Origin: Rubrobacter tropicus
Lineage (GTDB): Bacteria; Actinomycetota; Rubrobacteria; Rubrobacterales; Rubrobacteraceae
Assembly (NCBI RefSeq): GCF_011492945.1
Contig: NZ_CP045119.1
Location: 1,488,001-1,552,000 of the forward strand
DNA length: 64,000 nt
Direction of reading: 5' to 3'
The position numbers were made by a program, and so were the translations under genes. Shown here in pieces: positions 1-64,000 of this stretch (position 1 is its first letter; every line of letters starts with the position of its first letter). The notes below the pieces were generated by a model that saw only the letters and a list, made by a program, of their open reading frames with translations, was not told where the DNA came from and searched no databases.

Positions 1-1050
1 AGCCGCAACGACCAGGTAGCCCTCGACCTTCATCTTTTTGTCCGGGACGCGGCGGAAGGGATACGAGAGGGCGTTCTGGGGGCCATGCGGGCTCTCGTCG
101 AGGTGGCGGCGGCGAACCGGGACGTCGTGTTGCCGGGGTACACGCATCTGCAGCGGGCGCAGCCGGTCCTGCTCGCGCATCACCTGCTCGCCCACTTCTG
201 GGCCTTCGAGCGCGACGCGCGGCGCCTGGAGGCCGCCCGGGAGGCCGCCGGTCGATCCCCGCTCGGGGCCGCGGCGCTCGGCGGGACGCCGCACCCCATA
301 GATCCTTCCCTCACGGCGCGAGATCTCGGGATGAGGCCCCTCGTCAACTCCCTCGACGCCGTCTCGGACAGGGACTTTGCCCTGGATCTTCTCTACGCCT
401 GCGCCGTGCTCGGCGTCCACCTGAGCCGCCTCGGTGAGGAGTGGGTACTCTGGACGAGCGCCGAGTTCGGGTTTGCCAGCCTCGACGACGCGTACTCCTC
501 CGGCTCGTCCATCATGCCCCAGAAGAAGAACCCGGACGCCCACGAGCTGATGCGCGGCAGGGCCGGAAGGCTCATCGGGGACTTGAACGCGCTCCTGATC
601 ACCCTGAAAGGACTCCCGCTCGGTTACTCGAAAGACCTCCAGGAGGACAAGGAACCGCTATTCGACGCCGTGGACGCTGTAACGCCCATGCTCGCCGTCC
701 TCCCCGAGATGCTCCGCACGGCCCGGTTTGACGCCGGGCGGATGCGCTCGGCGGCGGGCGGCTTCGCCCTGGCGACGGAACTCGCGGACTTCCTGGCAGC
801 GCGCGGCGTGCCTTTCCGGGAGGCCCACCACGCCGTCGGACGGCTCGTGAAGAGGTGCGAGGAACTCGACCTGTCGCTGGAGGAGGTGCCGGACGAAGAA
901 CTGGTCTCCGCGCACCCGACCCTGGCGGAGTTCCCCCGGACTTTGCTCACGCCGGAAGGTAGCGTCGCCAACAAGAAGAGCGGCGGCTCCACCTCGCCGG
1001 ATTCCGTCGAGGCACAACTGCGCGACGCCGGGCGGCTCCTGGGCGAATAG
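1..1050 (+). CDS. argH: Argininosuccinate lyase, C-terminal part (5' end outside window)
   Basis: Last step of arginine synthesis: splits argininosuccinate into arginine and fumarate in the cytosol. The reading frame is open from base 1 and starts in the conserved SRNDQVALD stretch that holds substrate-binding residues, so about 110 N-terminal residues lie outside the window. The fumarase/aspartase superfamily signature GSSIMPQKKNPD is intact at bases 508-543 and carries the catalytic serine loop. The C-terminus (AQLRDAGRLLGE) is a normal length for the family. The PurB encoded at 31110 belongs to the same superfamily. No downstream arg gene is seen, so this is probably the last gene of an arg operon. 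Confidence 0.95.
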   Translation, partial: SRNDQVALDLHLFVRDAAEGIREGVLGAMRALVEVAAANRDVVLPGYTHLQRAQPVLLAHHLLAHFWAFERDARRLEAAREAAGRSPLGAAALGGTPHPIDPSLTARDLGMRPLVNSLDAVSDRDFALDLLYACAVLGVHLSRLGEEWVLWTSAEFGFASLDDAYSSGSSIMPQKKNPDAHELMRGRAGRLIGDLNALLITLKGLPLGYSKDLQEDKEPLFDAVDAVTPMLAVLPEMLRTARFDAGRMRSAAGGFALATELADFLAARGVPFREAHHAVGRLVKRCEELDLSLEEVPDEELVSAHPTLAEFPRTLLTPEGSVANKKSGGSTSPDSVEAQLRDAGRLLGE

Positions 1051-1052
1051 AC

Positions 1053-1178
1053 TTCAAGTGCGCCGTCCTGGAAGTAAACGCCGAGTTCGCCGAGGGGTAC
1101 GTCGAGCTCTACGAGGAAGAGGGCTACGGGGCCGTGGTCGGCGTCGGCCCCAATCCCGAGACGGAGTTCAACCCGTAA
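1053..1178 (+). other. Coding-like short frame without a clear start, just after argH
   Basis: Three bases after the argH stop a different frame reads about 41 codons to a TAA at 1176. It has good third-position GC and an acidic, protein-like composition (FKCAVLEVNAEF, then YVELYEEEGYG). No ATG, GTG or TTG opens it and no ribosome site is visible. It could be the remnant of a small gene, a frameshifted tail, or chance in high-GC DNA. I do not recognise the product. Confidence 0.2.
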
Positions 1179-1281
1179 GGTGTGGAGCCCCGGATAGGCG
1201 CGGAGCGGACGTTCGCGCCGCGGCCCCCTCCGTGTATAGTGTTGGCGCTGGTCGGCCAGAACCCGGGAGGGAGACTCAACC

Positions 1282-2100
1282 GTGCGGATCGTTCAGATGT
1301 CGGATGTCCACGTAGGCTCGGGACTGTTCAGGCAGGATCTCCTGGAGGCGACCGTCGAGGAGGCCAACGCCCTCGAGCCGGACCTGGTCGCCGTCGTGGG
1401 CGACCTGACGATGGAGGGCTACCGCTGGGAGTTCGAGGAGGCGAAGGGTTACCTCGACCGGTTGACCTGCCCGAACGTCGTCTACTCGATGGGCAACCAC
1501 GACGCCAAGAACGTGGGCTACAGGCACTTCGAGGAGTTCTTCGGCATCAGGGAGAAGTCGATCGAGATACCCGTGCCCGAGGGCGTCGCCAAGATAGTCT
1601 CGCTCGACTCGACGAAGCCCGACCTCGACGAGGGTGAGGTCGGGCGGGAGCATTACCGCTGGCTCGACTCGGAGTTCCGGGACTGGGACCGGGGGCCGAA
1701 GATACTCATGATCCACCACCACATCCTCGCCGTGCCCGGCACGGGACGGGACGTGAACAACCTGCGCGACGCCGGGGACGTCATGGCCATCCTGCGCGAG
1801 CTGAAGGTGGACATGGTCCTTTCCGGCCACCGGCACGTACCCTACGTGTGGAGCATCTCCGGCGTGCGCATAGTCCACTCCGGCACCGTCTCGACCATGC
1901 GCGTCCGCGGTACGATGCCGCCGTCGTACAACGTGATAGAGCTCGACGATAACTCGGTCTCTATCACGCTGCACGAACCCGGTAAGGGCGTCAAAGAACC
2001 CCTCGCCAGCTTTTCCCGCAAGCCCGTCACCACGAGCGAATTCTACCCGGACTTCGAGCGCTTCGTCCTCTACGACCGGCTCCCTTTCCTCAAGGAGTAG
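1282..2100 (+). CDS. Calcineurin-like metallophosphoesterase
   Basis: A 272-residue cytosolic phosphoesterase. The binuclear metal site motifs are all present in order: D8-x-H10 (SDVH), G40-D41, GNHD at 71-74, the HHH run at 145-147 and GHRH at 182-185. The family acts on phosphodiesters such as cyclic nucleotides, nucleotides or phospholipid headgroups; the substrate cannot be read from the sequence. The start is GTG at 1282, preceded by a GGGAGGGA ribosome site. No signal peptide is seen. It stands alone between argH and a membrane glycosyltransferase gene, with no overlap to either. Confidence 0.85.
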   Translation: MRIVQMSDVHVGSGLFRQDLLEATVEEANALEPDLVAVVGDLTMEGYRWEFEEAKGYLDRLTCPNVVYSMGNHDAKNVGYRHFEEFFGIREKSIEIPVPEGVAKIVSLDSTKPDLDEGEVGREHYRWLDSEFRDWDRGPKILMIHHHILAVPGTGRDVNNLRDAGDVMAILRELKVDMVLSGHRHVPYVWSISGVRIVHSGTVSTMRVRGTMPPSYNVIELDDNSVSITLHEPGKGVKEPLASFSRKPVTTSEFYPDFERFVLYDRLPFLKE

Positions 2101-2116
2101 GTGCCGGATTGTCCCC

Positions 2117-3676
2117 TTGCCCGAAAGGAGATCGGCGGCTGAGTCGCGCCGGATGCCCGGTGGTGAGCTGCCGTACGGCGATTTGATCGGAGGGCGGAGG
2201 GCCGCATCGTGGGTGGTCCTGATCGGGCTGTCGAGCGGCGCCCTTTACCTGGTTGGGTACGCGGCAGGGTGGGCGATCTTCCGCAACGGCCAACGCGCCG
2301 AAGTCGCCGGGGCGGCGGTCCGCGGCACCCCGCCCGACGCGCCCCGCCTGGCGCTGGAGCTCGGCGTCTATTTCGCGGCGACCGCGCTGCTCTTCGCGCT
2401 GTACTGGTGGATCCTCGTCCTCTGCCGCCGCGGCCTGCTCCGGGACGGTCGGGCGCGCACGCTGGCGCTGGGCTTCCCCGTCCTCTTCAACGTGGGCCTC
2501 CTCTTCGGGCGCCCCTACCAGTCCATAGACGCGCTGACCTACGTCGCGCACGGCTTTATGAGCACCGCGCACGGCCTCAACCCCTACGCCAGGGCGGCGG
2601 CCGAGATCGCCTACAGGGGCGACACGACTGAGCTCGCCCGGCAACTGGCGTCGTTCGGGTGGCTTCCGGTCCACGGGCCATCGCCCTACGGGGCGCTGTG
2701 GACGTGGATCGAGGCGCTCGCCGCGTCGCTGACGGGGAGCGTTCCTGGGGCGTTGTTGCTCACCAAGTCCCTCGTCGTGCTCGCGAGCCTCGGGTGCGCG
2801 GGCCTGATCTGGACGATACTCGGCCGCGTGCGGCCGGAGGATCAACTGCTCGGTACCCTGGTCTACTTGTGGAACCCTCTGATCGTGTTCGAGTTCGCCG
2901 CGGAGGGGCACAACGACGCGGTCATGGTCCTATGCGTCCTCGTCTCGCTCTTGTTTACCGTCACCGCCAGGCCCGCGCTCTCCGTGATGGGCGTTGTCCT
3001 TGGCGTGCTCGTGAAGTACCTGCCGATCGTGTTCTCACCGGCGCAGGCGGTCTACCTCTGGCGCACCCGGCGAGGCGCGCCGCGCCTCGCCCTCTCCGTC
3101 TCTTTGGCCCTCTTTCTCGGCCTGCTCCTGGCGGCCGCTCTCTACTGGCCGTTCTGGATCGGCGCCGGTACATTCGACGCCGTGCGCCAACAGGGCCTGC
3201 CCTTCCTGGCCCCGACGCCGTCGGGGAGCCTCTACTGGCTGGCCCTGCAAGTCTACCCGGACGGCGCGGCGGCCGTGACGTTGCGCCTGCTGGGGCTCTC
3301 TCTGGTGGTGTTCGCGGTCGTCGCCGGCTGGCGGGCGCGAAGCGCCCCGGAACTCCTGCGGGCGTGCGCCTGGATCTCCGTCTTCTACCTGCTCGTCGTC
3401 TCGGCCGGCACCTGGCCCTGGTACGCGGCGCTGCCGCTGGCCCTCATGGCGCTCTCGCCGCGCGGCGTCTTCCTGCCCCTGGCACTTATCGTTACCCTCA
3501 CCTCGCGCCTGGTAGGACCGTTCAGCAACCTCGTCAACAACGGCTTCGCGGGCTGGGACGCGCTGATGCCGGTGGCGACGACCGTTAGCGTGACGGTCCC
3601 GCTGGCCGCCCTGTTGCCGCTTTACGTCCTGTACCGGCGGCGCCCGGTCGAGAAAGAGGGCCCGGGCGGGGTGTGA
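2117..3676 (+). CDS. Polytopic membrane glycosyltransferase, GT-C fold (MptB/DUF2029-like)
   Basis: An integral membrane protein of about 507-519 residues with roughly a dozen hydrophobic segments. The first extracytoplasmic loop carries an acidic motif after a membrane span (RPYQSIDALTY), followed by HGLNPYARA and HGPSPYGALW. This pattern fits polyprenyl-phosphate-sugar dependent GT-C transferases such as mycobacterial MptB. It would extend a cell-envelope glycan using a lipid-linked mannose or similar donor. The start is uncertain: TTG at 2117, or ATG at 2153, which begins MPGGELPYGD. The gene lies 16 bases after the phosphoesterase stop, so the two may be co-transcribed. Family assignment is by motif pattern only. 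Confidence 0.6.
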   Translation: MPERRSAAESRRMPGGELPYGDLIGGRRAASWVVLIGLSSGALYLVGYAAGWAIFRNGQRAEVAGAAVRGTPPDAPRLALELGVYFAATALLFALYWWILVLCRRGLLRDGRARTLALGFPVLFNVGLLFGRPYQSIDALTYVAHGFMSTAHGLNPYARAAAEIAYRGDTTELARQLASFGWLPVHGPSPYGALWTWIEALAASLTGSVPGALLLTKSLVVLASLGCAGLIWTILGRVRPEDQLLGTLVYLWNPLIVFEFAAEGHNDAVMVLCVLVSLLFTVTARPALSVMGVVLGVLVKYLPIVFSPAQAVYLWRTRRGAPRLALSVSLALFLGLLLAAALYWPFWIGAGTFDAVRQQGLPFLAPTPSGSLYWLALQVYPDGAAAVTLRLLGLSLVVFAVVAGWRARSAPELLRACAWISVFYLLVVSAGTWPWYAALPLALMALSPRGVFLPLALIVTLTSRLVGPFSNLVNNGFAGWDALMPVATTVSVTVPLAALLPLYVLYRRRPVEKEGPGGV

Positions 3677-3725
3677 CGTTTATGTTGGGGGGGTGGGTTA
3701 TGAGCCCGGGGGGTGATTGCGGTTC

Positions 3726-4082
3726 TTACAGGTGCGGTTTGGCCGTGTCCATCTGGCCCGTTTTTTCGAAGGCCTGGCGCAGGAGGGCGCGGCCTTCCTC
3801 GCGTTCCTCGTCGGAGCGGGCCTTTTGTTCAACCGTGCGGATCGACTCCTCGATGGAATCTTCCTGGAAGGTGATGTCCGGCAGGGCGATCACGACCTCC
3901 CGGATCTGGCGAAATACGAAGTCAGGCTCCCCGGCGTACGACCAGCCCTTGCGGGCGAGGACCCACGCCCAGCCCTTCATCCGGATGGTGTTCTCGATGT
4001 CCTCGTCTTCGAGGCCGTACATCTCGATCCGAAGTCTATGTTCCGTTATGAGCTCGGGCTTTATGCGTACCGTCGTTGCCAT
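3726..4082 (-). CDS. Hypothetical protein, small, charged
   Basis: A 118-residue protein when started at ATG 4082 (MATTVRIKPELI); an upstream in-frame start at 4100 adds only six residues. It is soluble and rich in Glu and Arg, with a helical C-terminal half (about residues 75-115) and no membrane segment or cysteine motif. I do not recognise a family. It is the only minus-strand gene between the plus-strand membrane transferase and the repeat that follows hutI, so it may be transcribed from its own promoter or by read-through from the hut operon. Confidence 0.55.
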   Translation of the reverse strand: MATTVRIKPELITEHRLRIEMYGLEDEDIENTIRMKGWAWVLARKGWSYAGEPDFVFRQIREVVIALPDITFQEDSIEESIRTVEQKARSDEEREEGRALLRQAFEKTGQMDTAKPHL

Positions 4083-4119
4083 GGAGCTAGTGTATAGCAA
4101 TTCAGCCCGGCGCTCCGCG

Positions 4120-4310
4120 CCTCGTCAGCTTGTCAGCAAGTCATTTGTACACGTTGCGTCTCCCGGCACCCGAACCCCTGCGCAAAGCGCGCCCCGGTCC
4201 CGCCCCGCGCGGCAAGAAGCTGACAGGCTGAGAGCGGAGGCCATAGGCCGAAGCGTGCTGACGAGCGGAGCCCGGAGGGCGCAGCGGGCTGACTAGCTGA
4301 CAAGCCGGCC
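4120..4310. repeat. Dispersed hairpin repeat, copy R1
   Basis: Intergenic block with repeated CAGCTTGTCAGC / GCTGACAGGCTGA arms around a GC-rich core (about 4140-4205). The same core, in the opposite orientation, occurs in copy R3 near 23430-23500 (CAGCTTCTTGCCGCGC). The inner edge encodes the last residues and stop of hutI. It is one of at least six copies in the window. Confidence 0.75.
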
Positions 4311-5531
4311 GGCTTTTATCGTCGCCGCGAAACGGTCTCCGCCGAGGTGGTAGGCGAGGTAACGCCAGTCCGGGGCGTCGAGGACGAGGACGTCGGCCTT
4401 GTAGCCGGGGGCCAGGCGCCCCACGTCTGGGAGATCGAGTACGTGGGCCGCGTTCGCCGTGCAGGCCGTCAGGGATTCGGCGGGGGAGAGGCCGAGGCGG
4501 GTGCAGGCGAGGTTCATGGCGAGCGGGAGGGACTCGGTGAAGGAGCTTCCGGGGTTGAAGTCCGTGGCGAGCGCGAGGATGGCGCCTTCGTCGGCGAGCC
4601 GACGGGCGGGGGGAAGGGGGAGGTCCAGGAAGAGGCCGCACGCAGGGAGGAGGACCGCGGCCACGTTGCTTTTCGCCAGCAGCCGGACGCCGGCATCGCC
4701 CGTGTTTTCGAGGTGGTCCACGCTGCGGGCGCCGAGCTCTATCGCCAGAGGGATGGCGCCGCGCTCGGAGAACTGGTCCGCGTGCAACCGCGGGGCCAGA
4801 CCGTGCTCCCGGCACGCCTCAAGGTAACGCCGCGCCTCGGGGACCTCAAACGAGCCCCGCTCCAGGAAGACGTCGGCCTGGCGGGCCAGCGTGGCGGCCT
4901 CGGGGAGCGCCGACCGGACCACGAACCCGACGTACTCGGCGGCGGTGTCGAACTCCGGCGGCACCGTGTGGGCGCCGAGGAAGGTGGGGGAGACGTCGAT
5001 GAAGCTCCCTTTCGCGGCGTTCGTGATTGCCTTGAGGGATTTGATCTCGGTCTCCGCGTCGAGCCCGTAGCCGGACTTTGCCTCCGCGGTCGTGGTGCCG
5101 TGTTCCAGCATCCAGGCCAGGTGCCGCCGCACCGCGGCGGTAAGCTCCTCCTCGCTCCCCCGGCGGGTCGCTTCCACGGTCGAGAGGATGCCGCCGCCGG
5201 AGGCGTGGATCTCCTCGTACGAAGCCCCGCCCGACCGCAACTCGAACTCCGCCGCCCGGTCCCCGAGAAAGGCCGGGTGGGCGTGGCAATCCACCAAACC
5301 GGGCAAGGCGACCTTCCCACGCCCGTCCATCGTCTCGCAATCCGGTCTGGGCGGATAGTCCCGCAGCACCTCATCCGGCGCTCCCACGGCCAAGACGCGA
5401 TCTCCGGCGATCGCCACGGAGGCGGGAGAGTGGACCTGCAACCCTCCCAGGTCCCGCCCGCGAAGCGGCCCGCTCCCTCGCGGCGACACGGCCGCCGCGA
5501 GGTCGTGGACAAAGAGCGTGGTTTCAGCCAT
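4293..5531 (-). CDS. hutI: Imidazolonepropionase
   Basis: Third step of histidine breakdown: hydrolyses 4-imidazolone-5-propanoate to N-formimino-L-glutamate. It is an amidohydrolase-superfamily enzyme of 412 residues. The metal ligands are visible as DCHAHPAF near residue 80, GAHTVPPE, LHADQFSE and ALATDFNPGSS. The start is ATG at 5531, giving MAETTLF; it overlaps the hutF stop by 8 bases (ATGGCTGA), so translation is coupled. The stop lies inside repeat R1, and the last few residues (RLVS) are encoded by the repeat edge. It is the last gene of the hut operon. Confidence 0.93.
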   Translation of the reverse strand: MAETTLFVHDLAAAVSPRGSGPLRGRDLGGLQVHSPASVAIAGDRVLAVGAPDEVLRDYPPRPDCETMDGRGKVALPGLVDCHAHPAFLGDRAAEFELRSGGASYEEIHASGGGILSTVEATRRGSEEELTAAVRRHLAWMLEHGTTTAEAKSGYGLDAETEIKSLKAITNAAKGSFIDVSPTFLGAHTVPPEFDTAAEYVGFVVRSALPEAATLARQADVFLERGSFEVPEARRYLEACREHGLAPRLHADQFSERGAIPLAIELGARSVDHLENTGDAGVRLLAKSNVAAVLLPACGLFLDLPLPPARRLADEGAILALATDFNPGSSFTESLPLAMNLACTRLGLSPAESLTACTANAAHVLDLPDVGRLAPGYKADVLVLDAPDWRYLAYHLGGDRFAATIKAGRLVS

Positions 5532-6777
5532 CGCCGAACACCTTCCGTCCGGCCACCCACGTCCCCGCCACGACGGCGCTTCCCGCCCCAAAGACGAGCG
5601 CGGACGGCAGCGCTTCGGGCTCTACGTCCGCCACCGCCGGATGCGTCAGGTCGATCTCGATAAAGTCAGCCGCCACGCCCGGCTCCAACGCCTCCCGCCC
5701 CCAGCCCGCCCGCAGGAGCCACGGCGTCGGCGAAAGCTCCCCTGATGGCACGAGGACGTTTCTGCTTCCACAGAGCCTCCGCGCGTTCGTCTCTATCTCC
5801 CTCAGCTCCTCGAAAGGATCCAGCCGAACGTGCGAGTCGGACCCGATGGAGAGCGGGATGCCGCGCCCCACGATGCCATCCGCCGGCAAGAACCCGTCCC
5901 CCAAATTGCCCTCCGTCGTGGGACACGCGCAGATCGTGGAGCCGCGTTCGGAGATGAGGTCTAGCTCGCGGGCGTCCGCGTGCGTGGCGTGGACGACGGT
6001 CGCGCGCGGGCCGAGAAACCCGGTCTCCGCCAGAAGCTCGACGGGCCTCATCCCGTGCTCCCGTACGCACTCCTCGACCTCACGCGGCTGCTCGTCCGCG
6101 TGGGCGTGGAGGGGCAGGCCGTTGGCGTTGGCATACTCCGCGATCCCCTCCAGCCACCCGCGCGGCACCGCCCGCACGCTGTGCGCCGCCACCCCGATGT
6201 CTACGAAACGAAGGCCTTTTGCCCGGTCCCTCAAAGAGTCCACCCTTGCCAGGAAATCTTCGAGGTCGGGGTCTCGAAAACGTGGCAGGCCGCCCCGGGC
6301 GTAGGCCACTGGGAGCAGCAGCAGCCCGATACCGACGTCCTCGGCCGCGGAGATCAGGGCCTTAGCCAGCGCGTTCGGGTCCTCGTACGGCGTACCGTCC
6401 GGGCGGTGGTGTACGTAGTGGAACTCCGTCACGCTCGTGTACCCGGCCGACAGCATCTCCGCGTAACACCGCCGCCCGGCCTCCCGCATCGAATCAGGGT
6501 CCGATCCCTCGGCCAGCGCGTACATCCGCTCCCGCCACGTCCAGAAATCGTCGCGCGGGTGCCCCGAATCCACCCTCTCCACAAGACCCCGCAGCCCGCG
6601 CTGAAAGGCGTGGCTGTGGTCGTTCACGAACCCCGGCATCAAAGCCCGGCCGGCCAACCGCTCCCCCTCAGAAGCCGGCCCAACCCCAACCACGACCCCA
6701 TCATCTACACCCACGCCGATACCGCCACGCGCCCCACGCGCGTCCACGATGAGATCCGGCACAAGCACCCTTTTCAT
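5524..6777 (-). CDS. hutF: Formimidoylglutamate deiminase
   Basis: Converts N-formimino-L-glutamate to N-formyl-L-glutamate and ammonia, the deiminase branch of histidine degradation. The protein has 417 residues in the amidohydrolase superfamily. Characteristic stretches are VNDHSHAFQRGLRG near residue 50, TSVTEFHYVHH near 115, LPLHAHADEQ and VHATHADARE. ATG 6777 gives MKRVLVPDLI. It lies 79 bases downstream of hutU and overlaps hutI. HutF requires an N-formylglutamate deformylase (HutG) downstream; no HutG is seen here, which makes the M20 enzyme at 10071 a candidate. Confidence 0.88.
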   Translation of the reverse strand: MKRVLVPDLIVDARGARGGIGVGVDDGVVVGVGPASEGERLAGRALMPGFVNDHSHAFQRGLRGLVERVDSGHPRDDFWTWRERMYALAEGSDPDSMREAGRRCYAEMLSAGYTSVTEFHYVHHRPDGTPYEDPNALAKALISAAEDVGIGLLLLPVAYARGGLPRFRDPDLEDFLARVDSLRDRAKGLRFVDIGVAAHSVRAVPRGWLEGIAEYANANGLPLHAHADEQPREVEECVREHGMRPVELLAETGFLGPRATVVHATHADARELDLISERGSTICACPTTEGNLGDGFLPADGIVGRGIPLSIGSDSHVRLDPFEELREIETNARRLCGSRNVLVPSGELSPTPWLLRAGWGREALEPGVAADFIEIDLTHPAVADVEPEALPSALVFGAGSAVVAGTWVAGRKVFGDG

Positions 6778-6856
6778 GCGCCAATCCGCCGATCTAGCTT
6801 GGCGGACATGCGTCCGTTACCAACCAAACCCGAAGCCTGATGGCCTATCCGAAACC

Positions 6857-8524
6857 TTACTCATCCATCATCGGCATCTGGATACCAAGTCGCCCGGCGG
6901 CGGCCCGCGCCGTTTCGTAGCCGGCGTCGGCGTGGCGGACCACTCCTATGCCGGGGTCGTTGAAGAGGACGCGGGCGAGCCTGGCGGCGCCCTCTTCGGT
7001 TCCGTCGGCGAGGACCTGGGCGCCGGCGTGGATGGAGCGGCCGATGCCGACGCCGCCGCCGTGGTGGACCGCCACCCAGCTCGCGCCGCCTGCGGTTGCG
7101 AGCAGGGCGTTCAGGACGGGCCAGTCGGCTATGGCGTCGGAGCCGTCTTTCATGGCCTCAGTCTCGCGGTAGGGTGAGGCGACGCTGCCCGTGTCGAGGT
7201 GGTCGCGGCCTATGATAATGGGGGCGCTTATGGTGCCTTCGGCGACTAGCTCGTTGAAGCGGAGGCCGGCGCGGTGGCGCTCGCCCGCGCCGAGCCAGCA
7301 GATGCGGGAGGGGAGGCCCTGGAAGTGGACCTTCTCGCGGGCCTCGGAGATCCAACGCGTCAGACGCTCGTTCTCGGGGAACAGATCCAGCATCGCGTCG
7401 TCGGTCGCGGCTATGTCTGCCGGATCTCCGGATAGCGCCGCCCACCGGAAAGGCCCCTTGCCCTCGCAGAACAGCGGCCTGATGTAGGCCGGAACGAAAC
7501 CCGGATAGCTGTACGCTTTGCCGTAGCCGCCGAGCTTGGCCTCGCCGCGCAGGGAGTTGCCGTAATCGAAGACCTCGGCTCCGCGCTCCCCGAAGCCGAC
7601 CATCGCCTCGCAGTGGACGGCCATCGAGCGGCGGGCCTCCTCGACGTAGCGGTCCGGGTTTGCCCCGCGCAGATCTGCGGCGGTGTCCAGGTCGTAGCCG
7701 GCCGGGACGTAGCCGACCAGCGGGTCGTGGGCCGAAGTCTGGTCCGTGACGACGTCGGGGACGAAGCCGCGGTTCAGGAGGGCCGGAAAGACTTCGGCCG
7801 CGTTGCCGAGGATGCCGATGGAGACGGGTTCACCGTTGCGTTTCGCTTCCTCGGCGCGGGAGACGGCGGCGTCGAGGTCGTCTACGCGTTCGTCGAGGTA
7901 GCGGTGTTCGATGCGGCGTTCGATCCTGGCCTCGTCCACCTCGACGCAGAGGGCGACCCCCTCGTTCATCGTTATGGCGAGTGGCTGAGCCCCGCCCATC
8001 CCCCCGAGGCCCGCGGTCAGGGAGATGCGTCCCTTAAGCGTGCCGCCGAAGCGTTTTTCGGCCACCGCCGCGAAGGTCTCGTAGGTGCCCTGGAGGATGC
8101 CCTGGGTGCCTATGTAGATCCAGGATCCCGCGGTCATCTGGCCGTACATCGTCAGGCCCGCTTTTTCGAGCTCCCTGAAGGTCTTCCAGTCGGCCCACTC
8201 GGGGACGAGGAGGGAGTTGGCGATCAGGACGCGCGGCGCCCACGGGTGCGTCCTGAAGACCGCCACGGGCTTCCCCGACTGGACGAGCAACGTCTCGTCG
8301 TTATCGAGGCCCTGGAGGGTCGAGACTATCGCCCAGAACGCCTCCCAACTTCTGGCCGCTTTCCCGGTCCCCCCGTAGACGACGAGGTCTTCCGGGCGTT
8401 CGGCTACATCGGGGTCGAGGTTGTTCATGAGCATCCTGAGGGCGGCCTCCTGGTGCCAGCCCTTGCAGGTGAGGTCCGTGCCCCTCGGGGCGCGGATGGT
8501 GGGTGCCTTCTCGACGCTCGTCAC
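6857..8524 (-). CDS. hutU: Urocanate hydratase
   Basis: Second step of histidine degradation: hydrates urocanate to imidazolone propionate using tightly bound NAD+ as electrophile. The product has 555 residues, the usual length. Visible family features are the [15 protein letters not shown] stretch, the NAD-binding [12 protein letters not shown], the active-site cysteine stretch [11 protein letters not shown], and a C-terminal [13 protein letters not shown]. The chosen GTG start at 8524 ([10 protein letters not shown]) overlaps the hutH stop as GTGA and has a GGAGG site in the hutH tail. Longer in-frame extensions upstream read through hutH on another frame and are not real. Confidence 0.95.
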
Positions 8525-10074
8525 TGCTGCCTCCTTGCGGCTGGTGCGTTCGCGGCTTCTCTGGCGGCCTTCACGGCTTCTCCCGACTCGACGAGGTCCT
8601 GCATCGCCTTCAGGTCGGGGGCCAGGAAGCGGTCCCGGTCCGTGAAGGGGACGCGCTCCCTTATAGTTTTCAGGGCGGCGCGGGTGGCGGGGGCCGGCTC
8701 CAGCGGCGCGCGGAGCTCTATCGCCTGGGCGGCGCAGAGGAGTTCCGCGGCCAGGATGCGGGAGAGGTTGGTAAGGACCTGGCGCAGCTTGCGGGCGGCG
8801 CTCCAGCCCATCGAGTTGTGGTCTTCTTGCATGGCGGAGGTCGGAAGGGAGCCTGTGCTCGCCGGGTTCGCGAGGCGGCGGTTCTCTTCGGCGAGGGCGG
8901 CCGCGGTGTAGTGGGAGATCATGTACCCGGAGTTGACGCCCGGGTCGACCGCTAGAAACGCTGGCAGCCCCTGGGAGCGGGAGGGGTCGAGGAGGCGGTC
9001 GATCCTGCGCTCCGAGATCGCGCCCACCTCGGACGCCGCGATGGCGAGAAAGTCCAGCGGCAGGGCGAGAGGCTCCCCGTGGAAGTTGCCGGCGCTCTCG
9101 ACCCGCCCGTCCGGCAACACCACGGGGTTGTCGGTCACGGAACTCAGCTCCCTCTCGGCGGCAAGCCTGGCGAACCCGAGGGTGTCGCGGGCCGCGCCGC
9201 AGACGACGGGGGCGCAGCGCAGGGAGTAGGCGTCCTGGACGAGGTGGCGGGAGGCCTTGTGGGAGGAGACGATCCCGCTCCCCGCGAGCATCCGGGCGAT
9301 GTTGCCGGCGCTCTCGGCCTGTCCGGGATGGGGCCTTATGGCGTGGAGCTCCTCCTTGAAGACGCGGTCGGTCCCGAAGGCGCCCTCGACGCTCATGGCC
9401 GCCGCCAGGTCCGCCGCGTCGAGCAGGAGCCCGAGGTCTTCGAGGGCGAGGACGAGCATCGCCAGCATCCCGTCCGTGCCGTTTATGAGGGAGAGCCCCT
9501 CTTTCTCCCGCAGGACGAAGGGTTCGAGGCCCCGCTTCGAGAGCGCCTCCGCTGCGGGGACGGTTTCCCCGTCCTCGAGCGCCCAGCCTTCCCCGCAGAG
9601 GCACAGGCCGATGTGGGCGAGGGGGGCGAGGTCCCCGCTGGCGCCGAGCGAGCCGTGTTCCGGGACGGCTGGCACCACGCCCGAGTCGAGCATCGCGGCC
9701 AGGGCGTCGACCAGCTCCACCCGCACGCCCGAATAACCCATCGCCAGGGTCTTTACCCGGATCGCCATCATCCCGCGCACGACCTCGGGCTCTATAAACG
9801 GGCCGACCCCGGCCGCGTGGCTCCGCAGTAGCGACCTCTGCAGCTCGCGCCCGGCCTCGGGCGCGATGCGCGTGTTCGCCAGCGCCCCGAAGCCCGTGTT
9901 TACGCCGTAGACCGCGGTTCCCCCGTCGGTGATCCCCTCGACGTGTACCCGCGCCGCCCGCACACGCCCCCGTGCCTCCTCGTCGACTTTCACCGTCGCC
10001 CCGCGACGGGCGATCGCCACCACGGCCTCCGTGTCCATGCGGTCCACCCGAACCTCCCCGCCCGCGGACGTCAT
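8521..10074 (-). CDS. hutH: Histidine ammonia-lyase
   Basis: First step of histidine degradation: removes ammonia from L-histidine to give trans-urocanate. The 517-residue protein keeps the complete active site: Tyr56 in YGVNTGFG, the self-cyclising Ala145-Ser146-Gly147 in [14 protein letters not shown] that forms the MIO electrophile, LINGTDG, and [10 protein letters not shown] with the second catalytic Tyr. The start is ATG at 10074, overlapping the M20 hydrolase stop as ATGA. It is the canonical enzyme to compare with the MIO-less paralogue encoded at 12259. Confidence 0.96.
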
Positions 10075-11300
10075 CGCAGGCCCCGAAGCATCACCGACGG
10101 CTCTCCTCGCGGGCTTTCCATCAACAGGCAAAGCACCCCCAGGGCCGCCTCCACGTCCTCTTCCGCGACCGCCTCCCCCGGCGCGTGGCTCACGCCGTTC
10201 TCGGAGGCCACGAAGAGGAGCGCTGACGGGACGACCGCGGCTAGGTGCTGGGCGTCGTGGCCGGCGAAGCTGACGCACCGGCCGCACCGGACCCCAAGCC
10301 GCGCGCACGCCTCCTCGACGGCGGCGACCATCGCCCCGTCCATCTCCGTCGGTTCGGATGCCGAGATCTGCCCTTCCTCCAGGTACACGCCGCGCCGATC
10401 CGCGGCTTTCCGCGCGCCGTCCAGCAACTCCTCCAGCAGACGCCGCGCCCCGCCGGGTCTCACGCCCCTGATGTCGACGCCGAGTTTCGCCGTGCCGGGG
10501 ATGCTCGTGAGGGAGTTTGGGTGGATCTCCAGGGTGCCCACGGTCGCCGTCGTCTCCGGCGCGCAACGGCGGCCGAGTTCCTCGGCGAGCAGCACGGTCT
10601 CAGCCGCGGCGCAGAGGGCGTCGCGGCGTTCTGAGGCCGGGGTCTCCCCGGCGTGGGCGACCTCGCCGGAGAACCGCAGCCCGTGGCGGACGGGGCCTGC
10701 GATGGTCGTCGCAACCCCCAGGGAGAGCCCTTTGTCGCGCAGGGCGGCGCGCTGCTCTATGTGGACCTCGACGTGGGATGAGACCCTTTCGAGTGGGGCG
10801 CTTCGGAGACGCGGAAGGCCTCCCAGGGCGTCGAGGTACTCGGCGCGGGCCGTCAAGGCGTCGAGGCCGCCGGTGTCCCGAAGCCGTGAGAGATCTCCTT
10901 CCGAGAGCTTGCCCGTCATGGAGCGCGACCCGATGGTGCCCGCCCCGAAGCGCGAAGCCTCTTCGGCGGCGCACACGAGCACGCCCCGACCCCCGCCGGC
11001 CCTTGATGCGGCCTCGACGGCGAGCACGGTGCCCAAAGGTCCGTCGTACCTGCCCCCGCCGGGCACGGTGTCGACGTGCGAGCCGCTCGTGACGCAGGGC
11101 GCGTCGCCTGGCGGGAGGCACCAGAGGTTGCCGTGCGGGTCGACGCTCGGTTCGAGGCCCGCCTCGCGTGCCCAGGCGGCCACCAGCAGCATCGCCCGGG
11201 CCTCGGCCCGGGAGAACGCCGGGCGAGAGGCGCCGCCGTTCTTTCCCGGCGAGAGGGCGAAGAGCTCCTCGATGCGTCCGTGAACCCTTGCCAACGTCAT
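10071..11300 (-). CDS. M20 family Zn amidohydrolase (hydantoinase/carbamoylase type)
   Basis: A 409-residue cytosolic dinuclear-zinc amidohydrolase. Metal and substrate residues are visible in [34 protein letters not shown] and EVHIEQ, and [11 protein letters not shown] near the C-terminus. Characterised relatives are N-carbamoyl-L-amino-acid hydrolases and allantoate amidohydrolases, which cleave an N-acyl group such as carbamoyl from an amino acid. It lies inside the hut operon, overlapping both neighbours by ATGA, where a HutG deformylase would be expected. I infer that it may release glutamate from N-formylglutamate. The family is fairly certain; the substrate is not. Confidence 0.8.
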
Positions 11301-12142
11301 TCGGCGAACCAGCCCAGGTTCTGGGCGCGTTGTTCGAAATCTTCGAGGTTGGCCTGCGCCCGCCGGGGGGCGGCGTCGGAGAGGGCTTCGATCAGGACCG
11401 TCGAGAGCGCCATCGCCGCGGTCTGCGAATCGAAGACGAGCCTCGTCCCCACTCCCGCCGGCAGCACGACCTCGGCGGCCCCGGATACCGGGCCGCCTAC
11501 CCTGTCGCTCACGGCGGCGACCCGAAGCCCGAGCTCCCGCGCGTACTCCATCAACGCCAGGGTCTCCCTCGGATAACGGGGCAGCACGAAGCAGAGCGCC
11601 CACCCGGCGCCCGCGCGCCTCGCCTGGGCCAGGCGGTCCGTGCCGGCGCTCCCGCCGTCCGTGATGGTCCTGACGTCCGGGTGCAGCTTCTCCGCGAAGT
11701 ACGAGAAGAACCCCGCGAGCGGCGCGCTCGCCCTCAAACCGACCACGACGAGCGGTACCGAGGAGGCGAGGTCCCGCCCCAGTTCAGCTATCTTCCCGTC
11801 GTCCTCCAGAGCCCCGCGCAAGGCGCGGAGGTTGGAGATCTCCTCGTCCACGGCCGCCTGGAACTTGTTGCCACCGGCCTCTTCTACCGTGCCGAGGACG
11901 ACTCGACGAAGATCCTTCTGGAACTCCCCGTATCCCCCGTACCCGAGCGCGACCGCCAGCCGCGTTACCGTGGGCTGGCTGACCCCGGCCCTGGACGCGA
12001 GCTCCACGCTCGACAGGAACGGCGCCTCCCTCGGATGGTCGGCCACGTACCGCGCCACCCGCCGCTGCGTCGGCGAGAGCCTCCCCCCGTCGAAGAGCGC
12101 CGGCAACCGCTCCAGACCGTTCTCCATGGAAGACGAAGCCAC
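11297..12142 (-). CDS. MurR/RpiR family transcriptional regulator of the hut operon
   Basis: A 281-residue regulator with an N-terminal RpiR helix-turn-helix (about residues 20-80; LASRAGVSQPTVTRLAVALG is the recognition region) and a C-terminal SIS domain (about 125-255) that in this family binds a phosphosugar or other small ligand. It is the first gene of the hut operon, overlapping the M20 gene by ATGA. A 16-base palindrome overlaps its own -10 box, which suggests autorepression and control of the hut genes. GTG 12142 is used here; ATG 12127 is an alternative start with a GGTGG site. HutC (GntR) is the more usual hut regulator, so RpiR here is a variant arrangement. Confidence 0.85.
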   Translation of the reverse strand: MASSSMENGLERLPALFDGGRLSPTQRRVARYVADHPREAPFLSSVELASRAGVSQPTVTRLAVALGYGGYGEFQKDLRRVVLGTVEEAGGNKFQAAVDEEISNLRALRGALEDDGKIAELGRDLASSVPLVVVGLRASAPLAGFFSYFAEKLHPDVRTITDGGSAGTDRLAQARRAGAGWALCFVLPRYPRETLALMEYARELGLRVAAVSDRVGGPVSGAAEVVLPAGVGTRLVFDSQTAAMALSTVLIEALSDAAPRRAQANLEDFEQRAQNLGWFAE

Positions 12143-12189
12143 CCTAGAATGCCGCCCTGTTCATGACCCCCCGCGTTTGCTAGACTGCA

Positions 12190-12205
12190 TGAATAAAATT
12201 ATACA
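12190..12205. promoter_or_regulatory. Palindromic operator candidate in the hut / HAL-like divergent region
   Basis: The 16-base sequence TGAATAAAATTATACA fits the symmetric pattern TG-N-ATAA-NN-TTAT-N-CA (12 of 16 positions self-complementary) in otherwise GC-rich DNA. It covers the -10 box of the minus-strand hut promoter, as expected for a repressor site, and lies 69 bases before the start of the divergent HAL-like gene. AT-rich palindromes of this kind are typical RpiR-type sites; binding by the encoded regulator is inferred. Confidence 0.5.
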
Positions 12206-12226
12206 GAACAAAGCGACGTGCGTAAA
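12198..12226 (-). promoter_or_regulatory. Promoter of the rpiR-hut operon
   Basis: On the minus strand TTTACG (12226-12221) and a perfect TATAAT (12203-12198) are separated by 17 bases. The predicted transcript start is near 12190, about 50 bases before the regulator start codon. The -10 box lies inside the palindrome at 12190-12205. Confidence 0.6.
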
Positions 12227-12258
12227 ACAAAGAATTGTTAGATTCAGGAGAGTGGGGT

Positions 12259-13833
12259 TTGGACCCTCTATCTTTGGGTGGGGGCACGGTAGTTCTCACG
12301 GGCGACGACCTGTACATAGAGGAGGTCGTGCGGGTGGCGCGGCGGGGGGCGAGGGTCGCGGTCTCCGGGGAGGCTCTCGACCGGGTGCGGCGGGCGCGGG
12401 AGGTGGTCGAGCACGTGTTAGAGAGGGGTGACCCTGTCTACGGGATGAACACGGGCGTCGGGTCGCTCTCGCGTTACAGGGTGCCGTTCGAGCACCTGGA
12501 GCAGTTCTCCGCGACGCTCGTAAGCCGGCACACGACGCACCAGGGGGCCGAGGTAAGCCCTGAAATCGTGCGGGCGATGATGGTGACGCGCGTCAACGGG
12601 ATGGCGAAGGGCGGGGTGGGGGTGAGGACCGAGCTTCTCGGGGCGTTCGTGGACGCGTTGAATGCTGGGGTGCATCCCGTCGTGCGGCTCGGGGGGTCGG
12701 TCGGGCAGGCGGACCTCGCGGAGATGGCCGAGATCGGGCAGGTCCTCATCGGCCGTGGCGAGGCCGACTACAGGGGCGAGCGCATGGGCGGGACCGCCGC
12801 GTTGAGAGCCGCGGGCCTCCAACCCATCCGATTAAAGGCCAAAGAGGGCCTCGCCCTCATAAGCGCCAACGGCATCACGATGGGCCACGGCTCGCTGGTC
12901 CTCTCCGACGTGGCCGACCTGCTCGACGTCTTCGACATAACGGCGGCCCTCTCGATGGAAGCCTTCGGGGCGAACCTCTCGACCGTGCACCCCGAGGCGG
13001 CCCGGCTACGGCCGCATCCCGGGCAGGCGCGGGCGGCGGACAGGCTGCGGGAGTTGCTCGCGGACAGCTATTTGTGGCGGCCTGGGGCCGCAAGAAACCT
13101 TCAGGACCCGCTCTCGTTCCGGTGCGTGCCGCAGACCCACGGGGCCAGCTACGACGCGCACGCGTACGCCAGGGGGACGATGGAGGTGGAGATCAACTCC
13201 GCCGGCGACAACCCACTCGTCCTCATAGAAGACAAGACGATCATCTCCGTCGGCAACTTCGACGTCGTCGCCCTCGCCGTCGCCTTCGACCTCCTCCGCG
13301 TGGCCGTAGCCCAGGTAGTCCACCTCGCCAACGAGCGCATCCAGAAGCACCTCTGGTCCCAGTTCTCCGGCCTCCCGACCGGCCTCGCCGCCCGCGACGG
13401 CGACGAGGGGCTGCGGCCCCTGGGTTACACCTCCGCCTCGCTCGCCGCGGAGGCGCGCGTGCTCGCCAACCCCGTCTCGCTCGACTACCGGGGCCAGATC
13501 GCCGAGGGCGTAGAAGACCACGCCAGCATGGCCCCCTTAGGCGTCCGCAAGACCGACGAGCTCGTGGACGTAGCCCGCCGCATCGCCGCCCTCGAGCTTA
13601 CCGTCGCCACCCGCGCCGTGGATCTGCGCGGCCGTCCCCGCCTCGGCACCGGCAGTCGCGCGGCCTACGACCTCGTCTCCCGCTACGCCGCCACCGAGCC
13701 CGAAGAACACTGGCCCGACCTGGACGGCCTCACGCAAGCCATTGCCGGCGGACGGCTTATCGCGCACGTGGCCTCGGAAATCGGGTTGCTGGAACCAGTC
13801 TCGACGCCCGGAGACGCAGTAGGACCAGAATGA
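12259..13833 (+). CDS. HutH/PAL-family lyase homologue lacking the MIO triad
   Basis: A 524-residue homologue of histidine/aromatic ammonia-lyases over its whole length. The catalytic Tyr loop is kept (YGMNTGVGSL, Tyr61), as are an Asn in SANGITMGHG (Asn204) and Arg288. The MIO-forming Ala-Ser-Gly is Gly149-Gln150-Ala151 (motif GGSVGQADLAEM, codons at 12703-12711), and the second active-site Tyr (QDPYS in HAL) is Leu285 in QDPLSFRC. Without Ser-Gly cyclisation the MIO group cannot form, so ordinary ammonia-lyase chemistry is unlikely. The start is TTG 12259, 8 bases after AGGAG; a TTG at 12235 is in frame but lacks a site. It is divergent from the hut operon and shares its control region. A different elimination, an isomerase or a regulatory role are possible. 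Confidence 0.75.
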   Translation: MDPLSLGGGTVVLTGDDLYIEEVVRVARRGARVAVSGEALDRVRRAREVVEHVLERGDPVYGMNTGVGSLSRYRVPFEHLEQFSATLVSRHTTHQGAEVSPEIVRAMMVTRVNGMAKGGVGVRTELLGAFVDALNAGVHPVVRLGGSVGQADLAEMAEIGQVLIGRGEADYRGERMGGTAALRAAGLQPIRLKAKEGLALISANGITMGHGSLVLSDVADLLDVFDITAALSMEAFGANLSTVHPEAARLRPHPGQARAADRLRELLADSYLWRPGAARNLQDPLSFRCVPQTHGASYDAHAYARGTMEVEINSAGDNPLVLIEDKTIISVGNFDVVALAVAFDLLRVAVAQVVHLANERIQKHLWSQFSGLPTGLAARDGDEGLRPLGYTSASLAAEARVLANPVSLDYRGQIAEGVEDHASMAPLGVRKTDELVDVARRIAALELTVATRAVDLRGRPRLGTGSRAAYDLVSRYAATEPEEHWPDLDGLTQAIAGGRLIAHVASEIGLLEPVSTPGDAVGPE

Positions 13834-13837
13834 GTAG

Positions 13838-13975
13838 CTGTCAGCTATCAGCCAGTAGTCTCGAAGCGAGGTTCTACCTTCTATCGTGCCTCTCCTGCCA
13901 GGACTGACCGGGTGGCGGTTCACGCTGCGTCGGTACTCCGACCAGGGAGAAGCTGAAGGCTGATAGCTGACCGCT
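13838..13975. repeat. Dispersed hairpin repeat, copy R2
   Basis: A perfect 14-base inverted repeat, GTCAGCTATCAGCC at 13840-13853 and GGCTGATAGCTGAC at 13958-13971, flanks a core of about 100 bases containing GACCGGGTGGCGGTTC, which resembles the core of R3. It sits between two convergent genes, 3' to both. Confidence 0.8.
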
Positions 13976-14701
13976 CTAGAGAAACCTTCCAAGCCACGAG
14001 AGCGTCTCCTCGATCCAGTACGCCCCGACCCTGTGGTCTTCGCCCGGCATGTCCACGAAGCGGAGGCGTTCTGGGGCGGCCGAGTAGTGGGGGACGAGGG
14101 TGTCGTAGAAGGAGCGGGCGTTGGGGTATGGGGCCGTGCGGTCCTCCGTGCCGTGCACGATCATGAGCGCCGTGGGGAAGCATAGTTCCGGTCTGGGGGA
14201 GTAGGCTGCCTCCTGGCGGATGGTGCTTTTGGGGCCCGGGGCGGTCGGCATCAGGGCGACGGAGACCTTGGGGGCGGGGGAGTGATGGCCGCACGAGACG
14301 GCCAATGCTACGGCGCCGCCCATGGAGGTGCCGATGACCCCGATGCGGGAGGGGTCAAGTTCCTCGCGGGAGGAGATCCAGTCAAAGACCTCGGCGGCTT
14401 CGCGCACCGTGACTTCGAGGACGTCGGTGAAGAGGCCGTCACGGTCGTCTGCGAGGCGCCTTTCGAAGTCCTGGGGGGCGCGTTCCCCGTGGAGGGCGGA
14501 TTCGGGGAGTACGGCCGCGACGCCGGAGTCGGCCAGGGGTAGGGCGAGTCGGAGCAGGTCATCCGTATTGCGGCCGGAGAATCGGTGGTAGATCGTCACC
14601 ACCGGCAACGGCGCTGTGGCCTCCACCGGCTGCACCGACACCAGAGGCACGCCACCGGCGAACCAGCGCTCGATCCTGTACGTTCCCCTGCCTCGAAGCA
14701 T
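13976..14701 (-). CDS. Alpha/beta hydrolase (dienelactone-hydrolase or BAAT-like)
   Basis: A 241-residue cytosolic alpha/beta-fold hydrolase. The nucleophile elbow is GTSMGG (about residues 125-130). The segment IVHGTEDRTAPY carries the probable catalytic Asp, and GEDHRVG near the C-terminus the His. A prolyl-oligopeptidase or dienelactone-hydrolase relative that cleaves an ester or peptide is likely; the substrate is unknown. ATG 14701 is used. It stands alone, convergent with the HAL-like gene across repeat R2. Confidence 0.7.
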   Translation of the reverse strand: MLRGRGTYRIERWFAGGVPLVSVQPVEATAPLPVVTIYHRFSGRNTDDLLRLALPLADSGVAAVLPESALHGERAPQDFERRLADDRDGLFTDVLEVTVREAAEVFDWISSREELDPSRIGVIGTSMGGAVALAVSCGHHSPAPKVSVALMPTAPGPKSTIRQEAAYSPRPELCFPTALMIVHGTEDRTAPYPNARSFYDTLVPHYSAAPERLRFVDMPGEDHRVGAYWIEETLSWLGRFL

Positions 14702-14783
14702 GAATCATAACCTCACGGGCCGACGCGCGTCAGCCAGGAATACCGGGCTCTTCCTCCCCAGACCTTCTCCCGAGAAGACGAGC

Positions 14784-14806
14784 GGGGGCTCCGCACGGGA
14801 GCCCCC
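14784..14806 (-). terminator. Hairpin terminator after the glycine-betaine binding protein gene
   Basis: A perfect 9-bp stem (GGGGGCTCC / GGAGCCCCC) with a 5-base loop, 28 bases beyond the proX stop. There is no strong U run on the minus strand, so it may be a weak or Rho-assisted terminator. A second small hairpin (CTTCTC-CC-GAGAAG) follows at 14765-14778. Confidence 0.5.
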
Positions 14807-14834
14807 ACTACGAACGTACGCCGTTGTTCGAACC

Positions 14835-15743
14835 CTACTGTGCCTGTTTGGCGGCGTCTATCGCCGGCTTGACCACGTCGCGGTTCTGCTCCAGCCAGGC
14901 AGCGGCGCCCTTCACCGCGTCGTCGTCGGCGGCGAGGATCTCTTCCTCCAGCGAGTTCAGGTCGTCTTCGGTGAGGCTGATCTCGTTAAAGAAAGCGTAG
15001 GCCACGGGGTCGTCGGACTCGAGGTCCTCGTTGACGATGCTGGAGATCTTCGCCGGCTCGTCGAGGTTGCCCTGGGCGTTCTTGGGGTCTTCGAGGTACT
15101 TGAAGTCGTACCTGGTGTTCATCCAGTGCGGGGACCAGCCCATGAACACGAAGGGCTCCTTGTCCGGGTAGAGCCGGCTGACCTCGGAGAGCATCGCCGC
15201 GGTGCTGGAGGCCTCGAGTTCCAGGTCGAGGTTGTAGGCCGGGATCACGTCTTCCTCGGTCTTCTGCACGAGTATCGCGCCGGGCTCGATGCCGATGATC
15301 CTGTCGGCCCCGGACTCGTTGAGGTCCGCGATGCTGTTGGTGTCCTTCATGTAGCTCGGGACCGCGAGCCCGAAGGCCGTCTCGCCCTGGTACCACGGGT
15401 CGAGGTGCTCGACGTCGTTCTCGACCTTCGCGAGCAACTGCTCGTGGTTGGGCATCCACACGTCCTGGAAGGCGTCCACGTCGCCGCCGGCAACACCCTC
15501 GAAGACGAGGCCGAGGTCGAGCGTCTGAAGCTCCACTTCCTGGTAGCCCAGGTCTTCCTCCATGATTACCTTGGTCAAGCCGTTTATGGCGACGTTCTCC
15601 GTCCAGCCGATGTTTCCGAGGGTGAGCGTCTTGCTGGAGTTGTCACCCGAGGAGCCGCCGGATTGGGCCCCCCCGCAACCGGCAATCGCCAGCGCGACCA
15701 CGAGCGCCAACAGAACCGCCAGCAAACTCTTGCTAATCTTCAT
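14835..15743 (-). CDS. proX: Glycine betaine/proline ABC transporter substrate-binding lipoprotein
   Basis: Extracytoplasmic receptor that hands glycine betaine or a related quaternary amine to the ProVW transporter. The 302-residue protein has a lipoprotein signal: a basic MKISK start, a hydrophobic core and the lipobox IAGCGG. The mature part is an OpuAC-type type-II binding fold (LGNIGWTENVAINGL, DVDAFQDVWMPNH, FMGWSPHWMNTRYD), with the aromatic WSPHW stretch expected for cation-pi binding of the ligand. ATG 15743 is chosen because GGCGAGGAC precedes it; an in-frame upstream start at 15779 would spoil the signal peptide. It is the last gene of a proV-proW-proX operon. Confidence 0.88.
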   Translation of the reverse strand: MKISKSLLAVLLALVVALAIAGCGGAQSGGSSGDNSSKTLTLGNIGWTENVAINGLTKVIMEEDLGYQEVELQTLDLGLVFEGVAGGDVDAFQDVWMPNHEQLLAKVENDVEHLDPWYQGETAFGLAVPSYMKDTNSIADLNESGADRIIGIEPGAILVQKTEEDVIPAYNLDLELEASSTAAMLSEVSRLYPDKEPFVFMGWSPHWMNTRYDFKYLEDPKNAQGNLDEPAKISSIVNEDLESDDPVAYAFFNEISLTEDDLNSLEEEILAADDDAVKGAAAWLEQNRDVVKPAIDAAKQAQ

Positions 15744-15856
15744 GTCCTCGCCTTCATGTCGACTACACGTCTCGAACACGGCTATTGCGCGGTTCGATGG
15801 TGCTTAAAAGATACGTACGTTCGGGATGCCTTCCTGGATGCTCGACCCCCGAAGGT

Positions 15857-16822
15857 TCAATTACCAGATCCTCCATCGGACGAAGACCCCGCGCCGACGG
15901 ACGCACCGGACACCGACCCGGGGTTCGATCTCTTACCCGAGAAGACCTTCGAGATACCGCCTCCTTTGTCCTTTGTTCTCTCCAGGCCGCGCGTGACGCG
16001 GTCGAGGATGATGGCGAGGATCACGATCCCCACCCCGCCCACCATCGCCTGCCCGACGTTGAGCTGGCCGAGACCTGCGACCACGATCTCGCCCAATCCT
16101 CCGAAGCCGACCAACCCGGCGATGACCGCCATCGAGAGCGAGAGCATGATGACCTGGTTGACCCCGGCCATAATGGACCGGAGCGAGAGCGGCAGCTCCA
16201 CCTTCGACAGCGTCTGCCACGGCGTTGCCCCGAAGGCGTGGGCGGCCTCCACGGTCTCTTTTGGCACCTGCTGTATGCCCAGCATCGTCAGGCGGACGGC
16301 GGGCGGCGTGGCGAAGATGACCGTCGCGATCAGGGCCGGCGGGTTGCCGGTGCTTAGCAGCACCACCACGGGCACCAGGTAGACGAACGCCGGGAGCGTC
16401 TGCATCACGTCCAGAACGGGCCGGATGAACGTCTCGAAACCGCGGTTCTTGGCCGCTATTATTCCTATGGGTATACCGATAGCCAGCGACACGACCGTCG
16501 CCGCCAGGGTCAGCGCGAGCGTCTCCATAGACTGATCCCAGAGTCCGAGACCGACGATTAGCAAAAGTCCCAACACGGTGAAAACCCCGACCCGCCAGCC
16601 CGCAGCGACGAAAGCGACGACCGTCAAAATGGTGATCATGAGCAACTCGGGAGGCGCGGCCAACACGAACACCAGAGCCTCGACGAAGGTGTCCATGACG
16701 TCTTGAACGACGTCGAAGAACCCGTCGAACTTCTCCGTTACGTACTCCTCCGCGCTGTTTACCCAGCCTTCGAGCGGTATCCAGTCCTCCGGGATGATCT
16801 GGGCCTGCGACAGACGACCCAT
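15857..16822 (-). CDS. proW: Glycine betaine/proline ABC transporter permease
   Basis: The membrane channel of the importer: 321 residues with about six to seven transmembrane segments between residues 40 and 285. The ABC-permease EAA loop, which contacts the ATPase, is EAAHAFGATPWQTLSKVELP. The N-terminal 45 residues are hydrophilic, as in ProW. It starts 3 bases after the proV stop, so it is co-translated. The C-terminal tail of about 35 residues (Ser/Gly-rich) is longer than usual. Confidence 0.88.
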   Translation of the reverse strand: MGRLSQAQIIPEDWIPLEGWVNSAEEYVTEKFDGFFDVVQDVMDTFVEALVFVLAAPPELLMITILTVVAFVAAGWRVGVFTVLGLLLIVGLGLWDQSMETLALTLAATVVSLAIGIPIGIIAAKNRGFETFIRPVLDVMQTLPAFVYLVPVVVLLSTGNPPALIATVIFATPPAVRLTMLGIQQVPKETVEAAHAFGATPWQTLSKVELPLSLRSIMAGVNQVIMLSLSMAVIAGLVGFGGLGEIVVAGLGQLNVGQAMVGGVGIVILAIILDRVTRGLERTKDKGGGISKVFSGKRSNPGSVSGASVGAGSSSDGGSGN

Positions 16823-16824
16823 TC

Positions 16825-18021
16825 CTACCGCCTCTCCCCGTTGACCTCGCTTGGGTGGCGGCCTACGCCGCTGAAGCTCCCGGCGTCCTCGTCGTCCTGG
16901 TGTTCGGTGCTCGTGGTGAGGCCGGCGATGAGCGAGCCGCGCACTACCGCGCCTTCGAGGCGGCCTTCTTCGTTAGTGACGGCGACGGGCGCGTTCCCGT
17001 CGTCCACGAAGAGCGGCAGCACCTCGCGCAACGGGGTCCTCCGTCCGACCTTGCGGGGTCCCCTGTCGATGGCGGGCCTGAGTTCCCTCGCGTCCCGCTC
17101 GGCGAGCCTGGCGACCTCTTCGGCCTCGGCAATCCCTACGAGGCGCCGGTCTTCTTCCAGCACGAAGATGTGGGAGAGTCCCTCCTGCTTCATGCGCCGC
17201 AGGACTACCGTTGGGCCCTCGTTGGTGTAGGCGACGCTCTTGGGCTTCACCATGACGGTCTCGGCGGTGCGGACCTTGGCGTAGTCCACGTCTTCCACGA
17301 AGCGTTCGACGTACTCGTCGGCGGGCTCGCGCAGGATCTGCTCCGGGGTGCCCAACTGCACGATCTTGCCGTCCTTCATGATCGCAACCCGGTGGCCCAG
17401 CGTGAGCGCCTCGTCGAGGTCGTGGGTCACGAAGACGACCGTTCGCTGGATCTCGCCCTGGATCGAGAGGAACAGGTTCTGCATGTCGCGCCGGATCAGG
17501 GGGTCCAGCGCGCTGAACGGCTCGTCCATGAGCAAGACTTCCTGCTTGGTGGCCAGCGCGCGCGCGAGCCCGACCCTCTGCTGCATCCCGCCCGAGAGCT
17601 CTGTTATGAGCTTATCGCCCTGGCCCTGCAAACCGACCATGTCGAGGGTCTCCTCGGCGGCCTTGCGGCGCTCGCCTTTGGGCACACCCTGTATCTCCAG
17701 GCCGAAGGAGATGTTGTCGAGGACGGTCCGGTTCGGCAAGAGCCCGAAGTGCTGGAAGACCATCCCGATCTTTTTGCGCCGGACCTCTCTTAGCTGCTTG
17801 GAGGGCATCTTGGAGATGTGGTCCCCGTCGAGGTAGACGTCGCCCTCGGTCAGCTCGTTCAGGCCGTTGACGGCCCTGAGGATCGTGGACTTTCCGCTCC
17901 CGGAAAGGCCGATGATCACGAAGATCTCGCCCGGATAGACGTGAAAGGTGGCGTCGTAGGCGCCGATGGTGGACCCCGTCGCCTTCTCTACCTCCGCCTT
18001 GCTCTTCCCCTGCCGGCTCAT
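16825..18021 (-). CDS. proV: Glycine betaine/proline ABC transporter ATPase with CBS domains
   Basis: A 398-residue ATPase that powers osmoprotectant uptake. Walker A is GLSGSGKST, the signature is LSGGMQQRVGLARAL, Walker B is VLLMDEPFSALD and the H-loop is VTHDLDE. The C-terminal 120 residues (about 270-370) form a pair of CBS modules, which in OpuA act as an ionic-strength or c-di-AMP sensor. It is the first gene of the operon, transcribed from the promoter at 18226-18254 with a leader of about 200 bases. The ribosome site next to ATG 18021 is weak. Confidence 0.9.
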   Translation of the reverse strand: MSRQGKSKAEVEKATGSTIGAYDATFHVYPGEIFVIIGLSGSGKSTILRAVNGLNELTEGDVYLDGDHISKMPSKQLREVRRKKIGMVFQHFGLLPNRTVLDNISFGLEIQGVPKGERRKAAEETLDMVGLQGQGDKLITELSGGMQQRVGLARALATKQEVLLMDEPFSALDPLIRRDMQNLFLSIQGEIQRTVVFVTHDLDEALTLGHRVAIMKDGKIVQLGTPEQILREPADEYVERFVEDVDYAKVRTAETVMVKPKSVAYTNEGPTVVLRRMKQEGLSHIFVLEEDRRLVGIAEAEEVARLAERDARELRPAIDRGPRKVGRRTPLREVLPLFVDDGNAPVAVTNEEGRLEGAVVRGSLIAGLTTSTEHQDDEDAGSFSGVGRHPSEVNGERR

Positions 18022-18225
18022 CTCTAGCGCCTGCTGGGTCCGCCGCCCGAATACTATCGAGCAGTTCTCTACCCGAATGATCGGGTCGCGGTCACCTCTC
18101 CTGTTTTCCGTGGTGTCTCCTTTTTCTGCCTGCTACGTCTGGGGAAGGGCGGCTTGCGACCCGCACTTCTCCCGCCAGCCGAACTAGAAATGGTCACACG
18201 GTCTGCTTCCCGCTACAAGCATCAC

Positions 18226-18254
18226 ATTATATGCTCAAGTTCACGACCGTTCAA
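18226..18254 (-). promoter_or_regulatory. Promoter of the proVWX operon, with a long leader
   Basis: Minus-strand TTGAAC (18254-18249), a 17-base spacer and a perfect TATAAT (18231-18226). The transcript would begin near 18219 and run about 200 bases before proV. The leader contains two ribosome-site-like sequences (AAGGAGACACC and CAGGAGAGGTG) far from the proV start and a possible 8-codon reading frame after the second, so post-transcriptional control is possible. Confidence 0.55.
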
Positions 18255-18278
18255 CAGCAGAACGGGTCCCGGCCCCGT

Positions 18279-18767
18279 TCAATCGGTGGCCTTGACGTAG
18301 TAGCCTTTGTTGTTTGGCGGGCCGTGGAAGTAGCCTATGTAACCCACGCCGGCGGTCGTGTTGAAGATCAGGGCTCCGCCGTTGTAGCGGAGCGCCTGCC
18401 TCAGGTCGATGAACTCGATCGACACGGCGTCGAGGTTTGCGTACCTGACCTTTAGGTGGCGGGTGATCAGGACGTACTCTTCCTCGCTGTGCGCGCGCGT
18501 GTCGATCAGAAGCCACGCGCCGCGTGCCCCGTCGCGCCGGTTCCTCCTCTCGTCGAGGATCTCGTACTCGGGCACCTCTTCCGGCCGCTCGAAATCTCCT
18601 ATCCGTATCTCCGGCCCCGCCTCCGAGCGTGCCCCTTCTTCCGTCGCAGCGGCGGTTCCCAACGCCGCGAGCGGCTCCGGCGCGGCGCGCAGCTCGGGCG
18701 TCTCCACAGCCCGCACCGGCCCGTCGCCGGACCACCACACCAGGCCGGCCACGGCCGCGGAGCTCAC
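18279..18767 (-). CDS. Hypothetical exported or membrane-anchored protein
   Basis: About 162 residues. The frame opens with a hydrophobic stretch and may begin upstream of GTG 18767: in-frame codons back to the end of the 18823 gene would add SALAFIVSSA and complete a membrane anchor, but no standard start occurs there. A Glu/Pro/Ala-rich linker (about residues 20-75) follows, then a compact domain ending in GVGYIGYFHG and KGYYVKATD. I recognise no family. It follows an osmoprotectant transporter operon on the same strand (56 bases downstream), suggesting co-transcription; its 3' end lies close to the proVWX promoter. Confidence 0.5.
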   Translation of the reverse strand: MSSAAVAGLVWWSGDGPVRAVETPELRAAPEPLAALGTAAATEEGARSEAGPEIRIGDFERPEEVPEYEILDERRNRRDGARGAWLLIDTRAHSEEEYVLITRHLKVRYANLDAVSIEFIDLRQALRYNGGALIFNTTAGVGYIGYFHGPPNNKGYYVKATD

Positions 18768-18822
18768 GATAAACGCCAGTGCCGACGCGCGGGTCAGGGG
18801 GCGCCTCTCTGTTGGGGCGCGG

Positions 18823-19779
18823 TTATTCGATGATGCCAGCGTCTTCCAGGTGGCCCTGGGCGACGTCTTCCGGGTCCTCCTGCTCGAGGTCGACCGCGCC
18901 GTTCAGCTCGCGCATCTTGTCCGCGTCGAGGCTGGCCGAGACTTCGTTGAGGATCTTCTTGGCGTCCGGGTTCTTGTCAAGGAACTCCTGGGTGATGACC
19001 GGGGCCGGGTAGTACTTCGGCCAGATGTCCTTGTTGTCCTCGATCACCTTCAGCTCGGGGGAGGCGAGCTGGCCGTCGGTGGTGAACCCGATGCCAACGT
19101 CGGCCTCACCCTCGGCCAGAGCCTTGTAGCGGATGCCGAGGTCGTTGACGATCTTGATGTCCTTGAAGTCGAGCTCAGGGTAACTGTCCTGCATGTTCTT
19201 GTAGCCGTCCGAGCGGTTCTGGAACTCCGAATACGAGGAGAACACGAGCTCGTCGGACTGGGCGGCGAGGTCGTCCAGGTTCTCTATGCCCCGCTCGTTC
19301 GCCTCCTTGCTCAACATCACGATGCCGTAGTTGTTCTCGAAAGGCGCCGGCTCGAGCATTTGCATCGGCGTGTCTTTGCGGTTCTTGTAGAACTTGGCGA
19401 CCTGCCTGTAGGTTTCCTCTGCCGACTTCGGATACGACTCCGGCGGCTTCTTCAGGATAGCCACGTAGGCCGTGCCCGTGTACTCGGGATAGACGTCTAT
19501 GGTGCCGTCCTGGAGGGACTTGTCCATGACCTGCTCCGAGCCGAGGTCCAGCTTGCGCTCGACGTTGTAGCCCTCGTCTTCGAAGGCCTGGGCGTACATC
19601 TCGCCGAGGAGTATCTGCTCGGTGAACTTCTTCGAGCTAACCGTGATGCTCGGGCCGTCGCTGCTGCTGCCCCCGCCTCCTCCGCCGCAGGCAGCCGCGA
19701 CGAACACCAGGGCGGTGATCAGCATGGCCGTTACCGCCCGGATAAACATTGTCTTGTTCTTCACTCTCTCTCCCGTCAT
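18823..19779 (-). CDS. Osmoprotectant ABC transporter substrate-binding lipoprotein (OpuC/OsmF type)
   Basis: A 318-residue extracytoplasmic receptor for a quaternary amine such as choline, carnitine or betaine. The signal peptide ends in a lipobox (FVAAACGG). The family pattern SSKKFTEQILLGEMYAQ and the aromatic TIDVYPEYTGTAY region match the OpuBC/OpuCC/OsmF (QAT) group. The ATG 19779 overlaps the preceding permease stop as ATGA. It is the last transporter gene of the ATPase-permease-permease-receptor operon. Confidence 0.87.
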   Translation of the reverse strand: MTGERVKNKTMFIRAVTAMLITALVFVAAACGGGGGGSSSDGPSITVSSKKFTEQILLGEMYAQAFEDEGYNVERKLDLGSEQVMDKSLQDGTIDVYPEYTGTAYVAILKKPPESYPKSAEETYRQVAKFYKNRKDTPMQMLEPAPFENNYGIVMLSKEANERGIENLDDLAAQSDELVFSSYSEFQNRSDGYKNMQDSYPELDFKDIKIVNDLGIRYKALAEGEADVGIGFTTDGQLASPELKVIEDNKDIWPKYYPAPVITQEFLDKNPDAKKILNEVSASLDADKMRELNGAVDLEQEDPEDVAQGHLEDAGIIE

Positions 19780-20435
19780 TTGGTTGCTCTTCCTCTCTTC
19801 TGGGCTATACGAAGCCCCTTTGGGGTAAACGTGCGTTCGAGCGCGGCGAAGCCGAGCTCGGTGATAACCGCCAGGACCGCCACCGAGAAAGCCCCGGCGA
19901 GGGATATGGCCGTGTCGTTGCGCTGGAACCCCTCGACTATATAGTCGCCCAACGCGCCGCCGCCGATAAACGTCGCCAGGGTCGCGCTCGCCACCACCTG
20001 CACCGCCGACGTTCGGATGCCGGCGAAGATGATGGGGGCTGCTATCGGGATCTGGATGCCCGTGAGGACCTGGCGGCCCGAGAGCCCCATGCCCTTCGCC
20101 GAGTCCAGGATCTGGGCGCTAACCTGCCGCAGCCCCACCACCGCGTTTATGAGGATCGGCGGAATGGCGAGGAGCGTCAGGGCGAACAGCACACTGTCGA
20201 ACCCTAGCCCGAAGACCGGGAACATCAGGACCAGCACCGCGAGCGAAGGCACCGCGCGCCCGATATTACCTACGTTAATGGCGAACGTGGAGGCCGCGTC
20301 CGAGCGGTTCACAAGCACCGCCACCGGGATGGCGACCAGCAGTCCAATAAGCGTCGCCAGTACCGTGTACTCGATGTGGATGATCAAGTTCTCGATAAAG
20401 TCCGGGCGTTGCAGGGTTTCGATAAACCTGTCCAT
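19776..20435 (-). CDS. Osmoprotectant ABC transporter permease (second subunit)
   Basis: A 219-residue inner-membrane permease with about six spans, the typical length of OpuCB/OpuCD-type subunits. The cytoplasmic loop DSAKGMGLSGRQVLTGIQIP is the EAA-like ATPase contact. It overlaps the receptor gene by 4 bases and follows the other permease by one base, so the two probably form a heterodimeric channel. Confidence 0.87.
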   Translation of the reverse strand: MDRFIETLQRPDFIENLIIHIEYTVLATLIGLLVAIPVAVLVNRSDAASTFAINVGNIGRAVPSLAVLVLMFPVFGLGFDSVLFALTLLAIPPILINAVVGLRQVSAQILDSAKGMGLSGRQVLTGIQIPIAAPIIFAGIRTSAVQVVASATLATFIGGGALGDYIVEGFQRNDTAISLAGAFSVAVLAVITELGFAALERTFTPKGLRIAQKRGRATK

Positions 20436-20436
20436 C

Positions 20437-21168
20437 TTATGCCGCCCCCCTCGCCCGGCGGGCCCACGGGCTCATCATCCGTTCCGCACGGACGAACAGC
20501 AAGTCGGCCGCAATCGCGAGCAGGGTCGAAAGAACCGCCCCGGTTATGTACATGGTCGGGAAGTCGCGCTGGATGCCACTGAAAATCAGGACGCCTAGCC
20601 CGCCGGCCCCGATGTACGCGCCTATGACCGCGATGCCGATGACCGTGACGATAGCTATGCGCATCCCGGCTACTATTACCGGCAGCGCCAGCGGCAACTC
20701 GACCCTCCAGAGTATCTGCCGGTCGGTCAAACCCATCCCGCGTGCCGCGTCCTTGGTCTCGGGCGGCACCGAGTCAAGACCCGTCACCACGTTTCGGATA
20801 AGGACGAGCAGCGAGTAGAGCACGAGCGCTATGACTGCCGGCGTTGTGCCAGCGCTTAGCCCGACGACGAACAGCAGGATGGTGAACATGGAGAAGCTAG
20901 GAATCGTGTAGAAAAACCCCGTGAGCGCCGTCAGAGGAGGGTAGATCCTGCGGTAGCGCGCGGCGAGGATGCCGAGCGGCACCGAGATGAGGATCGCGAT
21001 GGCGAGTGAGACGAAGCACAAAAAGATGTGCTGAAGAAACGCCGGCACCACGTCTTCGGTGAAGTTGTCGCCCAGCCATTCCCAGTCTATGAAGCCATCC
21101 TGCGCGCTCTCGGGGGCGAAGTCTTGCAGAAAGGCGAGCACCGCGGAACCGCTCGTTAGGCTAGCCAC
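20437..21168 (-). CDS. Osmoprotectant ABC transporter permease (first subunit)
   Basis: A 243-residue permease paralogous to the protein encoded at 19776, with a longer hydrophilic N-terminus (about 35 residues) and six membrane spans. The EAA-like loop is DAARGMGLTDRQILWRVELP. It overlaps the ATPase gene by 8 bases. The two-permease arrangement is characteristic of OpuC/Osm systems and distinguishes this importer from the ProVWX system encoded next to it. Confidence 0.87.
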   Translation of the reverse strand: MASLTSGSAVLAFLQDFAPESAQDGFIDWEWLGDNFTEDVVPAFLQHIFLCFVSLAIAILISVPLGILAARYRRIYPPLTALTGFFYTIPSFSMFTILLFVVGLSAGTTPAVIALVLYSLLVLIRNVVTGLDSVPPETKDAARGMGLTDRQILWRVELPLALPVIVAGMRIAIVTVIGIAVIGAYIGAGGLGVLIFSGIQRDFPTMYITGAVLSTLLAIAADLLFVRAERMMSPWARRARGAA

Positions 21169-22138
21169 GCGGCGCCCCGGCGCCGTGGGAGATCTCCCTT
21201 ATGGAGTTGAGCGTGATCGTGCCGCTCGAAGCCCCGTTGCCGTCGCCGTTCTGAACCACCACGCCCCTGTCCGCCCCCGCGCCGATGATCTCCGAAAGGG
21301 CGTCCCTCAGGGTCCACTCCTCCCGGATTCGCGGCAGGTCGTGTCCGTTGGCGGTCGGCGGGTCGAGGTCCACGTCGCCGACGCGCGTGAGCGAGAGGCG
21401 CTTGAGGACCCTGTCGCCGCCGACGAAGGACTGCACGAACTCCGAGGCCGGGTTGACGAGCACGTTCTCGGGCGTGTCGTACTGGGCGAGGATGCCGCCT
21501 TCTTTCAGGATGGCGATCTTGTCGCCCATCTTTATGGCCTCGTCTATGTCGTGGGTGACGAAGACGATGGTCTTCTTGATGTCCTGCTGGATTCTCAAGA
21601 ACTCGTTCTGGAGCCTGTCGCGCGTGATGGGGTCGACCGCCCCGAAAGGTTCGTCCATGAGCATGATCGGCGGATCCGCCGCGAGCGCGCGGGCGACGCC
21701 TATCCTCTGTTGCTGGCCGCCCGAGAGCTCGGCCGGGTAGCGGTCGCGGTACTGATCCGCCGGCAGGCCGACGAGGTCCATGAGCTCGTCAACGCGCTCC
21801 TTCATCCTGCCCTTGTCCCATCCGAGCAGGTTGGGGACGGTGGCGATGTTGTCGGCGATGGTGCGGTGGGGGAAGAGGCCTATCTGCTGGATGGCGTACC
21901 CGATCTTGCGCCTGAGCTGCGTCCCGCTCATGGACGTGTTCGGCTCGCCGTCTATGAGGATCTCGCCCTCCGTCGGCTCGATGAGCCGGTTGACCATCCT
22001 CATGCTTGTCGTCTTGCCGCAACCGCTGGGACCCACCAGCACGCAGATCTCGCCGTCCTCTATGTTGAAAGTGAGGTCGTTTACGACGGGCCTGTCGGAC
22101 CCTGCATAGGTCTTGCTTACGCCCTTAAACTCGATCAT
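21161..22138 (-). CDS. Osmoprotectant ABC transporter ATPase (OpuCA-like)
   Basis: A 325-residue ATPase: Walker A GPSGCGKTT, signature LSGGQQQRIGVARAL, Walker B IMLMDEPFGAVD, H-loop VTHDIDEA. Beyond about residue 245 there is one recognisable CBS-like segment. The start chosen is ATG 22138 (MIEFKGVSKTY), preceded by AGGAG and overlapping the stop of a short basic reading frame. ATG 22168 with GGGAGG is an alternative that would add ten residues. First structural gene of the second osmoprotectant operon. Confidence 0.87.
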   Translation of the reverse strand: MIEFKGVSKTYAGSDRPVVNDLTFNIEDGEICVLVGPSGCGKTTSMRMVNRLIEPTEGEILIDGEPNTSMSGTQLRRKIGYAIQQIGLFPHRTIADNIATVPNLLGWDKGRMKERVDELMDLVGLPADQYRDRYPAELSGGQQQRIGVARALAADPPIMLMDEPFGAVDPITRDRLQNEFLRIQQDIKKTIVFVTHDIDEAIKMGDKIAILKEGGILAQYDTPENVLVNPASEFVQSFVGGDRVLKRLSLTRVGDVDLDPPTANGHDLPRIREEWTLRDALSEIIGAGADRGVVVQNGDGNGASSGTITLNSIREISHGAGAPRG

Positions 22139-22206
22139 CGCGCGCTCCTGTTCGTCCGTCCGTAGCATCGCCTCCCATGAACTCTTCTTCTCTTCGGTTC
22201 CGTCAT
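22135..22206 (-). CDS. Putative 23-residue basic leader peptide before the OpuCA-like gene
   Basis: ATG 22206 follows a strong site (GCAGGAGGCGCT). The peptide begins MTEPKRRRVHGRRC and contains 9 arginines and one lysine. Its TGA overlaps the ATG of the transporter ATPase as ATGA, the same coupling used throughout this genome. It could be a leader that couples or tunes translation. Conservation in relatives is not known. Confidence 0.4.
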   Translation of the reverse strand: MTEPKRRRVHGRRCYGRTNRSAR

Positions 22207-22314
22207 AGCGCCTCCTGCGGCGTTTAGGAATCGTTCCGGGAAGTATACGGCATTCTTGTGGGCCGAGTCCAAGCATTCCGCAAACATACTCTTTTCAGGG
22301 TATATAACGGTCGG

Positions 22315-23397
22315 GTGAGCGAGAGCCCCCGCAGACCCACGATAGCCCTGGCCGGAGGCGGCCACGCGAACCTCTACACGCTCCGCCGCACGGGCGAGTT
22401 GGTCGGCCGCGGCTTCGACGTGGTCCTGATAGATCCCGCAGAGCACCTCCACTACTCGGGTATGGAGACCGGCGTGCTCTCCGGCTCCCACGAACCCGGC
22501 GAGAACCGCATCGACATCCGCTGCCTCGTCGAACGCGGCGGGGGGCGTTTTGTGAGGGGACGCGTTGCGGAGGTCCTATATCGGGAGCGCGCCCTCGTTC
22601 TCGAGGACGGGCTGATCGTCCCTTACGACGCCGTATCCTTCTGCGTGGGAAGCGGGACCCCCGCCCGGGACGGCGCGATCCCGGTAAAGCCTATCGCGAA
22701 CCTGGAGAGGGTCAGAGAGACGCTTCTCGCTCCGGTACCGGACGCGCCCCGCGTCCTCGTTGTCGGCGGCGGCGCGGCGGGTTGCGAGGTCGCCGCCAAC
22801 GTCGTCGGCCTGCTGCGCGGGGGGAAGATGACGCTCGTCGAGGCGGAACCGGACCTGCTCCCCACCTCGCCGAGGGCCGCCCGGCGCGTCATGCTCGAAC
22901 GTCTACGAGGCCCCGGCGTGGAGGTGGTCCTGGGCCAGAACGCGAACCTGCAACCAGGGGCGGCCGTCCTCCGGGACGGTACGAAGATAGAGGCCGACCT
23001 CGTCCTGGCCGCCACCGGCGTCTCGCCGCCCGGCCTCTTCCGCCGCTCACGCCTGGCGACGGGCGACGACGGCGCCCTGTGGGTGAACCGCCACCTCCAG
23101 AGCCCCAACGACGCGGGGATCTTCGGCGGCGGAGACGCCGTGGCCTTCCGCGGCGCCCGCCTGCCCCAATTCGGCGTCTTCGCCGTCCGTCAGGGCCCCG
23201 TCCTCTACCACAACCTCCAGGCCGTCCTGTGGGACGAGCCCCTCCGCCCATACAAACCCCAAAACCACTACCTCTACGTCCTCGACCTCGGCGACGGAAC
23301 CGGCCTCGCCATCTACGGCCCGCTGACCTGGCGGGGTCGCCTCGCATTACGGATCAAGCACCACATAGACAAACGATTCGTAAAGGAGTTCAGCTAG
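22315..23397 (+). CDS. FAD-dependent pyridine-nucleotide-disulfide oxidoreductase (NDH-2 / SelD-N-like)
   Basis: A 360-residue two-dinucleotide-binding-domain flavoprotein. The N-terminal FAD motif is ALAGGGHANLYTLRR, the second NAD(P)H motif is VLVVGGGAAGCEVAANV, and GIFGGGDAVAF is the third FAD-contact motif. No redox CxxxxC is seen, so it is of the type-II NADH dehydrogenase or sulfide:quinone reductase group. The GGGHAN start also resembles the flavin domain found next to selenophosphate synthetases. GTG 22315 is chosen (MSESPRRPT); a TATATA box lies about 20 bases upstream. Its stop falls at the edge of repeat R3. Function beyond redox chemistry is open. Confidence 0.7.
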   Translation: MSESPRRPTIALAGGGHANLYTLRRTGELVGRGFDVVLIDPAEHLHYSGMETGVLSGSHEPGENRIDIRCLVERGGGRFVRGRVAEVLYRERALVLEDGLIVPYDAVSFCVGSGTPARDGAIPVKPIANLERVRETLLAPVPDAPRVLVVGGGAAGCEVAANVVGLLRGGKMTLVEAEPDLLPTSPRAARRVMLERLRGPGVEVVLGQNANLQPGAAVLRDGTKIEADLVLAATGVSPPGLFRRSRLATGDDGALWVNRHLQSPNDAGIFGGGDAVAFRGARLPQFGVFAVRQGPVLYHNLQAVLWDEPLRPYKPQNHYLYVLDLGDGTGLAIYGPLTWRGRLALRIKHHIDKRFVKEFS

Positions 23398-23636
23398 TCA
23401 GCACGCCGCTTCGCCTCCGCTTTCAGCTTGTCAGCTTCTTGCCGCGCAGAGCCCGACCGGGCCGCGCATGGCGTGGCGGTTCGAGTACCGGGAGGCGTAT
23501 CGGATACAGACGACTTGCTGACAGGCCGAAAGCCGCGAAGCGGCGTGCTGAGAGTCCCCGAAGGGGACGTGCTGAGAGGCGCGAAGCGCCGGGCTGACAA
23601 GCGGAGGCGAAGCCGGAGCGGGCTGACTAGCCCTTT
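23390..23636. repeat. Dispersed hairpin repeat, copy R3, with a row of GAA-loop hairpins
   Basis: Long palindromic block between two convergent genes. Arms of the CAGCTAGTCAGC / GCTGACTAGC type enclose a core shared with R1. On the right are three hairpins with GAA loops, at 23532-23544 (GCCGC/GCGGC), 23554-23568 (GTCCCC/GGGGAC) and 23578-23590 (GGCGC/GCGCC). They are separated by two identical 9-base linkers, GTGCTGAGA. The block also supplies the stop codons of both flanking genes. Confidence 0.75.
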
Positions 23637-23902
23637 TTTCCGACCCCGAGGAGGAGGTACAGGATCAGGTACAGCCCTATCGCGGTGAAGGCCACGGTGA
23701 AGAAGCTGGTCGGGTCCAGGTACTGCTGGATGGCGGGGACGGCGTTTATGAGGAGGGCGGCGGGGGATTCCAGGAGGGTGCCGAGGCTGTAGATGGCCCT
23801 GGTTACGGTGTTCGCGCCGCTGTTGATGCCGACGTAGACGAGGGCCACGTGGACCAGGATCAGCAGTATTACGAACCCCAGGATGGTGCGGATAAGCGAC
23901 AC
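23627..23902 (-). CDS. Small membrane protein, function unknown
   Basis: A 91-residue protein with two to three hydrophobic segments (residues 5-25, about 45-60 and 68-86) and a basic end (GKKG). GTG 23902 follows GGAGG by 8 bases. It is perhaps distantly YggT-like in size and layout, but that is weak. It lies 29 bases downstream of another small membrane-protein gene on the same strand and ends inside repeat R3. Confidence 0.6.
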   Translation of the reverse strand: MSLIRTILGFVILLILVHVALVYVGINSGANTVTRAIYSLGTLLESPAALLINAVPAIQQYLDPTSFFTVAFTAIGLYLILYLLLGVGKKG

Positions 23903-23931
23903 TTTCTAGCCTCCTCCCTTCGCGGGCGTCG

Positions 23932-24285
23932 CTAAGAGGCGGCCCGCCTGTAACCCGACCTGTTCTCCCTGGTCGTCTTCTCGGACCCGTCGGGGGTGTG
24001 CCCGCTGGGCCCGCCCCTGTTCCGCCTGGCCGAGTCTTTCTGTCCGGCTCCGGACAGGACGAAGACGGCGCCGGCCACGAGGAAGCACAGCGTCCCGATA
24101 AGAAAAGTAACGCCGTCGCGCATCATGACGCCGGCCGCCCCGGCCGCGCCCGACACCCAGCACAGGGAGAAGAGGACGCCGGGCTCGCGGTTCTTGCCGT
24201 CGAGCGCCATGTAGATGCCAAGGGCGACCCCGGCAAGGCATACGACCAGGAGCACGGTGCCGATGACTATCAAGACAAAACTCAC
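23932..24285 (-). CDS. Small membrane protein with hydrophilic tail
   Basis: 117 residues: three predicted spans (about 3-25, 37-57 and 62-80), then a charged Ser/Arg-rich cytoplasmic-type tail from residue 82. GTG 24285 is the start. No family recognised. It is probably co-transcribed with the membrane-protein gene downstream at 23627. Confidence 0.55.
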   Translation of the reverse strand: MSFVLIVIGTVLLVVCLAGVALGIYMALDGKNREPGVLFSLCWVSGAAGAAGVMMRDGVTFLIGTLCFLVAGAVFVLSGAGQKDSARRNRGGPSGHTPDGSEKTTRENRSGYRRAAS

Positions 24286-24328
24286 GGGCCAATACTACCC
24301 GACCGTAAAGCGTTTGACACAGGCCGGA

Positions 24329-24709
24329 TCATCCCCGGGACATCGCCCGGCGGTAGGCTTTCATGGCGGCCAAAAACTCCTCCCACGAACGCCCGGGACT
24401 CTCCAGCCGGTTGCCGTACAGCGAGAGCTTGTGCACGAACTCGTGCAGGGCCGACTCGTCGTCCGAGATGCAGCCCGGCCGGGCGACGATCAGGACCTCC
24501 CAGTCCTCCTCTTCCTTTATGTTGTTGATCGCCTCTTTCAGGGCCGGCTTGTGGTAGAGGAGGGTGCCAGGGGCCTCCAGGTCCTCGTAGCGGGCCACTA
24601 CCTCGTGGCCGTTCTCGGCCGCGAACGTCTCGCAGGAAGACGCCTGTTCCTCCCTGGAAGGCAACTGTGAGGCCGGGTCTGTCCTTATGTATAGGGCGGC
24701 TCGGGACAC
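24329..24709 (-). CDS. Resolvase-like N-terminal domain protein, degenerate, without DNA-binding domain
   Basis: 126 residues from GTG 24709 (VSRAALYIRTDPASQ). The order of elements matches the catalytic fold of serine recombinases: ALYIRT strand, REEQASSCETFAAENGHEVV, then KPALKEAINNIKEEEDWEVLIV, like the resolvase stretch in which a strand ends in an active-site loop. The expected R-x-S nucleophile reads R-T-D, so recombinase activity is unlikely. The helix-turn-helix or zinc-ribbon C-terminus of active resolvases is missing. It lies beside tRNA-Pro, a common integration site, so it may be an element remnant or a domesticated regulator. A longer ATG start at 24757 would run into the tRNA promoter. 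Confidence 0.5.
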   Translation of the reverse strand: MSRAALYIRTDPASQLPSREEQASSCETFAAENGHEVVARYEDLEAPGTLLYHKPALKEAINNIKEEEDWEVLIVARPGCISDDESALHEFVHKLSLYGNRLESPGRSWEEFLAAMKAYRRAMSRG

Positions 24710-24769
24710 GGAAAACGGATGATAGCACGGCCTCCGTCTGGTATGATTTTGCCCCACGAAGAGGCGCGT

Positions 24770-24843
24770 CGGGACGTGGCGCAGTCTGGTAGCGCACTCG
24801 GCTGGGGGCCGAGTGGTCGCCGGTTCGAATCCGGCCGTCCCGA
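24770..24843 (+). tRNA. tRNA-Pro (GGG)
   Basis: A 74-base cloverleaf. Acceptor stem CGGGACG/CGTCCCG with discriminator A; anticodon stem CTCGG/CCGAG with loop CTGGGGG, anticodon GGG; T arm GCCGG-TTCGAAT-CCGGC. No CCA is encoded. A TATGAT -10 box lies at 24742-24747. Confidence 0.95.
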
Positions 24844-24883
24844 CTCTTCGAGACCGCCTACAGAAGGAAAGGCCGCAAAAGCT

Positions 24884-25003
24884 TTGGAGACTATCTACCT
24901 GCTGCTCGGCATCGTCGGGTTCATGGCCGTGATCGCGGCCTTCTTCTTCGGCGGCTTCTTGCTGCTCGACTTTCTCTGGGGCCGCCGCGGCGGAGACGCC
25001 TGA
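24884..25003 (+). CDS. Small single-span membrane protein
   Basis: 39 residues from TTG 24884 (LETIYLLLGIVGF), one long hydrophobic helix and a short basic tail (WGRRGGDA). AAGGAAAGG lies 12 bases upstream. It is 40 bases 3' of tRNA-Pro and probably co-transcribed with it. Codon use is consistent with a real gene, but it is short, and its role is unknown. Confidence 0.45.
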   Translation: METIYLLLGIVGFMAVIAAFFFGGFLLLDFLWGRRGGDA

Positions 25004-25022
25004 GGCGGTTTGCCGGGGGCAA

Positions 25023-25070
25023 ACCGTGCTGTCAGCTATCAGCGGTCAGCTTCTAGCCAGGACATCCGTC
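25023..25070. repeat. Dispersed hairpin repeat, half copy R4
   Basis: A single arm of the family, GTCAGCTATCAGCGGTCAGC at 25031-25050, without the matching second arm. It lies between the small membrane protein gene and the SerK-like gene. Confidence 0.6.
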
Positions 25071-25091
25071 GGCGGCTCGGGACTCTAGTTC

Positions 25092-25844
25092 GTGATCCGA
25101 TCTCTCAAAGACCTTCGCCTCGTCGAAACCGGGTGCCTGATCCTGCACGAGGCCCACGACGAGGCCCGCCTCGCCAGGCTCAAGTCCAGGGTCGAGGCCG
25201 AAGGCGAGCAACGTAACCCCGTCATCGCCTCGCCCTACGAGGACCGATTCCTCGTCCTCGACGGCGCCCACCGGGTCCGCGCCATGACCGAATTGGGCGC
25301 CCGCTTCGTCCTCGTCCAGCTCGTCGAACCGCCGGAGCGGGCCGAGGGCTGGGGCCACGTGGTCCGGGGGTTCGAGCCCGACGGGAGGAACGGGTTGCTG
25401 ATCGGTGAGAGCCCCAACGGCGAGGTCGTCGCCGAGGTCGAGTCGGCCGCCGGGGAGACCGCCTTCGTCCTCTCCGAAGAGGGCGGCCCGCTGGCCCGGT
25501 CCCGCGTGATGTGGGAGTTGCAGGCGCTCTACCCGGAAGGGGCTTCGGTGCGGCGCATCGAGCCCGATGGGGCCGTGCGCCTCACCAATGGGGAGGCCCT
25601 GATCCGGTACGGCGCCTTCGCCCCGGAGGAGTTGGTCGAGATCGTCGCCTCCGGCTCCGTCCTTCCCGCCGGCGTCACCCGCTTTCGCGTCGAGGAGCGC
25701 GTCCTCGGCGTGCGCTACCCGCTGGAGAGGATGATGTCCGGCGAACCCCGCGCCCGCAACGTCGAGCTCAGGAGGTTCGTCGCGGAGCGCTGGGCCGAGA
25801 ACCGCGTCCGCTACTACCGCGAGCCCGTGGTCCTTTTCGAGTAA
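25092..25844 (+). CDS. ParB/Srx-fold protein, SerK/SbnI-like
   Basis: 250 residues with an N-terminal ParB/sulfiredoxin-fold nucleotide-binding domain (about 5-95): EAHDEARLARLKSRVEAEG, then RNPVIAS and VLDGAHRVRAMTELGA, where DGAHR is the conserved phosphate-handling motif. Relatives with this layout are the free-serine kinases SbnI and archaeal SerK, which phosphorylate L-serine. Chromosome-partitioning ParB proteins differ in lacking the long C-terminal domain seen here. GTG 25092 is the start. The orphan solute-binding gene follows 177 bases downstream. Function as a serine kinase is inferred. Confidence 0.6.
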   Translation: MIRSLKDLRLVETGCLILHEAHDEARLARLKSRVEAEGEQRNPVIASPYEDRFLVLDGAHRVRAMTELGARFVLVQLVEPPERAEGWGHVVRGFEPDGRNGLLIGESPNGEVVAEVESAAGETAFVLSEEGGPLARSRVMWELQALYPEGASVRRIEPDGAVRLTNGEALIRYGAFAPEELVEIVASGSVLPAGVTRFRVEERVLGVRYPLERMMSGEPRARNVELRRFVAERWAENRVRYYREPVVLFE

Positions 25845-26021
25845 CGGCCTGGTGGCCGGTCCGTCGGCGGTGGTATAAATCCCGGCCAGCGGGGAAAGAG
25901 GTAGCGACGATCGTACTGTCGGGGTGCCGACGTGGGCCGGTCCGTACTCGGGCAAGCCCGGTCGCATCCCCGGCACAGACCGTCCGCCGGGGGGCTTTGG
26001 CGGATCGGAAGGAGCGGACGG

Positions 26022-27347
26022 ATGAACGGGTTTACTGCGCGACGCGCGGGGCGCATGAGCCGCCGCGGGTTCTTGAGGATGGGCGGGGGGCTCGCCGGGG
26101 CCGCCGCGCTCGGGGGCGTCCTGGCCGGCTGTGGCGGCGGGGAAAGCTCGGGTGGGGCCGTCGAGATCACCCTCGGCTTCATCCCCGACGAGGCGGGCGG
26201 TTTGCAGAAGATTCTCGACCGCTTCAACAGGGAGAACAGGGGCGAGGTCCAGGTCAAGTGGCGACAGATGCCCGCCTCGAGCGCCGAGTTCTTCGAGCAG
26301 ATGCAGGCAGAGCTGCAGTCTGGACGGTCGACGATGGACGTGATAGCGGGCGACGTCGTCTGGCCCGCCCAGTTCGCCGCGAACGGCTACATCCTCGACC
26401 TCTCGGACCGCTTCACGCCAGAGATGCAGAAGGACTACCTTGAAGGCCCCACCCAGGCCGTCCAGTACGAGGGAAAGACCTACGGCGTCCCGTGGTTCAC
26501 GGACGCCGGGATGTTCTACTATCGCACGGACCTCCTGGAGAAGAGCGGCTTCTCCGAACCGCCCAAGACCTGGGACGAGATGAAGAGCATGGCCGAGAAG
26601 GTCCGCGCCGACCAGGGGACGAGGTTCGGGTTCGTCTTCCAGGGTGCGCAGGACGAGGGCGGCGTCGTCGACGCCCTTGAGCACATCTGGAACGCCGGGG
26701 GCGACGTCCTCGACGGGGAAAGGGTCATCATAGACAGCCCGGAGTCTGCCAAAGGGCTGAAGCTCAGGCGGAGCCTCATCACCGACGGCGTGGCGCCGCA
26801 GGCCTCCGGCGACTACACGACCCAGGAGTCGCAGGCGAGCTTCACCAACGGCGACGTCGTGTTCATGCGCAACTGGCCCTTCGTGTACGGGCTCCTATCC
26901 GACCCTGAGACCTCCAAGGTCAAGCCGGGGCAGGTGGATATAGGGGCGTTGCCGGTGGCCGGGGCGGGGGACACGAGCTTCAGCGGGCTCGGCGGCTGGA
27001 ACTTCATGGTCAACGCCGAGGCCGAGGACAAGATCGAGGAGATCTGGGCCTTCATAGAGTACATGTCCGCCCCCGAGCAGCAACAGACCTTCGCCGTCGA
27101 GAGCGCCCGGCTGCCCACGCTGAAAAGCCTCTACGAAGACCAGCAAGTCCTCGACGAGCTGCCCGTCGCGAGGCTGGGCCGCGAGGCGCTGGAGAACACC
27201 AGGCCCCGGCCCGTCTCGCCCCTCTATTCAGACATGTCGCTGGAGATGGCCGAGCAGTTCAACGCGGCCCTCAAGGGAGAGGTCTCCGTGGAGCAGGCGC
27301 TCGCCGGGCTTCAAACGGGGCTGCAGGAGATATCCGACCAGGCGTAA
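26022..27347 (+). CDS. Sugar-type ABC transporter substrate-binding lipoprotein, Tat-exported
   Basis: A 441-residue type-1 solute-binding protein. The N-terminus has a twin-arginine motif (SRRGFLRM, residues 12-19) followed by a lipobox (VLAGCGG), so it is folded before export and lipid-anchored. The mature part has the carbohydrate-binding pattern of the TreS/ThuE/MalE group: AFVDVI-like STMDVIAGDVVW, GVPWFTDAGMFYYR and GGWNFMVNA. ATG 26022 is preceded by AAGGAGCGG. No permease or ATPase lies next to it, so it must work with transporters encoded elsewhere. It is expected to bind a di- or oligosaccharide. Confidence 0.8.
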   Translation: MNGFTARRAGRMSRRGFLRMGGGLAGAAALGGVLAGCGGGESSGGAVEITLGFIPDEAGGLQKILDRFNRENRGEVQVKWRQMPASSAEFFEQMQAELQSGRSTMDVIAGDVVWPAQFAANGYILDLSDRFTPEMQKDYLEGPTQAVQYEGKTYGVPWFTDAGMFYYRTDLLEKSGFSEPPKTWDEMKSMAEKVRADQGTRFGFVFQGAQDEGGVVDALEHIWNAGGDVLDGERVIIDSPESAKGLKLRRSLITDGVAPQASGDYTTQESQASFTNGDVVFMRNWPFVYGLLSDPETSKVKPGQVDIGALPVAGAGDTSFSGLGGWNFMVNAEAEDKIEEIWAFIEYMSAPEQQQTFAVESARLPTLKSLYEDQQVLDELPVARLGREALENTRPRPVSPLYSDMSLEMAEQFNAALKGEVSVEQALAGLQTGLQEISDQA

Positions 27348-27349
27348 AG

Positions 27350-27492
27350 AAGGCTTCAGGTTACAGGTATCAGGGATGCGGTTCAGGACGTTCGCCCGTG
27401 GTGTTCCGCCTTCCTGTCCCTCAAAACCTCATCGCTCCAACGCCTTCCCTGAGAGCCTCCGAAGGAGGCGACCCGAAACCTGTAGCCTGAAA
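27350..27492. repeat. Repeat R7, a variant hairpin element upstream of purA
   Basis: Inverted arms TCAGGTTACAGGT (27356-27368) and ACCTGTAGCCTGA (27478-27490), 12 of 13 bases complementary, enclose a core of about 110 bases. Same architecture and size as R2 but different arm sequence. Together with the promoter region after it, this accounts for the 310-base gap between the binding-protein gene and purA. Confidence 0.6.
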
Positions 27493-27494
27493 CC

Positions 27495-27509
27495 TTGAAA
27501 TCGTTTCAA
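27495..27509. promoter_or_regulatory. LacI-type palindromic operator candidate upstream of purA
   Basis: Perfect inverted repeat TTGAAA-TCG-TTTCAA, 150 bases before the purA start codon. The GAAA-n-CG-n-TTTC layout is typical of LacI/PurR-family sites. It may control the purine operon or mark an upstream promoter; no LacI-type gene is in the window. Confidence 0.45.
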
Positions 27510-27658
27510 AAGCGTAAAACCATGTGCTACGCTGCGGGCGTGGCAGAGAGCGTCGGCCCCGACTGGATGACGAGGAGTTTGGCTCCCGGTCCGGCGTACT
27601 CGAATTCTTCGCGCCGCGCCTGTCCTGGAGTCCTGCACACCACCGCGGAGGTAGAGCT

Positions 27659-28945
27659 TTGACGGCCACGGTCGTGCTCGGGTTGGCCTGGGGGGACGAG
27701 GGGAAGGGGAGGGTGTGCGACTCCCTCGCCTCCGACGCCAACTACGTCTCGCGCTACTCGGGCGGCAACAACGCCGGGCACACCGTCCGCGTCGGCGAAG
27801 AGGAGTTCAAGCTGCACCTGATCCCATCGGGCATCGTGCGCGAGGGCGTGGTCTGCACCATCGGCAACGGGGTAGTCGTCAACCCGGAGGTTTTGGTCGA
27901 GGAGGTCGAGGCGCTCGAGGCGCGCGGTATCAGCGTCCGCGACCGGCTCAAGATCGACGGCCGGGCCCACCTCATCATGCCCTACCACATAGCCCTCGAC
28001 TCGCACCGCGAGATAGCCTTGGGCGACGCCAAGATCGGGACCACCAACAGGGGCATAGGGCCCGCCTACGAGGACAAGATCGCCCGCTACGGCGTCCGCG
28101 TCCAGGACATCTCGGACGAGGGCATCCTCAAGACGAAGCTGAAGGCCGCCCTGCGCGAGAAGAACTCGATCTTCGAGAACGTCTACGGCGAGAAGCCCTA
28201 CGACGTCTCCGAACTCGCCGCCTGGCTGCGCGGCTTCGAGGACTTTATCCGGCCGATGATGGCCGACACCGGCACCATGCTGCGAGAGGGCCTCGAACGC
28301 CGGGAGAAGGTCCTGTTAGAAGGCGGACAGGCCACCCTCCTCGACAACGACCACGGCACGTATCCTTTCGTCACCTCGTCGAACCCGACCGTTGGCGGGG
28401 CCGTTACGGGCTCGGGCATTCCGGCGGGGCAACTGGAGTACGTGGTCGGGGTGACGAAGGCCTACACGACGCGGGTCGGGGACGGGCCGATGCCGACGGA
28501 GCTCTTCGACGAGGTTGGGGACAGGATCAGGGATGTCGGGCGCGAGTACGGGACGACGACAGGAAGGAGCCGTCGGGTCGGGTGGCTCGACCTTCCCGCC
28601 ATCAAGTGGGCGGCGTCCTTGAACGGGATCACGCACTGCGCCCTGACGATGCTGGACGTTCTATCGGCGGTCGATGAGATCAAGATCTGCACCGGCTACG
28701 AGGTGGACGGGAGGCCCTTCGACGGCTACCCGATGCACCAGACGGACCTCCACCACGCCCGCCCGGTCTACAAGACCTTGCCCGGCTGGGACGAGGACAT
28801 CACGGGGTGCAGGATGAGGGGGGACCTGCCCGGGGCCGCGCAGGACTTCGTCGGGTTCGTCGAGGCGGAGGTTGGGGCTCCTTTGTGCATGATCAGCGTC
28901 GGGCCGGAGCGCGAGCAGGCTATCGTAGAGAGGATCGGGACCTAA
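27659..28945 (+). CDS. purA: Adenylosuccinate synthetase
   Basis: Makes adenylosuccinate from IMP, aspartate and GTP, the first committed step to AMP. 428 residues, normal length. The N-terminal GTP/IMP loop GLAWGDEGKGRVCD and the catalytic SGGNNAGHTV, then QATLLDNDHGTYPFVTSSNP and TTGRSRRVGW, are all intact. TTG 27659 is the start (GGAGG 10 bases upstream); longer frames upstream run through the promoter. It heads the purine cluster, with purD starting 4 bases after its stop. Confidence 0.95.
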   Translation: MTATVVLGLAWGDEGKGRVCDSLASDANYVSRYSGGNNAGHTVRVGEEEFKLHLIPSGIVREGVVCTIGNGVVVNPEVLVEEVEALEARGISVRDRLKIDGRAHLIMPYHIALDSHREIALGDAKIGTTNRGIGPAYEDKIARYGVRVQDISDEGILKTKLKAALREKNSIFENVYGEKPYDVSELAAWLRGFEDFIRPMMADTGTMLREGLERREKVLLEGGQATLLDNDHGTYPFVTSSNPTVGGAVTGSGIPAGQLEYVVGVTKAYTTRVGDGPMPTELFDEVGDRIRDVGREYGTTTGRSRRVGWLDLPAIKWAASLNGITHCALTMLDVLSAVDEIKICTGYEVDGRPFDGYPMHQTDLHHARPVYKTLPGWDEDITGCRMRGDLPGAAQDFVGFVEAEVGAPLCMISVGPEREQAIVERIGT

Positions 28946-28949
28946 CGCC

Positions 28950-30224
28950 GTGCGCGTGATGGTGGTCGGCAGCGGCGGGCGCGAACACGCCCTGGTCGAA
29001 GCCCTGGCCGCGAGCCCGCTCGCCCCCGAGATGTTCGCCGCCCCCGGCAACCCGGGGATAGCCCGCATAGCGCAAGTCGCGGACATCCCCGTGGACGACC
29101 TGGTCGCCCTGCGCGACTTCGCCAAAGAGAACTCCATAGACCTGACGGTCGTGGGTCCCGAGACGCCCCTGATCGGGGGCATCACAGAGTGCTTCTGGGA
29201 GGAGGGTCTGAAGGTCTTCGGTCCCTCCCGCGCCGCAGCCCGCATCGAGGGCTCCAAAGTCTTCGCCAAGGAACTGATGCGCCAGGCCGGCATCCCTTCG
29301 GCGGACTTCGAGGCCTTCGACCGCGAGGAGGCGGCCCTCGCCTACCTCGCTACGCGCCGGGACTACCCGGTCGTCGTGAAGGCCGACGGGGCCGCGGCGG
29401 GCAAGGGCGTCACCATCGCCCACAACCGCGACGAGGCCGAGGAGGCCGTCAGGGCGTCTTTCGCCGGCAAGTTCGGGGCTGCGGGGGAGAGGATCGTTAT
29501 AGAGGAGTGTCTCGAAGGGCGCGAGGCCTCCATCTTCGTCGTCACGGACGGGCGGGACATCCTCCCCTTCCTGCCGGCCCAGGACTACAAGCGGGCGTAC
29601 GATGAAGACGAGGGGCCGAACACCGGCGGGATGGGGGCCTACTCCCCGATCATGTGGATGGAGCCCGCCACCTACGCGGCCATCCTCGAAGACATCATCC
29701 GCCCGACCATCCACCACCTGTCTCTTATAGGGGCGCCCTACACGGGCCTGCTCTACGCTGGCGTCATGGTCACCGAGACGGGGCCGAAGGCCTTGGAGTT
29801 CAACTGCCGCTTCGGGGACCCCGAGACCCAGGTGATCCTTCCGCGCCTCGGCTCCGATTTGCTCGAGATCATGATCGCGGCCGGCGAAGAAGACCTGGCG
29901 GGCCGCGAGGTAGTCTGGTCGGCCGACAAGACCGTCTGCGTGGTGCTCGCCTCGGAGGGCTACCCCGACTCTTCGCACTCGGGGGACGAGATCTCGGGCC
30001 TGGAGAATATCCCGGCCGGCGTCTACGTCTACCACGCGGCCACCGAAGAGGAAGACGGACGGTTTCACACCGCCGGCGGGCGGGTCCTGAACGTAGTCGG
30101 AACCGGGCCTTCCATCATCGAGGCGCGTGCCCGCGCCTACGCGGCGGTCGAGCAGATCCACTTCGAGGGCATGCAGTACCGGACCGACATCGCCCTGGAA
30201 GCCATAGAACTGGAAGACCTGTGA
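28950..30224 (+). CDS. purD: Phosphoribosylamine-glycine ligase (GAR synthetase)
   Basis: Second step of purine synthesis: ATP-dependent joining of phosphoribosylamine and glycine. 424 residues with ATP-grasp fold. Start VRVMVVGSGGREHAL is the canonical N-terminus; VVVKADGAAAGKGV is the ATP-binding strand-loop; GPNTGGMGAYSP and FNCRFGDPETQ are the other family blocks. GTG 28950. Overlaps purE by 4 bases (GTGA). Confidence 0.95.
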   Translation: MRVMVVGSGGREHALVEALAASPLAPEMFAAPGNPGIARIAQVADIPVDDLVALRDFAKENSIDLTVVGPETPLIGGITECFWEEGLKVFGPSRAAARIEGSKVFAKELMRQAGIPSADFEAFDREEAALAYLATRRDYPVVVKADGAAAGKGVTIAHNRDEAEEAVRASFAGKFGAAGERIVIEECLEGREASIFVVTDGRDILPFLPAQDYKRAYDEDEGPNTGGMGAYSPIMWMEPATYAAILEDIIRPTIHHLSLIGAPYTGLLYAGVMVTETGPKALEFNCRFGDPETQVILPRLGSDLLEIMIAAGEEDLAGREVVWSADKTVCVVLASEGYPDSSHSGDEISGLENIPAGVYVYHAATEEEDGRFHTAGGRVLNVVGTGPSIIEARARAYAAVEQIHFEGMQYRTDIALEAIELEDL

Positions 30225-30652
30225 GTCCAACCGTGGGCATCCTCGTCGGCAGCGACGCCGACCTTACATCCGTGGAAGGATGCACGGACCGCCTGGATGG
30301 CTACGGCGTGGAGTTCGAGGTAGAAGTCCGCGACGTTCACACCAATCCCGAATCCGTCTCCGAGTACGCGGGCACAGCCAGGGCGCGCGGGCTCAAAGTC
30401 CTGATCTGCGCCGCCGGCATGGCCGCGCACCTGGCAGGAACCGTCGCCGCCCGCACGGATCTACCCGTAATCGGCATCCCTCTATCCGCCGGAACGCTCG
30501 GCGGCTTCGACGCCCTGCTCGCGACCGTCCAGATGCCGGAAGGATCTCCGGTGGCGACGGTGGCAATAAACGGCGCTGCCAACGCCGCCGTGCTCGCGGC
30601 GCAGATCCTGGCTCTCTCTGACTCCGAGTTGGCGGAGAGGTTGGAGGGATAA
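30221..30652 (+). CDS. purE: PurE-family carboxyaminoimidazole mutase/carboxylase with unusual active-site loop
   Basis: Handles the carboxylation step that gives CAIR. 143 residues, a little short for the family (about 160). The N-terminal VGILVGSDADL and the C-terminal LLATVQMPEGSPVATVAI fit PurE well. The class I motif SAHRTP is DVHTNP here, and the usual GGAAHLPG is GMAAHLAG, so catalytic surroundings differ while the His is kept. No purK is found in this otherwise full operon, raising the question whether this enzyme uses AIR and CO2 directly. GTG 30221 overlaps purD. Confidence 0.85.
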   Translation: MSPTVGILVGSDADLTSVEGCTDRLDGYGVEFEVEVRDVHTNPESVSEYAGTARARGLKVLICAAGMAAHLAGTVAARTDLPVIGIPLSAGTLGGFDALLATVQMPEGSPVATVAINGAANAAVLAAQILALSDSELAERLEG

Positions 30653-30654
30653 AA

Positions 30655-31113
30655 ATGTCGGCGGCGCAGAGTCGAGGAGTAGTGGTCAAGATCTTCTCCC
30701 CCCTGGCTTACGTCGCGGTTCTTCTGGCCGCGATCCTTACGGCGCTGCTGACGGCAAGGACTCTGGAGTCTATATGGGGTTACGACGTACCCGTGTTTCT
30801 GTTCGTAGGCGCGGAATTGCTGGTCGCCGGAACCATTCTCTACATTGGGGCGCGAGCGCTACTCCAATTAGAGGGGTTACGACGGCCGCGTATCGTGGAT
30901 CATTTGCGAAGGTGCGCGTTACTCTACGCGTTGTTCGTCCCCCTGAGCGCTTTGCTGGTGGCGCTGGTGGATTTTGGAGACCCGGGCGGGGGCGGCTCTC
31001 TGGCGATAATGCTCTGTTTTGCCGCCGGCTACGCTATTCTCGTCGATACGGTCCTCCTCCTCTTCGTCGTTCGGAGGCGTTCTGGTCGTCAGAGGTTCAG
31101 GAGCCACGCATGA
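30655..31113 (+). CDS. Four-span membrane protein embedded in the purine operon
   Basis: 152 residues with four hydrophobic segments (about 15-35, 43-65, 85-105 and 115-138) and basic termini. No recognised family; layout only. It starts 3 bases after purE and overlaps purB by ATGA, so it must be translated with the pur genes. It might be a transporter-like or signalling protein tied to nucleotide supply, but nothing in the sequence shows this. Confidence 0.6.
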   Translation: MSAAQSRGVVVKIFSPLAYVAVLLAAILTALLTARTLESIWGYDVPVFLFVGAELLVAGTILYIGARALLQLEGLRRPRIVDHLRRCALLYALFVPLSALLVALVDFGDPGGGGSLAIMLCFAAGYAILVDTVLLLFVVRRRSGRQRFRSHA

Positions 31114-32423
31114 TCGAACGCTACACCCTACCTGAGATAGGCAGCGTCTGGACGGAAGAGGCGAAGTACCGGGCCTGGCTGAAAGTCGAGATCGCCGTCT
31201 GCCGGGCGAGGGCGGAGCTTGGCGAGATCCCATCCAAAGAAGTCGAGGAGCTGGCCGATAAGGCGGATTTCTCCGTGGAGCGCATCCACGAGATCGAAGA
31301 AGAGACCAACCACGACGTCATCGCTTTCGTGACGAACGTCGCGGAGAACGCGGGAGACGTCGCCCGCCACTTCCACTTCGGCCTTACGAGCTCGGACGTG
31401 CTGGACACGGCCGGGGCCCTGCAACTGCGGGACGCCCTGGAACTTATCCGGGGCGAGGCGAAGAATATGACGCTGCTGCTAACGGAGATGGCGCTGGAGC
31501 ATCGCGAGACCGTCATGGTCGGGCGGACGCACGGGGTCCACGCGGAGCCGATGGTGCTGGGGCACAAGCTGGCCGTTTGGGCCTTCGAGATGGAACGGAA
31601 TTTAGAGCGGCTCGGGCGGGCGGAGGAGGCGGCCTCGGTCGGCAAGATCTCCGGCGCCGTCGGCGTCTACGGGAACGTGGACCCGAAGGTCGAAGCCCTG
31701 ACTTGCGAGAACCTCGGCATCTCGTCTTCACCCGCCTCGACGCAGGTAGTGCAGCGGGACCGGCACGCGGAGGTCTTGTCCGCGCTGGCTATCCTCGGTT
31801 CGACGATGGAGAAGATCGCGCTCGAGGTACGGGGGGCGCAGAGGACGGAGATCCGGGAGCTCTCCGAGCCTTTCGGGCGCGGCCAGAAGGGCTCATCGGC
31901 GATGCCCCACAAGAAGAACCCGATCCTCTGCGAGCGTCTCTGCGGCATGGCCCGCCTGATGCGCGGCTACGCTCAAGTGGGCTTCGAGAACAACGCCCTC
32001 TGGCAGGAGCGCGACATAAGCCACTCATCCGCAGAGCGCGTCGTCCTGCCCGACGCCACCATCCTGGCCTTCTACATGCTGCGCACGACGCAGCGCGTCC
32101 TGCGCGGCCTCCAGGTCCACCGGGACAGGATGCTGGAGAACCTCAACATCGGGGGCGGCATCGTCTTCTCGGGCCGCGTCCTGCTCGCCCTCGTCGAGGC
32201 GGGCATGGCCCGCGACGACGCCTACGCGGTCGTCCAGGGGGCCGCGATGCGGGCCTGGGAGGGCGAGGGCGGCTTCAGGGAGCTCCTAAAGAGCCGGGAA
32301 GAGGTCCGCGAACATCTGGATGGTGACCTGGACGAGCTCTTCGACCCGGCGCACGCGCTCCGCAACGCCCACGTCGTCTTCGAGCGGGTGGAGAAGCTGA
32401 AGGAGAGGTTGGAAGATGCCTGA
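31110..32423 (+). CDS. purB: Adenylosuccinate lyase
   Basis: Acts twice in purine synthesis: splits SAICAR to AICAR and adenylosuccinate to AMP, releasing fumarate. 437 residues, fumarase/aspartase superfamily like ArgH. Signature [12 protein letters not shown] is intact, [13 protein letters not shown] and [13 protein letters not shown] carry the other catalytic residues. ATG 31110 overlaps the membrane-protein stop by 4 bases, and its 3' end overlaps purC by 8. Confidence 0.95.
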
Positions 32424-33168
32424 GACCCTTCTCTACGAGGGCAAGGCGAAAAGAGTCTTCGCCACGGACGACGAGGCGGTCCTGCTCCACCGCTACAAGG
32501 ACGACGCAACGGCCTACAACGCCCAGAAGCGCGGCTCGTGGAAGGACAAGGGCAGGACCAACGCCACCATGAGCGCCGCCATGTTCACCTACCTCGAGGC
32601 GAACGGCGTCCCGAGCCACTTCGTGGAGCAGGTAGACGAGACGACCATAAAGACAAAAAAGCTGACCATGCTCCCCGTCGAGGTCGTAGTCCGCAACCTC
32701 GCGGCGGGCTCGCTCTCTCGCCTGCTCGGGTTCGAGGAAGGGCGCAGGCTCAAGGCGCCCATAGTGGAGCTCTGCTACAAGAACGACGCTCTGGGAGACC
32801 CGCTCCTGAACTGGCACCACTTCCGCGAGCTCGGCGTCTCCGACGAGGACCTCGAGTTCTGCGAGGAGCTCGGCCTCAGGGTAAACGGCATCCTGGCCCC
32901 CTTCTTCGACGAGAGGGGCGTCACGCTGGTGGACTTCAAGATAGAGGTGGGCCGCGACGCGGACGGCCAGCTGATGCTGGCAGACGAGATCTCCCCCGAC
33001 ACCTGCCGCTTCTGGGACAAGGAGACGGGCGAGAGGTTGGATAAGGACCGGTTTCGAAGGGACCTCGGCGGGATGGAGGAGGCGTACGCCGAGATGCTCC
33101 GTCGAGTGACGGGGCGGCCATCAGCTATCAGCGGTCAGCAGTCAGCCAGAGAAGGGGACGATAGTTGA
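32416..33168 (+). CDS. purC: SAICAR synthetase with repeat-derived C-terminal tail
   Basis: Joins CAIR and aspartate with ATP to give SAICAR. The N-terminus LYEGKAKRVF and DDATAYNAQKRG, then EVVVRNLAAGSLSRL and DEISPDTCRFWD, are the family blocks. The catalytic domain ends near residue 233 (YAEMLRRVTG). The last 17 residues (RPSAISGQQSAREGDDS) are encoded by the left arm of dispersed repeat R5, so the native stop was lost and the frame now reads into the repeat. The tail is polar and probably harmless. Confidence 0.93.
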   Translation: MPETLLYEGKAKRVFATDDEAVLLHRYKDDATAYNAQKRGSWKDKGRTNATMSAAMFTYLEANGVPSHFVEQVDETTIKTKKLTMLPVEVVVRNLAAGSLSRLLGFEEGRRLKAPIVELCYKNDALGDPLLNWHHFRELGVSDEDLEFCEELGLRVNGILAPFFDERGVTLVDFKIEVGRDADGQLMLADEISPDTCRFWDKETGERLDKDRFRRDLGGMEEAYAEMLRRVTGRPSAISGQQSAREGDDS

Positions 33169-33290
33169 ACGTCTTTTCGCCGGAATCGGTGCAAAGCGAT
33201 GCCTCTACGAGGCAGGTTCGTCGTGCGGTGCCAAGTCGCGCCACGAACGGCAAAAAGCTGAAGGCTGATAGCTGATGGCTGACAGCTTGA
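33118..33290. repeat. Dispersed hairpin repeat, copy R5, inside the purine operon
   Basis: Perfect 15-base inverted arms CCATCAGCTATCAGC (33118-33132) and GCTGATAGCTGATGG (33264-33278) around a core of about 130 bases. The left arm is translated as the PurC tail; the right arm contains the purS ATG (33275-33277) and its first codons. It is the only break of more than a few bases in the operon from purD to purH. Confidence 0.8.
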
Positions 33291-33511
33291 AAGTTCGTGT
33301 CCTCGTCCGTCCCAAGGAAGGCATCCTGGATCCTCAAGGCGAAGCCGTTCGTGGAGCCCTGCCCGCCCTGGGGTTCGGTGGGGTCAAGACCGTGCATATC
33401 GGGCGTCTGATCGAGATGGAGGTCGAGAGCGCGGACGAGGTCGACGCGATGTGCCGCCGGCTGCTCTCCAATCCCACCATCGAGGAGTACGAGTGGGAGG
33501 TGGTCTCGTGA
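33275..33511 (+). CDS. purS: FGAM synthase small subunit
   Basis: 78 residues; the scaffold subunit that lets PurL and PurQ dock in the three-part phosphoribosylformylglycinamidine synthase of Gram-positives and archaea. [19 protein letters not shown] is the typical N-terminal strand and helix, IEEYEWEVV the end. The start codon and residues MADS lie in repeat R5, so its translation initiation region is repeat-derived; AAGCTGAAGG upstream is a poor site. Overlaps purQ by GTGA. Confidence 0.92.
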
Positions 33512-34170
33512 GGATCGGGGTTACCGTGTTTCCGGGATCCAACTGCGACAGGGACGCGCTCTACGCGGTCGAGAGGATGGGGGCGGAGCCGGTCGGGCTT
33601 TGGCACGCCGAGGCGGACCTGAAGGGGGTCGACGCCGTGATCGTGCCTGGCGGGTTTTCGTACGGCGACTACCTCCGTCCCGGCGCCATCGCCCGCTTCG
33701 CCGGCGTGATGGGGCCCCTGGAGGAGTTCGCGAACGAGGGAGGTCCCGTCCTCGGCGTCTGCAACGGGTTCCAGGTTCTTTGCGAGGCCCACCTGCTGCC
33801 GGGGGCGCTTCTCCAGAACACGCACATGCGCTTTGTCTGCGACCGCGTGCGGGTTCGGGTCGAGACGACGGGCACGCCCTGGACGGCGGGGGGCGAGGTG
33901 GGCGAGGAGCTTACGCTGCCGGTCGCCCACAACGAGGGGAACTATTTCGCGGACGCCGAGACGCTCGCCCGCCTGGAGGACGAGGACCGGGTGGTGCTGC
34001 GTTACGTGGAGAACCCGAACGGGTCGGCCAACGACATCGCGGGGGTCTGCAGCGAGGGGCGGAACGTCGTAGGGGTCATGCCGCACCCCGAGCGGGTCTC
34101 GGACCCGGCGCTGGGCTCGGACGAGGGGCTCAAGATCCTGCGCTCCGTGCTGGTCGGAGCGGGCGTCTGA
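33508..34170 (+). CDS. purQ: FGAM synthase glutaminase subunit
   Basis: Class I glutamine amidotransferase that feeds ammonia to PurL. 220 residues. Nucleophile elbow GVCNGFQVL (Cys), and MPHPERV (His-x-Glu) near the C-terminus complete the triad; [14 protein letters not shown] is the oxyanion region. GTG 33508 overlaps purS; the end overlaps purL. Confidence 0.95.
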
Positions 34171-36407
34171 ATATCCAGGAGACATACAGCGCCCTCGGCC
34201 TCTCGGATGGCGAGTACGAACGCATCCTGGGGCTTATGGGCCGGGAGCCGAACTACCTGGAACTCTCGCTGTTCTCCGTGATGTGGAGCGAGCATTGCGG
34301 CTACAAGAACTCGCGCCCGCTCCTGCGGCGCTTCCCGAACGAGGGGCCGCGGGTCCTGCAGGGACCCGGCGAGAACGCGGGCGTGGTCGAGGTGGGGGAC
34401 GGGTGGGCGCTCGCGTTCAAGATGGAGAGCCACAACCACCCTTCCGCCGTCGAACCCTACGAGGGGGCTGCTACGGGCGTCGGCGGCATCATCCGCGACA
34501 TCCTGGCGATGGGCGCGCGGCCGGTGGCGCTGCTCGATTCCCTGCGCTTCGGACCGTTGGGGGAGGAGAGGAACCGCTACCTGTTCAGGGAGGTAGTGCG
34601 GGGCATCGGCGGCTACGGGAACGCCGTGGGGGTGCCGACCGTTGGCGGAGAGGTCGAGTTTTCGCCGGCCTACTCGGGGAACCCTCTCGTCAACGCGATG
34701 TGCGTCGGGCTCATCCGGGTCGAGGACCTGATGCGCTCCCGCGCCACGGGCGAGGGGAACGCCGTCGTCCTGCTCGGCTCGAAGACGGGCCGCGACGGCA
34801 TCCACGGGGCCACCTTCGCCTCGGACGAGCTCACCGAGGAGTCCGAGTCCAGGCGCTCGAACGTACAGGTCGGGGACCCGTTCGCCGAGAAGATGCTCAT
34901 AGAGTGCTGCCTGGAGTTGCTCAAGCAGGACTTGCTCGTCTCACTGCAGGATCTCGGGGCCGCCGGCATTACCTCCTCGGCCTCCGAGATGGCCGCGAGT
35001 GGCGGGGTCGGGATCGACATCGAGGTCGAGAAGGTGCCGAGGCGCGAGACGGGGATGGAGCCGTGGGAGGTCATGATCTCCGAGTCCCAGGAACGGATGC
35101 TCGCCGTCGTCGAGCCCGAGAGGGTCGATGAGGCGCTGGCCCTGGCCGAGCGCTACGGCATCGGCGGCACCGTCGTCGGGCGCGTCGCGGGCCACGGCGA
35201 CCTTCGCGTGGTCGAGAACGGCGAGGTCGTGGGAACCGTCCCGGCCGAACACCTCGCCGACGCCCCCGTCTACGAGCGGGAGGTCGTCAGGCCGGCGTAC
35301 CTGGACGAGGTCCAGGAGTTCGACGTGGCGGAGATCCCCGAGCCCGAGGACTACAACGAGGTCTTGCTCAAGATGCTCTCGCATCCGAACCTGCGGTCTC
35401 GCCGGTCCATCTACAGCCAGTACGACCACCAGGTCGGCACGGACACCGTCGTCCTGCCCGGTGCCGACGCCGCCGTCATGCGGATCAAGGGCACGAAGCG
35501 AGGCTTCGCCGTCACCACCGACGGCCGTGGACGCCACTGTTACCTCGACCCTCGCGGCGGCGGGGCGGCCACCGTCGCCGAGGCGTACAGGAACCTCTCG
35601 TGCGTGGGGGCGGAGCCGGTGGCTGTCACCGACTGCCTCAACTTCGGCAGCCCCGAAAAGCGAGCGGGCTACTACCAGCTCGCCGAGTGCATCGAGGGGA
35701 TGTCCGAGGCGTGCGAGGCGTTCGGGACGCCCGTCGTGAGCGGGAACGTCAGCCTCTTCAACGAGACGGACCGGGGACCTATCTACCCGACGCCAACGGT
35801 CGGCATGGTTGGCGTCTTCGAGGACGTGAGTCGTTACGCGACGCCCGGCTTCAAGCGGGAGGGGGACATCGTGGTCGCCATCGGTCGGGGCTGGCGGGCC
35901 TCGCTCGCCGGTTCGGATTACCTGGAGATAGCCAACGAGAGAGCAGTCGGGGTGCCTCCAGCCCCCGACCTGGCCTCCGAGAAAAGGTACGCGGATCTCG
36001 TGCGGCATCTGATATCTGAGGGGATGATAGACACCGCGCACGACGTCTCCGCCGGCGGCGAGATCGTCGCCCTGGCCGAGATGGCGCTCGCGGGCGGCCT
36101 CGGAATAGACTACGAAGAGGTAGAGGTCGAGCCGCTGGTCGGTGGCAAGGGTGGCGGCAGGGCGGACGTGGGGCTGTTCGGCGAAAACGGCCTGAGTTTC
36201 ATCGTCGCCGTGCCGGAAGAGCGGTGGGTCGCCCTGCAAAACGCCTTGCGTGACGTACCCTACGACAGCATCGCCCGCGTGGGCGGCGACCGCCTGATCC
36301 TCCCCGGCCTGATAGACGTCGGAATCGACGAGTTGAGGGAGGCCTACGGACAGGATCTCTTCGGCATCCCGGGCGAGGTCGTTGGCGGATCGGAGGCGGT
36401 CGGATGA
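34167..36407 (+). CDS. purL: FGAM synthase large subunit, probable CTG start
   Basis: ATP-dependent synthetase that converts FGAR and ammonia to FGAM, working with PurS and PurQ. 746 residues, the short PurL type that goes with separate PurS. Blocks in order: [66 protein letters not shown], and [17 protein letters not shown]. No ATG, GTG or TTG lies near the correct N-terminus; the best start is CTG 34167 in CTGA overlapping the purQ stop, with GGAGCGGG before it. Overlaps the cupin gene by ATGA. Confidence 0.93.
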
Positions 36408-36769
36408 ACCCGGAGAAGGTAAACCTTGAGCAGAAGCTCTCGCGCTTCGACGAGCACTGGAGCCCGAAAGTAGTGGGCGAGTTGAACGGGCAGCACGTGA
36501 AGCTGGTGAAGCTTCTGGGAGAGTTCGTCTGGCACCACCACGATGAGGAGGACGAGCTGTTCCTGGTGGTGGGGGGCCGGTTTCGGATGGAGTACCGGGA
36601 TCGGGAAGAGTGGATCGAGCCGGGGGAGTTCGTGGTGGTGCCGCGCGGGGTGGAGCACAGGCCGGTCGCCGAGGAAGAGGCGCACGTTATGCTCTTCGAG
36701 CCGGCTTCTACGGTAAACACCGGGAGCGCCGGCGGCGGGATGACCGTGGCGGATCTGGACAGGATCTAG
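36404..36769 (+). CDS. Cupin-domain protein in the purine operon
   Basis: 121 residues forming a single cupin barrel. [18 protein letters not shown] contains the first metal motif (HHH...E) and [12 protein letters not shown] the second (PxG...H). Cupins of this size include mannose-6-phosphate isomerase-like and sensor proteins; the ligand is unknown. The ATG overlaps the purL stop, and purF starts 10 bases after its end, so it is a true member of the operon. Confidence 0.75.
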
Positions 36770-36779
36770 GAACCGGAAG

Positions 36780-38240
36780 GTGGACGTTTTGCAGCAGGAC
36801 TACCGCGATACGGACGGCAAGCCGAAGGAGGCGTGCGGGGTCTTCGGGATCTACTCCCGCGAGCTGGCCGGCGAGCTGTCCCAGCGCACGTACTTCGGCC
36901 TCTACGCCCTCCAACACCGGGGCCAGGAGTCGGCCGGCATCGCGATCTCGGACGGCGAGCGGACCACCGCCTTCAGGGACATGGGCCTCGTCTCCCAGGT
37001 CTTCGACGGCCCGCGCCTCGCCGCGTTGGAGTCCGGCCACATCGCCCTCGGCCACGTCCGCTACTCGACGACGGGCTCCGCGTCGTGGGAGAATGCCCAG
37101 CCGGAGTTCGTGGGCCGCGGCGAGGTGAACGTCGCCGTCGCCCACAACGGGAACCTGGTAAACGCGAAGTCCTTGCGGGAGGAGCTGGCCGAGGAGGGGT
37201 TCAAGTTCAACTCGACCTCGGACACGACGTACATCGCGGCGGCGGCGGTGAGGGAGCTGGAGCGCGGCCGCTCCGTCGGGGAGGCGGTGCGGGAGGCGAT
37301 GCACCGGCTGAGCGGTGCCTACTCCGTGGCCATGATCTTCCGGGACAAACTGGTCGCCTTCCGCGACCCGCACGGCTTCCGCCCGCTCGCCATCGGACGG
37401 ATCGACGGCGGATACGCCGTCTCCAGCGAGACGTGCGGCCTGGACATCATAGGCGCCGAGTTCCTGCGCGAGGTGGAACCCGGCGAGGTCGTGGTCATGG
37501 ACGACGACGGGCTCACGAGCTTTCGCTCGGAGAGCCCGCGCCGCGCGTTGTGCGTCTTCGAGTACGTGTACTTCGCCCGGCCGGACTCCCGCTTCGACGG
37601 CAGCGAGGTGGCGGGCAGCCGCCACCGGATGGGGGAGCTGCTCGCGGACGAGGCGCCGGTCGAGGCGGACGTGGTGATCCCGGTTCCAGATTCCGGGATG
37701 ATGGCCGCCATCGGCTATTCGCAGCGGAGCGGCATCCCCTACGCGGAAGGCCTCATAAAGAACCGCTACGTCGGCAGGACGTTTATCCAGCCGTCCGACG
37801 GGATGCGCCAGCTCGGCATCAGGCTGAAACTGAACCCGCTGCCGTCCGTGATCGAGGGCAGGCGGGTCGTCGTGGTCGACGACTCCATCGTGCGCGGGAA
37901 CACTAGCCGCAAGCTCGTCGAACTCCTCTTCGAGGCTGGGGCCAAGGAGGTCCACTTCCGGGTCTCCTCGCCGCCGATCACGGGCCCCTGCTACTACGGC
38001 ATAGACATGGACAGCCCCGATCAGCTCGTCGGCGCCAACTACACGGTGGGGGAGATACGCGAGCAGATCGGGGCAACCACCCTCGCCTACCTCTCCACCG
38101 ACGCGATGGTCGCGGCCACCGAGCAACCGAAGGACCGCCTCTGCCGCGCCTGCTTCGACGGGGAGTACCCGACGACCGGCACCTCCGAGAAGTTCGCCCT
38201 CGAAAACCGGACACACCACGCGACCATCCCGAGCCGGTGA
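36780..38240 (+). CDS. purF: Amidophosphoribosyltransferase
   Basis: Entry step of purine synthesis: PRPP plus glutamine to phosphoribosylamine; the main feedback-controlled enzyme. 486 residues. A short propeptide precedes the N-terminal Cys (EACGVFGIY), which is exposed by processing. YSTTGSASWENAQP is the glutaminase part, and VVVVDDSIVRGNT the PRPP loop. Cys residues near the C-terminus (RLCRACFDG) and the earlier IGAT region suggest the Fe-S type found in Bacillus. GTG 36780. Overlaps the acetyltransferase gene by GTGA. Confidence 0.95.
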   Translation: MDVLQQDYRDTDGKPKEACGVFGIYSRELAGELSQRTYFGLYALQHRGQESAGIAISDGERTTAFRDMGLVSQVFDGPRLAALESGHIALGHVRYSTTGSASWENAQPEFVGRGEVNVAVAHNGNLVNAKSLREELAEEGFKFNSTSDTTYIAAAAVRELERGRSVGEAVREAMHRLSGAYSVAMIFRDKLVAFRDPHGFRPLAIGRIDGGYAVSSETCGLDIIGAEFLREVEPGEVVVMDDDGLTSFRSESPRRALCVFEYVYFARPDSRFDGSEVAGSRHRMGELLADEAPVEADVVIPVPDSGMMAAIGYSQRSGIPYAEGLIKNRYVGRTFIQPSDGMRQLGIRLKLNPLPSVIEGRRVVVVDDSIVRGNTSRKLVELLFEAGAKEVHFRVSSPPITGPCYYGIDMDSPDQLVGANYTVGEIREQIGATTLAYLSTDAMVAATEQPKDRLCRACFDGEYPTTGTSEKFALENRTHHATIPSR

Positions 38241-38722
38241 CGCCCGCGACCGCCAAGACCCTCACCATCCGCCGCTACCGGCCGGGCGACCGCGAGGCCG
38301 TGCGTAACCTGCACGACGAAGCCCTGAACGAGGTGGGCGCCCACCTCGGGAGCGGACCGTGGGACGAAGACCTCGACGCCATCGAATCCGTCTACCTGGA
38401 GGGCGGCGGCGAGTTCCTCGTCGGCACCCTCGAAGGGAAGGTCGTCGCGATGGGCGCGTTGCTGCGCACCTCGGACGAACGGGCCCAGGTGACGCGCATG
38501 AGGGTCTCCCCGAACCTCCAGGGAAGGGGCATCGGCCAGGAACTTCTCGACAGGCTCCACGGCCGCGCCGCCGAGCTCGGCTACGCATCACTCCACCTGG
38601 ATACCACCGCGCAGCAGGTGGCCGCCCAACGCCTCTACGAGAAGAACGGCTACCGGGAGACGGGCCGGGGGACGGTCGGGCCGTTCCGTTGCCTCTACTA
38701 CGAGAGGGAGACCGGTGCCTGA
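38237..38722 (+). CDS. GNAT-family N-acetyltransferase
   Basis: 161 residues. The acetyl-CoA pyrophosphate loop is VSPNLQGRGIGQELL (about residues 92-106), and the AAQRLYEKNGYRETGRG end is typical for GNAT proteins. The acceptor (an amine on a small molecule or protein) is unknown. It overlaps purF on one side (GTGA) and purM on the other (GTGCCTGA). Acetylation of a purine enzyme or product is a guess from position only. Confidence 0.82.
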   Translation: MTPATAKTLTIRRYRPGDREAVRNLHDEALNEVGAHLGSGPWDEDLDAIESVYLEGGGEFLVGTLEGKVVAMGALLRTSDERAQVTRMRVSPNLQGRGIGQELLDRLHGRAAELGYASLHLDTTAQQVAAQRLYEKNGYRETGRGTVGPFRCLYYERETGA

Positions 38723-39737
38723 AGGTCCGGGTTCCTACGAGTCTGCCGGGGTCTCCATCGAGCGCGGGGAGCGGGCCGTGGACCTCATGCGCTCGGCCGT
38801 CGAGAGGACCCAGGGCCGGGAGGTGATCGGGGGCGCCGGCGGCTTCGCCGGCCTCTACGCCCTCGCCGGCCTCAGAGAACCCGTACTCGCCTCCACTATC
38901 GACGGCATAGGCACGAAGGTTCTAGTCGCCAGGCATCTCGAACGCTACGATTCTCTGGGTGCTGACATCGTGAACCACTGCGCGAACGACGTGCTCGCCA
39001 CGGGCGCACGCCCCCTCTTCTTCCTGGACTACGTGGGGACGGGCAGGCTCGACCCGGAGGCCGTCGCGGCGCTGGTTCGGGGGGCGGCGGAGGCGTGCGG
39101 CGAACTCGGGATCTCTCTTATAGGAGGAGAGACGGCCGAGATGCCTGGCCTCTACGGCGAGGGGGACTTCGACGTGGTCGGCGTGTGCACCGGGGCCTGC
39201 GAGCGCGGGGACGTCGTTACCGGGGAGGGCGTGCGTCCGGGGGGCGCCGTGATCGGGCTCCCGAGCAGCGGCCTCCACACCAACGGCTACACCCTCGCCC
39301 GCAAGGTCTTGCAGGACGCGGGACTCTCGTACGACGACGCGCCGCGGTCGCTGGGCCGCACCGTCGGCGAGGCGTACCTGGAGCCGCACCGGGCCTACGT
39401 CGGCGAGATCCTGGCCCTGCGCGAAGAGCTGGAGGTAAGGGGGATGGCGCACATCACCGGGGGCGGGCTCGTCGGGAACCTGCCCCGCGCGCTCGGCGGC
39501 CTGGGCGCGGAGCTTGATGCTGGCTCCTGGCAGGAGCCGCCGGTGTTCGGACTTATAAGATCCCTCGGCAACGTCCCCGAGGACGAGATGCGTCGCGTCT
39601 TCAACCTCGGCGTCGGCTTCTGCGCGGTAGTCGCCCCGGATGGTGTCGAAAAGGCCGTCGAGGCGCTCCGGACCGCCGGACGCGCGGCGTGGAAGATAGG
39701 TACCGTCGTCGAAGAGCCGGGCGTCCGGTTTGCCTGA
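38715..39737 (+). CDS. purM: Phosphoribosylformylglycinamidine cyclo-ligase (AIR synthetase)
   Basis: Closes the imidazole ring: FGAM plus ATP to AIR. 340 residues in the PurM/PurL/SelD fold. GVSIERGERAVDLM, TIDGIGTKVLVA, DIVNHCANDVLATGARPLFFLDY, and GGETAEMPGLY are the expected blocks. GTG 38715. Overlaps purN by 8 bases (TTGCCTGA). Confidence 0.95.
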   Translation: MPEGPGSYESAGVSIERGERAVDLMRSAVERTQGREVIGGAGGFAGLYALAGLREPVLASTIDGIGTKVLVARHLERYDSLGADIVNHCANDVLATGARPLFFLDYVGTGRLDPEAVAALVRGAAEACGELGISLIGGETAEMPGLYGEGDFDVVGVCTGACERGDVVTGEGVRPGGAVIGLPSSGLHTNGYTLARKVLQDAGLSYDDAPRSLGRTVGEAYLEPHRAYVGEILALREELEVRGMAHITGGGLVGNLPRALGGLGAELDAGSWQEPPVFGLIRSLGNVPEDEMRRVFNLGVGFCAVVAPDGVEKAVEALRTAGRAAWKIGTVVEEPGVRFA

Positions 39738-40311
39738 GGAGTTGCCGCAGGGCTCCCGCTTCGCGGTGCTCGCCTCGGGGTCCGGGTCGAACCTCCAGGC
39801 CCTGCTCGACGCCTACCCCGCGAACGTCGCGGTGGTGGCCGGGGACAAACGGGACGCCTTCGCCTTCGAGCGGGCGCGGCGGGCCGGCATCCCGGCTGAA
39901 CACGTGGACCCAACAGGCTACACGAGCAGGGACGACTTCGACCGGGAACTCGCCGAACGGGTGGCGGCCCACGACGTGGAGTTGGTGGTAGGCGCCGGGT
40001 ACATGCGCGTCCTCTCGCCCGCTTTTTTGGAGCTCTTCCCTGCTGTCCTAAACGTGCACCCGTCGCTGCTGCCCGAGTTCCGGGGGTTGCGTGCCGTGGA
40101 GCGGGCGCTCGAGGCGGGGGTCGCCGAGACGGGCGTTACGGTCCACTTCATGGTCGAGGAGGTGGACGCCGGGCCGGTCGTTGCGCAGGAGGCGGTGCCG
40201 GTCTTGCCGGGGGAGACGAAGGAGAGCCTGCTGGAGCGGCTGCACCCGGTCGAGCACAGGCTGCTCGTGCGGGCGGTCGCTGACTTTTTCTGGGGAAAGG
40301 TGGCTGTATGA
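39730..40311 (+). CDS. purN: Phosphoribosylglycinamide formyltransferase
   Basis: Transfers a formyl group from 10-formyl-tetrahydrofolate to GAR. 193 residues. ASGSGSNLQALLDA is the phosphate loop; NVHPSLLPEFRG holds the catalytic Asn and His, and VDAGPVVAQEAV the Asp. TTG 39730 overlapping the purM stop is the only start compatible with the N-terminus. Overlaps purH by ATGA. Confidence 0.94.
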   Translation: MPEELPQGSRFAVLASGSGSNLQALLDAYPANVAVVAGDKRDAFAFERARRAGIPAEHVDPTGYTSRDDFDRELAERVAAHDVELVVGAGYMRVLSPAFLELFPAVLNVHPSLLPEFRGLRAVERALEAGVAETGVTVHFMVEEVDAGPVVAQEAVPVLPGETKESLLERLHPVEHRLLVRAVADFFWGKVAV

Positions 40312-41846
40312 AGCGTAGGGCGCTGGTGTCGGTCTCGGACAAGCGCGGGGTCGCCGCGTTCGCGCGCAAGCTCTCGTCTTTAGGGTTCGAGATCATCTCG
40401 ACCGGCGGCACCGCTAAAGCCCTCGAAGAATCTCGTATCCCCGTGGTCCAGGTCTCCGAAATAACCGGCGCCCCGGAGATGCTCGACGGGAGGGTAAAGA
40501 CGCTCCACCCCAAGATCCACGGCGGCATCCTCGCCGACCTCGAAAACCCCGACCACGTAACCCAACTCGTCGAACACGACATAGGCCCCATAGACCTCGT
40601 CTGCATAAACCTCTACCCCTTCGAGGAGACGGTGGCCGCCGACCCCTCGGAGAAAGAGGCGATAGAGCAGATAGACGTCGGCGGACCCGCGATGCTCCGC
40701 GCCGCCGCCAAGAACTTCAAGAGCGTCACGGTGGTCCCCTCGTCCTCGTTCTACAACGAGGTCATCTCGGAGCTCGAAAACGAGGGGCAGGTCTCCGAAG
40801 AGACCCGCCGCCGGCTCGCGCTGGCAGCGTTCCGCAGGACCGCGCAGTACGACGCGGCGATCTCCGGGTGGCTCGCGGTCCAGGCGGGGGACCACGACGA
40901 GTTCCCGGAGCGGAGATTTGTCCGGTACGAGAAGGTGTCGTCCCTGCGTTACGGCGAGAACCCGCATCAGAAGGCGGCCTACTACGCGGAAGAGGGGGAG
41001 GAGCATCTGCTCTCCGGGGTGGAGAAGTTGCAGGGGAAGGAGATCTCCTTCAACAACCTCTACGACCTCGACGCCGCCAGGACCTTGCTCTCAGATCTCA
41101 CGGAACTCGAGGCGCCCGCCGCGGCTGTGATCGTCAAGCACGCCAACCCTTGCGGCGCGGCGGTAGGCGATTCCCTGGTTGAGGCGTACCGCAAGGCGCT
41201 CGCCTCCGACCCGCTCTCCGCTTTCGGTGGCATAGTGGCCCTTAGCGGCGAGGTCGATGGGGGGTTGGCGGCGGAGATCTCGAAGGTCTTCACGGAGATA
41301 CTGGCCGCGCCGGGCTTCACCCCTGAGGCCAGGGAGGTCTTCTCCGCGAAACCGAGCGTGCGCGTCCTGAAAGCCGGTTCGCTCGCGCGTCCTGCGCTCT
41401 CGTCCAAGAGCGTAACCGGCGGCGTGCTCCTGCAGGAGGCCGACGCCCTCGAGGGCGGCTCGGAGTACAGGGTGGTAACCGAGAAGCGGCCCTCGACCGA
41501 ACAGATGGACGACCTGCTCTTCGCCTGGCGCGTCGCCCGCACCGTGAAGAGCAACGCCATAGTCCTCGTCAAAGACGGGGCGACGGTTGGGATCGGGGCG
41601 GGCCAGATGAGCCGGGTTGACTCCTCGGAGATAGCCGCCAAGAAGGCGGGGGACGGGGCGGTAGGGTCGGTGGCCGCAAGCGACGCCTTCTTCCCCTTCG
41701 CCGACGGGGTCGAGGCGCTCGCCAGAGACGGCGTCGCCGCCGTAATACAGCCGGGCGGGTCCGTCCGGGACGAGGAGGTCGTCGCGGCGGCGAACAGGCT
41801 CGGGCTGGCGATGGTCTTCACCGGCCGCAGGCACTTCAACCACTAG
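40308..41846 (+). CDS. purH: Bifunctional AICAR formyltransferase / IMP cyclohydrolase
   Basis: Last two steps to IMP. 512 residues: an N-terminal MGS-like cyclohydrolase domain (KRRALVSVSDKRG... to about 195; STGGTAKALEE, GRVKTLHPKIHGGIL) and a C-terminal transformylase domain with the Lys-His-x-Asn-Pro-Cys-Gly motif (VKHANPCGAAV) and SDAFFPFADGVE. Ends RRHFNH as usual. ATG 40308. Final pur gene of the operon. Confidence 0.96.
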   Translation: MKRRALVSVSDKRGVAAFARKLSSLGFEIISTGGTAKALEESRIPVVQVSEITGAPEMLDGRVKTLHPKIHGGILADLENPDHVTQLVEHDIGPIDLVCINLYPFEETVAADPSEKEAIEQIDVGGPAMLRAAAKNFKSVTVVPSSSFYNEVISELENEGQVSEETRRRLALAAFRRTAQYDAAISGWLAVQAGDHDEFPERRFVRYEKVSSLRYGENPHQKAAYYAEEGEEHLLSGVEKLQGKEISFNNLYDLDAARTLLSDLTELEAPAAAVIVKHANPCGAAVGDSLVEAYRKALASDPLSAFGGIVALSGEVDGGLAAEISKVFTEILAAPGFTPEAREVFSAKPSVRVLKAGSLARPALSSKSVTGGVLLQEADALEGGSEYRVVTEKRPSTEQMDDLLFAWRVARTVKSNAIVLVKDGATVGIGAGQMSRVDSSEIAAKKAGDGAVGSVAASDAFFPFADGVEALARDGVAAVIQPGGSVRDEEVVAAANRLGLAMVFTGRRHFNH

Positions 41847-41850
41847 GCCC

Positions 41851-42312
41851 GTGGAGCGGCGGCCAGACAGGGAGAGGCAGGGGCCGCGGCCGGCGAGGTT
41901 CATAGACCTGGCCGAGCGGGGCGCCTACTACGGGGTTGCGCTCTTCCTGCTCGCGACAATCGTCATGGTCTTCGTCTCCGCCGTCGTCAGCCTCACGGAG
42001 GTCTTGGAGCTCGGGCCGCTAGAGACCGCCCTGGAGGTATTGGACAAGGTGCTCCTGATCTTCATCTTCGCCGAGCTCCTCGGGACCATAGGCACCATCG
42101 TGAGGGAGCGGGAGGTCACGGCGGAACCCTTCCTCCTGATCGGCCTGATAGCCGTAGTCAGGCGCATCCTGGCCGTCACCGCCTCCATAGAGCAGAACCT
42201 CGGCACGCCCCGGTTCGAAAGCCTGATCCTCGAGCTCGGCGTCCTGACCGTTCTGGTCCTCGCGCTGGCCGGCGCCCTCCTCATCACCCGCCGCGCAGAC
42301 AGGGCCGGGTAA
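41851..42312 (+). CDS. PsiE-family membrane protein
   Basis: 153 residues with four hydrophobic segments (about 24-48, 64-82, 88-108 and 127-147). The layout and EREVTAEPFLLIGLIAVVRRIL, between spans 2 and 3, match phosphate-starvation-inducible PsiE-like proteins. Function is not established in the family. GTG 41851 is 5 bases after purH, so it is likely the tail of the purine operon. Confidence 0.65.
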   Translation: MERRPDRERQGPRPARFIDLAERGAYYGVALFLLATIVMVFVSAVVSLTEVLELGPLETALEVLDKVLLIFIFAELLGTIGTIVREREVTAEPFLLIGLIAVVRRILAVTASIEQNLGTPRFESLILELGVLTVLVLALAGALLITRRADRAG

Positions 42313-42339
42313 ACCCGCGACCCCGTCCCGAAGCGATTG

Positions 42340-42477
42340 CAGAGCCGTCAGCTATCAGCCCGCTATGGCCTGCCCCGCAGGCCTCCGCTTTCAGCCATCA
42401 GCTTTTGCTCTTGCTGAAAGCTTACCGCTGACGGCTGAGAGCGGAGGCGAAGCCGAAGCGGGCTGAGGGCTGACAGC
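42340..42477. repeat. Dispersed hairpin repeat, copy R6
   Basis: Begins with GTCAGCTATCAGCCCGC and ends with GGCTGAGGGCTGACAGC; internal segments CCTCCGCTTTCAGCC and GGCTGAGAGCGGAGG are also inverted. It lies between the convergent psiE-like gene and the UDP-glucose dehydrogenase gene. Confidence 0.7.
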
Positions 42478-42500
42478 GCGATTCGCTGAAAGCGAATCGC
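42478..42500. terminator. Strong 10-bp hairpin between convergent genes
   Basis: GCGATTCGCT-GAA-AGCGAATCGC, perfect 10-bp stem with a GAA loop, one base beyond the dehydrogenase stop. It has the same GAA loop as the hairpins in R3. No T run on either side, so it may act as an RNA-stability or Rho-type barrier. Confidence 0.5.
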
Positions 42501-42501
42501 T

Positions 42502-43902
42502 TCAGCGTCCGAACCCTCGGTAGAGGAGGCCGGCGGCCCGGACCGCGTCCGGGTCGAGGGTGTTGCGTCCGTCCACGAGTAGCCCGGGGTCGTCCATTAG
42601 TGAGGCGGCGCGTTCGAGGTCCAGGTTCCGGACCTCCTCCCACTCGGTCACTACCACCGCCGCGTGCGCCCCGGCGAGGGCCTCGTAGGGGTCGAAGACC
42701 ACCCGGAGTCCTGGTGAGAGCCTGGCCGCGGCCTTCCCCGCGACGGGGTCGTAGCCCACGACGCGGGCCCCCAGCGAGTCGAGCTCTCCGGCTATCCGCA
42801 GGCTCGGGGCTTCCCGGAGGTCGTCCGTGTTCGGTTTAAAGGCGAGGCCCAGCAGGGCGATGCGCTTGCCCTTGAGGGTGTGGAGGTCGTGCTGGAGCTT
42901 CGAGATCACCCTCCGGCGCTGGCGCTCGTTGACGGCGACCGTGGCGTCGAGGAGGACGGGCTCGTAGTCGTACTCGCGGGCGACGGAGCGCAGGGCCGCG
43001 ACGTCCTTCGGGAAGCAGGAGCCGCCCCAACCGACGCCGGCCCCGAGGAAACGCGGGCCGATGCGTTCGTCGAGGCCGATGCCGGCGGCGACGTTCGCGA
43101 CGTCCGCGCCGACGAGCTCGCAGAGGTTCGAGACCTCGTTTATGAAGCTGATCTTGGTAGCCAGGAAAGCGTTCGCGGCGTATTTGATCATCTCCGCGCT
43201 GGCAAGGTCCGTGACGACGAGCGGCACCGACACCTTGGGGCGTGGGTCGAGGTCCGTCGGGAAGCTCTGGGCTATGATCGGGTCGTAGAGGGAGCGCATC
43301 GCTTCCAGGGCCTCGCGCGAGTCGGCGCCGAGCACGATCCTGTCGGGAAAGAGCGAGTCGTAGAGCGCGTTCCCCTCCCTCAGGAACTCGGGGTTGGAGA
43401 CCACCCGGAACTCCGCCGGCTCTCCGGCGCCTCCGGCCTCGTCTATGCCGTCGCAGACCAGCATGGAGACGTAGTCCCCGCTCCCCACGGGCACCGTGCT
43501 CTTGTTGACTATAAGGAGCGGCTTCTCCCTTGGCGCGGCCGCGAGCACGCTACCTATGCTCTTCGCGACCGCCGCCACGTTGGAGAGGTCGGCAGAGCCG
43601 TCCTCGCCCTGCGGGGTATCCACCGCGATAAACACGACGTCCGCCGCGCGCACGACCTCCCGAAGCCCCCCGGGCCCGGTGAAAAAGAGCGTGCCGCGCC
43701 GCGCGTTGCGGACTACCATCTCCTCGAGGCCCGGCTCGTAGATAGGAACCCGGCCCGCGGACAGCTGCGCCACGCGGTCCTCGTCCCGGTCCACGCACGT
43801 TACCCTGTGCCCGATCTGGGCCAGGCACGCCCCCGTCACGAGCCCGACGTACCCGGCCCCTATGACCCCGACTTTGAACTCTTCTACCAAATCAGCCAGC
43901 AC
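42502..43902 (-). CDS. UDP-glucose 6-dehydrogenase
   Basis: Oxidises UDP-glucose to UDP-glucuronate with NAD+, supplying uronic acid for an envelope polysaccharide. 466 residues. N-terminal Rossmann motif VGVIGAGYVGLVTGACLA, catalytic Cys in GWGGSCFPKDVAAL, and GLAFKPNTDDLREAPS in the UDP-binding domain. GTG 43902 (with GAAAG before it) is the start chosen. It lies downstream of the sulfotransferase genes on the same strand and is the last gene of the glycan cluster. Confidence 0.9.
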   Translation of the reverse strand: MLADLVEEFKVGVIGAGYVGLVTGACLAQIGHRVTCVDRDEDRVAQLSAGRVPIYEPGLEEMVVRNARRGTLFFTGPGGLREVVRAADVVFIAVDTPQGEDGSADLSNVAAVAKSIGSVLAAAPREKPLLIVNKSTVPVGSGDYVSMLVCDGIDEAGGAGEPAEFRVVSNPEFLREGNALYDSLFPDRIVLGADSREALEAMRSLYDPIIAQSFPTDLDPRPKVSVPLVVTDLASAEMIKYAANAFLATKISFINEVSNLCELVGADVANVAAGIGLDERIGPRFLGAGVGWGGSCFPKDVAALRSVAREYDYEPVLLDATVAVNERQRRRVISKLQHDLHTLKGKRIALLGLAFKPNTDDLREAPSLRIAGELDSLGARVVGYDPVAGKAAARLSPGLRVVFDPYEALAGAHAAVVVTEWEEVRNLDLERAASLMDDPGLLVDGRNTLDPDAVRAAGLLYRGFGR

Positions 43903-43925
43903 CTTTCGCGCATCGCTCCATAAGT

Positions 43926-44849
43926 CTATAGTCCCCCGGACGCCGCGAGCGCCGCGCGCACCCTGAAGGCGTGCTCCACCGCCCGGGGAGACGGGTCGGC
44001 AACGACGCGCGGATAGCCCAACCTCTCTAGCGTCGCCCCCGCCGCCGCCTCGAAACGCTCCACGTCCTTCTCCGCCATCTGCCCGCGCCAGTCGCGCAGG
44101 CCCGCGGTAACCGGTAACCACGCCTTCTTCGCGCTGAGACCCCCTTGATCTTTCGTCTTGCCCTCGTGAAAGCGGATCATGGCCCCATCGTAGGGGATGC
44201 CGAGGAATTCGCAGAGCCGTTCGCACTCTCCGGCCGGCTCGGCGACGAGGGTTTCGTAGCGGACCTCGCGGTAGAGGTCGGGGCCGAGGTCCCGGCCCGC
44301 TTCGCGGCCGAGACGCACGAGCCAGTCCCACCAGACGCCGGCCGTCGCCACGGGGTCCGTCTTCCAGGTCTCGAAGCGACGGGCGAGCTCGCCGCCGCTC
44401 CTCCACTGAAGGGCCGACAGGCAGACGTCCCGGCCGTCCCGGATCAGGTGCAAGAACCTGGCCTTCGGCCAGAGCGCGTGCAACTCCGGGATACTCCGCA
44501 CGTAGCGCGGGGTCTTGTCCCCGACGACCTCCTTGCCGAGCGCCCGTCCGTGCAGGTCGTATACGCCGCTTAAGAAGTCCCGGTAGTGGACGGCGCGGCC
44601 GTCTGGGAGGAGGCTTTTGAGCCCCTCCCGATCCACCCCCAGCTTCGCGAACCTGGGGTGTTCGGCGATGAGCGGGACGATCTCCCCGGTCACGTTGCCC
44701 TCGGGGGTGAGCCCCTGACGGTCCCGGTAGTAGCTGTCGACGAACCGGCTCTCGTGAACGATGGCTATGTTGGGGTTGGCGTCGACCATCCTCTGCAGGA
44801 GCGTGGTCCCCGACCTCTGGCACCCCACTATAAAGACGTGCGGGTTCAC
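43926..44849 (-). CDS. PAPS-dependent sulfotransferase 1
   Basis: 307 residues. The 5'-phosphosulfate loop is GCQRSGTTLLQRMVD (residues 9-23), and the 3'-phosphate motif is LIRDGRDVCLSALQW (about 134-148), both intact. Such enzymes move sulfate from PAPS to a hydroxyl or amine of a carbohydrate or lipid. First of three tandem paralogues. ATG 44849 lies one base from the stop of paralogue 2. Closest relative appears to be the next gene. Confidence 0.85.
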   Translation of the reverse strand: MNPHVFIVGCQRSGTTLLQRMVDANPNIAIVHESRFVDSYYRDRQGLTPEGNVTGEIVPLIAEHPRFAKLGVDREGLKSLLPDGRAVHYRDFLSGVYDLHGRALGKEVVGDKTPRYVRSIPELHALWPKARFLHLIRDGRDVCLSALQWRSGGELARRFETWKTDPVATAGVWWDWLVRLGREAGRDLGPDLYREVRYETLVAEPAGECERLCEFLGIPYDGAMIRFHEGKTKDQGGLSAKKAWLPVTAGLRDWRGQMAEKDVERFEAAAGATLERLGYPRVVADPSPRAVEHAFRVRAALAASGGL

Positions 44850-44850
44850 G

Positions 44851-45786
44851 CTACCACCCCGCCGGCAACTTCCGGCCCCGGGAGCCGGCCTCGGTGGAGA
44901 ACGCCTCGCGCATCCTGGCCGCGCGCTCTACCGTCGCCCGGCCGGGACTCGTGGCGAGCGGGTACCCGAGGTCCTCGAGCAGGTCCCCGGCCACGGCCTC
45001 GAAGCGCTCCACGGCCTCGCGGGGCATCTGAGCGCGCCAGTCGCGAAGGCCGGCCGTCACGGGCATGGTCGGGTGGGCGCGCTCCAGGTCCGGGTCCGAT
45101 CTGCGCTCGACGAAGCGGAGCATCGCCTCCTCGTAGGGGATGCCGAGGAAATCGCAGAGCCTGCGGCACTCCCCGGCCGGGTCAGAGACGAGCGATTCGT
45201 AGAAGGTCTCGCGGTAGAGACCCGGTTCGATGCCGGCCCCGCCCTCCCGCCCCAGGAGGACCTTACGCCTCCACCACAGCGCCGTCGTCGAGATGGGGTC
45301 TTCCCCCCAGGAGGAGTAGCGGCCCGCGGCCCCCGGCGTACTCTCCCAGTCGAGGATCGAGAGGCAAACGTCCCGACCGTCCCGGATTATGTGGACGAAC
45401 CTCGCTTTCGGCCACAGGGCATGCAGCTCGGGGATTCGCCGCACGAAGGGGGCCGTCTTGTTCCCGACGAGCGGCTTGTGGGAAGCCTCTCCGTAAAGCC
45501 CGAAGATGCCCGAGAGGAGGTCAAGGTGGGTGGTCTCCGGTCCCGCGAGCGCCGCCACCCGCCCGGGGTCGAGGCCGAGTCGGGAGAACCTAGGGTGCGC
45601 CACGAGGGCGGAGACCAGGGTCGGTGGTACGGGGTCTTCCGGCCTTTTGAAGCCGCGTTCGCGGAACAGGTCCCGCACCCAGTGCATCGATGGGGTGACG
45701 GACAGGTCGGGGTGGGCGTCGACGAGGCGTTGGAGCAGGGTGGTCCCCGACCGGGCGCAGCCGACTATGAAGACGTGCGGGTCCAA
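44851..45786 (-). CDS. PAPS-dependent sulfotransferase 2
   Basis: 311 residues; start TTG 45786 (LDPHVFIVGCARSGTT). PAPS loops GCARSGTTLLQRLVD and IIRDGRDVCLSIL intact. Differs from paralogue 1 mainly in the middle region that would contact the acceptor (residues 150-215), so each copy may sulfate a different position. Confidence 0.85.
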   Translation of the reverse strand: MDPHVFIVGCARSGTTLLQRLVDAHPDLSVTPSMHWVRDLFRERGFKRPEDPVPPTLVSALVAHPRFSRLGLDPGRVAALAGPETTHLDLLSGIFGLYGEASHKPLVGNKTAPFVRRIPELHALWPKARFVHIIRDGRDVCLSILDWESTPGAAGRYSSWGEDPISTTALWWRRKVLLGREGGAGIEPGLYRETFYESLVSDPAGECRRLCDFLGIPYEEAMLRFVERRSDPDLERAHPTMPVTAGLRDWRAQMPREAVERFEAVAGDLLEDLGYPLATSPGRATVERAARMREAFSTEAGSRGRKLPAGW

Positions 45787-45788
45787 AC

Positions 45789-46799
45789 CTACGGCCGCTC
45801 CCGGCGGGCCCCGATGTCCCGCTCGAAGGCCTCGCGAACTCTACGGGCGTTCGCCAGCGCTTCCCGGCCCGGATCCGGGAAAGCGCGTTCGTAGCCGAGG
45901 TCGGTGAGGAGGTCTCCCACGGCGGCCTCGAAGCGCTCCACGTCGTCGGCCTCCATCTGCGTTCGCCAGTCGCGCAGGCCCGAGGTGACGGGGAGCCAGG
46001 CCTTCTTCGGCGTCCGGCGGGCGTCGGGGAGGTCTGTCCTCGTCTTGCCCTCGCTGAAGCGGACCATCGCGGGGTCGTACGGGAGGGCGAGGAAATCGCA
46101 GAGGGCGCGGCATTGGGCCTCGGGGGCCCCGATCAGGTCCTCGTACAGCATCTCGTGGTACAGATCCCGGCCGAGCGCGGCCCCGTCCTCGTGCCCGGAG
46201 CGGACCTTCCGCTCCCACCACAGCGCCGTCGTCGTGACGGGGTCCTCTTCCCACGTCGCGTACCGCCCGGCCGTCCTGGCCGCCTTTTTCCAGTTCAATA
46301 CCGAGAGGCAAACGTCCCGCCCGTCGCGGATTATGTGGACGAACCTTGACCGCGGCCACAGGCCATGCAGCTCGGGCAGGTGGCGGACGTAGGCAGGCGT
46401 CTTGTTGCCGACCACGGGTTTGTCTTTCGACCTGCCGTAGAGGCCGAAGAGGCGGCGCAAGAACTCGCGGTAGGGCAGCGATTCTTCCATACCAAGCAGG
46501 GCCTCGAAGTCCGGGCGGTCCAGGTCGAAGTGGGAGAAGCGTCTATGGTCCGCGAGCTCCGAGACCGTGCGCGGCGTGACGATTGGGCCTCCGGCCGCAT
46601 CGGTTTCGAGGTGTTTCGAGATCCAGTGCATCTCGGGGGTGACCGCCACGAGTGGATGCGCGTCCACGATCCTGTGCAGGAGCGTGGTCCCCGAGCGGGC
46701 GCACCCCACTATGAAGTGGTGCGGTTCGAGGCCGGTCCCCGAGGTGCGCGTCGAAAACTCTTGTTGTTCCGTCATAGGTTCTTTATCTCCGTTTGTCAT
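45789..46799 (-). CDS. PAPS-dependent sulfotransferase 3
   Basis: 336 residues from ATG 46799, or 328 from ATG 46775 (MTEQQEFS). GCARSGTTLLHRIVD and IIRDGRDVCLSVL are intact. The N-terminal 25 residues are extra compared with the other two copies. It follows the kinase-like gene by a few bases and precedes copy 2 by two bases; the three form one transcription unit. Confidence 0.85.
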   Translation of the reverse strand: MTNGDKEPMTEQQEFSTRTSGTGLEPHHFIVGCARSGTTLLHRIVDAHPLVAVTPEMHWISKHLETDAAGGPIVTPRTVSELADHRRFSHFDLDRPDFEALLGMEESLPYREFLRRLFGLYGRSKDKPVVGNKTPAYVRHLPELHGLWPRSRFVHIIRDGRDVCLSVLNWKKAARTAGRYATWEEDPVTTTALWWERKVRSGHEDGAALGRDLYHEMLYEDLIGAPEAQCRALCDFLALPYDPAMVRFSEGKTRTDLPDARRTPKKAWLPVTSGLRDWRTQMEADDVERFEAAVGDLLTDLGYERAFPDPGREALANARRVREAFERDIGARRERP

Positions 46800-46803
46800 C
46801 GCG

Positions 46804-48171
46804 TTACCATATCCGCCCCGCGAGCGAGTCCCGGGCCGTGTGCAAGAGCGCTTCGATCTTCGCCGGCCAACCGGCCTCCCGCCGCCGGAAGAAGCCGACG
46901 GCCATCTTGAGAACCGCCCCGGCGTAGTGGACCGGCAGCCCGTCCCGCCAGCCCTCCGGGACGCGGCCGAAGTACTCGTGGGCGAAGGTGCGCTCGAAAT
47001 CCTCGCCCCGCGTCCCGTCGAAGCCGGGGAAGTGAAGGGGCAGGCCGCGCAGGTGGGCCATGACCCCTGCCGCGTCTATGAGGGGATCGGCGCCCGCGAA
47101 GCCGTCGAGGTCGATCAGGCCAGCCCGCCCGTCGCGCAAAAGCACGTGGTCCAGCTTGAGGTCGCGGTGGGTAGGCGCCGGCGGAACCTCCTCCAGCTCC
47201 GAGACGACGGCCCCGACGGTGCCGTCTATCCGCGCCGCGAGATCCGGACGCGCCCACCGCAAGAGCCTCCCCGTCCTCTCCAGGACGACGACTTCTCGCT
47301 GCAGAGGGTGCAGCCTCGGCACCTCCACCCCCGAGGTGTGAAGCTCCGCGAGTGCCCCGGCCGTCAGCCGCAGGGCGGCCTCCGCATCTTCGTCCCGCAG
47401 CAGCCTGTCCCGTAGCGTTGCGCCCGGAACCTCCCTCTGCAAAAGAACGCGCGGCCCGTCCAGGTACGCCACGGCCCCCTCGACGACGAACGCCGTCTCC
47501 GACGCCCCGGCCGCTTCTTTGAGGGTCTCGAGCACGCGGCTAGTAACCTCGCCGGCGTCATCGTGGTAGGCCTTGGCGTAGAAGCGGCGTCTCTCCGTCC
47601 GGCCCGTGGCGCTTTCGGTGGCGCAAAGCGAGATCCCGACCGTCGCCCCGAGCTCGGAGCGGTACCGCACGAGCTCCGCGTGCCAGCCCGTCATTCGCCA
47701 GTTCCCGCCGAAGTCCGCCAGCAGCGGCGCCCGGATCTCCGGGGAGGGGCCGGCCATGAGCAGCGGGAGGCCGGGAAGCCGCCGGTCGTAGGGGAAGACC
47801 TCGACGAGCATGCCGAGCTCCGGGAGAAAGGAGACGGGCTCGAAGGCCGGGTCCGCGGCCGGAACCTCCGGCGCGGACTTGCGCAGCTTCTCCCACTTGC
47901 GCTTCGCTTTGCCGCTGGCGTACATGACGCCGGTTACCCACTGGGTATGCTCCGCGCCCGTGACGGGGTCGTGGAGGTCGAGGGAGTATTGGAGGACGCA
48001 GCGGGCGCCCTTGCGGTAGCGGACGCGAAAGAGCTTGCAGCCCGAGATCTCGTAGGGGGTCTCCCCGACAGGACGCAGGTGTTCGGCGAAGAGACTTCTC
48101 ATGGCGTCCGGGTCGCCGGCGAGGGCGAGGCCGGGGAAGGCCGGGTCGGCGGCGAAGGGCTCAACGATCAC
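46804..48171 (-). CDS. Aminoglycoside-phosphotransferase-fold kinase 1
   Basis: 455 residues. The C-terminal half is an APH/choline-kinase domain: catalytic loop THRDLKLDHVLL (about 338-349) and metal-binding LIDLDGFAGADP. The N-terminal half (1-160) is a divergent domain with KLFRVRYRKGARCVLQYSL. The paralogue encoded at 49960 shares a VRYKPGRRCVVEY-like stretch there. Not expected to be antibiotic resistance: position in a glycan cluster suggests phosphorylation of a sugar or lipid carrier. GTG 48171 overlaps the ABC gene by 11 bases. Confidence 0.75.
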   Translation of the reverse strand: MIVEPFAADPAFPGLALAGDPDAMRSLFAEHLRPVGETPYEISGCKLFRVRYRKGARCVLQYSLDLHDPVTGAEHTQWVTGVMYASGKAKRKWEKLRKSAPEVPAADPAFEPVSFLPELGMLVEVFPYDRRLPGLPLLMAGPSPEIRAPLLADFGGNWRMTGWHAELVRYRSELGATVGISLCATESATGRTERRRFYAKAYHDDAGEVTSRVLETLKEAAGASETAFVVEGAVAYLDGPRVLLQREVPGATLRDRLLRDEDAEAALRLTAGALAELHTSGVEVPRLHPLQREVVVLERTGRLLRWARPDLAARIDGTVGAVVSELEEVPPAPTHRDLKLDHVLLRDGRAGLIDLDGFAGADPLIDAAGVMAHLRGLPLHFPGFDGTRGEDFERTFAHEYFGRVPEGWRDGLPVHYAGAVLKMAVGFFRRREAGWPAKIEALLHTARDSLAGRIW

Positions 48172-49963
48172 GCAGAGGCTCCCGGCGTCCGGTCTTCAGG
48201 TCGTTGAGGCGGCGGTAGCGGTCGCTCTTCGCCATAAGCTCGTCGTGTTGTCCCTGCTCAACGATCCGGCCGTTCTCCAGGACGAGGACCTGGTCCGCGC
48301 CGGTGACGGCGTGGAGGTCGTGGGTTATGAGGAACGAGGTGCGGCCGGCCATCAAGCGGTCGAGGGCTTCCTGCACCCGCGCCTCGCTCTCGGCGTCGAG
48401 GCCCGTCATCGGCTCGTCCAGGATCAGGACCCGCGCGTCCCTGACCACGGCGCGGGCTATGGCGATGCGCTGGCGCTGGCCGCCCGAGAGCGTGTCGCCC
48501 CGCTCACCCAGCACGGTGTCGTAGCCCTTTTCCAGCCCGGCTATGAACTCGTGGGCGTTGGCGGCGCGGGCGGCGGCCTCTATCTCCTCGTCCGTCGCGT
48601 CCAGCCTACCGTAGGCTATGTTCTCGCGGATCGTCGCGCCGAAGAGCACCGAGTCCTGGAGGACTATCCCGATCTGACGCCGCAAGGAGCGGAGCTTATA
48701 GTCCCGGATGTCCCGGCCGTCGATCAGGATGCGCCCGGCCTTCGGCTGGTAGAGGCGCAGTATCAGGCTGACCATGGTGGATTTTCCCGCCCCGGAGGCC
48801 CCGACGAGCGCGACCCTCTGGCCCGGCTCGACGGCGAACGATACGTCCTCCAGAACGCCGTCTTCGTCGTCCTCGTAGTCGAAGGAGACGTTCTCGAAGG
48901 CGACCGCGCCTTTGAGTTTCGGGGCTTCGACGGCGTCGGGCCTGTCCTGGATCTCGGGCTCGACCTCCAGGATCTCGTTGATCCTCTCGGCCCCGACCAC
49001 GGCCTTGGAGTACTTGTTGGAGAGCCTCGCGAGGTTCCGGACGGGCCTGTACATGCTCTGCACGTATGAGGTGAACAGGAGGAGGTCGCCGGGTGAGATC
49101 CTGCCCGCTATCACCTGCAGCGCCCCGACGAGGACGACCGCGGCCGTCCCTATCGCCCCGATCACGACGACCGCCCGGCTCGCCACGGCCTCTATCCTGG
49201 CGTTGCGGATGCTCTCCTCCAGAAACTCGCTGCTCTCGGCCTCGAACCGCTCCTGCTCGTGCGGCTCCCGCCCGAACGCCTGCACCAGCGGGACCGTGGA
49301 CATCACCTCGTTTATGCGCGTGGCGATCACCGCCTCGCGCTTGCGCTGCCGCTTGGACGAGGCTTTGGAGGCCCGGTAGCGGTAGTACAGCGTGGCCCCG
49401 AGCAGCGGCACCGTCGCAAGCACGACCAGGAAGAGCCGCCAGTCGAGAAAGAGCATGATGGTGAACATCCCGAAGAACGTCAGGATGTGGGCCGAGGCGG
49501 TGAGCGCCGACTCGGCGAAGACGTCCTTGAGGGTGTTCGTGTCGCTGACGATCTTGGTCATGTGCTCGCCGGAGCGGGTCTTGTTGTGGAAGGAGAGCGA
49601 GAGACGCTGCAGGTGCGCGAAGAGCGTCCGCCTGAGCGTGTAGACGAGCTCGTTGCCGATGCGGGAGGTTATGTAGACCTGAAGGTAGGTAAACGCGCCG
49701 GTGAGGACCGCGATCAGGACCATAGCCCCGGACATCGCGACCAGAAACGCCACCCGCCCGTCGCCGAAAACCTCGAAGAACGACAGGTACCCCGGCAGCG
49801 GCCTCTGCAGCAGCACGTAATCGAAGACTATCTTGATCGGCCACGGCTTGAGCAGCTCGGTGAGCGTCAGCCCGATGGTGCAGGCCGCCGCGAGCGCCAG
49901 GCTCACCTTCGCCCCCCGCAAGTACCCGAACACCACCTGCATGAACTTCGTGCGCTCCTTCAC
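48161..49963 (-). CDS. ABC exporter half-transporter (MsbA/lipid or glycan type)
   Basis: 600 residues: a six-span ABC exporter domain (about 20-310) and a C-terminal ATPase. Walker A VGASGAGKST, signature LSGGQRQRIAIARA, Walker B VLILDEPMTGLD, H-loop ITHDLHA. The D-loop region reads EPMTGLD instead of the more common EATSALD. Likely flips or exports a glycolipid or polysaccharide made by the neighbouring enzymes. GTG 49963 overlaps the next gene by GTGA; homodimer expected. Confidence 0.85.
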   Translation of the reverse strand: MKERTKFMQVVFGYLRGAKVSLALAAACTIGLTLTELLKPWPIKIVFDYVLLQRPLPGYLSFFEVFGDGRVAFLVAMSGAMVLIAVLTGAFTYLQVYITSRIGNELVYTLRRTLFAHLQRLSLSFHNKTRSGEHMTKIVSDTNTLKDVFAESALTASAHILTFFGMFTIMLFLDWRLFLVVLATVPLLGATLYYRYRASKASSKRQRKREAVIATRINEVMSTVPLVQAFGREPHEQERFEAESSEFLEESIRNARIEAVASRAVVVIGAIGTAAVVLVGALQVIAGRISPGDLLLFTSYVQSMYRPVRNLARLSNKYSKAVVGAERINEILEVEPEIQDRPDAVEAPKLKGAVAFENVSFDYEDDEDGVLEDVSFAVEPGQRVALVGASGAGKSTMVSLILRLYQPKAGRILIDGRDIRDYKLRSLRRQIGIVLQDSVLFGATIRENIAYGRLDATDEEIEAAARAANAHEFIAGLEKGYDTVLGERGDTLSGGQRQRIAIARAVVRDARVLILDEPMTGLDAESEARVQEALDRLMAGRTSFLITHDLHAVTGADQVLVLENGRIVEQGQHDELMAKSDRYRRLNDLKTGRREPLRDR

Positions 49964-51000
49964 CGGCTCCCCACCCCCAACCTCTCCTCGCAAAGCCCCA
50001 ACAAATCCCCGGTAAAGGCCCGCCGCTCCTCGAACAGCGTGCTCAGATGGACGTGGCGCACCAGCGTGAGGTCCGAGTAGGCCCGCACCGCCTCGCGCGT
50101 CCCCTCGCCCGCCAACTCGACGAACCTCTCCTCGAGCGCCGCCCCGACGCCCGCGAGCGCGGCCTGGTCTCCGAGCGTCCGCAATCCCTGTTCCGTCAGG
50201 TGGCCCAGGAAGTTGCCGACGTCGAGCGCCGGGTCGCCCTCGCAGTACAGGTCGAAGTCGATCAGGTACAGTTGAGCCTCGTCCACGATCACCTGATCCG
50301 CGTAGAAGTCCCTGTGGATGCCGCACGGCTCCGGCTCCCTGACGCCGGCGCCTAGATTGTCGCACGCCTCCAGCAGCCTCCTGATACGACCTTCCAAGCG
50401 GGGCTCCTCCCGCGCGACCTCGGGCAGCCGCTCGTGCAGGATCCTGAGCTCGTCCTCCATCGTGTGCCGGCGCCCGGTCGGTACGCCCGACTGGTGTACC
50501 TTGTGGGCCGCCTCCGCGATCCTGCGCGCCAGCTCCTCACCACCTGCTTCGGGCAAGAGCTCCGTCGCCGTCCGGCCGGGCACCTTGCGCTGCAGCCACA
50601 TCCTGAACTTCGAGATCGTGCCCACGGGCTCCGGCACCCGGATTCCGTCGGTCGCGTCCCCGCCGAACCCGGCCTCCCGAAACGCCCTGAGCTGCCTGTA
50701 GCCCGACTTGCCGAACCGCCTCACCCTGACTTTCCCGAGCAGCACGACCTCATCCGTCGTCCCGTCCGCCCGCTCGACCCCGAGCGCGTACTCGACCACG
50801 CAGCGCCGGCCGGGCTTGTACCGGGCCACCCGGATGCCCCGTAGCTCCAACCTTCCGCCATCGCCGGCCAGATGTCCCAACCGTTCATCGAACTGCTTTT
50901 GTGCTTCGTCCGGGTCCAGGGCGCGCGCCAGGGACGGCATCTCCGCGTCCGAGGCGACGCCGAACGGGTCTTCCACGGTGACGGCGGGGGCGCGTCTCAC
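49960..51000 (-). CDS. Aminoglycoside-phosphotransferase-fold kinase 2
   Basis: 346 residues, paralogue of the protein encoded at 46804. Catalytic loop GIHRDFYADQVIV and the metal motif LIDFDLYCEGDPALDVGNF are intact, with IRVARYKPGRRCVVEYALG in the N-terminal lobe. GTG 51000 overlaps the glycosyltransferase stop, and its own stop overlaps the ABC gene. Probably a sugar or lipid kinase of the same pathway. Confidence 0.75.
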   Translation of the reverse strand: MRRAPAVTVEDPFGVASDAEMPSLARALDPDEAQKQFDERLGHLAGDGGRLELRGIRVARYKPGRRCVVEYALGVERADGTTDEVVLLGKVRVRRFGKSGYRQLRAFREAGFGGDATDGIRVPEPVGTISKFRMWLQRKVPGRTATELLPEAGGEELARRIAEAAHKVHQSGVPTGRRHTMEDELRILHERLPEVAREEPRLEGRIRRLLEACDNLGAGVREPEPCGIHRDFYADQVIVDEAQLYLIDFDLYCEGDPALDVGNFLGHLTEQGLRTLGDQAALAGVGAALEERFVELAGEGTREAVRAYSDLTLVRHVHLSTLFEERRAFTGDLLGLCEERLGVGSR

Positions 51001-52256
51001 GGCCCTGCCCGACGGGCCGAGATGAGGTCGGTGGCGACGGCCGCAACGCGTTCGGCGTTCTTGTCCCAGGTGTAGCGGTTGTGGACCTCTTTGGCGGCGG
51101 CGGAGCCGATGCGGCGGCGGAGGTCCGGGTCGGAGAGGAGGCGGTCGCAGGCTGAGGCGAGGGCGTCGCGGTCGTCCGGGGGGTAGAGTAGGCCCGTCTC
51201 GCCGTCCCGAACCACTTCCGGGATCTGGCCGAGCGCGGCGGCAACGACGGGGACGCCGCAGGCCATGTACTCGAAGAGCTTGAGGGGCGAGAAGTAGAAG
51301 TCGTGGTCGGGCCGGGGGTACGGGGCGAGCGCCACGTCGAAGAGCCGGATCAGGGGCGCCACGTCTTCGTGCGGGAGCGATCCCGTAAAGACCACGCTCT
51401 CCCGCATACCCCGCTCCCCCGCGTCGCGCTCAAGCTCTTTTCTCAGCGGCCCGTCCCCGGCAACCACGAGCCGGGCGTCCGGGTGGGCGCGCTTCAGCCG
51501 CTCCAGGAGCGCGGGCAGCACCTCGACACCGTGCCACGGCCTCAACCCGCCCACGAAGCCGAGGACGGGGCCTTCGCCGAGCCCCCAGCGCTCCCTGAGC
51601 CCCCGCTCCGGGCCTCCGGGATAAAAACGCCCGGCGTCCACGCCGTTCGGGACTACGTGGACCCGGCCGGGCTCCGCGCCCAAAGAGACTGCGTAGTCCT
51701 TGAGGAGTTCAGAGACGGTGAGGACGGCGTCGGCCCGCGTGACCGTCCAGCGTTCGGCCCGGGAGGCGAGCTCGCCGAGGCCCGTCGCCCGGTAGGTCGT
51801 CTGCTCGACGGCAATGGGGGAGTTCAGCTCCAGGATGAGGGGCACGTCGAGCGCCCGGGCCAGGGAAGCGCCGGCGGTCGCGTAGAGGGACGCCCGTTCG
51901 TATATGAAGTCGGGTCTGTGGTTCTCGAACCTGCGCCTGAGCCGCAGTCCCCATTCCTGATCGTGCAGGATGCGCCTGAGTTCGCCGGGCAGGGAGTTCT
52001 CCGTCCCGAGCGTCTCGTTGAAGGTTTTCATGGCGAGCACCGCCGCCACGGTCTCGGGTCCGGGCGGCAGGTGCATCAGCGAGGCCTCTACCTCCGCCGG
52101 CTCCTCCCACGGAGATTTGTTGAGCTGGGGGGTCGCGACGACGACCGTGTGCCCGGCCCTCCCGAGGGCCGCGACGAGCTCGCGCACGTGTACGGAGGCG
52201 CCCTTGCGGCCGAGGACGGGGATGCCGAGGTCGGGGCAGAGGTAGAGAATCCTCAT
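50997..52256 (-). CDS. Glycosyltransferase family 4, copy 1
   Basis: 419 residues, GT-B fold. N-terminal MRILYLCPDLGIPVLGRKGASVHVRE carries the acceptor-side glycine loop. C-terminal domain VLGFVGGLRPWHGVEVL and SPLKLFEYMACGVPVVA (the EX7E donor motif as E...A) are intact. Transfers a sugar from a nucleotide donor with retention. ATG 52256 overlaps the copy 2 stop as ATGA. Confidence 0.88.
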   Translation of the reverse strand: MRILYLCPDLGIPVLGRKGASVHVRELVAALGRAGHTVVVATPQLNKSPWEEPAEVEASLMHLPPGPETVAAVLAMKTFNETLGTENSLPGELRRILHDQEWGLRLRRRFENHRPDFIYERASLYATAGASLARALDVPLILELNSPIAVEQTTYRATGLGELASRAERWTVTRADAVLTVSELLKDYAVSLGAEPGRVHVVPNGVDAGRFYPGGPERGLRERWGLGEGPVLGFVGGLRPWHGVEVLPALLERLKRAHPDARLVVAGDGPLRKELERDAGERGMRESVVFTGSLPHEDVAPLIRLFDVALAPYPRPDHDFYFSPLKLFEYMACGVPVVAAALGQIPEVVRDGETGLLYPPDDRDALASACDRLLSDPDLRRRIGSAAAKEVHNRYTWDKNAERVAAVATDLISARRAGP

Positions 52257-53479
52257 GCGAGGGTGGCCTCCCGCGCCGAGGGCTCTTCGAGGCCGCCGCC
52301 AGAGGCGAAGACTTCCCGCAGGATGGCGGCGTTGCGGCTGACGTCGAACTCGGCCTCGATCAGGCGCCTGGCACCCCGGGCGAGCCGGACCCGCAACGCC
52401 GCGTCGCCGAGCAGCCGCTCCAGGGCGCCGGCGAGGGCCGCGGGGTCGCGCTGGGGGACCATCAGGCCGGTCTCCCCGTGGCGCAAGACCTCCGGGATGC
52501 CGGTCACGTCCGTCGAGACGCACGGCGTCCCGAGGGCCATCGCCTCCAGCAGCACGGTCGGCAGACCGTCCCGGTTCCCGTCCCCGCCGACCACGCAGGG
52601 GGCGGCGAAGACCGAGGCGCCTCCCACGACCCGCGCCATCTCGCGCTGGGGCAGCGGGCCTGCCAGGTCGACCAGGTCGCGCAGGCCGCGACTCTTTATC
52701 AGGGACCTCAAGTGTTCTTCCTGGTCCCCGAGGCCGACGATCCGGGCTCGGAACCGGACGCCGCGGTCGCGCAGGAGGGCGCAGGCCTCGACGAGGTCGG
52801 CGAACCCCTTCTTCTCCACGAGCCTGCCGACCGCCACGATCCCGGGCTCCCTGTGCCGCGGGTCGCCGTACGGGAACCTTTCGAGCTCCAGCCCGTTGTA
52901 GATCCTGCGCGTCCCGTCCGCCGCCCTGCCGTACCTCTCGCGCAGGTACTTTAGGTTGAAGTCGCTGACGGTGACGGATGCGGCGGCGTCCGAGAGCTTC
53001 CGCCGCAGATCCTCCGGGTCGACGCTCTCGTGGAAGATGTCCTTGGCGTGGGCGGTCAGGCTGTACGGGAGGCCGGCGAAGCGCGCCGCGAGCCTGGCGA
53101 CCGTCGTCGAGGCCGTGGCGAAGTGGGCGTGGAGGTGGCTAAAGCCGCCCCTGCGCGCCTCCCGGGCCAGCAGGACCGCCTGATAGACCTGACGCACGTC
53201 CCCGCCGCGGGCCTCCTCGAGCGCTCCCCAGAGGTTCGGGAGGTCTTCCCCGGCCTCGTCCAGGGTCGCCCAGAGGTCGGATGCTTTCAGGCCCTTGGCC
53301 TGCAGGTAGGTGACGGGGGCCCGGACGCGGGAGATGGCGTCCTGAAAGTGGCCGTCCTCGGGAGGGAGGAGGGAGAAGATGCCGACCTCCACCCCGGCGG
53401 CTTCGTGCGCCAGGATCTCGTTGACTACAAACGTCTCCGAGTAGCGGGGATACCTCTTGACGACGTAGGCCACCTTCAC
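52253..53479 (-). CDS. Glycosyltransferase family 4, copy 2
   Basis: 408 residues, GT-B fold. Start VKVAYVVKRYPRYSETFVVNE is typical of colanic-acid-type (WcaL-like) transferases. Donor domain IVAVGRLVEKKGFADLVEA and PTVLLEAMALGTPCVSTDV intact. GTG 53479 is 5 bases after the stop of the MurG-like gene, in the same operon. Confidence 0.88.
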   Translation of the reverse strand: MKVAYVVKRYPRYSETFVVNEILAHEAAGVEVGIFSLLPPEDGHFQDAISRVRAPVTYLQAKGLKASDLWATLDEAGEDLPNLWGALEEARGGDVRQVYQAVLLAREARRGGFSHLHAHFATASTTVARLAARFAGLPYSLTAHAKDIFHESVDPEDLRRKLSDAAASVTVSDFNLKYLRERYGRAADGTRRIYNGLELERFPYGDPRHREPGIVAVGRLVEKKGFADLVEACALLRDRGVRFRARIVGLGDQEEHLRSLIKSRGLRDLVDLAGPLPQREMARVVGGASVFAAPCVVGGDGNRDGLPTVLLEAMALGTPCVSTDVTGIPEVLRHGETGLMVPQRDPAALAGALERLLGDAALRVRLARGARRLIEAEFDVSRNAAILREVFASGGGLEEPSAREATLA

Positions 53480-53483
53480 AGGC

Positions 53484-54659
53484 TCACGCCCCGACGGCGA
53501 CCGAGCGCTTTTGTGCGACGCCCGACACGACGTGGTCGACGGCCCTGGCCGCCCCCGAAAGGTCGACCTCGACGGCCGGCGCTGAAGCGGGGCCCCGGCG
53601 CAGGAGGCCCTCGACCTTCTTACGCATCGCCCCTGGGGTGAGATCGTCCGGGTGGATCATCTCCACGAGCCCCAGCTCCGAGAGGCGCTCGGCCCGGATC
53701 AACTGCTCCACCCTCGGCTCGACCCGGGGCACGATGAGCGCCGGCTTGCGCGCGACGAGCAACTCGATGGTGGTGTTGTAACCGCCCATCGAGACGACGG
53801 CCCCGGCCCGCGCGACGAGCCGCTCCATGTCGGCCCTGAACTCGAGAACCCGCACGGGAAGCCCCCTCGCGGCCTTCTCCAGCTCCCGCCTGGCCCCATC
53901 GTCCATCATCGGCCCGGTGACCACGATCGACTCGAAGGCCGGCGGTTTGCCCCGCAGGCCCTCCACGTAGTTCTTCATGAGCCGGAAGCCGTCGCCCCCG
54001 CCCCCGGCTGTTACGAGCACGTATCCGGGCCGGAGCTCCAGATCGACGGCCTCTTCCAGGACGGGTTCGCGCCCGATGTAGCCAACGTAATGGCAGCGCT
54101 CCAGCGTCGCGTCCGACAGGCCATACTCCGGCAGGGGGTCGTAGACCTCACGCGGGCCGTAGACGAGGATGGTGTCGTAGAACTGCTCTATGGCATCGGC
54201 GATGAGCCCCTCGGTCCAGTTGCGCCGGATGCGCGCCGGGTCGTCCATGACGTCCCGCAGGCCGAGGACGGTGAGCGTGGACGGCCTCCACCCGCGGAGG
54301 AACTCGAGCGTCGGGGTAACCTCCCGCTTCATCCCCAGGGGAGCCTTGTCCACCACGAAGGCGTCGGGGTCGAAAGACTCGGCGGAGGAGCGGATCAGGC
54401 CCGCCCTCAACTTCTTGAGGCGCTTGAAGCTGACGGACATCCTGCTCGGCTCGTACTCCCCGCCGCCGACCTTGATGGCCGAAGGCAGCTTCACGAGGTC
54501 GATGCCGTGGGACATCCCAAAGGTGCCGGACACGGTCGAACCCGTAAGGACCAGCACGCTGACGTCGGGACCGCGCCGGACAAAGGCCTCGGCCAAAGCC
54601 AGCGTCCGGCGCAAGTGCCCCAGCCCGTAGGAGTCGTGCGAGTACATGAGCACCTTCAC
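53484..54659 (-). CDS. MurG-like (GT28-type) glycosyltransferase
   Basis: 391 residues. N-terminal VKVLMYSHDSYGLGHLRRTLALA is the glycine-rich acceptor loop (GLGH). C-terminal VLVTAGGGGDGF, VLEFRADMERLVARA and SMGGYNTTIELL match the donor site of MurG or monogalactosyl-diacylglycerol synthases. It might start a lipid-linked glycan. First gene of the cluster, transcribed toward the sulfotransferases. Confidence 0.82.
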   Translation of the reverse strand: MKVLMYSHDSYGLGHLRRTLALAEAFVRRGPDVSVLVLTGSTVSGTFGMSHGIDLVKLPSAIKVGGGEYEPSRMSVSFKRLKKLRAGLIRSSAESFDPDAFVVDKAPLGMKREVTPTLEFLRGWRPSTLTVLGLRDVMDDPARIRRNWTEGLIADAIEQFYDTILVYGPREVYDPLPEYGLSDATLERCHYVGYIGREPVLEEAVDLELRPGYVLVTAGGGGDGFRLMKNYVEGLRGKPPAFESIVVTGPMMDDGARRELEKAARGLPVRVLEFRADMERLVARAGAVVSMGGYNTTIELLVARKPALIVPRVEPRVEQLIRAERLSELGLVEMIHPDDLTPGAMRKKVEGLLRRGPASAPAVEVDLSGAARAVDHVVSGVAQKRSVAVGA

Positions 54660-55025
54660 CCGTTATTCCCCTCCCGCGTCATGGAGCCACCGCCCCGAAT
54701 CCTTCTGCCGCCGGGCCCCCGGACCCCTCCTGGAACTTCCCGGCCGCATTCGCCTTTCAACACGTACTAGTAGATACGTCTATCGATTTAACTTGGATGA
54801 AACAGTCATCGTAAGCACTAAATGGGCCAGTTTTAGTTAGCCCAAATGGGCTATACGAGGCTTTTCGAAACGCATACCGGCGCTCTATGGGGCACATTTC
54901 CGTCCGCCTCCTTGAACCAAGATTTAACCTTACGAACAGGTATGCGCCGGGTGGACGAAAAAATACTTCCGTGGCCGCGGTTCGCCGAAACGGGGCGCGC
55001 GTATCTGATAAAATCCTGCCGTGGT
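54660..55025. other. AT-richer intergenic region upstream of the glycan cluster and tRNA-Lys
   Basis: 366 bases without a supported gene. 54760-54860 is distinctly AT-rich compared with its surroundings and probably contains the minus-strand promoter of the glycan cluster. A palindrome AGCCCAAATGGGCT lies at 54838-54851 and TGGGCCAGTTTTAGTTAGCCCA just before it forms a hairpin. TAAAAT at 55009-55014 is the original tRNA-Lys -10 box. Confidence 0.5.
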
Positions 55026-55026
55026 C

Positions 55027-55070
55027 GGGCCAGTAGCTCAGTGGCAGAGCAGGGGACTTTTAATCCTCGT
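55027..55070 (+). pseudogene. 5' half of tRNA-Lys left at the element's left end
   Basis: Identical to the first 44 bases of the complete tRNA-Lys at 63089, ending just after the anticodon stem. It retains the old promoter (TAAAAT at 55009-55014, 13 bases before the tRNA start). The bases after 55070 do not form a T arm or acceptor, so it is not functional. Confidence 0.9.
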
Positions 55071-55123
55071 TCGTCGGCCCTAATCCGCCATTCTAGGCGC
55101 ATCTGGCGTTCCACGGGACCGCC

Positions 55124-55155
55124 GTTACTGTCAATTACTGTCACGGTTGCTGTCA
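55124..55155. promoter_or_regulatory. Left integrase arm-type sites
   Basis: Three direct 10-base repeats: GTTACTGTCA (55124-55133), ATTACTGTCA (55134-55143) and GTTGCTGTCA (55146-55155). The same unit occurs twice beside the integrase start at the other end. Paired arm sites flanking the core are expected for lambda-type integrases. Confidence 0.65.
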
Positions 55156-55395
55156 CGTGAGTTCCCGTAGGCGTTCCATCTTGTCCCGGAGCTTGTCGGC
55201 CTTGCGTGGCCTCGTCGCCTGCAACCTCTCTACATCGTAGGCCCATGCCGTTAGAGCCTCGTCAGCGGTGGCGTGTTCTCCGAGATGGACAACCTCTTGC
55301 TTGACCTTCCCGGCCTCACGGTACGAGCGGACGGCTTGGTAGTAGGTTCCGTATTGCTCGCCGTCCCTCTCGATATTGACCGTCCGAATGTACAC
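55153..55395 (-). CDS. Small basic protein, resembling the N-terminus of IS1634-type transposases
   Basis: 80 residues from GTG 55395, after AAAGGAGCGAGC. MYIRTVNIERDGEQYGTYYQ and SYREAGKVKQEVVHLGEH resemble the short N-terminal domain of IS1634/IS4-type transposases, but the transposase itself is absent. Residues 65-80 are highly charged. May be a free-standing DNA-binding or regulatory protein. Its own -10 region carries a palindrome (55410-55432). Confidence 0.6.
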   Translation of the reverse strand: MYIRTVNIERDGEQYGTYYQAVRSYREAGKVKQEVVHLGEHATADEALTAWAYDVERLQATRPRKADKLRDKMERLRELT

Positions 55396-55409
55396 GCTCG
55401 CTCCTTTGT

Positions 55410-55432
55410 GTAGTATTTAATTTTGATACTAC
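55410..55432. promoter_or_regulatory. Palindromic operator candidate upstream of the small basic protein
   Basis: Perfect 7-base arms GTAGTAT and ATACTAC separated by 9 bases, 15 bases before the GTG start and overlapping the likely minus-strand -10 (TAAATACT). Suggests autoregulation. Confidence 0.45.
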
Positions 55433-55536
55433 GCACCGCACTGGCGTCTGTCAATAGCTTTCTTAGAAGTCTAAGGAATCGGAGTGGGGGCGAGTAGAAT
55501 CAAGGTGTCCACTATCAGCAGAGAAGGGGTTTTAGA

Positions 55537-55788
55537 ATGGCGGATTTGGAGTTCACCTATGAGCATGTGCAACAGCTAACCGAGATTGCGCGTGAGCGAG
55601 ACTTGAGGTGTCGGGGTTGCGGTTCGGCTCGATTAGTTCCACGGTACTCGTCAGAACGGCTTTCGATTGGCAAGACTAGAGCGATGAAGGTTGAGATGGT
55701 GTGCGAGGGGGACTGTGACGACCCCGTAAGGATGTGGGTCAGGCAGAATGACGCAGGAAACTTGGAGCCTTACGAACCACGCTCCTAG
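55537..55788 (+). CDS. Small zinc-ribbon-like protein of the element
   Basis: 83 residues. Cys pairs CRGCG (residues 23-27) and CEGDC (50-54) suggest a structural zinc site. Start ATG 55537 after GAAGGGG; TAGAAT -10 box at 55495-55500. Followed by a clear terminator. Unknown function. Confidence 0.6.
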   Translation: MADLEFTYEHVQQLTEIARERDLRCRGCGSARLVPRYSSERLSIGKTRAMKVEMVCEGDCDDPVRMWVRQNDAGNLEPYEPRS

Positions 55789-55794
55789 TTGCGA

Positions 55795-55825
55795 GGGACC
55801 ATCGCTCTCAATGGGTGATGGTCCC
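55795..55825 (+). terminator. Terminator after the small zinc-ribbon gene
   Basis: Stem GGGACCATC / GATGGTCCC with a 13-base loop followed by CCTTATTT. Confidence 0.7.
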
Positions 55826-56252
55826 CCTTATTTCCGTTGAACTAAGGTGTAGTGCAGGGTCGAGGGATGTACCTACAGCACAGGTTAAACCACCTTGCAG
55901 CCACCTTGAAGTGCAAGGCTAATTGAACCTCTACTTCTGGTTGAACGGCGATTTGCAGCACTTTCCTGTTTTCCACTGGACAAGCGATGTCCGGGCTGGT
56001 AAGAAGGGAGCAACATAGAGCACGAAGGAGGTGATTAAAGGGTTGGACCCTCAGCTTGGAGAAAAAAAGGAAGGGAGAGGACGCACTCGATTGCCCGTCG
56101 CGAACGCCCTCCCCGTTACCAGTCCCAACCACGACAAGAGCCTGAGAGTCCCGCCTAACGGTTAGGTACTTCCACTTTATACCCCAGATTCACAATACCA
56201 AGCAAGCGGGTGTGACCTAGCGTATACCCGCGCCTACCCGAAAGGACACCCG
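55826..56252. other. Gene-poor stretch of the element, with one possible 40-codon frame
   Basis: No supported large gene. AAGGAGGTGAT at 56025-56035 is a full complement of the 16S rRNA end. A frame from TTG 56043 to TAG 56163 (40 residues, LDPQLGEKKEGRGRTRL start) could use it, but spacing is long. A minus-strand frame at 55842-56132 looks spurious. Confidence 0.35.
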
Positions 56253-57104
56253 TTGCTCCTGTTAAGGGACTACGAGTACATCGACGTGGCAAGGATAACG
56301 GACTACCTCTCCAGCGTTGACCCTGGCGTGGCTAACGAGCTTACGCAGAGAATTAAGTCGAACACCGGCGTGAATGTCAGCGGCGGCATCAACATCCAGG
56401 CGTTCAAGCTGGGTGGTGGTGCGCGTAAGGGCGACGAGTCGGAGGTCCAGCAGACCATACGTGTCTATGCCCAGCACATGTTCAGCCGACTGTACGATGA
56501 AGTGCAGAAGGCAGGAGCCATTCAGACCGTTGACCTGGACACCCCGCTTGAAATGGATGGGTTGAGCAGGAGCAGCGTGCTGGAGGTTACCAGGGACTTC
56601 CGTCCTTCCCCACTTCACCAGATGCTCGATTCCTTCACCGGAATCGTGGACCGGATGAAGTCTCTAGGGATGGAGAGCGAGCTGGGCGACGAAGCCAACA
56701 TGGAGCAGATTATGAGGATAGTCGGTTGGCTGAGAGGCGAGGAAGGAAGCAACGAAGTACCGATGTTCTCCAAAGCCGACGAAGACGGGGACGCCTCGGT
56801 CGTTTTCGTTGCGAGAGAGAACTTCGTGCTGGGCATGGGCACGGAGTTCCGTGGGGAAATGACCCTGTTCGGGAAGGTACAAGAGCTGGTGCCTGCTGGC
56901 TCGTCAATCGACCTGATTGACTTACTGAAGGTTCTTCCTCCTGGAGTTCGTGGAGCAAATGGCTTTGGTGGTACCTTGAAGGACGCTATCCACGACTTCA
57001 TGGGCGAGTGGCCCAAGGAGCTTGGCGGTCCAATAGAGCGTGACGAAGTTGTCGTGCAGGGGCCAGCGGTGGTCGTGACGCCGGTTGCCGCCTATACCGT
57101 GTAG
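56253..57104 (+). CDS. Unknown protein, possibly DUF6414 family
   Basis: 283 residues, soluble. The N-terminus (LLLRDYEYIDVARITDYLSS, then VDPGVANELTQRIK) resembles the domain of unknown function 6414, in which an aromatic-Ile/Leu-Asp segment is followed by a short helix. The middle is helical (about residues 80-150), the end beta-rich with VVVQGPAVVVTPVAAYTV. TTG 56253 follows AAAGGA by 7 bases. Members of such families are often accessory genes of mobile elements; a defence role is possible but unsupported here. Confidence 0.5.
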   Translation: MLLLRDYEYIDVARITDYLSSVDPGVANELTQRIKSNTGVNVSGGINIQAFKLGGGARKGDESEVQQTIRVYAQHMFSRLYDEVQKAGAIQTVDLDTPLEMDGLSRSSVLEVTRDFRPSPLHQMLDSFTGIVDRMKSLGMESELGDEANMEQIMRIVGWLRGEEGSNEVPMFSKADEDGDASVVFVARENFVLGMGTEFRGEMTLFGKVQELVPAGSSIDLIDLLKVLPPGVRGANGFGGTLKDAIHDFMGEWPKELGGPIERDEVVVQGPAVVVTPVAAYTV

Positions 57105-57220
57105 CGTCAGGTCTTGCGCGTAAGAGGAGCCGTCTACTCGGGCGGCTCCACTTACGATGTGACAAGAGCGGGGCGAAGCGTTGCAAGGCCTGAGAAACGT
57201 AAAACGAACGAGGAGGTCAC

Positions 57221-57499
57221 GTGCCACTGACCCAAGAACAGAAAGACCATGTGACGGCATGGCGTAGGGAGAAGGGCATTGACCGTTGCCTGGCGTGTGG
57301 GTACGACGGTGAGATGCAGTGCGGCGAGATAGTCGTCGTGCCTATACCGGACGCGACGGGCTCTATACCTGTTGACGAAGCGGTGGGCGGTATCGGGATG
57401 GTTCCTGTTGCGTGTCCCAACTGTGCGCACATGATGCTGCACGAGCCTATTACTATGGGGCTGGCGAGTGCGGGACAGATGGGGGGACTGAGTTCCTAG
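57221..57499 (+). CDS. Small protein with paired Cys motifs
   Basis: 92 residues. CLACGYDGEMQCGE and CPNCAHMM give two CxxC knuckles, a likely zinc ribbon. GTG 57221 after GAGGAGGTCAC (strong site). Between the knuckles is a strand-rich stretch EIVVVPIPDATGSIPVD. No family recognised; probably an element accessory protein. Confidence 0.6.
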   Translation: MPLTQEQKDHVTAWRREKGIDRCLACGYDGEMQCGEIVVVPIPDATGSIPVDEAVGGIGMVPVACPNCAHMMLHEPITMGLASAGQMGGLSS

Positions 57500-57560
57500 A
57501 TTCTCTTAACCACGAAACGAACGGGTTGCTCGCAATAGGCTAGGGTAGTCCGGGCGTAAC

Positions 57561-57617
57561 GATGGTGACTGTACTTGGATGTGACTATACAGGGTGAGCA
57601 TTCAAGTACAGTCCATC
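57561..57617. repeat. Long inverted repeat in the element
   Basis: GACTGTACTTG (57567-57577) and CAAGTACAGTC (57603-57613) are a perfect 11-base pair, extended by GATGG/CCATC outside. The 25-base loop contains GTGACTATACAGG. No T run follows, so a site for a protein or a structured RNA is as likely as a terminator. Confidence 0.55.
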
Positions 57618-58136
57618 GGTTAGGGGTTGCTGTGTCTCACAGCTTGCACGCTGGTCCAGGGTATGTAGCTCATGCCGTTGCTGTCCTTTCTGTATGTGTG
57701 TCGGCAGATAGATATTCGCCCAACACGTACCCTCTATCTATCCGGTATCGGTACGATGGTTGAGCGGCTTATCTATGCACAATCCGGGTATCGGGGTGCT
57801 GTGGGACGGTACAGATAAGCGTCATAATCTTGTCTGTGCGACGTTACCATTCAAGCGGGGGTGTATGGGGGGCCGGTCGAAAAATGCCCGGAGGGGAGGG
57901 GGGTGCTTCAAAGGCTAGGTCCGCGATACGTCCGGCTGTACATTAAGGTCGGGGGGTGTTCGACCGGAGCTATACCGGGAATCGTCCAATAGTACCCTTG
58001 AAATTATGGGAGATTCTCACATTAAGGGTCAATCAATGGGCGGTGTCTAGGCTACAGGACGTACACTTTGGGGGAACGGCCAATCTGTGACCAATCCGGG
58101 CCAGCATCACCCAAAGTATGTGTCCGGGTATGTGTT
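57618..58136. other. Non-coding central stretch of the element
   Basis: No frame here has a ribosome site and protein-like composition. Lower GC than the host. Lies between rightward small genes and the leftward replication block; transcription from both sides would meet in it. Confidence 0.4.
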
Positions 58137-58811
58137 CTACTTCCGTGCCGCCACCACTGCGCGGCGGTCCCTGGCTTCCAACCTTGCTGCCAGCATAGCT
58201 GTTGCCTGTTCGCTGTTGCCCTTGTCGTCTTCGTCGCGTAGGTACTTCTCCAGGGTCGCGCCGTCGTTCATGCGGTAGCCCTCGTCAAGCTCCATGAGTG
58301 CGGCGTGTGTGGTTCGAGGGGCCGGTGTCGGCAGTAGCTCCAGCGTGGCCGTCACGCGCTCCTGAGCGTCCTGTGCGGTGCTGTTCTCGTTCTCACGGAT
58401 GGCCTTGACCACATCGTCAACGGACGGGCTGTTGAACCGCTTCAACCGGGTTATCAGTGCCGCCAGTTCGGAAGGGTTTACCGTGTTGCTCTCCACCACT
58501 CCGGCAAGCTGTCGAATCTCACCCTGCAACCTCTGCTCACGCTCGGCCAACGATGCGTAACGCTCTCGAAGACCTACCAGAGATTCGTTATCGTCCAACG
58601 CCATTGCTCGCAGCATCTCGGCCTCTGTGGATACCTTGTCAGCCTGGATGCTATCAAGCCCGGTCCGTACGTCCTCAATCAAGCTACGGGCATCGTCGGC
58701 GTACTCGCGTTGCTCGACAATCTCTGCCGCTCGCGCTTCGAGTTCGTTCAACATAGCTTCCGATGCTTTGACCCTTGCCTTGTAGTCCTTCGTAACCTTG
58801 TCAATACTCAC
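58137..58811 (-). CDS. Coiled-coil protein of unknown function
   Basis: 224 residues, strongly helical and charged; coiled coil predicted by eye over about residues 5-105 (heptads in KASEAMLNELEARAAEIVEQ). A Pro-rich hinge near 160 (LLPTPAPRT) separates a C-terminal helical part. GTG 58811 touches the stop of the preceding small gene. Could be a scaffold or replication accessory. Confidence 0.6.
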   Translation of the reverse strand: MSIDKVTKDYKARVKASEAMLNELEARAAEIVEQREYADDARSLIEDVRTGLDSIQADKVSTEAEMLRAMALDDNESLVGLRERYASLAEREQRLQGEIRQLAGVVESNTVNPSELAALITRLKRFNSPSVDDVVKAIRENENSTAQDAQERVTATLELLPTPAPRTTHAALMELDEGYRMNDGATLEKYLRDEDDKGNSEQATAMLAARLEARDRRAVVAARK

Positions 58812-59029
58812 TACTTACCTCCATAATCTGCTAGTGCCTGTGCTGCAACGTCCTGGTCTGTTATGGCCTTCGGCGGTCGATGCTTTGCGCGTAGTCTTAC
58901 CAACGCCTGTTCAGCGGTCTCTTCGTAGTTGTCTGCAACGGGCCTACGCTTCATGGCGTTCTCGAATAGCTTTGTGGACCTATCCATTTCACTTATCTTG
59001 TCTTCGAGGTATTGAGTTGCCCTATCCAT
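58811..59029 (-). CDS. Small helical protein
   Basis: 72 residues from ATG 59029 (MDRATQYLEDKI), preceded by AGGAGGCATCAC. Charged, helical; AEQALVRLRAKHRPPKA in the middle. Overlaps the coiled-coil gene by one base, so the two proteins may work together. No family recognised. Confidence 0.6.
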   Translation of the reverse strand: MDRATQYLEDKISEMDRSTKLFENAMKRRPVADNYEETAEQALVRLRAKHRPPKAITDQDVAAQALADYGGK

Positions 59030-59059
59030 GTGATGCCTCCTGGTTAATGATTGGCTGGT

Positions 59060-59380
59060 ATTGACGTGTACGCTCAGCGCGTACAGTCCTGAGAGAGTCG
59101 GCACCGCCAGGGGATGACGTAGCGGTGCCGTACCCGTAATGCCGGGGGATTGGTGTACCCCTTGCGGCAGCAACCGACGGTGGGCCACGGACTCCCACAC
59201 TGAACCTGCCGCGTAAGTACCCATGCGTTACCGGCTACTCGCATGGTCCCGTTGATGCTCGTAAACCCGACGAGCGCGGTTACTTCTTCGTAGGTGCGCT
59301 ACCGGCGCGGCTACCCTTTAAGCTGTGTCCTGGCAACAACCAGGGTAGGTGCGCCGGTCTTACTCCTACGAAGAGGTTGT
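59060..59380. other. Cluster of seven hairpins (structured RNA or replication origin candidate)
   Basis: Within 320 bases seven successive perfect or near-perfect stems: 59068-59084 (GTACGC), 59099-59130 (CGGCACCGC), 59140-59169 (TGCCG plus GGGG/CCCC), 59180-59198 (GTGGG), 59221-59246 (CCATGCG), 59257-59275 (GCTCGT), and 59283-59376, an extended stem with three matched blocks (CTTCGTAGG, ACCGGCGC, CTACCC) and symmetric 6-base internal loops. No gene is seen here. Confidence 0.6.
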
Positions 59381-59426
59381 GTTGCGCCTCGGTTCTATGA
59401 ACCTGCCTGACATCCCGTGGTCGGTT

Positions 59427-59534
59427 CTTCTGACAACTCTGACAACTTAGGGGGCGATTTCAGAAACTCCCTCGTGAAGAGGCTATAGGGAAAGTTTCCG
59501 AAATAGGGGGTCAACTTGTCAGACTTGTCAGAAG
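59427..59534. other. Inverted iteron pair, replication origin candidate
   Basis: CTTCTGACAACTCTGACAACTT (two tandem TCTGACAAC units) at 59427-59448 faces AACTTGTCAGACTTGTCAGAAG at 59513-59534, 20 of 22 bases complementary. Between them GAAACTCCCT and AGGGAAAGTTTC also pair. It lies immediately 3' of the primase gene, the usual place for an origin in P4-like elements. Confidence 0.6.
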
Positions 59535-59535
59535 G

Positions 59536-60921
59536 TTAGAAACTGTCTATCTGTAGGGCTATGCCCTCGTACACCCGCGTACCGCTACCGTTGTTGGCCC
59601 TGCCCTTGTTGAAGCCCTTGCCTTCGAGCCTCTGGCCGAACGTAATCTTGCCTTCGACCTTTTCGGTGTTGCCGTCAAGCTCTACCCAGGACTTGTACGC
59701 TTCGTAGAGCTTGCCTATCGGTACTTGCTTGCCCGGTCCCGTGTCGCACATCTCCTGTATGAACTGGCCTATCCTGTCCATGTCGGACCTGTACTCTTCG
59801 GTCGCGTCCTCTACCGGCTTCGGGGCTACCAGACCGTCGGACGTATGCCAGTCCATAGCACCACGGACAATCCAGTTCAGCACGCCCGATGCCTGCTCCC
59901 GCAACTTCTCCGGTAAGTGTCGGTCCTGCTCCGGCTTCGGTATCGCTACCGTGAAGGGTACGAGCATCAGCCTGCGCCAGATGGCGGGGTCCGTTCCCTT
60001 GACTCGCGGCTTATGGTTCGTCTCTAGCCATAGCGTGTGCGACGGCTCGAACTCGAACGGCTTGCCGTACAGGTGCCTTGCGTTTATCGTGCCGCCGCCC
60101 GTGATGCTCTTTATCGTGGCCTCGTCTAGCCTCTGGCCCTCTTCGGACTCCGACGCATACGTGAACCTGCGGCCTTTCAGGTTCGCCAGGTCCGGGGTGG
60201 CCCCGTTGGGACCGCCACCGCTGTTGACCAGCGTGTTCGTGTTCGTCCTGTGGGCGTAGTCTCCCAACACCGCTTTGAGGGTTTCGGTGAACGTGGACTT
60301 ACCGTTAGCCCCCAAACCGTACAGGATGAACATAACGTGCTCTGCCGCGTTGCCGATGGCTGAGTAGCCAACGGACGTGCGCATGAACTCGCGTAGCTCC
60401 TCGTCCGGTAGCACCCGTTCAAGGAACGTATCCCATTCCGTGCCGTCCGCATCAGGATAGTAGGCGACCGGGGCCAGCATGGTTATAAGGTTCTCCCGGT
60501 CGTGGCCGTGAAGCTCCCCGGTGCGTAGGTCAACCGTGCCGTTCCAGACGTTCATAAGGTAGGGGTAAGAGTCAAAAGCGGCGGGGCCTACACGAACGCT
60601 GGCATCCTTCGTGGCCCGCCTCACCATGCGCTCTATGCCGGGGTCGCTGAGTGAGTACCTAGCGTGCTGTATGAGCCTGTCCCGGACGTGGTTGTCCTTC
60701 TCGTCTGCGGCCTCTTGAAGCAACGCCCTGCCGATTCTGCGCGCCTTCTCGTGTATGGCGGCGTTGTCCACCTTCCAGCGCAGTCCGTTCCAGGTCAACC
60801 AACCTCCGAGCGGTTCGCAGTACCTAAAAGCTTCCCTGTGTTCTCGGACCAGACGGTCCGCGTTGCCGCTGTCGGTGGTGATGTAATCTAGGTCGTGCGT
60901 GTTGGTGATTGTGTCTGTCAT
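59536..60921 (-). CDS. D5/P4-type phage or plasmid primase-helicase
   Basis: 461 residues. The C-terminal half is a superfamily III helicase: Walker A YGLGANGKSTFTETL (about residues 203-217), Walker B-like FTYASESEEG, and sensor motif LWLETNHKPR. The N-terminal 100 residues match the D5 N-terminal domain (FRYCEPLGGWLTWNGLRW). No zinc-type primase domain is visible, so it is the helicase/initiator type of P4 alpha-like proteins. ATG 60921. Would unwind the adjacent origin. Confidence 0.85.
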   Translation of the reverse strand: MTDTITNTHDLDYITTDSGNADRLVREHREAFRYCEPLGGWLTWNGLRWKVDNAAIHEKARRIGRALLQEAADEKDNHVRDRLIQHARYSLSDPGIERMVRRATKDASVRVGPAAFDSYPYLMNVWNGTVDLRTGELHGHDRENLITMLAPVAYYPDADGTEWDTFLERVLPDEELREFMRTSVGYSAIGNAAEHVMFILYGLGANGKSTFTETLKAVLGDYAHRTNTNTLVNSGGGPNGATPDLANLKGRRFTYASESEEGQRLDEATIKSITGGGTINARHLYGKPFEFEPSHTLWLETNHKPRVKGTDPAIWRRLMLVPFTVAIPKPEQDRHLPEKLREQASGVLNWIVRGAMDWHTSDGLVAPKPVEDATEEYRSDMDRIGQFIQEMCDTGPGKQVPIGKLYEAYKSWVELDGNTEKVEGKITFGQRLEGKGFNKGRANNGSGTRVYEGIALQIDSF

Positions 60922-60943
60922 CGGCTTATGCCTTTCTCTGTTG

Positions 60944-61153
60944 TTAATTGACTGTGGTGCTGCGGATGTAGTCGCGCACGTCTTCCGGGTGAAAGCGTAG
61001 TGCGGTGGTGGTCTGCGTTACCTCGTGCCTGCTGACCCTCCCACCGCGTACCCTGCTGGCAGGTATCTCCCCGTCCCGCACGAGGTCTATGATTGTCGCG
61101 GGTGCCAGCCCAAGCACGTTGGCAAGCTCCTTGATGTTCAACAACTGCTCCAT
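60944..61153 (-). CDS. HTH_17-type DNA-binding protein (excisionase family)
   Basis: 69 residues. LLNIKELANVLGLAPATIID is a winged helix-turn-helix, followed by GEIPASRVRGGRVSRHEV. ATG 61153, AAGGAG 8 bases upstream. Just 5' of the primase gene; may be an excisionase or a regulator of it. Confidence 0.75.
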   Translation of the reverse strand: MEQLLNIKELANVLGLAPATIIDLVRDGEIPASRVRGGRVSRHEVTQTTTALRFHPEDVRDYIRSTTVN

Positions 61154-61191
61154 GTGTCGTCACTCCTTGTACGTTCCTAACGTGTACGTCC

Positions 61192-61380
61192 TTAGTCCTC
61201 TTCGCGCTGCTTCAAGTACCTATAAAGTTCCTCCCTGCTCACTCGTAGTTGGCCGGTGTCGTCCGTGGTCGCTTCAAGGTCCCCACGATGCACAATCTTG
61301 TAGACGTGGGTCCTGTAGCAACCTATGAGCTTCGCGGCCTCGCTGACGGTGTACATCGGGGTTGGTAGGTTTATCGTCAT
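61192..61380 (-). CDS. Second HTH_17-type small DNA-binding protein
   Basis: 62 residues, start ATG 61380 (MTINLPTPMYTVSEAAKLIG), preceded by GGAGGTGAGAAC. Helix-turn-helix over residues 11-50, ending in a charged tail (YRYLKQREED). Also of excisionase type. Longer frames upstream are antisense noise. Confidence 0.72.
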   Translation of the reverse strand: MTINLPTPMYTVSEAAKLIGCYRTHVYKIVHRGDLEATTDDTGQLRVSREELYRYLKQREED

Positions 61381-61487
61381 GTTCTCACCTCCATTCGTGT
61401 AAGACGGTTCGTGGTTATGTCCCCCTTCTTTAGTGGCGGGGGTGGCGCGACGTATCGTTTCTCGTTTTGTAGGCGGTCGTGTCCGAG

Positions 61488-61493
61488 TAGAAT
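61488..61493 (+). promoter_or_regulatory. TAGAAT -10 box before the amber-interrupted gene
   Basis: TAGAAT at 61488-61493, about 35 bases before GTG 61528. The same hexamer serves as -10 at 55495-55500 and 63071-63076, so it seems to be the element's own promoter type. Confidence 0.45.
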
Positions 61494-61527
61494 GAAGCTG
61501 GGAGAGCAAGCACAGGGAGGATAGAGC

Positions 61528-61836
61528 GTGAGTTACCAAGTGGTAGTCACCTTCGACTTGAAGGATGCCGACTCGGACGATTACGCGTGTGTCCGGGAAG
61601 AGCTTTCGAGTATGGGCCTGTACAACTTCGTCTTCACTAGCTAGGACGAGACAAAGGACTTGCCCCGCAACACGTTCACCGGGGACTTGAACGGGTCCGG
61701 CGTGGGCGAGATACGCGACTCCGTGAGAAATCGTTTGAAGGACGCTTTTGCGCGTTGTGGCGTCCGGGGGCCGATGTGGGTTGCGGTAGGGGGACAAGAA
61801 CATACTTGGGGCGGTCAAAATCTGGAGAACAGATAA
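61528..61836 (+). pseudogene. Small gene interrupted by an in-frame amber codon
   Basis: From GTG 61528 (GGGAGGATAGAGC before it) the frame reads 38 residues (MSYQVVVTFDLKDADSDDYA start), meets TAG at 61642-61644, then stays open for another 63 residues to TAA 61834 with coherent sequence (DETKDLPRNTFTGDLNGSGV, FARCGVRGPMWVAVGGQEH). The two halves look like one ferredoxin-fold-like small protein of a type common in phages. Either a recent nonsense mutation or translational readthrough. Confidence 0.6.
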
Positions 61837-61867
61837 CGCCCCGGCCCATACGAATAGGACCGGGGCG
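61837..61867. terminator. Bidirectional hairpin between the amber gene and integrase
   Basis: CGCCCCGG / CCGGGGCG, perfect 8-bp stem with 15-base loop, between convergent genes. Confidence 0.6.
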
Positions 61868-61888
61868 GTGTGGAGGCTGTCCAGTTGG

Positions 61889-62986
61889 TCAGCCTAGAGC
61901 CTCGTCTATGCCGTCGGCGGCTGTCCCCTGCATGTCGGGGAGTACGTGCCCGTAGACCGAGAGGGTTACGGATATGTCGGCGTGTCCGGCCATCTCGGAT
62001 ACCACTTTGACGGGTACGCCTCGCGCCAGTAAGAGTGAGATGCACGAATGCCGTAGGTCATGGAATCGGACGGAATGGGGCAGACCGGCACGCTTGAGCA
62101 GGGGCTTCCAACTGCGGTTGTGCAAGTTCTGGTGTCCGATGGTCGTACCCCTGGCATTCGGGAAGACCCATTCGGATATACGCTCGCTGCGCGTGGCGGC
62201 GTTGACCCTATGCTGACGTAGTGCCGATACTGCCAGCTTGGACAGTCGGATGGTGCGGCGTCCCGCGTTCGTCTTCGGGGGACTGACGACGCCCTCGTAC
62301 ACACTTCGATTGACGCGCAACGTGCCGCCGTCCATGTCAACATCCTTCCACTGTAGGCCGATAAGCTCGCCCTGACGCATCCCCGTAGTTGTCGCCAGCA
62401 CGTACAGAGCGTGGAGCTTGTCGCCTCGTGATGCGTCGAGCAGGGTACGCATCTGGTCTTGCGTGAGCGGGTCAATCTCCGTCTTGACCTGACGCGGCGG
62501 TATGGCGGCGTCGGCCACGTTCCTTGATAGAAGTTGAAGCCGTACCGCGTCCTTCAACGCCTTGCGTATGGTCACGTGGATGTACCGCACCCGTCGAGGG
62601 GACAGCCCCGCGTCGAGCTTCTGACGATACAGTCTCTCAAGCTGCATGGCGTTGAGCTTGTCGAGCTTCGTGCCTCCGAGTGTCGGCTTTATGTGGAGTC
62701 TGACGATGGCCTCGTATGGCTTGAACGTCCCCGGCCTGACGTTTCCGCGTATGGCCTCCAACCAACGGTCCATGTACTTCTCTACGCTCAACCCTTCCGA
62801 GTGGGCAGCTACGCCCTCGTCGCGGTCCTGGAGCTTTTTGCGGACGGCTGCTTTCATCTCCGTCTTGGTCATGGTCTTGCTGCTGATGTAGCGCGTCTTG
62901 CCGTGGGCATCCTCGTACACGCCCACTATGCGCCCGTCGGCACGCTTGAACACGCTGCCTTCTCCGTTGCCCCGTTTCTTGGTCAT
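61889..62986 (-). CDS. Tyrosine integrase of the tRNA-Lys element
   Basis: 365 residues. Catalytic residues: Arg in TTGMRQGELIGLQW, HDLRHSCISLLLARG (His-x-x-Arg), GHADISVTLSVYGHV (second His and the Tyr nucleophile). The N-terminal region (residues 45-120) is an SAM-like core-binding domain, preceded by an AP2-like arm-binding stretch GSVFKRADGRIVGVY. ATG 62986 with GGGGG 5 bases upstream is the start; a longer frame from 63019 would cover the arm sites. Directs integration at tRNA-Lys. Confidence 0.92.
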   Translation of the reverse strand: MTKKRGNGEGSVFKRADGRIVGVYEDAHGKTRYISSKTMTKTEMKAAVRKKLQDRDEGVAAHSEGLSVEKYMDRWLEAIRGNVRPGTFKPYEAIVRLHIKPTLGGTKLDKLNAMQLERLYRQKLDAGLSPRRVRYIHVTIRKALKDAVRLQLLSRNVADAAIPPRQVKTEIDPLTQDQMRTLLDASRGDKLHALYVLATTTGMRQGELIGLQWKDVDMDGGTLRVNRSVYEGVVSPPKTNAGRRTIRLSKLAVSALRQHRVNAATRSERISEWVFPNARGTTIGHQNLHNRSWKPLLKRAGLPHSVRFHDLRHSCISLLLARGVPVKVVSEMAGHADISVTLSVYGHVLPDMQGTAADGIDEALG

Positions 62987-62996
62987 TTTTCCCCCG

Positions 62997-63018
62997 GTTA
63001 CTGTCGCGGTTACTGTCA
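62997..63018. promoter_or_regulatory. Right integrase arm-type sites
   Basis: GTTACTGTCG (62997-63006) and GTTACTGTCA (63009-63018), the same 10-base unit as at the left end, just upstream of the integrase start codon; occupancy would also repress the integrase promoter. Confidence 0.65.
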
Positions 63019-63046
63019 CGGCACCAAACCGGGTCCGTCGGGGGTC

Positions 63047-63076
63047 TTGGAAAAGTGGGGAATATGCGGGTAGAAT
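63047..63076 (+). promoter_or_regulatory. Element-borne promoter now driving tRNA-Lys
   Basis: TTGGAA (63047-63052), 18 bases, TAGAAT (63071-63076). The -10 is 13 bases before the tRNA start, the same distance as the original TAAAAT at the left copy. Confidence 0.65.
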
Positions 63077-63088
63077 CGGGCCGAAGCC

Positions 63089-63160
63089 GGGCCAGTAGCT
63101 CAGTGGCAGAGCAGGGGACTTTTAATCCTCGTGTCGAAGGTTCGATCCCTTCCTGGCTCA
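63089..63160 (+). tRNA. tRNA-Lys (UUU), reconstituted at the right end of the element
   Basis: 72-base cloverleaf: acceptor GGGCCAG/CTGGCTC, D stem GCTC/GAGC, anticodon stem GGGGA/TCCTC with loop CTTTTAA (anticodon UUU), T arm GAAGG-TTCGATC-CCTTC, discriminator A. The first 44 bases may come from the element, the rest from the chromosome. Confidence 0.95.
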
Positions 63161-63163
63161 CGG

Positions 63164-63236
63164 GCCCCCATCGTCTAGAGGCCCAGGACACCGCCCTTTC
63201 AAGGCGGCGGCACGGGTTCGAATCCCGTTGGGGGCA
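63164..63236 (+). tRNA. tRNA-Glu (UUC)
   Basis: 73 bases, three bases after tRNA-Lys. Acceptor GCCCCCA/TGGGGGC, anticodon stem CCGCC/GGCGG with loop CTTTCAA (anticodon UUC), discriminator A. Co-transcribed with tRNA-Lys. Confidence 0.95.
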
Positions 63237-63305
63237 CTACCTTGCGCCTCGCCGTTTATCAACGGCATCCAGCTCAACTAAAGGAAAAGCTCGGCGCAAG
63301 GTAGT
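63236..63305. repeat. Three-way-junction-like inverted repeat after tRNA-Glu
   Basis: Perfect 13-base arms ACTACCTTGCGCC (63236-63248) and GGCGCAAGGTAGT (63293-63305) enclose a smaller hairpin GCCGTT-TATC-AACGGC (63251-63266) and a second weak one. No T run. May be a terminator, a small RNA or a recombination site. Confidence 0.5.
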
Positions 63306-63414
63306 TCCGGGACGGTGCCCTGAACCCCGATCCGAAGGCGTCCGTTCGCCCGAACTAAGCCCCGGTAGTCGTCAGGGTTGTCGTCAAACGCTCCGGGTTA
63401 GGGTCAAAGTGGGG

Positions 63415-64000
63415 TCAAGATTTCGGACCAGAATAGTCGGACCTCAACGCGGCCAAGAAGTCTGGTACGTGTCTCGACCACGATTCCAATACGGGGTCGC
63501 TTTCGGTTCCTTTGCTGTGGGCTTTGACCAACTGGTGTTCAAGGCCGCGAAAGACATTCCTCACGTACAGGGCTTCGTTTACGAGCGACTGTATGAAGTC
63601 GAACGTTTCTTTCAGTTCTTCTTTCGGGGGCAGGCCGCCTGTTGACTCGCTGCGTCGGTCTTGCTCGGTCCACCAACTATGGATGAACTCGTTCCTCATG
63701 CCGACGAACTTGGACAGTCGTGCTTCAAAGTCGGGACCAAATATCCCGCTTTTCCTCAAAGCGTGTGCGACGTGTCCGGGTGTCTGCCTTCGCCTTTTTG
63801 GGTCAGGAGACGTGAAGTCTTCAAGCGTCAGATTGAGCCCTTTTAACGGTAATGCAGTGCAGCAGAATTTGATGTGGTGTTCGATGGTTTGCAGGAGTAT
63901 CAATGTTGCGCCTGCTTTGTTGAGGACGATATCCCGAAGTTTGCGAAGTTGCAGGATGTCCTTGATGAACTTGTCTATCGCCTCTTCTCCGAAGAACTCT
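63415..64000 (-). CDS. Unknown protein, possible HEPN-like helical domain (5' end outside window)
   Basis: Minus-strand frame open from its stop at 63415 to the edge of the window, at least 195 residues. It begins inside the protein (EFFGEEAIDKFIKDIL) and runs through the TTG at 63903. All-helical, with VGMRNEFIHSWW near residue 110, a pattern seen in HEPN-type and similar helical proteins. Base composition is clearly less GC-rich than the host, so it is probably acquired. Function not known. Confidence 0.6.
   Translation of the reverse strand, partial: EFFGEEAIDKFIKDILQLRKLRDIVLNKAGATLILLQTIEHHIKFCCTALPLKGLNLTLEDFTSPDPKRRRQTPGHVAHALRKSGIFGPDFEARLSKFVGMRNEFIHSWWTEQDRRSESTGGLPPKEELKETFDFIQSLVNEALYVRNVFRGLEHQLVKAHSKGTESDPVLESWSRHVPDFLAALRSDYSGPKS

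Follow-up and report, generated by a model that had tools for sequence, protein, structure and literature searches.

The window analysed here, a stretch of 64,000 nucleotides of the Rubrobacter tropicus genome, encodes a lyase of the HutH family that lacks the MIO triad, falls in the same branch as ergothionase and stands at a canonical hut cluster. We infer that this enzyme converts an N-alpha-methylated histidine, hercynine being the likeliest, to urocanate; the specific reaction, an MIO-independent conversion of hercynine to urocanate and trimethylamine, seems to us evenly poised between right and wrong. With somewhat less assurance, we propose that it represents the first hercynine (histidine betaine) lyase, one that would enter the hut pathway at urocanate, open histidine-betaine degradation and, in some lineages, be the sole urocanate-forming lyase instead of HutH. 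A search of the open-access literature, including one for MIO-less family members, returned no hercynine lyase and no hercynine breakdown; given that most subscription journals lie outside it, this absence is unproven.

An MIO-free lyase of the ergothionase branch

The lyase gene is an intact open reading frame with an alternative TTG start at 12235, and a domain scan placed the aromatic amino acid lyase domain PF00221 on residues 18–473, in agreement with the full-length HutH homologue described in an earlier note on this DNA. The Rubrobacter tropicus genome has exactly two members of the HutH family. Where the other, the canonical HutH of the window, reads GSLG-ASG-DL (GS[VL]G-ASG-DL in HutH generally), the lyase reads GSVG-QA-DL. 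The Gly-Gln-Ala that the earlier note saw at 12703–12711 instead of Ala-Ser-Gly is correctly placed, and in our alignments the triad is absent through a loop one residue shorter, not through mere substitution; MIO therefore cannot form in the lyase. Similarly, the tyrosine of QDAYS in the window's HutH corresponds to Leu285, as had been noted for the QDPYS tyrosine. Of three residues noted as remaining, Tyr61 and Arg288 are indeed conserved between the lyase and HutH, but Asn204 does not correspond in position to HutH Asn194, which aligns with Ser202; Asn204 instead falls in an S-x-N motif common to ergothionase. Against TIGR01225, the curated hutH model, the lyase scored 391 bits, below the cut-off of 539.

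Table 1. Positions of the lyase, its motifs and neighbouring genes in the window
Feature	Position	Strand	Evidence
MIO-free HutH/ergothionase-type lyase (P0001, 524 aa)	12259..13833	+	PF00221 470 bits; PDB 6s7j E 1.4e-76; model pLDDT 92.1
GSVGQADL, QA in place of MIO triad, one residue shorter than HutH	12694..12717	+	alignments
QDPLSFRC, Leu285 replaces HutH tyrosine, octapeptide identical in ergothionase	13102..13125	+	alignments
Tyr390 codon; column is Lys/Arg in ergothionase and thiourocanate-linked relatives	13426..13428	+	alignments
RpiR-family regulator, divergent from lyase	11297..12142	-	PF01418; synteny in L033, L034, L036
M20 amidohydrolase, candidate N-formylglutamate hydrolase	10071..11303	-	TIGR01879 over cut-off; ErtE model 259 of 520 bits
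Canonical hutH with ASG triad	8521..10062	-	TIGR01225 650 bits, over cut-off
hutU, canonical urocanase	6857..8524	-	TIGR01228 930 bits vs 670 for thiourocanate hydratase
hutF, formimidoylglutamate deiminase	5524..6777	-	NF006681 494 bits, over cut-off
hutI, imidazolonepropionase	4293..5591	-	named by sequence inspection and syntenic homologues
Second, glycine-betaine OpuA-like ABC importer, lyase link less clear	14835..18021	-	PF04069; OpuA/OpuAC PDB matches; also in L035
OpuC/EgtU-like ABC importer, likely but unproven partner	18823..22276	-	PF04069; EgtUC aromatic cage kept; linked in L033, L035
OpuC/EgtU-like importer, binding protein	18823..19779	-
OpuC/EgtU-like importer, permease	19776..20435	-
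OpuC/EgtU-like importer, permease	20437..21168	-
OpuC/EgtU-like importer, ATPase	21161..22276	-

Four further family genomes encode orthologues sharing 83–95% identity (5 of 39 including that of the window), and all five proteins carry both GSVGQADL and QDPLSFRC. Pairwise dN was 0.03–0.12 and dS 0.49–0.96, a ratio of ∼0.06–0.12 that was similar to or below that of neighbouring hutU and hutH pairs, which indicates purifying selection on the lyase gene. The earlier note had asked about sequencing error and decay; the former was rejected given that one motif recurs in five assemblies, and the latter given the low dN/dS across orthologues.

Ergothionase was the best match of the lyase by sequence in the PDB (6s7j), by Foldseek with the AF2 model, and by VIA-align (Z 45.8, rmsd 1.7, 493 aligned), where a tyrosine aminomutase tied within 1 of it and was nearly as good. 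With a QDP[LV]-type pattern, a scan of 84,980 species genomes yielded 79 loci, from lineages that include Actinomycetota, Pseudomonadota, Chloroflexota and Deinococcota. Tyr61, Asp152, Gln282, Asp283 and Asp420 were invariant, and Arg288 and Glu419 nearly so, in a set of 54 diverse MIO-free proteins. A tree built by a quick method, with SH-aLRT supports and without bootstrap, placed all of these MIO-free proteins in one branch apart from HutH (SH-aLRT 100) and recovered the window clade within it (SH-aLRT 99); the lyase combines this position with the shortened MIO loop and the QDP[LV]S motif of the branch. Given that the branch includes ergothionase, which is MIO-free and releases trimethylamine from ergothioneine (PMC13405746), MIO loss has a precedent, and the earlier statement that all characterised family members need MIO does not hold.

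Further HutH-like proteins were observed outside the window clade. A separate MIO-free clade in Actinomycetota and Chloroflexota (L006, L009, L010, L013, L019, L098, L117, L124, L128, L142) has the motifs SVGA[AGS]D, QDPLSFRV and NGNFHP or similar. At L056, a different, long-branch MIO-free lyase (9589–11076, GSLGTGDLT) is part of a hut operon that also holds an importer, M20, hutU, hutF and hutI, with canonical hutH upstream. Very divergent HutH-like proteins with the motifs GxG[AS][SA]GEVI and QAPVSFR (L057 940–2439, L058 8151–9662, L059 4832–6415, L039 2839–4389) adjoin OpuC/EgtU-like importer genes; three family genomes with this type have hutU-hutF-hutI elsewhere, and canonical hutH was not found in them.

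The hut cluster, absence of hutH and importers

The lyase is located at a canonical hut cluster with hutU in all five genomes, so that homologues with the same motif form a conserved clade beside hut operons, the pattern for which the earlier note had suggested looking. The fullest gene order was lyase, divergent RpiR regulator, M20, (hutH), hutU, hutF and hutI; in L035 the lyase and hutU are directly divergent, and in L036 the M20 gene runs directly into hutU. The HutU proteins of the lyase loci are true urocanases, scoring 930–942 bits against 670–690 for the thiourocanate hydratase model, with the L035 hutU, cut by a contig end, left out of this in-place comparison. Given that HutF is present and that a search of the five lyase genomes gave no PF05013 N-formylglutamate deformylase, the M20 hydrolase probably performs the last hut step. 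Purine biosynthesis genes (PurA, PurD, PurB, PurL-like) lie downstream, at 27524–36407, and appear ordinary.

Canonical hutH is retained beside the lyase in the window genome and in two relatives, and the earlier note had concluded from the window that the paralogue is not simply replacing it. This fails as a generalisation. Locus L033 comes from G237, a genome rated 100% complete whose sole full-length family member is the MIO-free gene: the hutH place of the operon holds a deletion remnant (L033 14003–14239) in which residues 4–67 are fused in frame to 490–512, possibly by misassembly, and a genome search found no other canonical HutH. None was found in G296 either (60% complete); both are metagenome assemblies. 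More broadly, an MIO-free branch member occurred in 9/15 urocanase-bearing family genomes and in 0/24 others (Fisher 2.4e-5, a p value made optimistic by shared ancestry), three of the nine being of the very divergent L057–L059 type, in which L057 still has ASG. An MIO-free-branch protein was present in each of the five urocanase genomes where the search gave no canonical hutH, compared to 4/10 of the others (p 0.044).

Two ABC importers are encoded near the lyase (Table 1), and OpuAC-type proteins lie close to 19 of the 79 lyases in the genome scan. Compared using the EgtUC ligand-binding residues (PMC9732360), the binding protein of the OpuC/EgtU-like importer retains the quaternary-amine cage, which fits a betaine ligand; most of the binding proteins compared retain Glu375, which therefore does not discriminate between ligands. 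The replacement of the EgtUC thione-contact Thr274 by a Ser followed by Glu in hut-linked binding proteins is suggestive only. An importer-hutU pairing also occurs in L063 and L065, genomes where no MIO-free lyase was found; in both (L063 2737–9363, L065 1–6010) the OpuC/EgtU-like importer is followed directly by hutU and hutF. The ligand there may be histidine or a betaine, and the importer of the window may carry something other than the lyase substrate; we therefore dropped it as decisive proof of substrate and treat it as weak support. The open-access literature searched yielded nothing usable on histidine- or proline-betaine importers.

Candidate substrates of the lyase

Hercynine, or N-alpha-trimethylhistidine, differs from histidine in bearing a trimethylammonium group. 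HutH depends on MIO to expel the amino group, whereas trimethylammonium leaves readily unaided and is unable to add to MIO; elimination would then require no more than a base and residues that hold the imidazole. Tyr61, the catalytic tyrosine of HutH, could act as the base that removes the beta proton, while the imidazole would be held by residues such as His91, which stands where HutH has its imidazole-site histidine, and the shortened QA loop could give room to the methyl groups. Elimination of trimethylamine would then yield urocanate, to be converted to glutamate by the divergent hut operon through HutU, HutI and HutF, with the M20 hydrolase probably taking part. With hercynine as substrate, the loss of MIO thus agrees with the retention of the tyrosine and the imidazole-site residues of HutH and with a product that HutU handles.

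Several lines of evidence support this reading: ergothionase as best PDB and fold match, with the same loop and QDPLSFRC, the hut linkage at all five loci, the failure to find canonical hutH in G237 and G296, the co-occurrence with urocanase, the missing thiourocanate hydratase and PF04463, His91 and Tyr390, the importer cage, and purifying selection. Counting against it are the importer found without the lyase, the genome's own use of hercynine, the post hoc residue pattern described below, the metagenome origin of the assemblies without hutH, and the nearly equal match to tyrosine aminomutase. As to own use, Rubrobacter tropicus encodes EgtD and EgtB and makes ergothioneine through hercynine; an unregulated hercynine lyase would therefore drain an internal intermediate, and regulation would be needed.

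An ergothionase proper, splitting ergothioneine into trimethylamine and thiourocanate, the latter to be processed by a promiscuous HutU or by an enzyme not recognised here, is unlikely, even though the closest solved relative is ergothionase and the importer resembles EgtU. A sister clade (L072–L074, L085; 54–57% identical to the window clade over the alignment) does have ergothioneine-type partners: where flanks permit, its neighbour is thiourocanate-hydratase-like (732–737 bits, the best model yet below cut-off), and L072 has an ErtE-like hydrolase (516 bits vs a cut-off of 520). However, thiourocanate hydratase over cut-off was found in none of the 39 family genomes, the PF04463 desulfidase (2-thiouracil type) in none of the five lyase genomes, and an ErtE-like hydrolase over cut-off was absent from the window locus, where the M20 protein is far from ErtE (259 bits); the thione-contact Thr is also altered in the hut-linked binding proteins. 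Column 390 is Lys or Arg in ergothionase and two other thiourocanate-linked clades, and Tyr, Val, Asn or His in six urocanase-linked clades, including Tyr390 in the lyase; this correlate of our own analysis, not a published criterion, was spotted post hoc across nine clades (p 0.012), and its tracking of thiourocanate versus urocanase linkage is suggestive only. His91 is present in the window clade, whereas the sister clade has Gln or Met there. In these alignments and model scores, then, the lyase is inside the MIO-free branch yet lacks the tested correlates of ergothionase proper, a basic residue and thiourocanate hydratase.

Another histidine derivative that gives urocanate, such as N-alpha-dimethylhistidine, N-alpha-methylhistidine or a further imidazole amine, is also unlikely. 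The same hut-linkage evidence applies, and the number of methyl groups is not readable from context, but secondary and tertiary amines depart less easily, the sole characterised relative takes a trimethylammonium substrate, and the cage of the importer points to a quaternary amine.

Direct replacement of HutH by an MIO-independent histidine ammonia-lyase is rather more doubtful. His91, Tyr390 and Arg288 are HutH-like, canonical hutH was not found in two orthologue genomes, and the importer-hutU pairing exists in L063, where no MIO-free lyase was found; nevertheless, the window genome and two relatives also keep hutH, and MIO removal kills activity in family members, as in the Rubrobacter xylanophilus PAL, where S153A removes MIO and abolishes activity (PMC3903478).

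The earlier note had left a choice between another reaction on a histidine- or urocanate-like ligand, which survives as the best reading, and a sensor, which found no positive support: a pseudoenzyme serving the hut operon as a sensor of histidine or urocanate would suit the MIO loss beside a canonical hutH, but is highly improbable given the conservation of Tyr61, Gln282, Asp283, Asp420 and, nearly, Arg288 and Glu419, a relative that is a proven enzyme, the persistence of the lyase where hutH is gone, and the separate RpiR regulator already at the locus.

If hercynine is indeed the substrate, the missing enzyme for histidine-betaine breakdown would be named and a new bacterial source of trimethylamine recognised. 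Proteins annotated as histidine ammonia-lyase may also be members of a large MIO-free family that uses other substrates.

Comparison with known systems

The lyase shares with HutH (TIGR01225) its fold, the equivalents of Tyr61, His91, Arg288, Glu419 and Tyr390, and the hut cluster, and differs from it in lacking the ASG triad, and hence MIO, in having Leu for the QDPYS tyrosine, and in its score below the model cut-off. Like the ergothionase of Treponema denticola (PDB 6s7j/6s7q), it has an MIO-free HutH fold with the same loop shortening, QDPLSFRC and S-x-N; unlike ergothionase, to which it is ∼31% identical, it has Tyr390 in place of Lys383 and a urocanase pathway nearby, with no thiourocanate hydratase over cut-off. 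Under the hercynine reading, HutH with MIO, the MIO-free hut-pathway lyase and ergothionase would form a series in which the cofactor is dispensed with alongside a better leaving group. The bacterial ergothioneine catabolic operon (ergothionase, thiourocanate hydratase, ErtE) follows a similar logic, with an MIO-free lyase, a urocanase-family hydratase, an M20 enzyme and a quaternary-amine-type importer. In contrast to that operon, the hydratase here is a true urocanase, with HutI and HutF coming after it, and the locus therefore suits a sulfur-free product.
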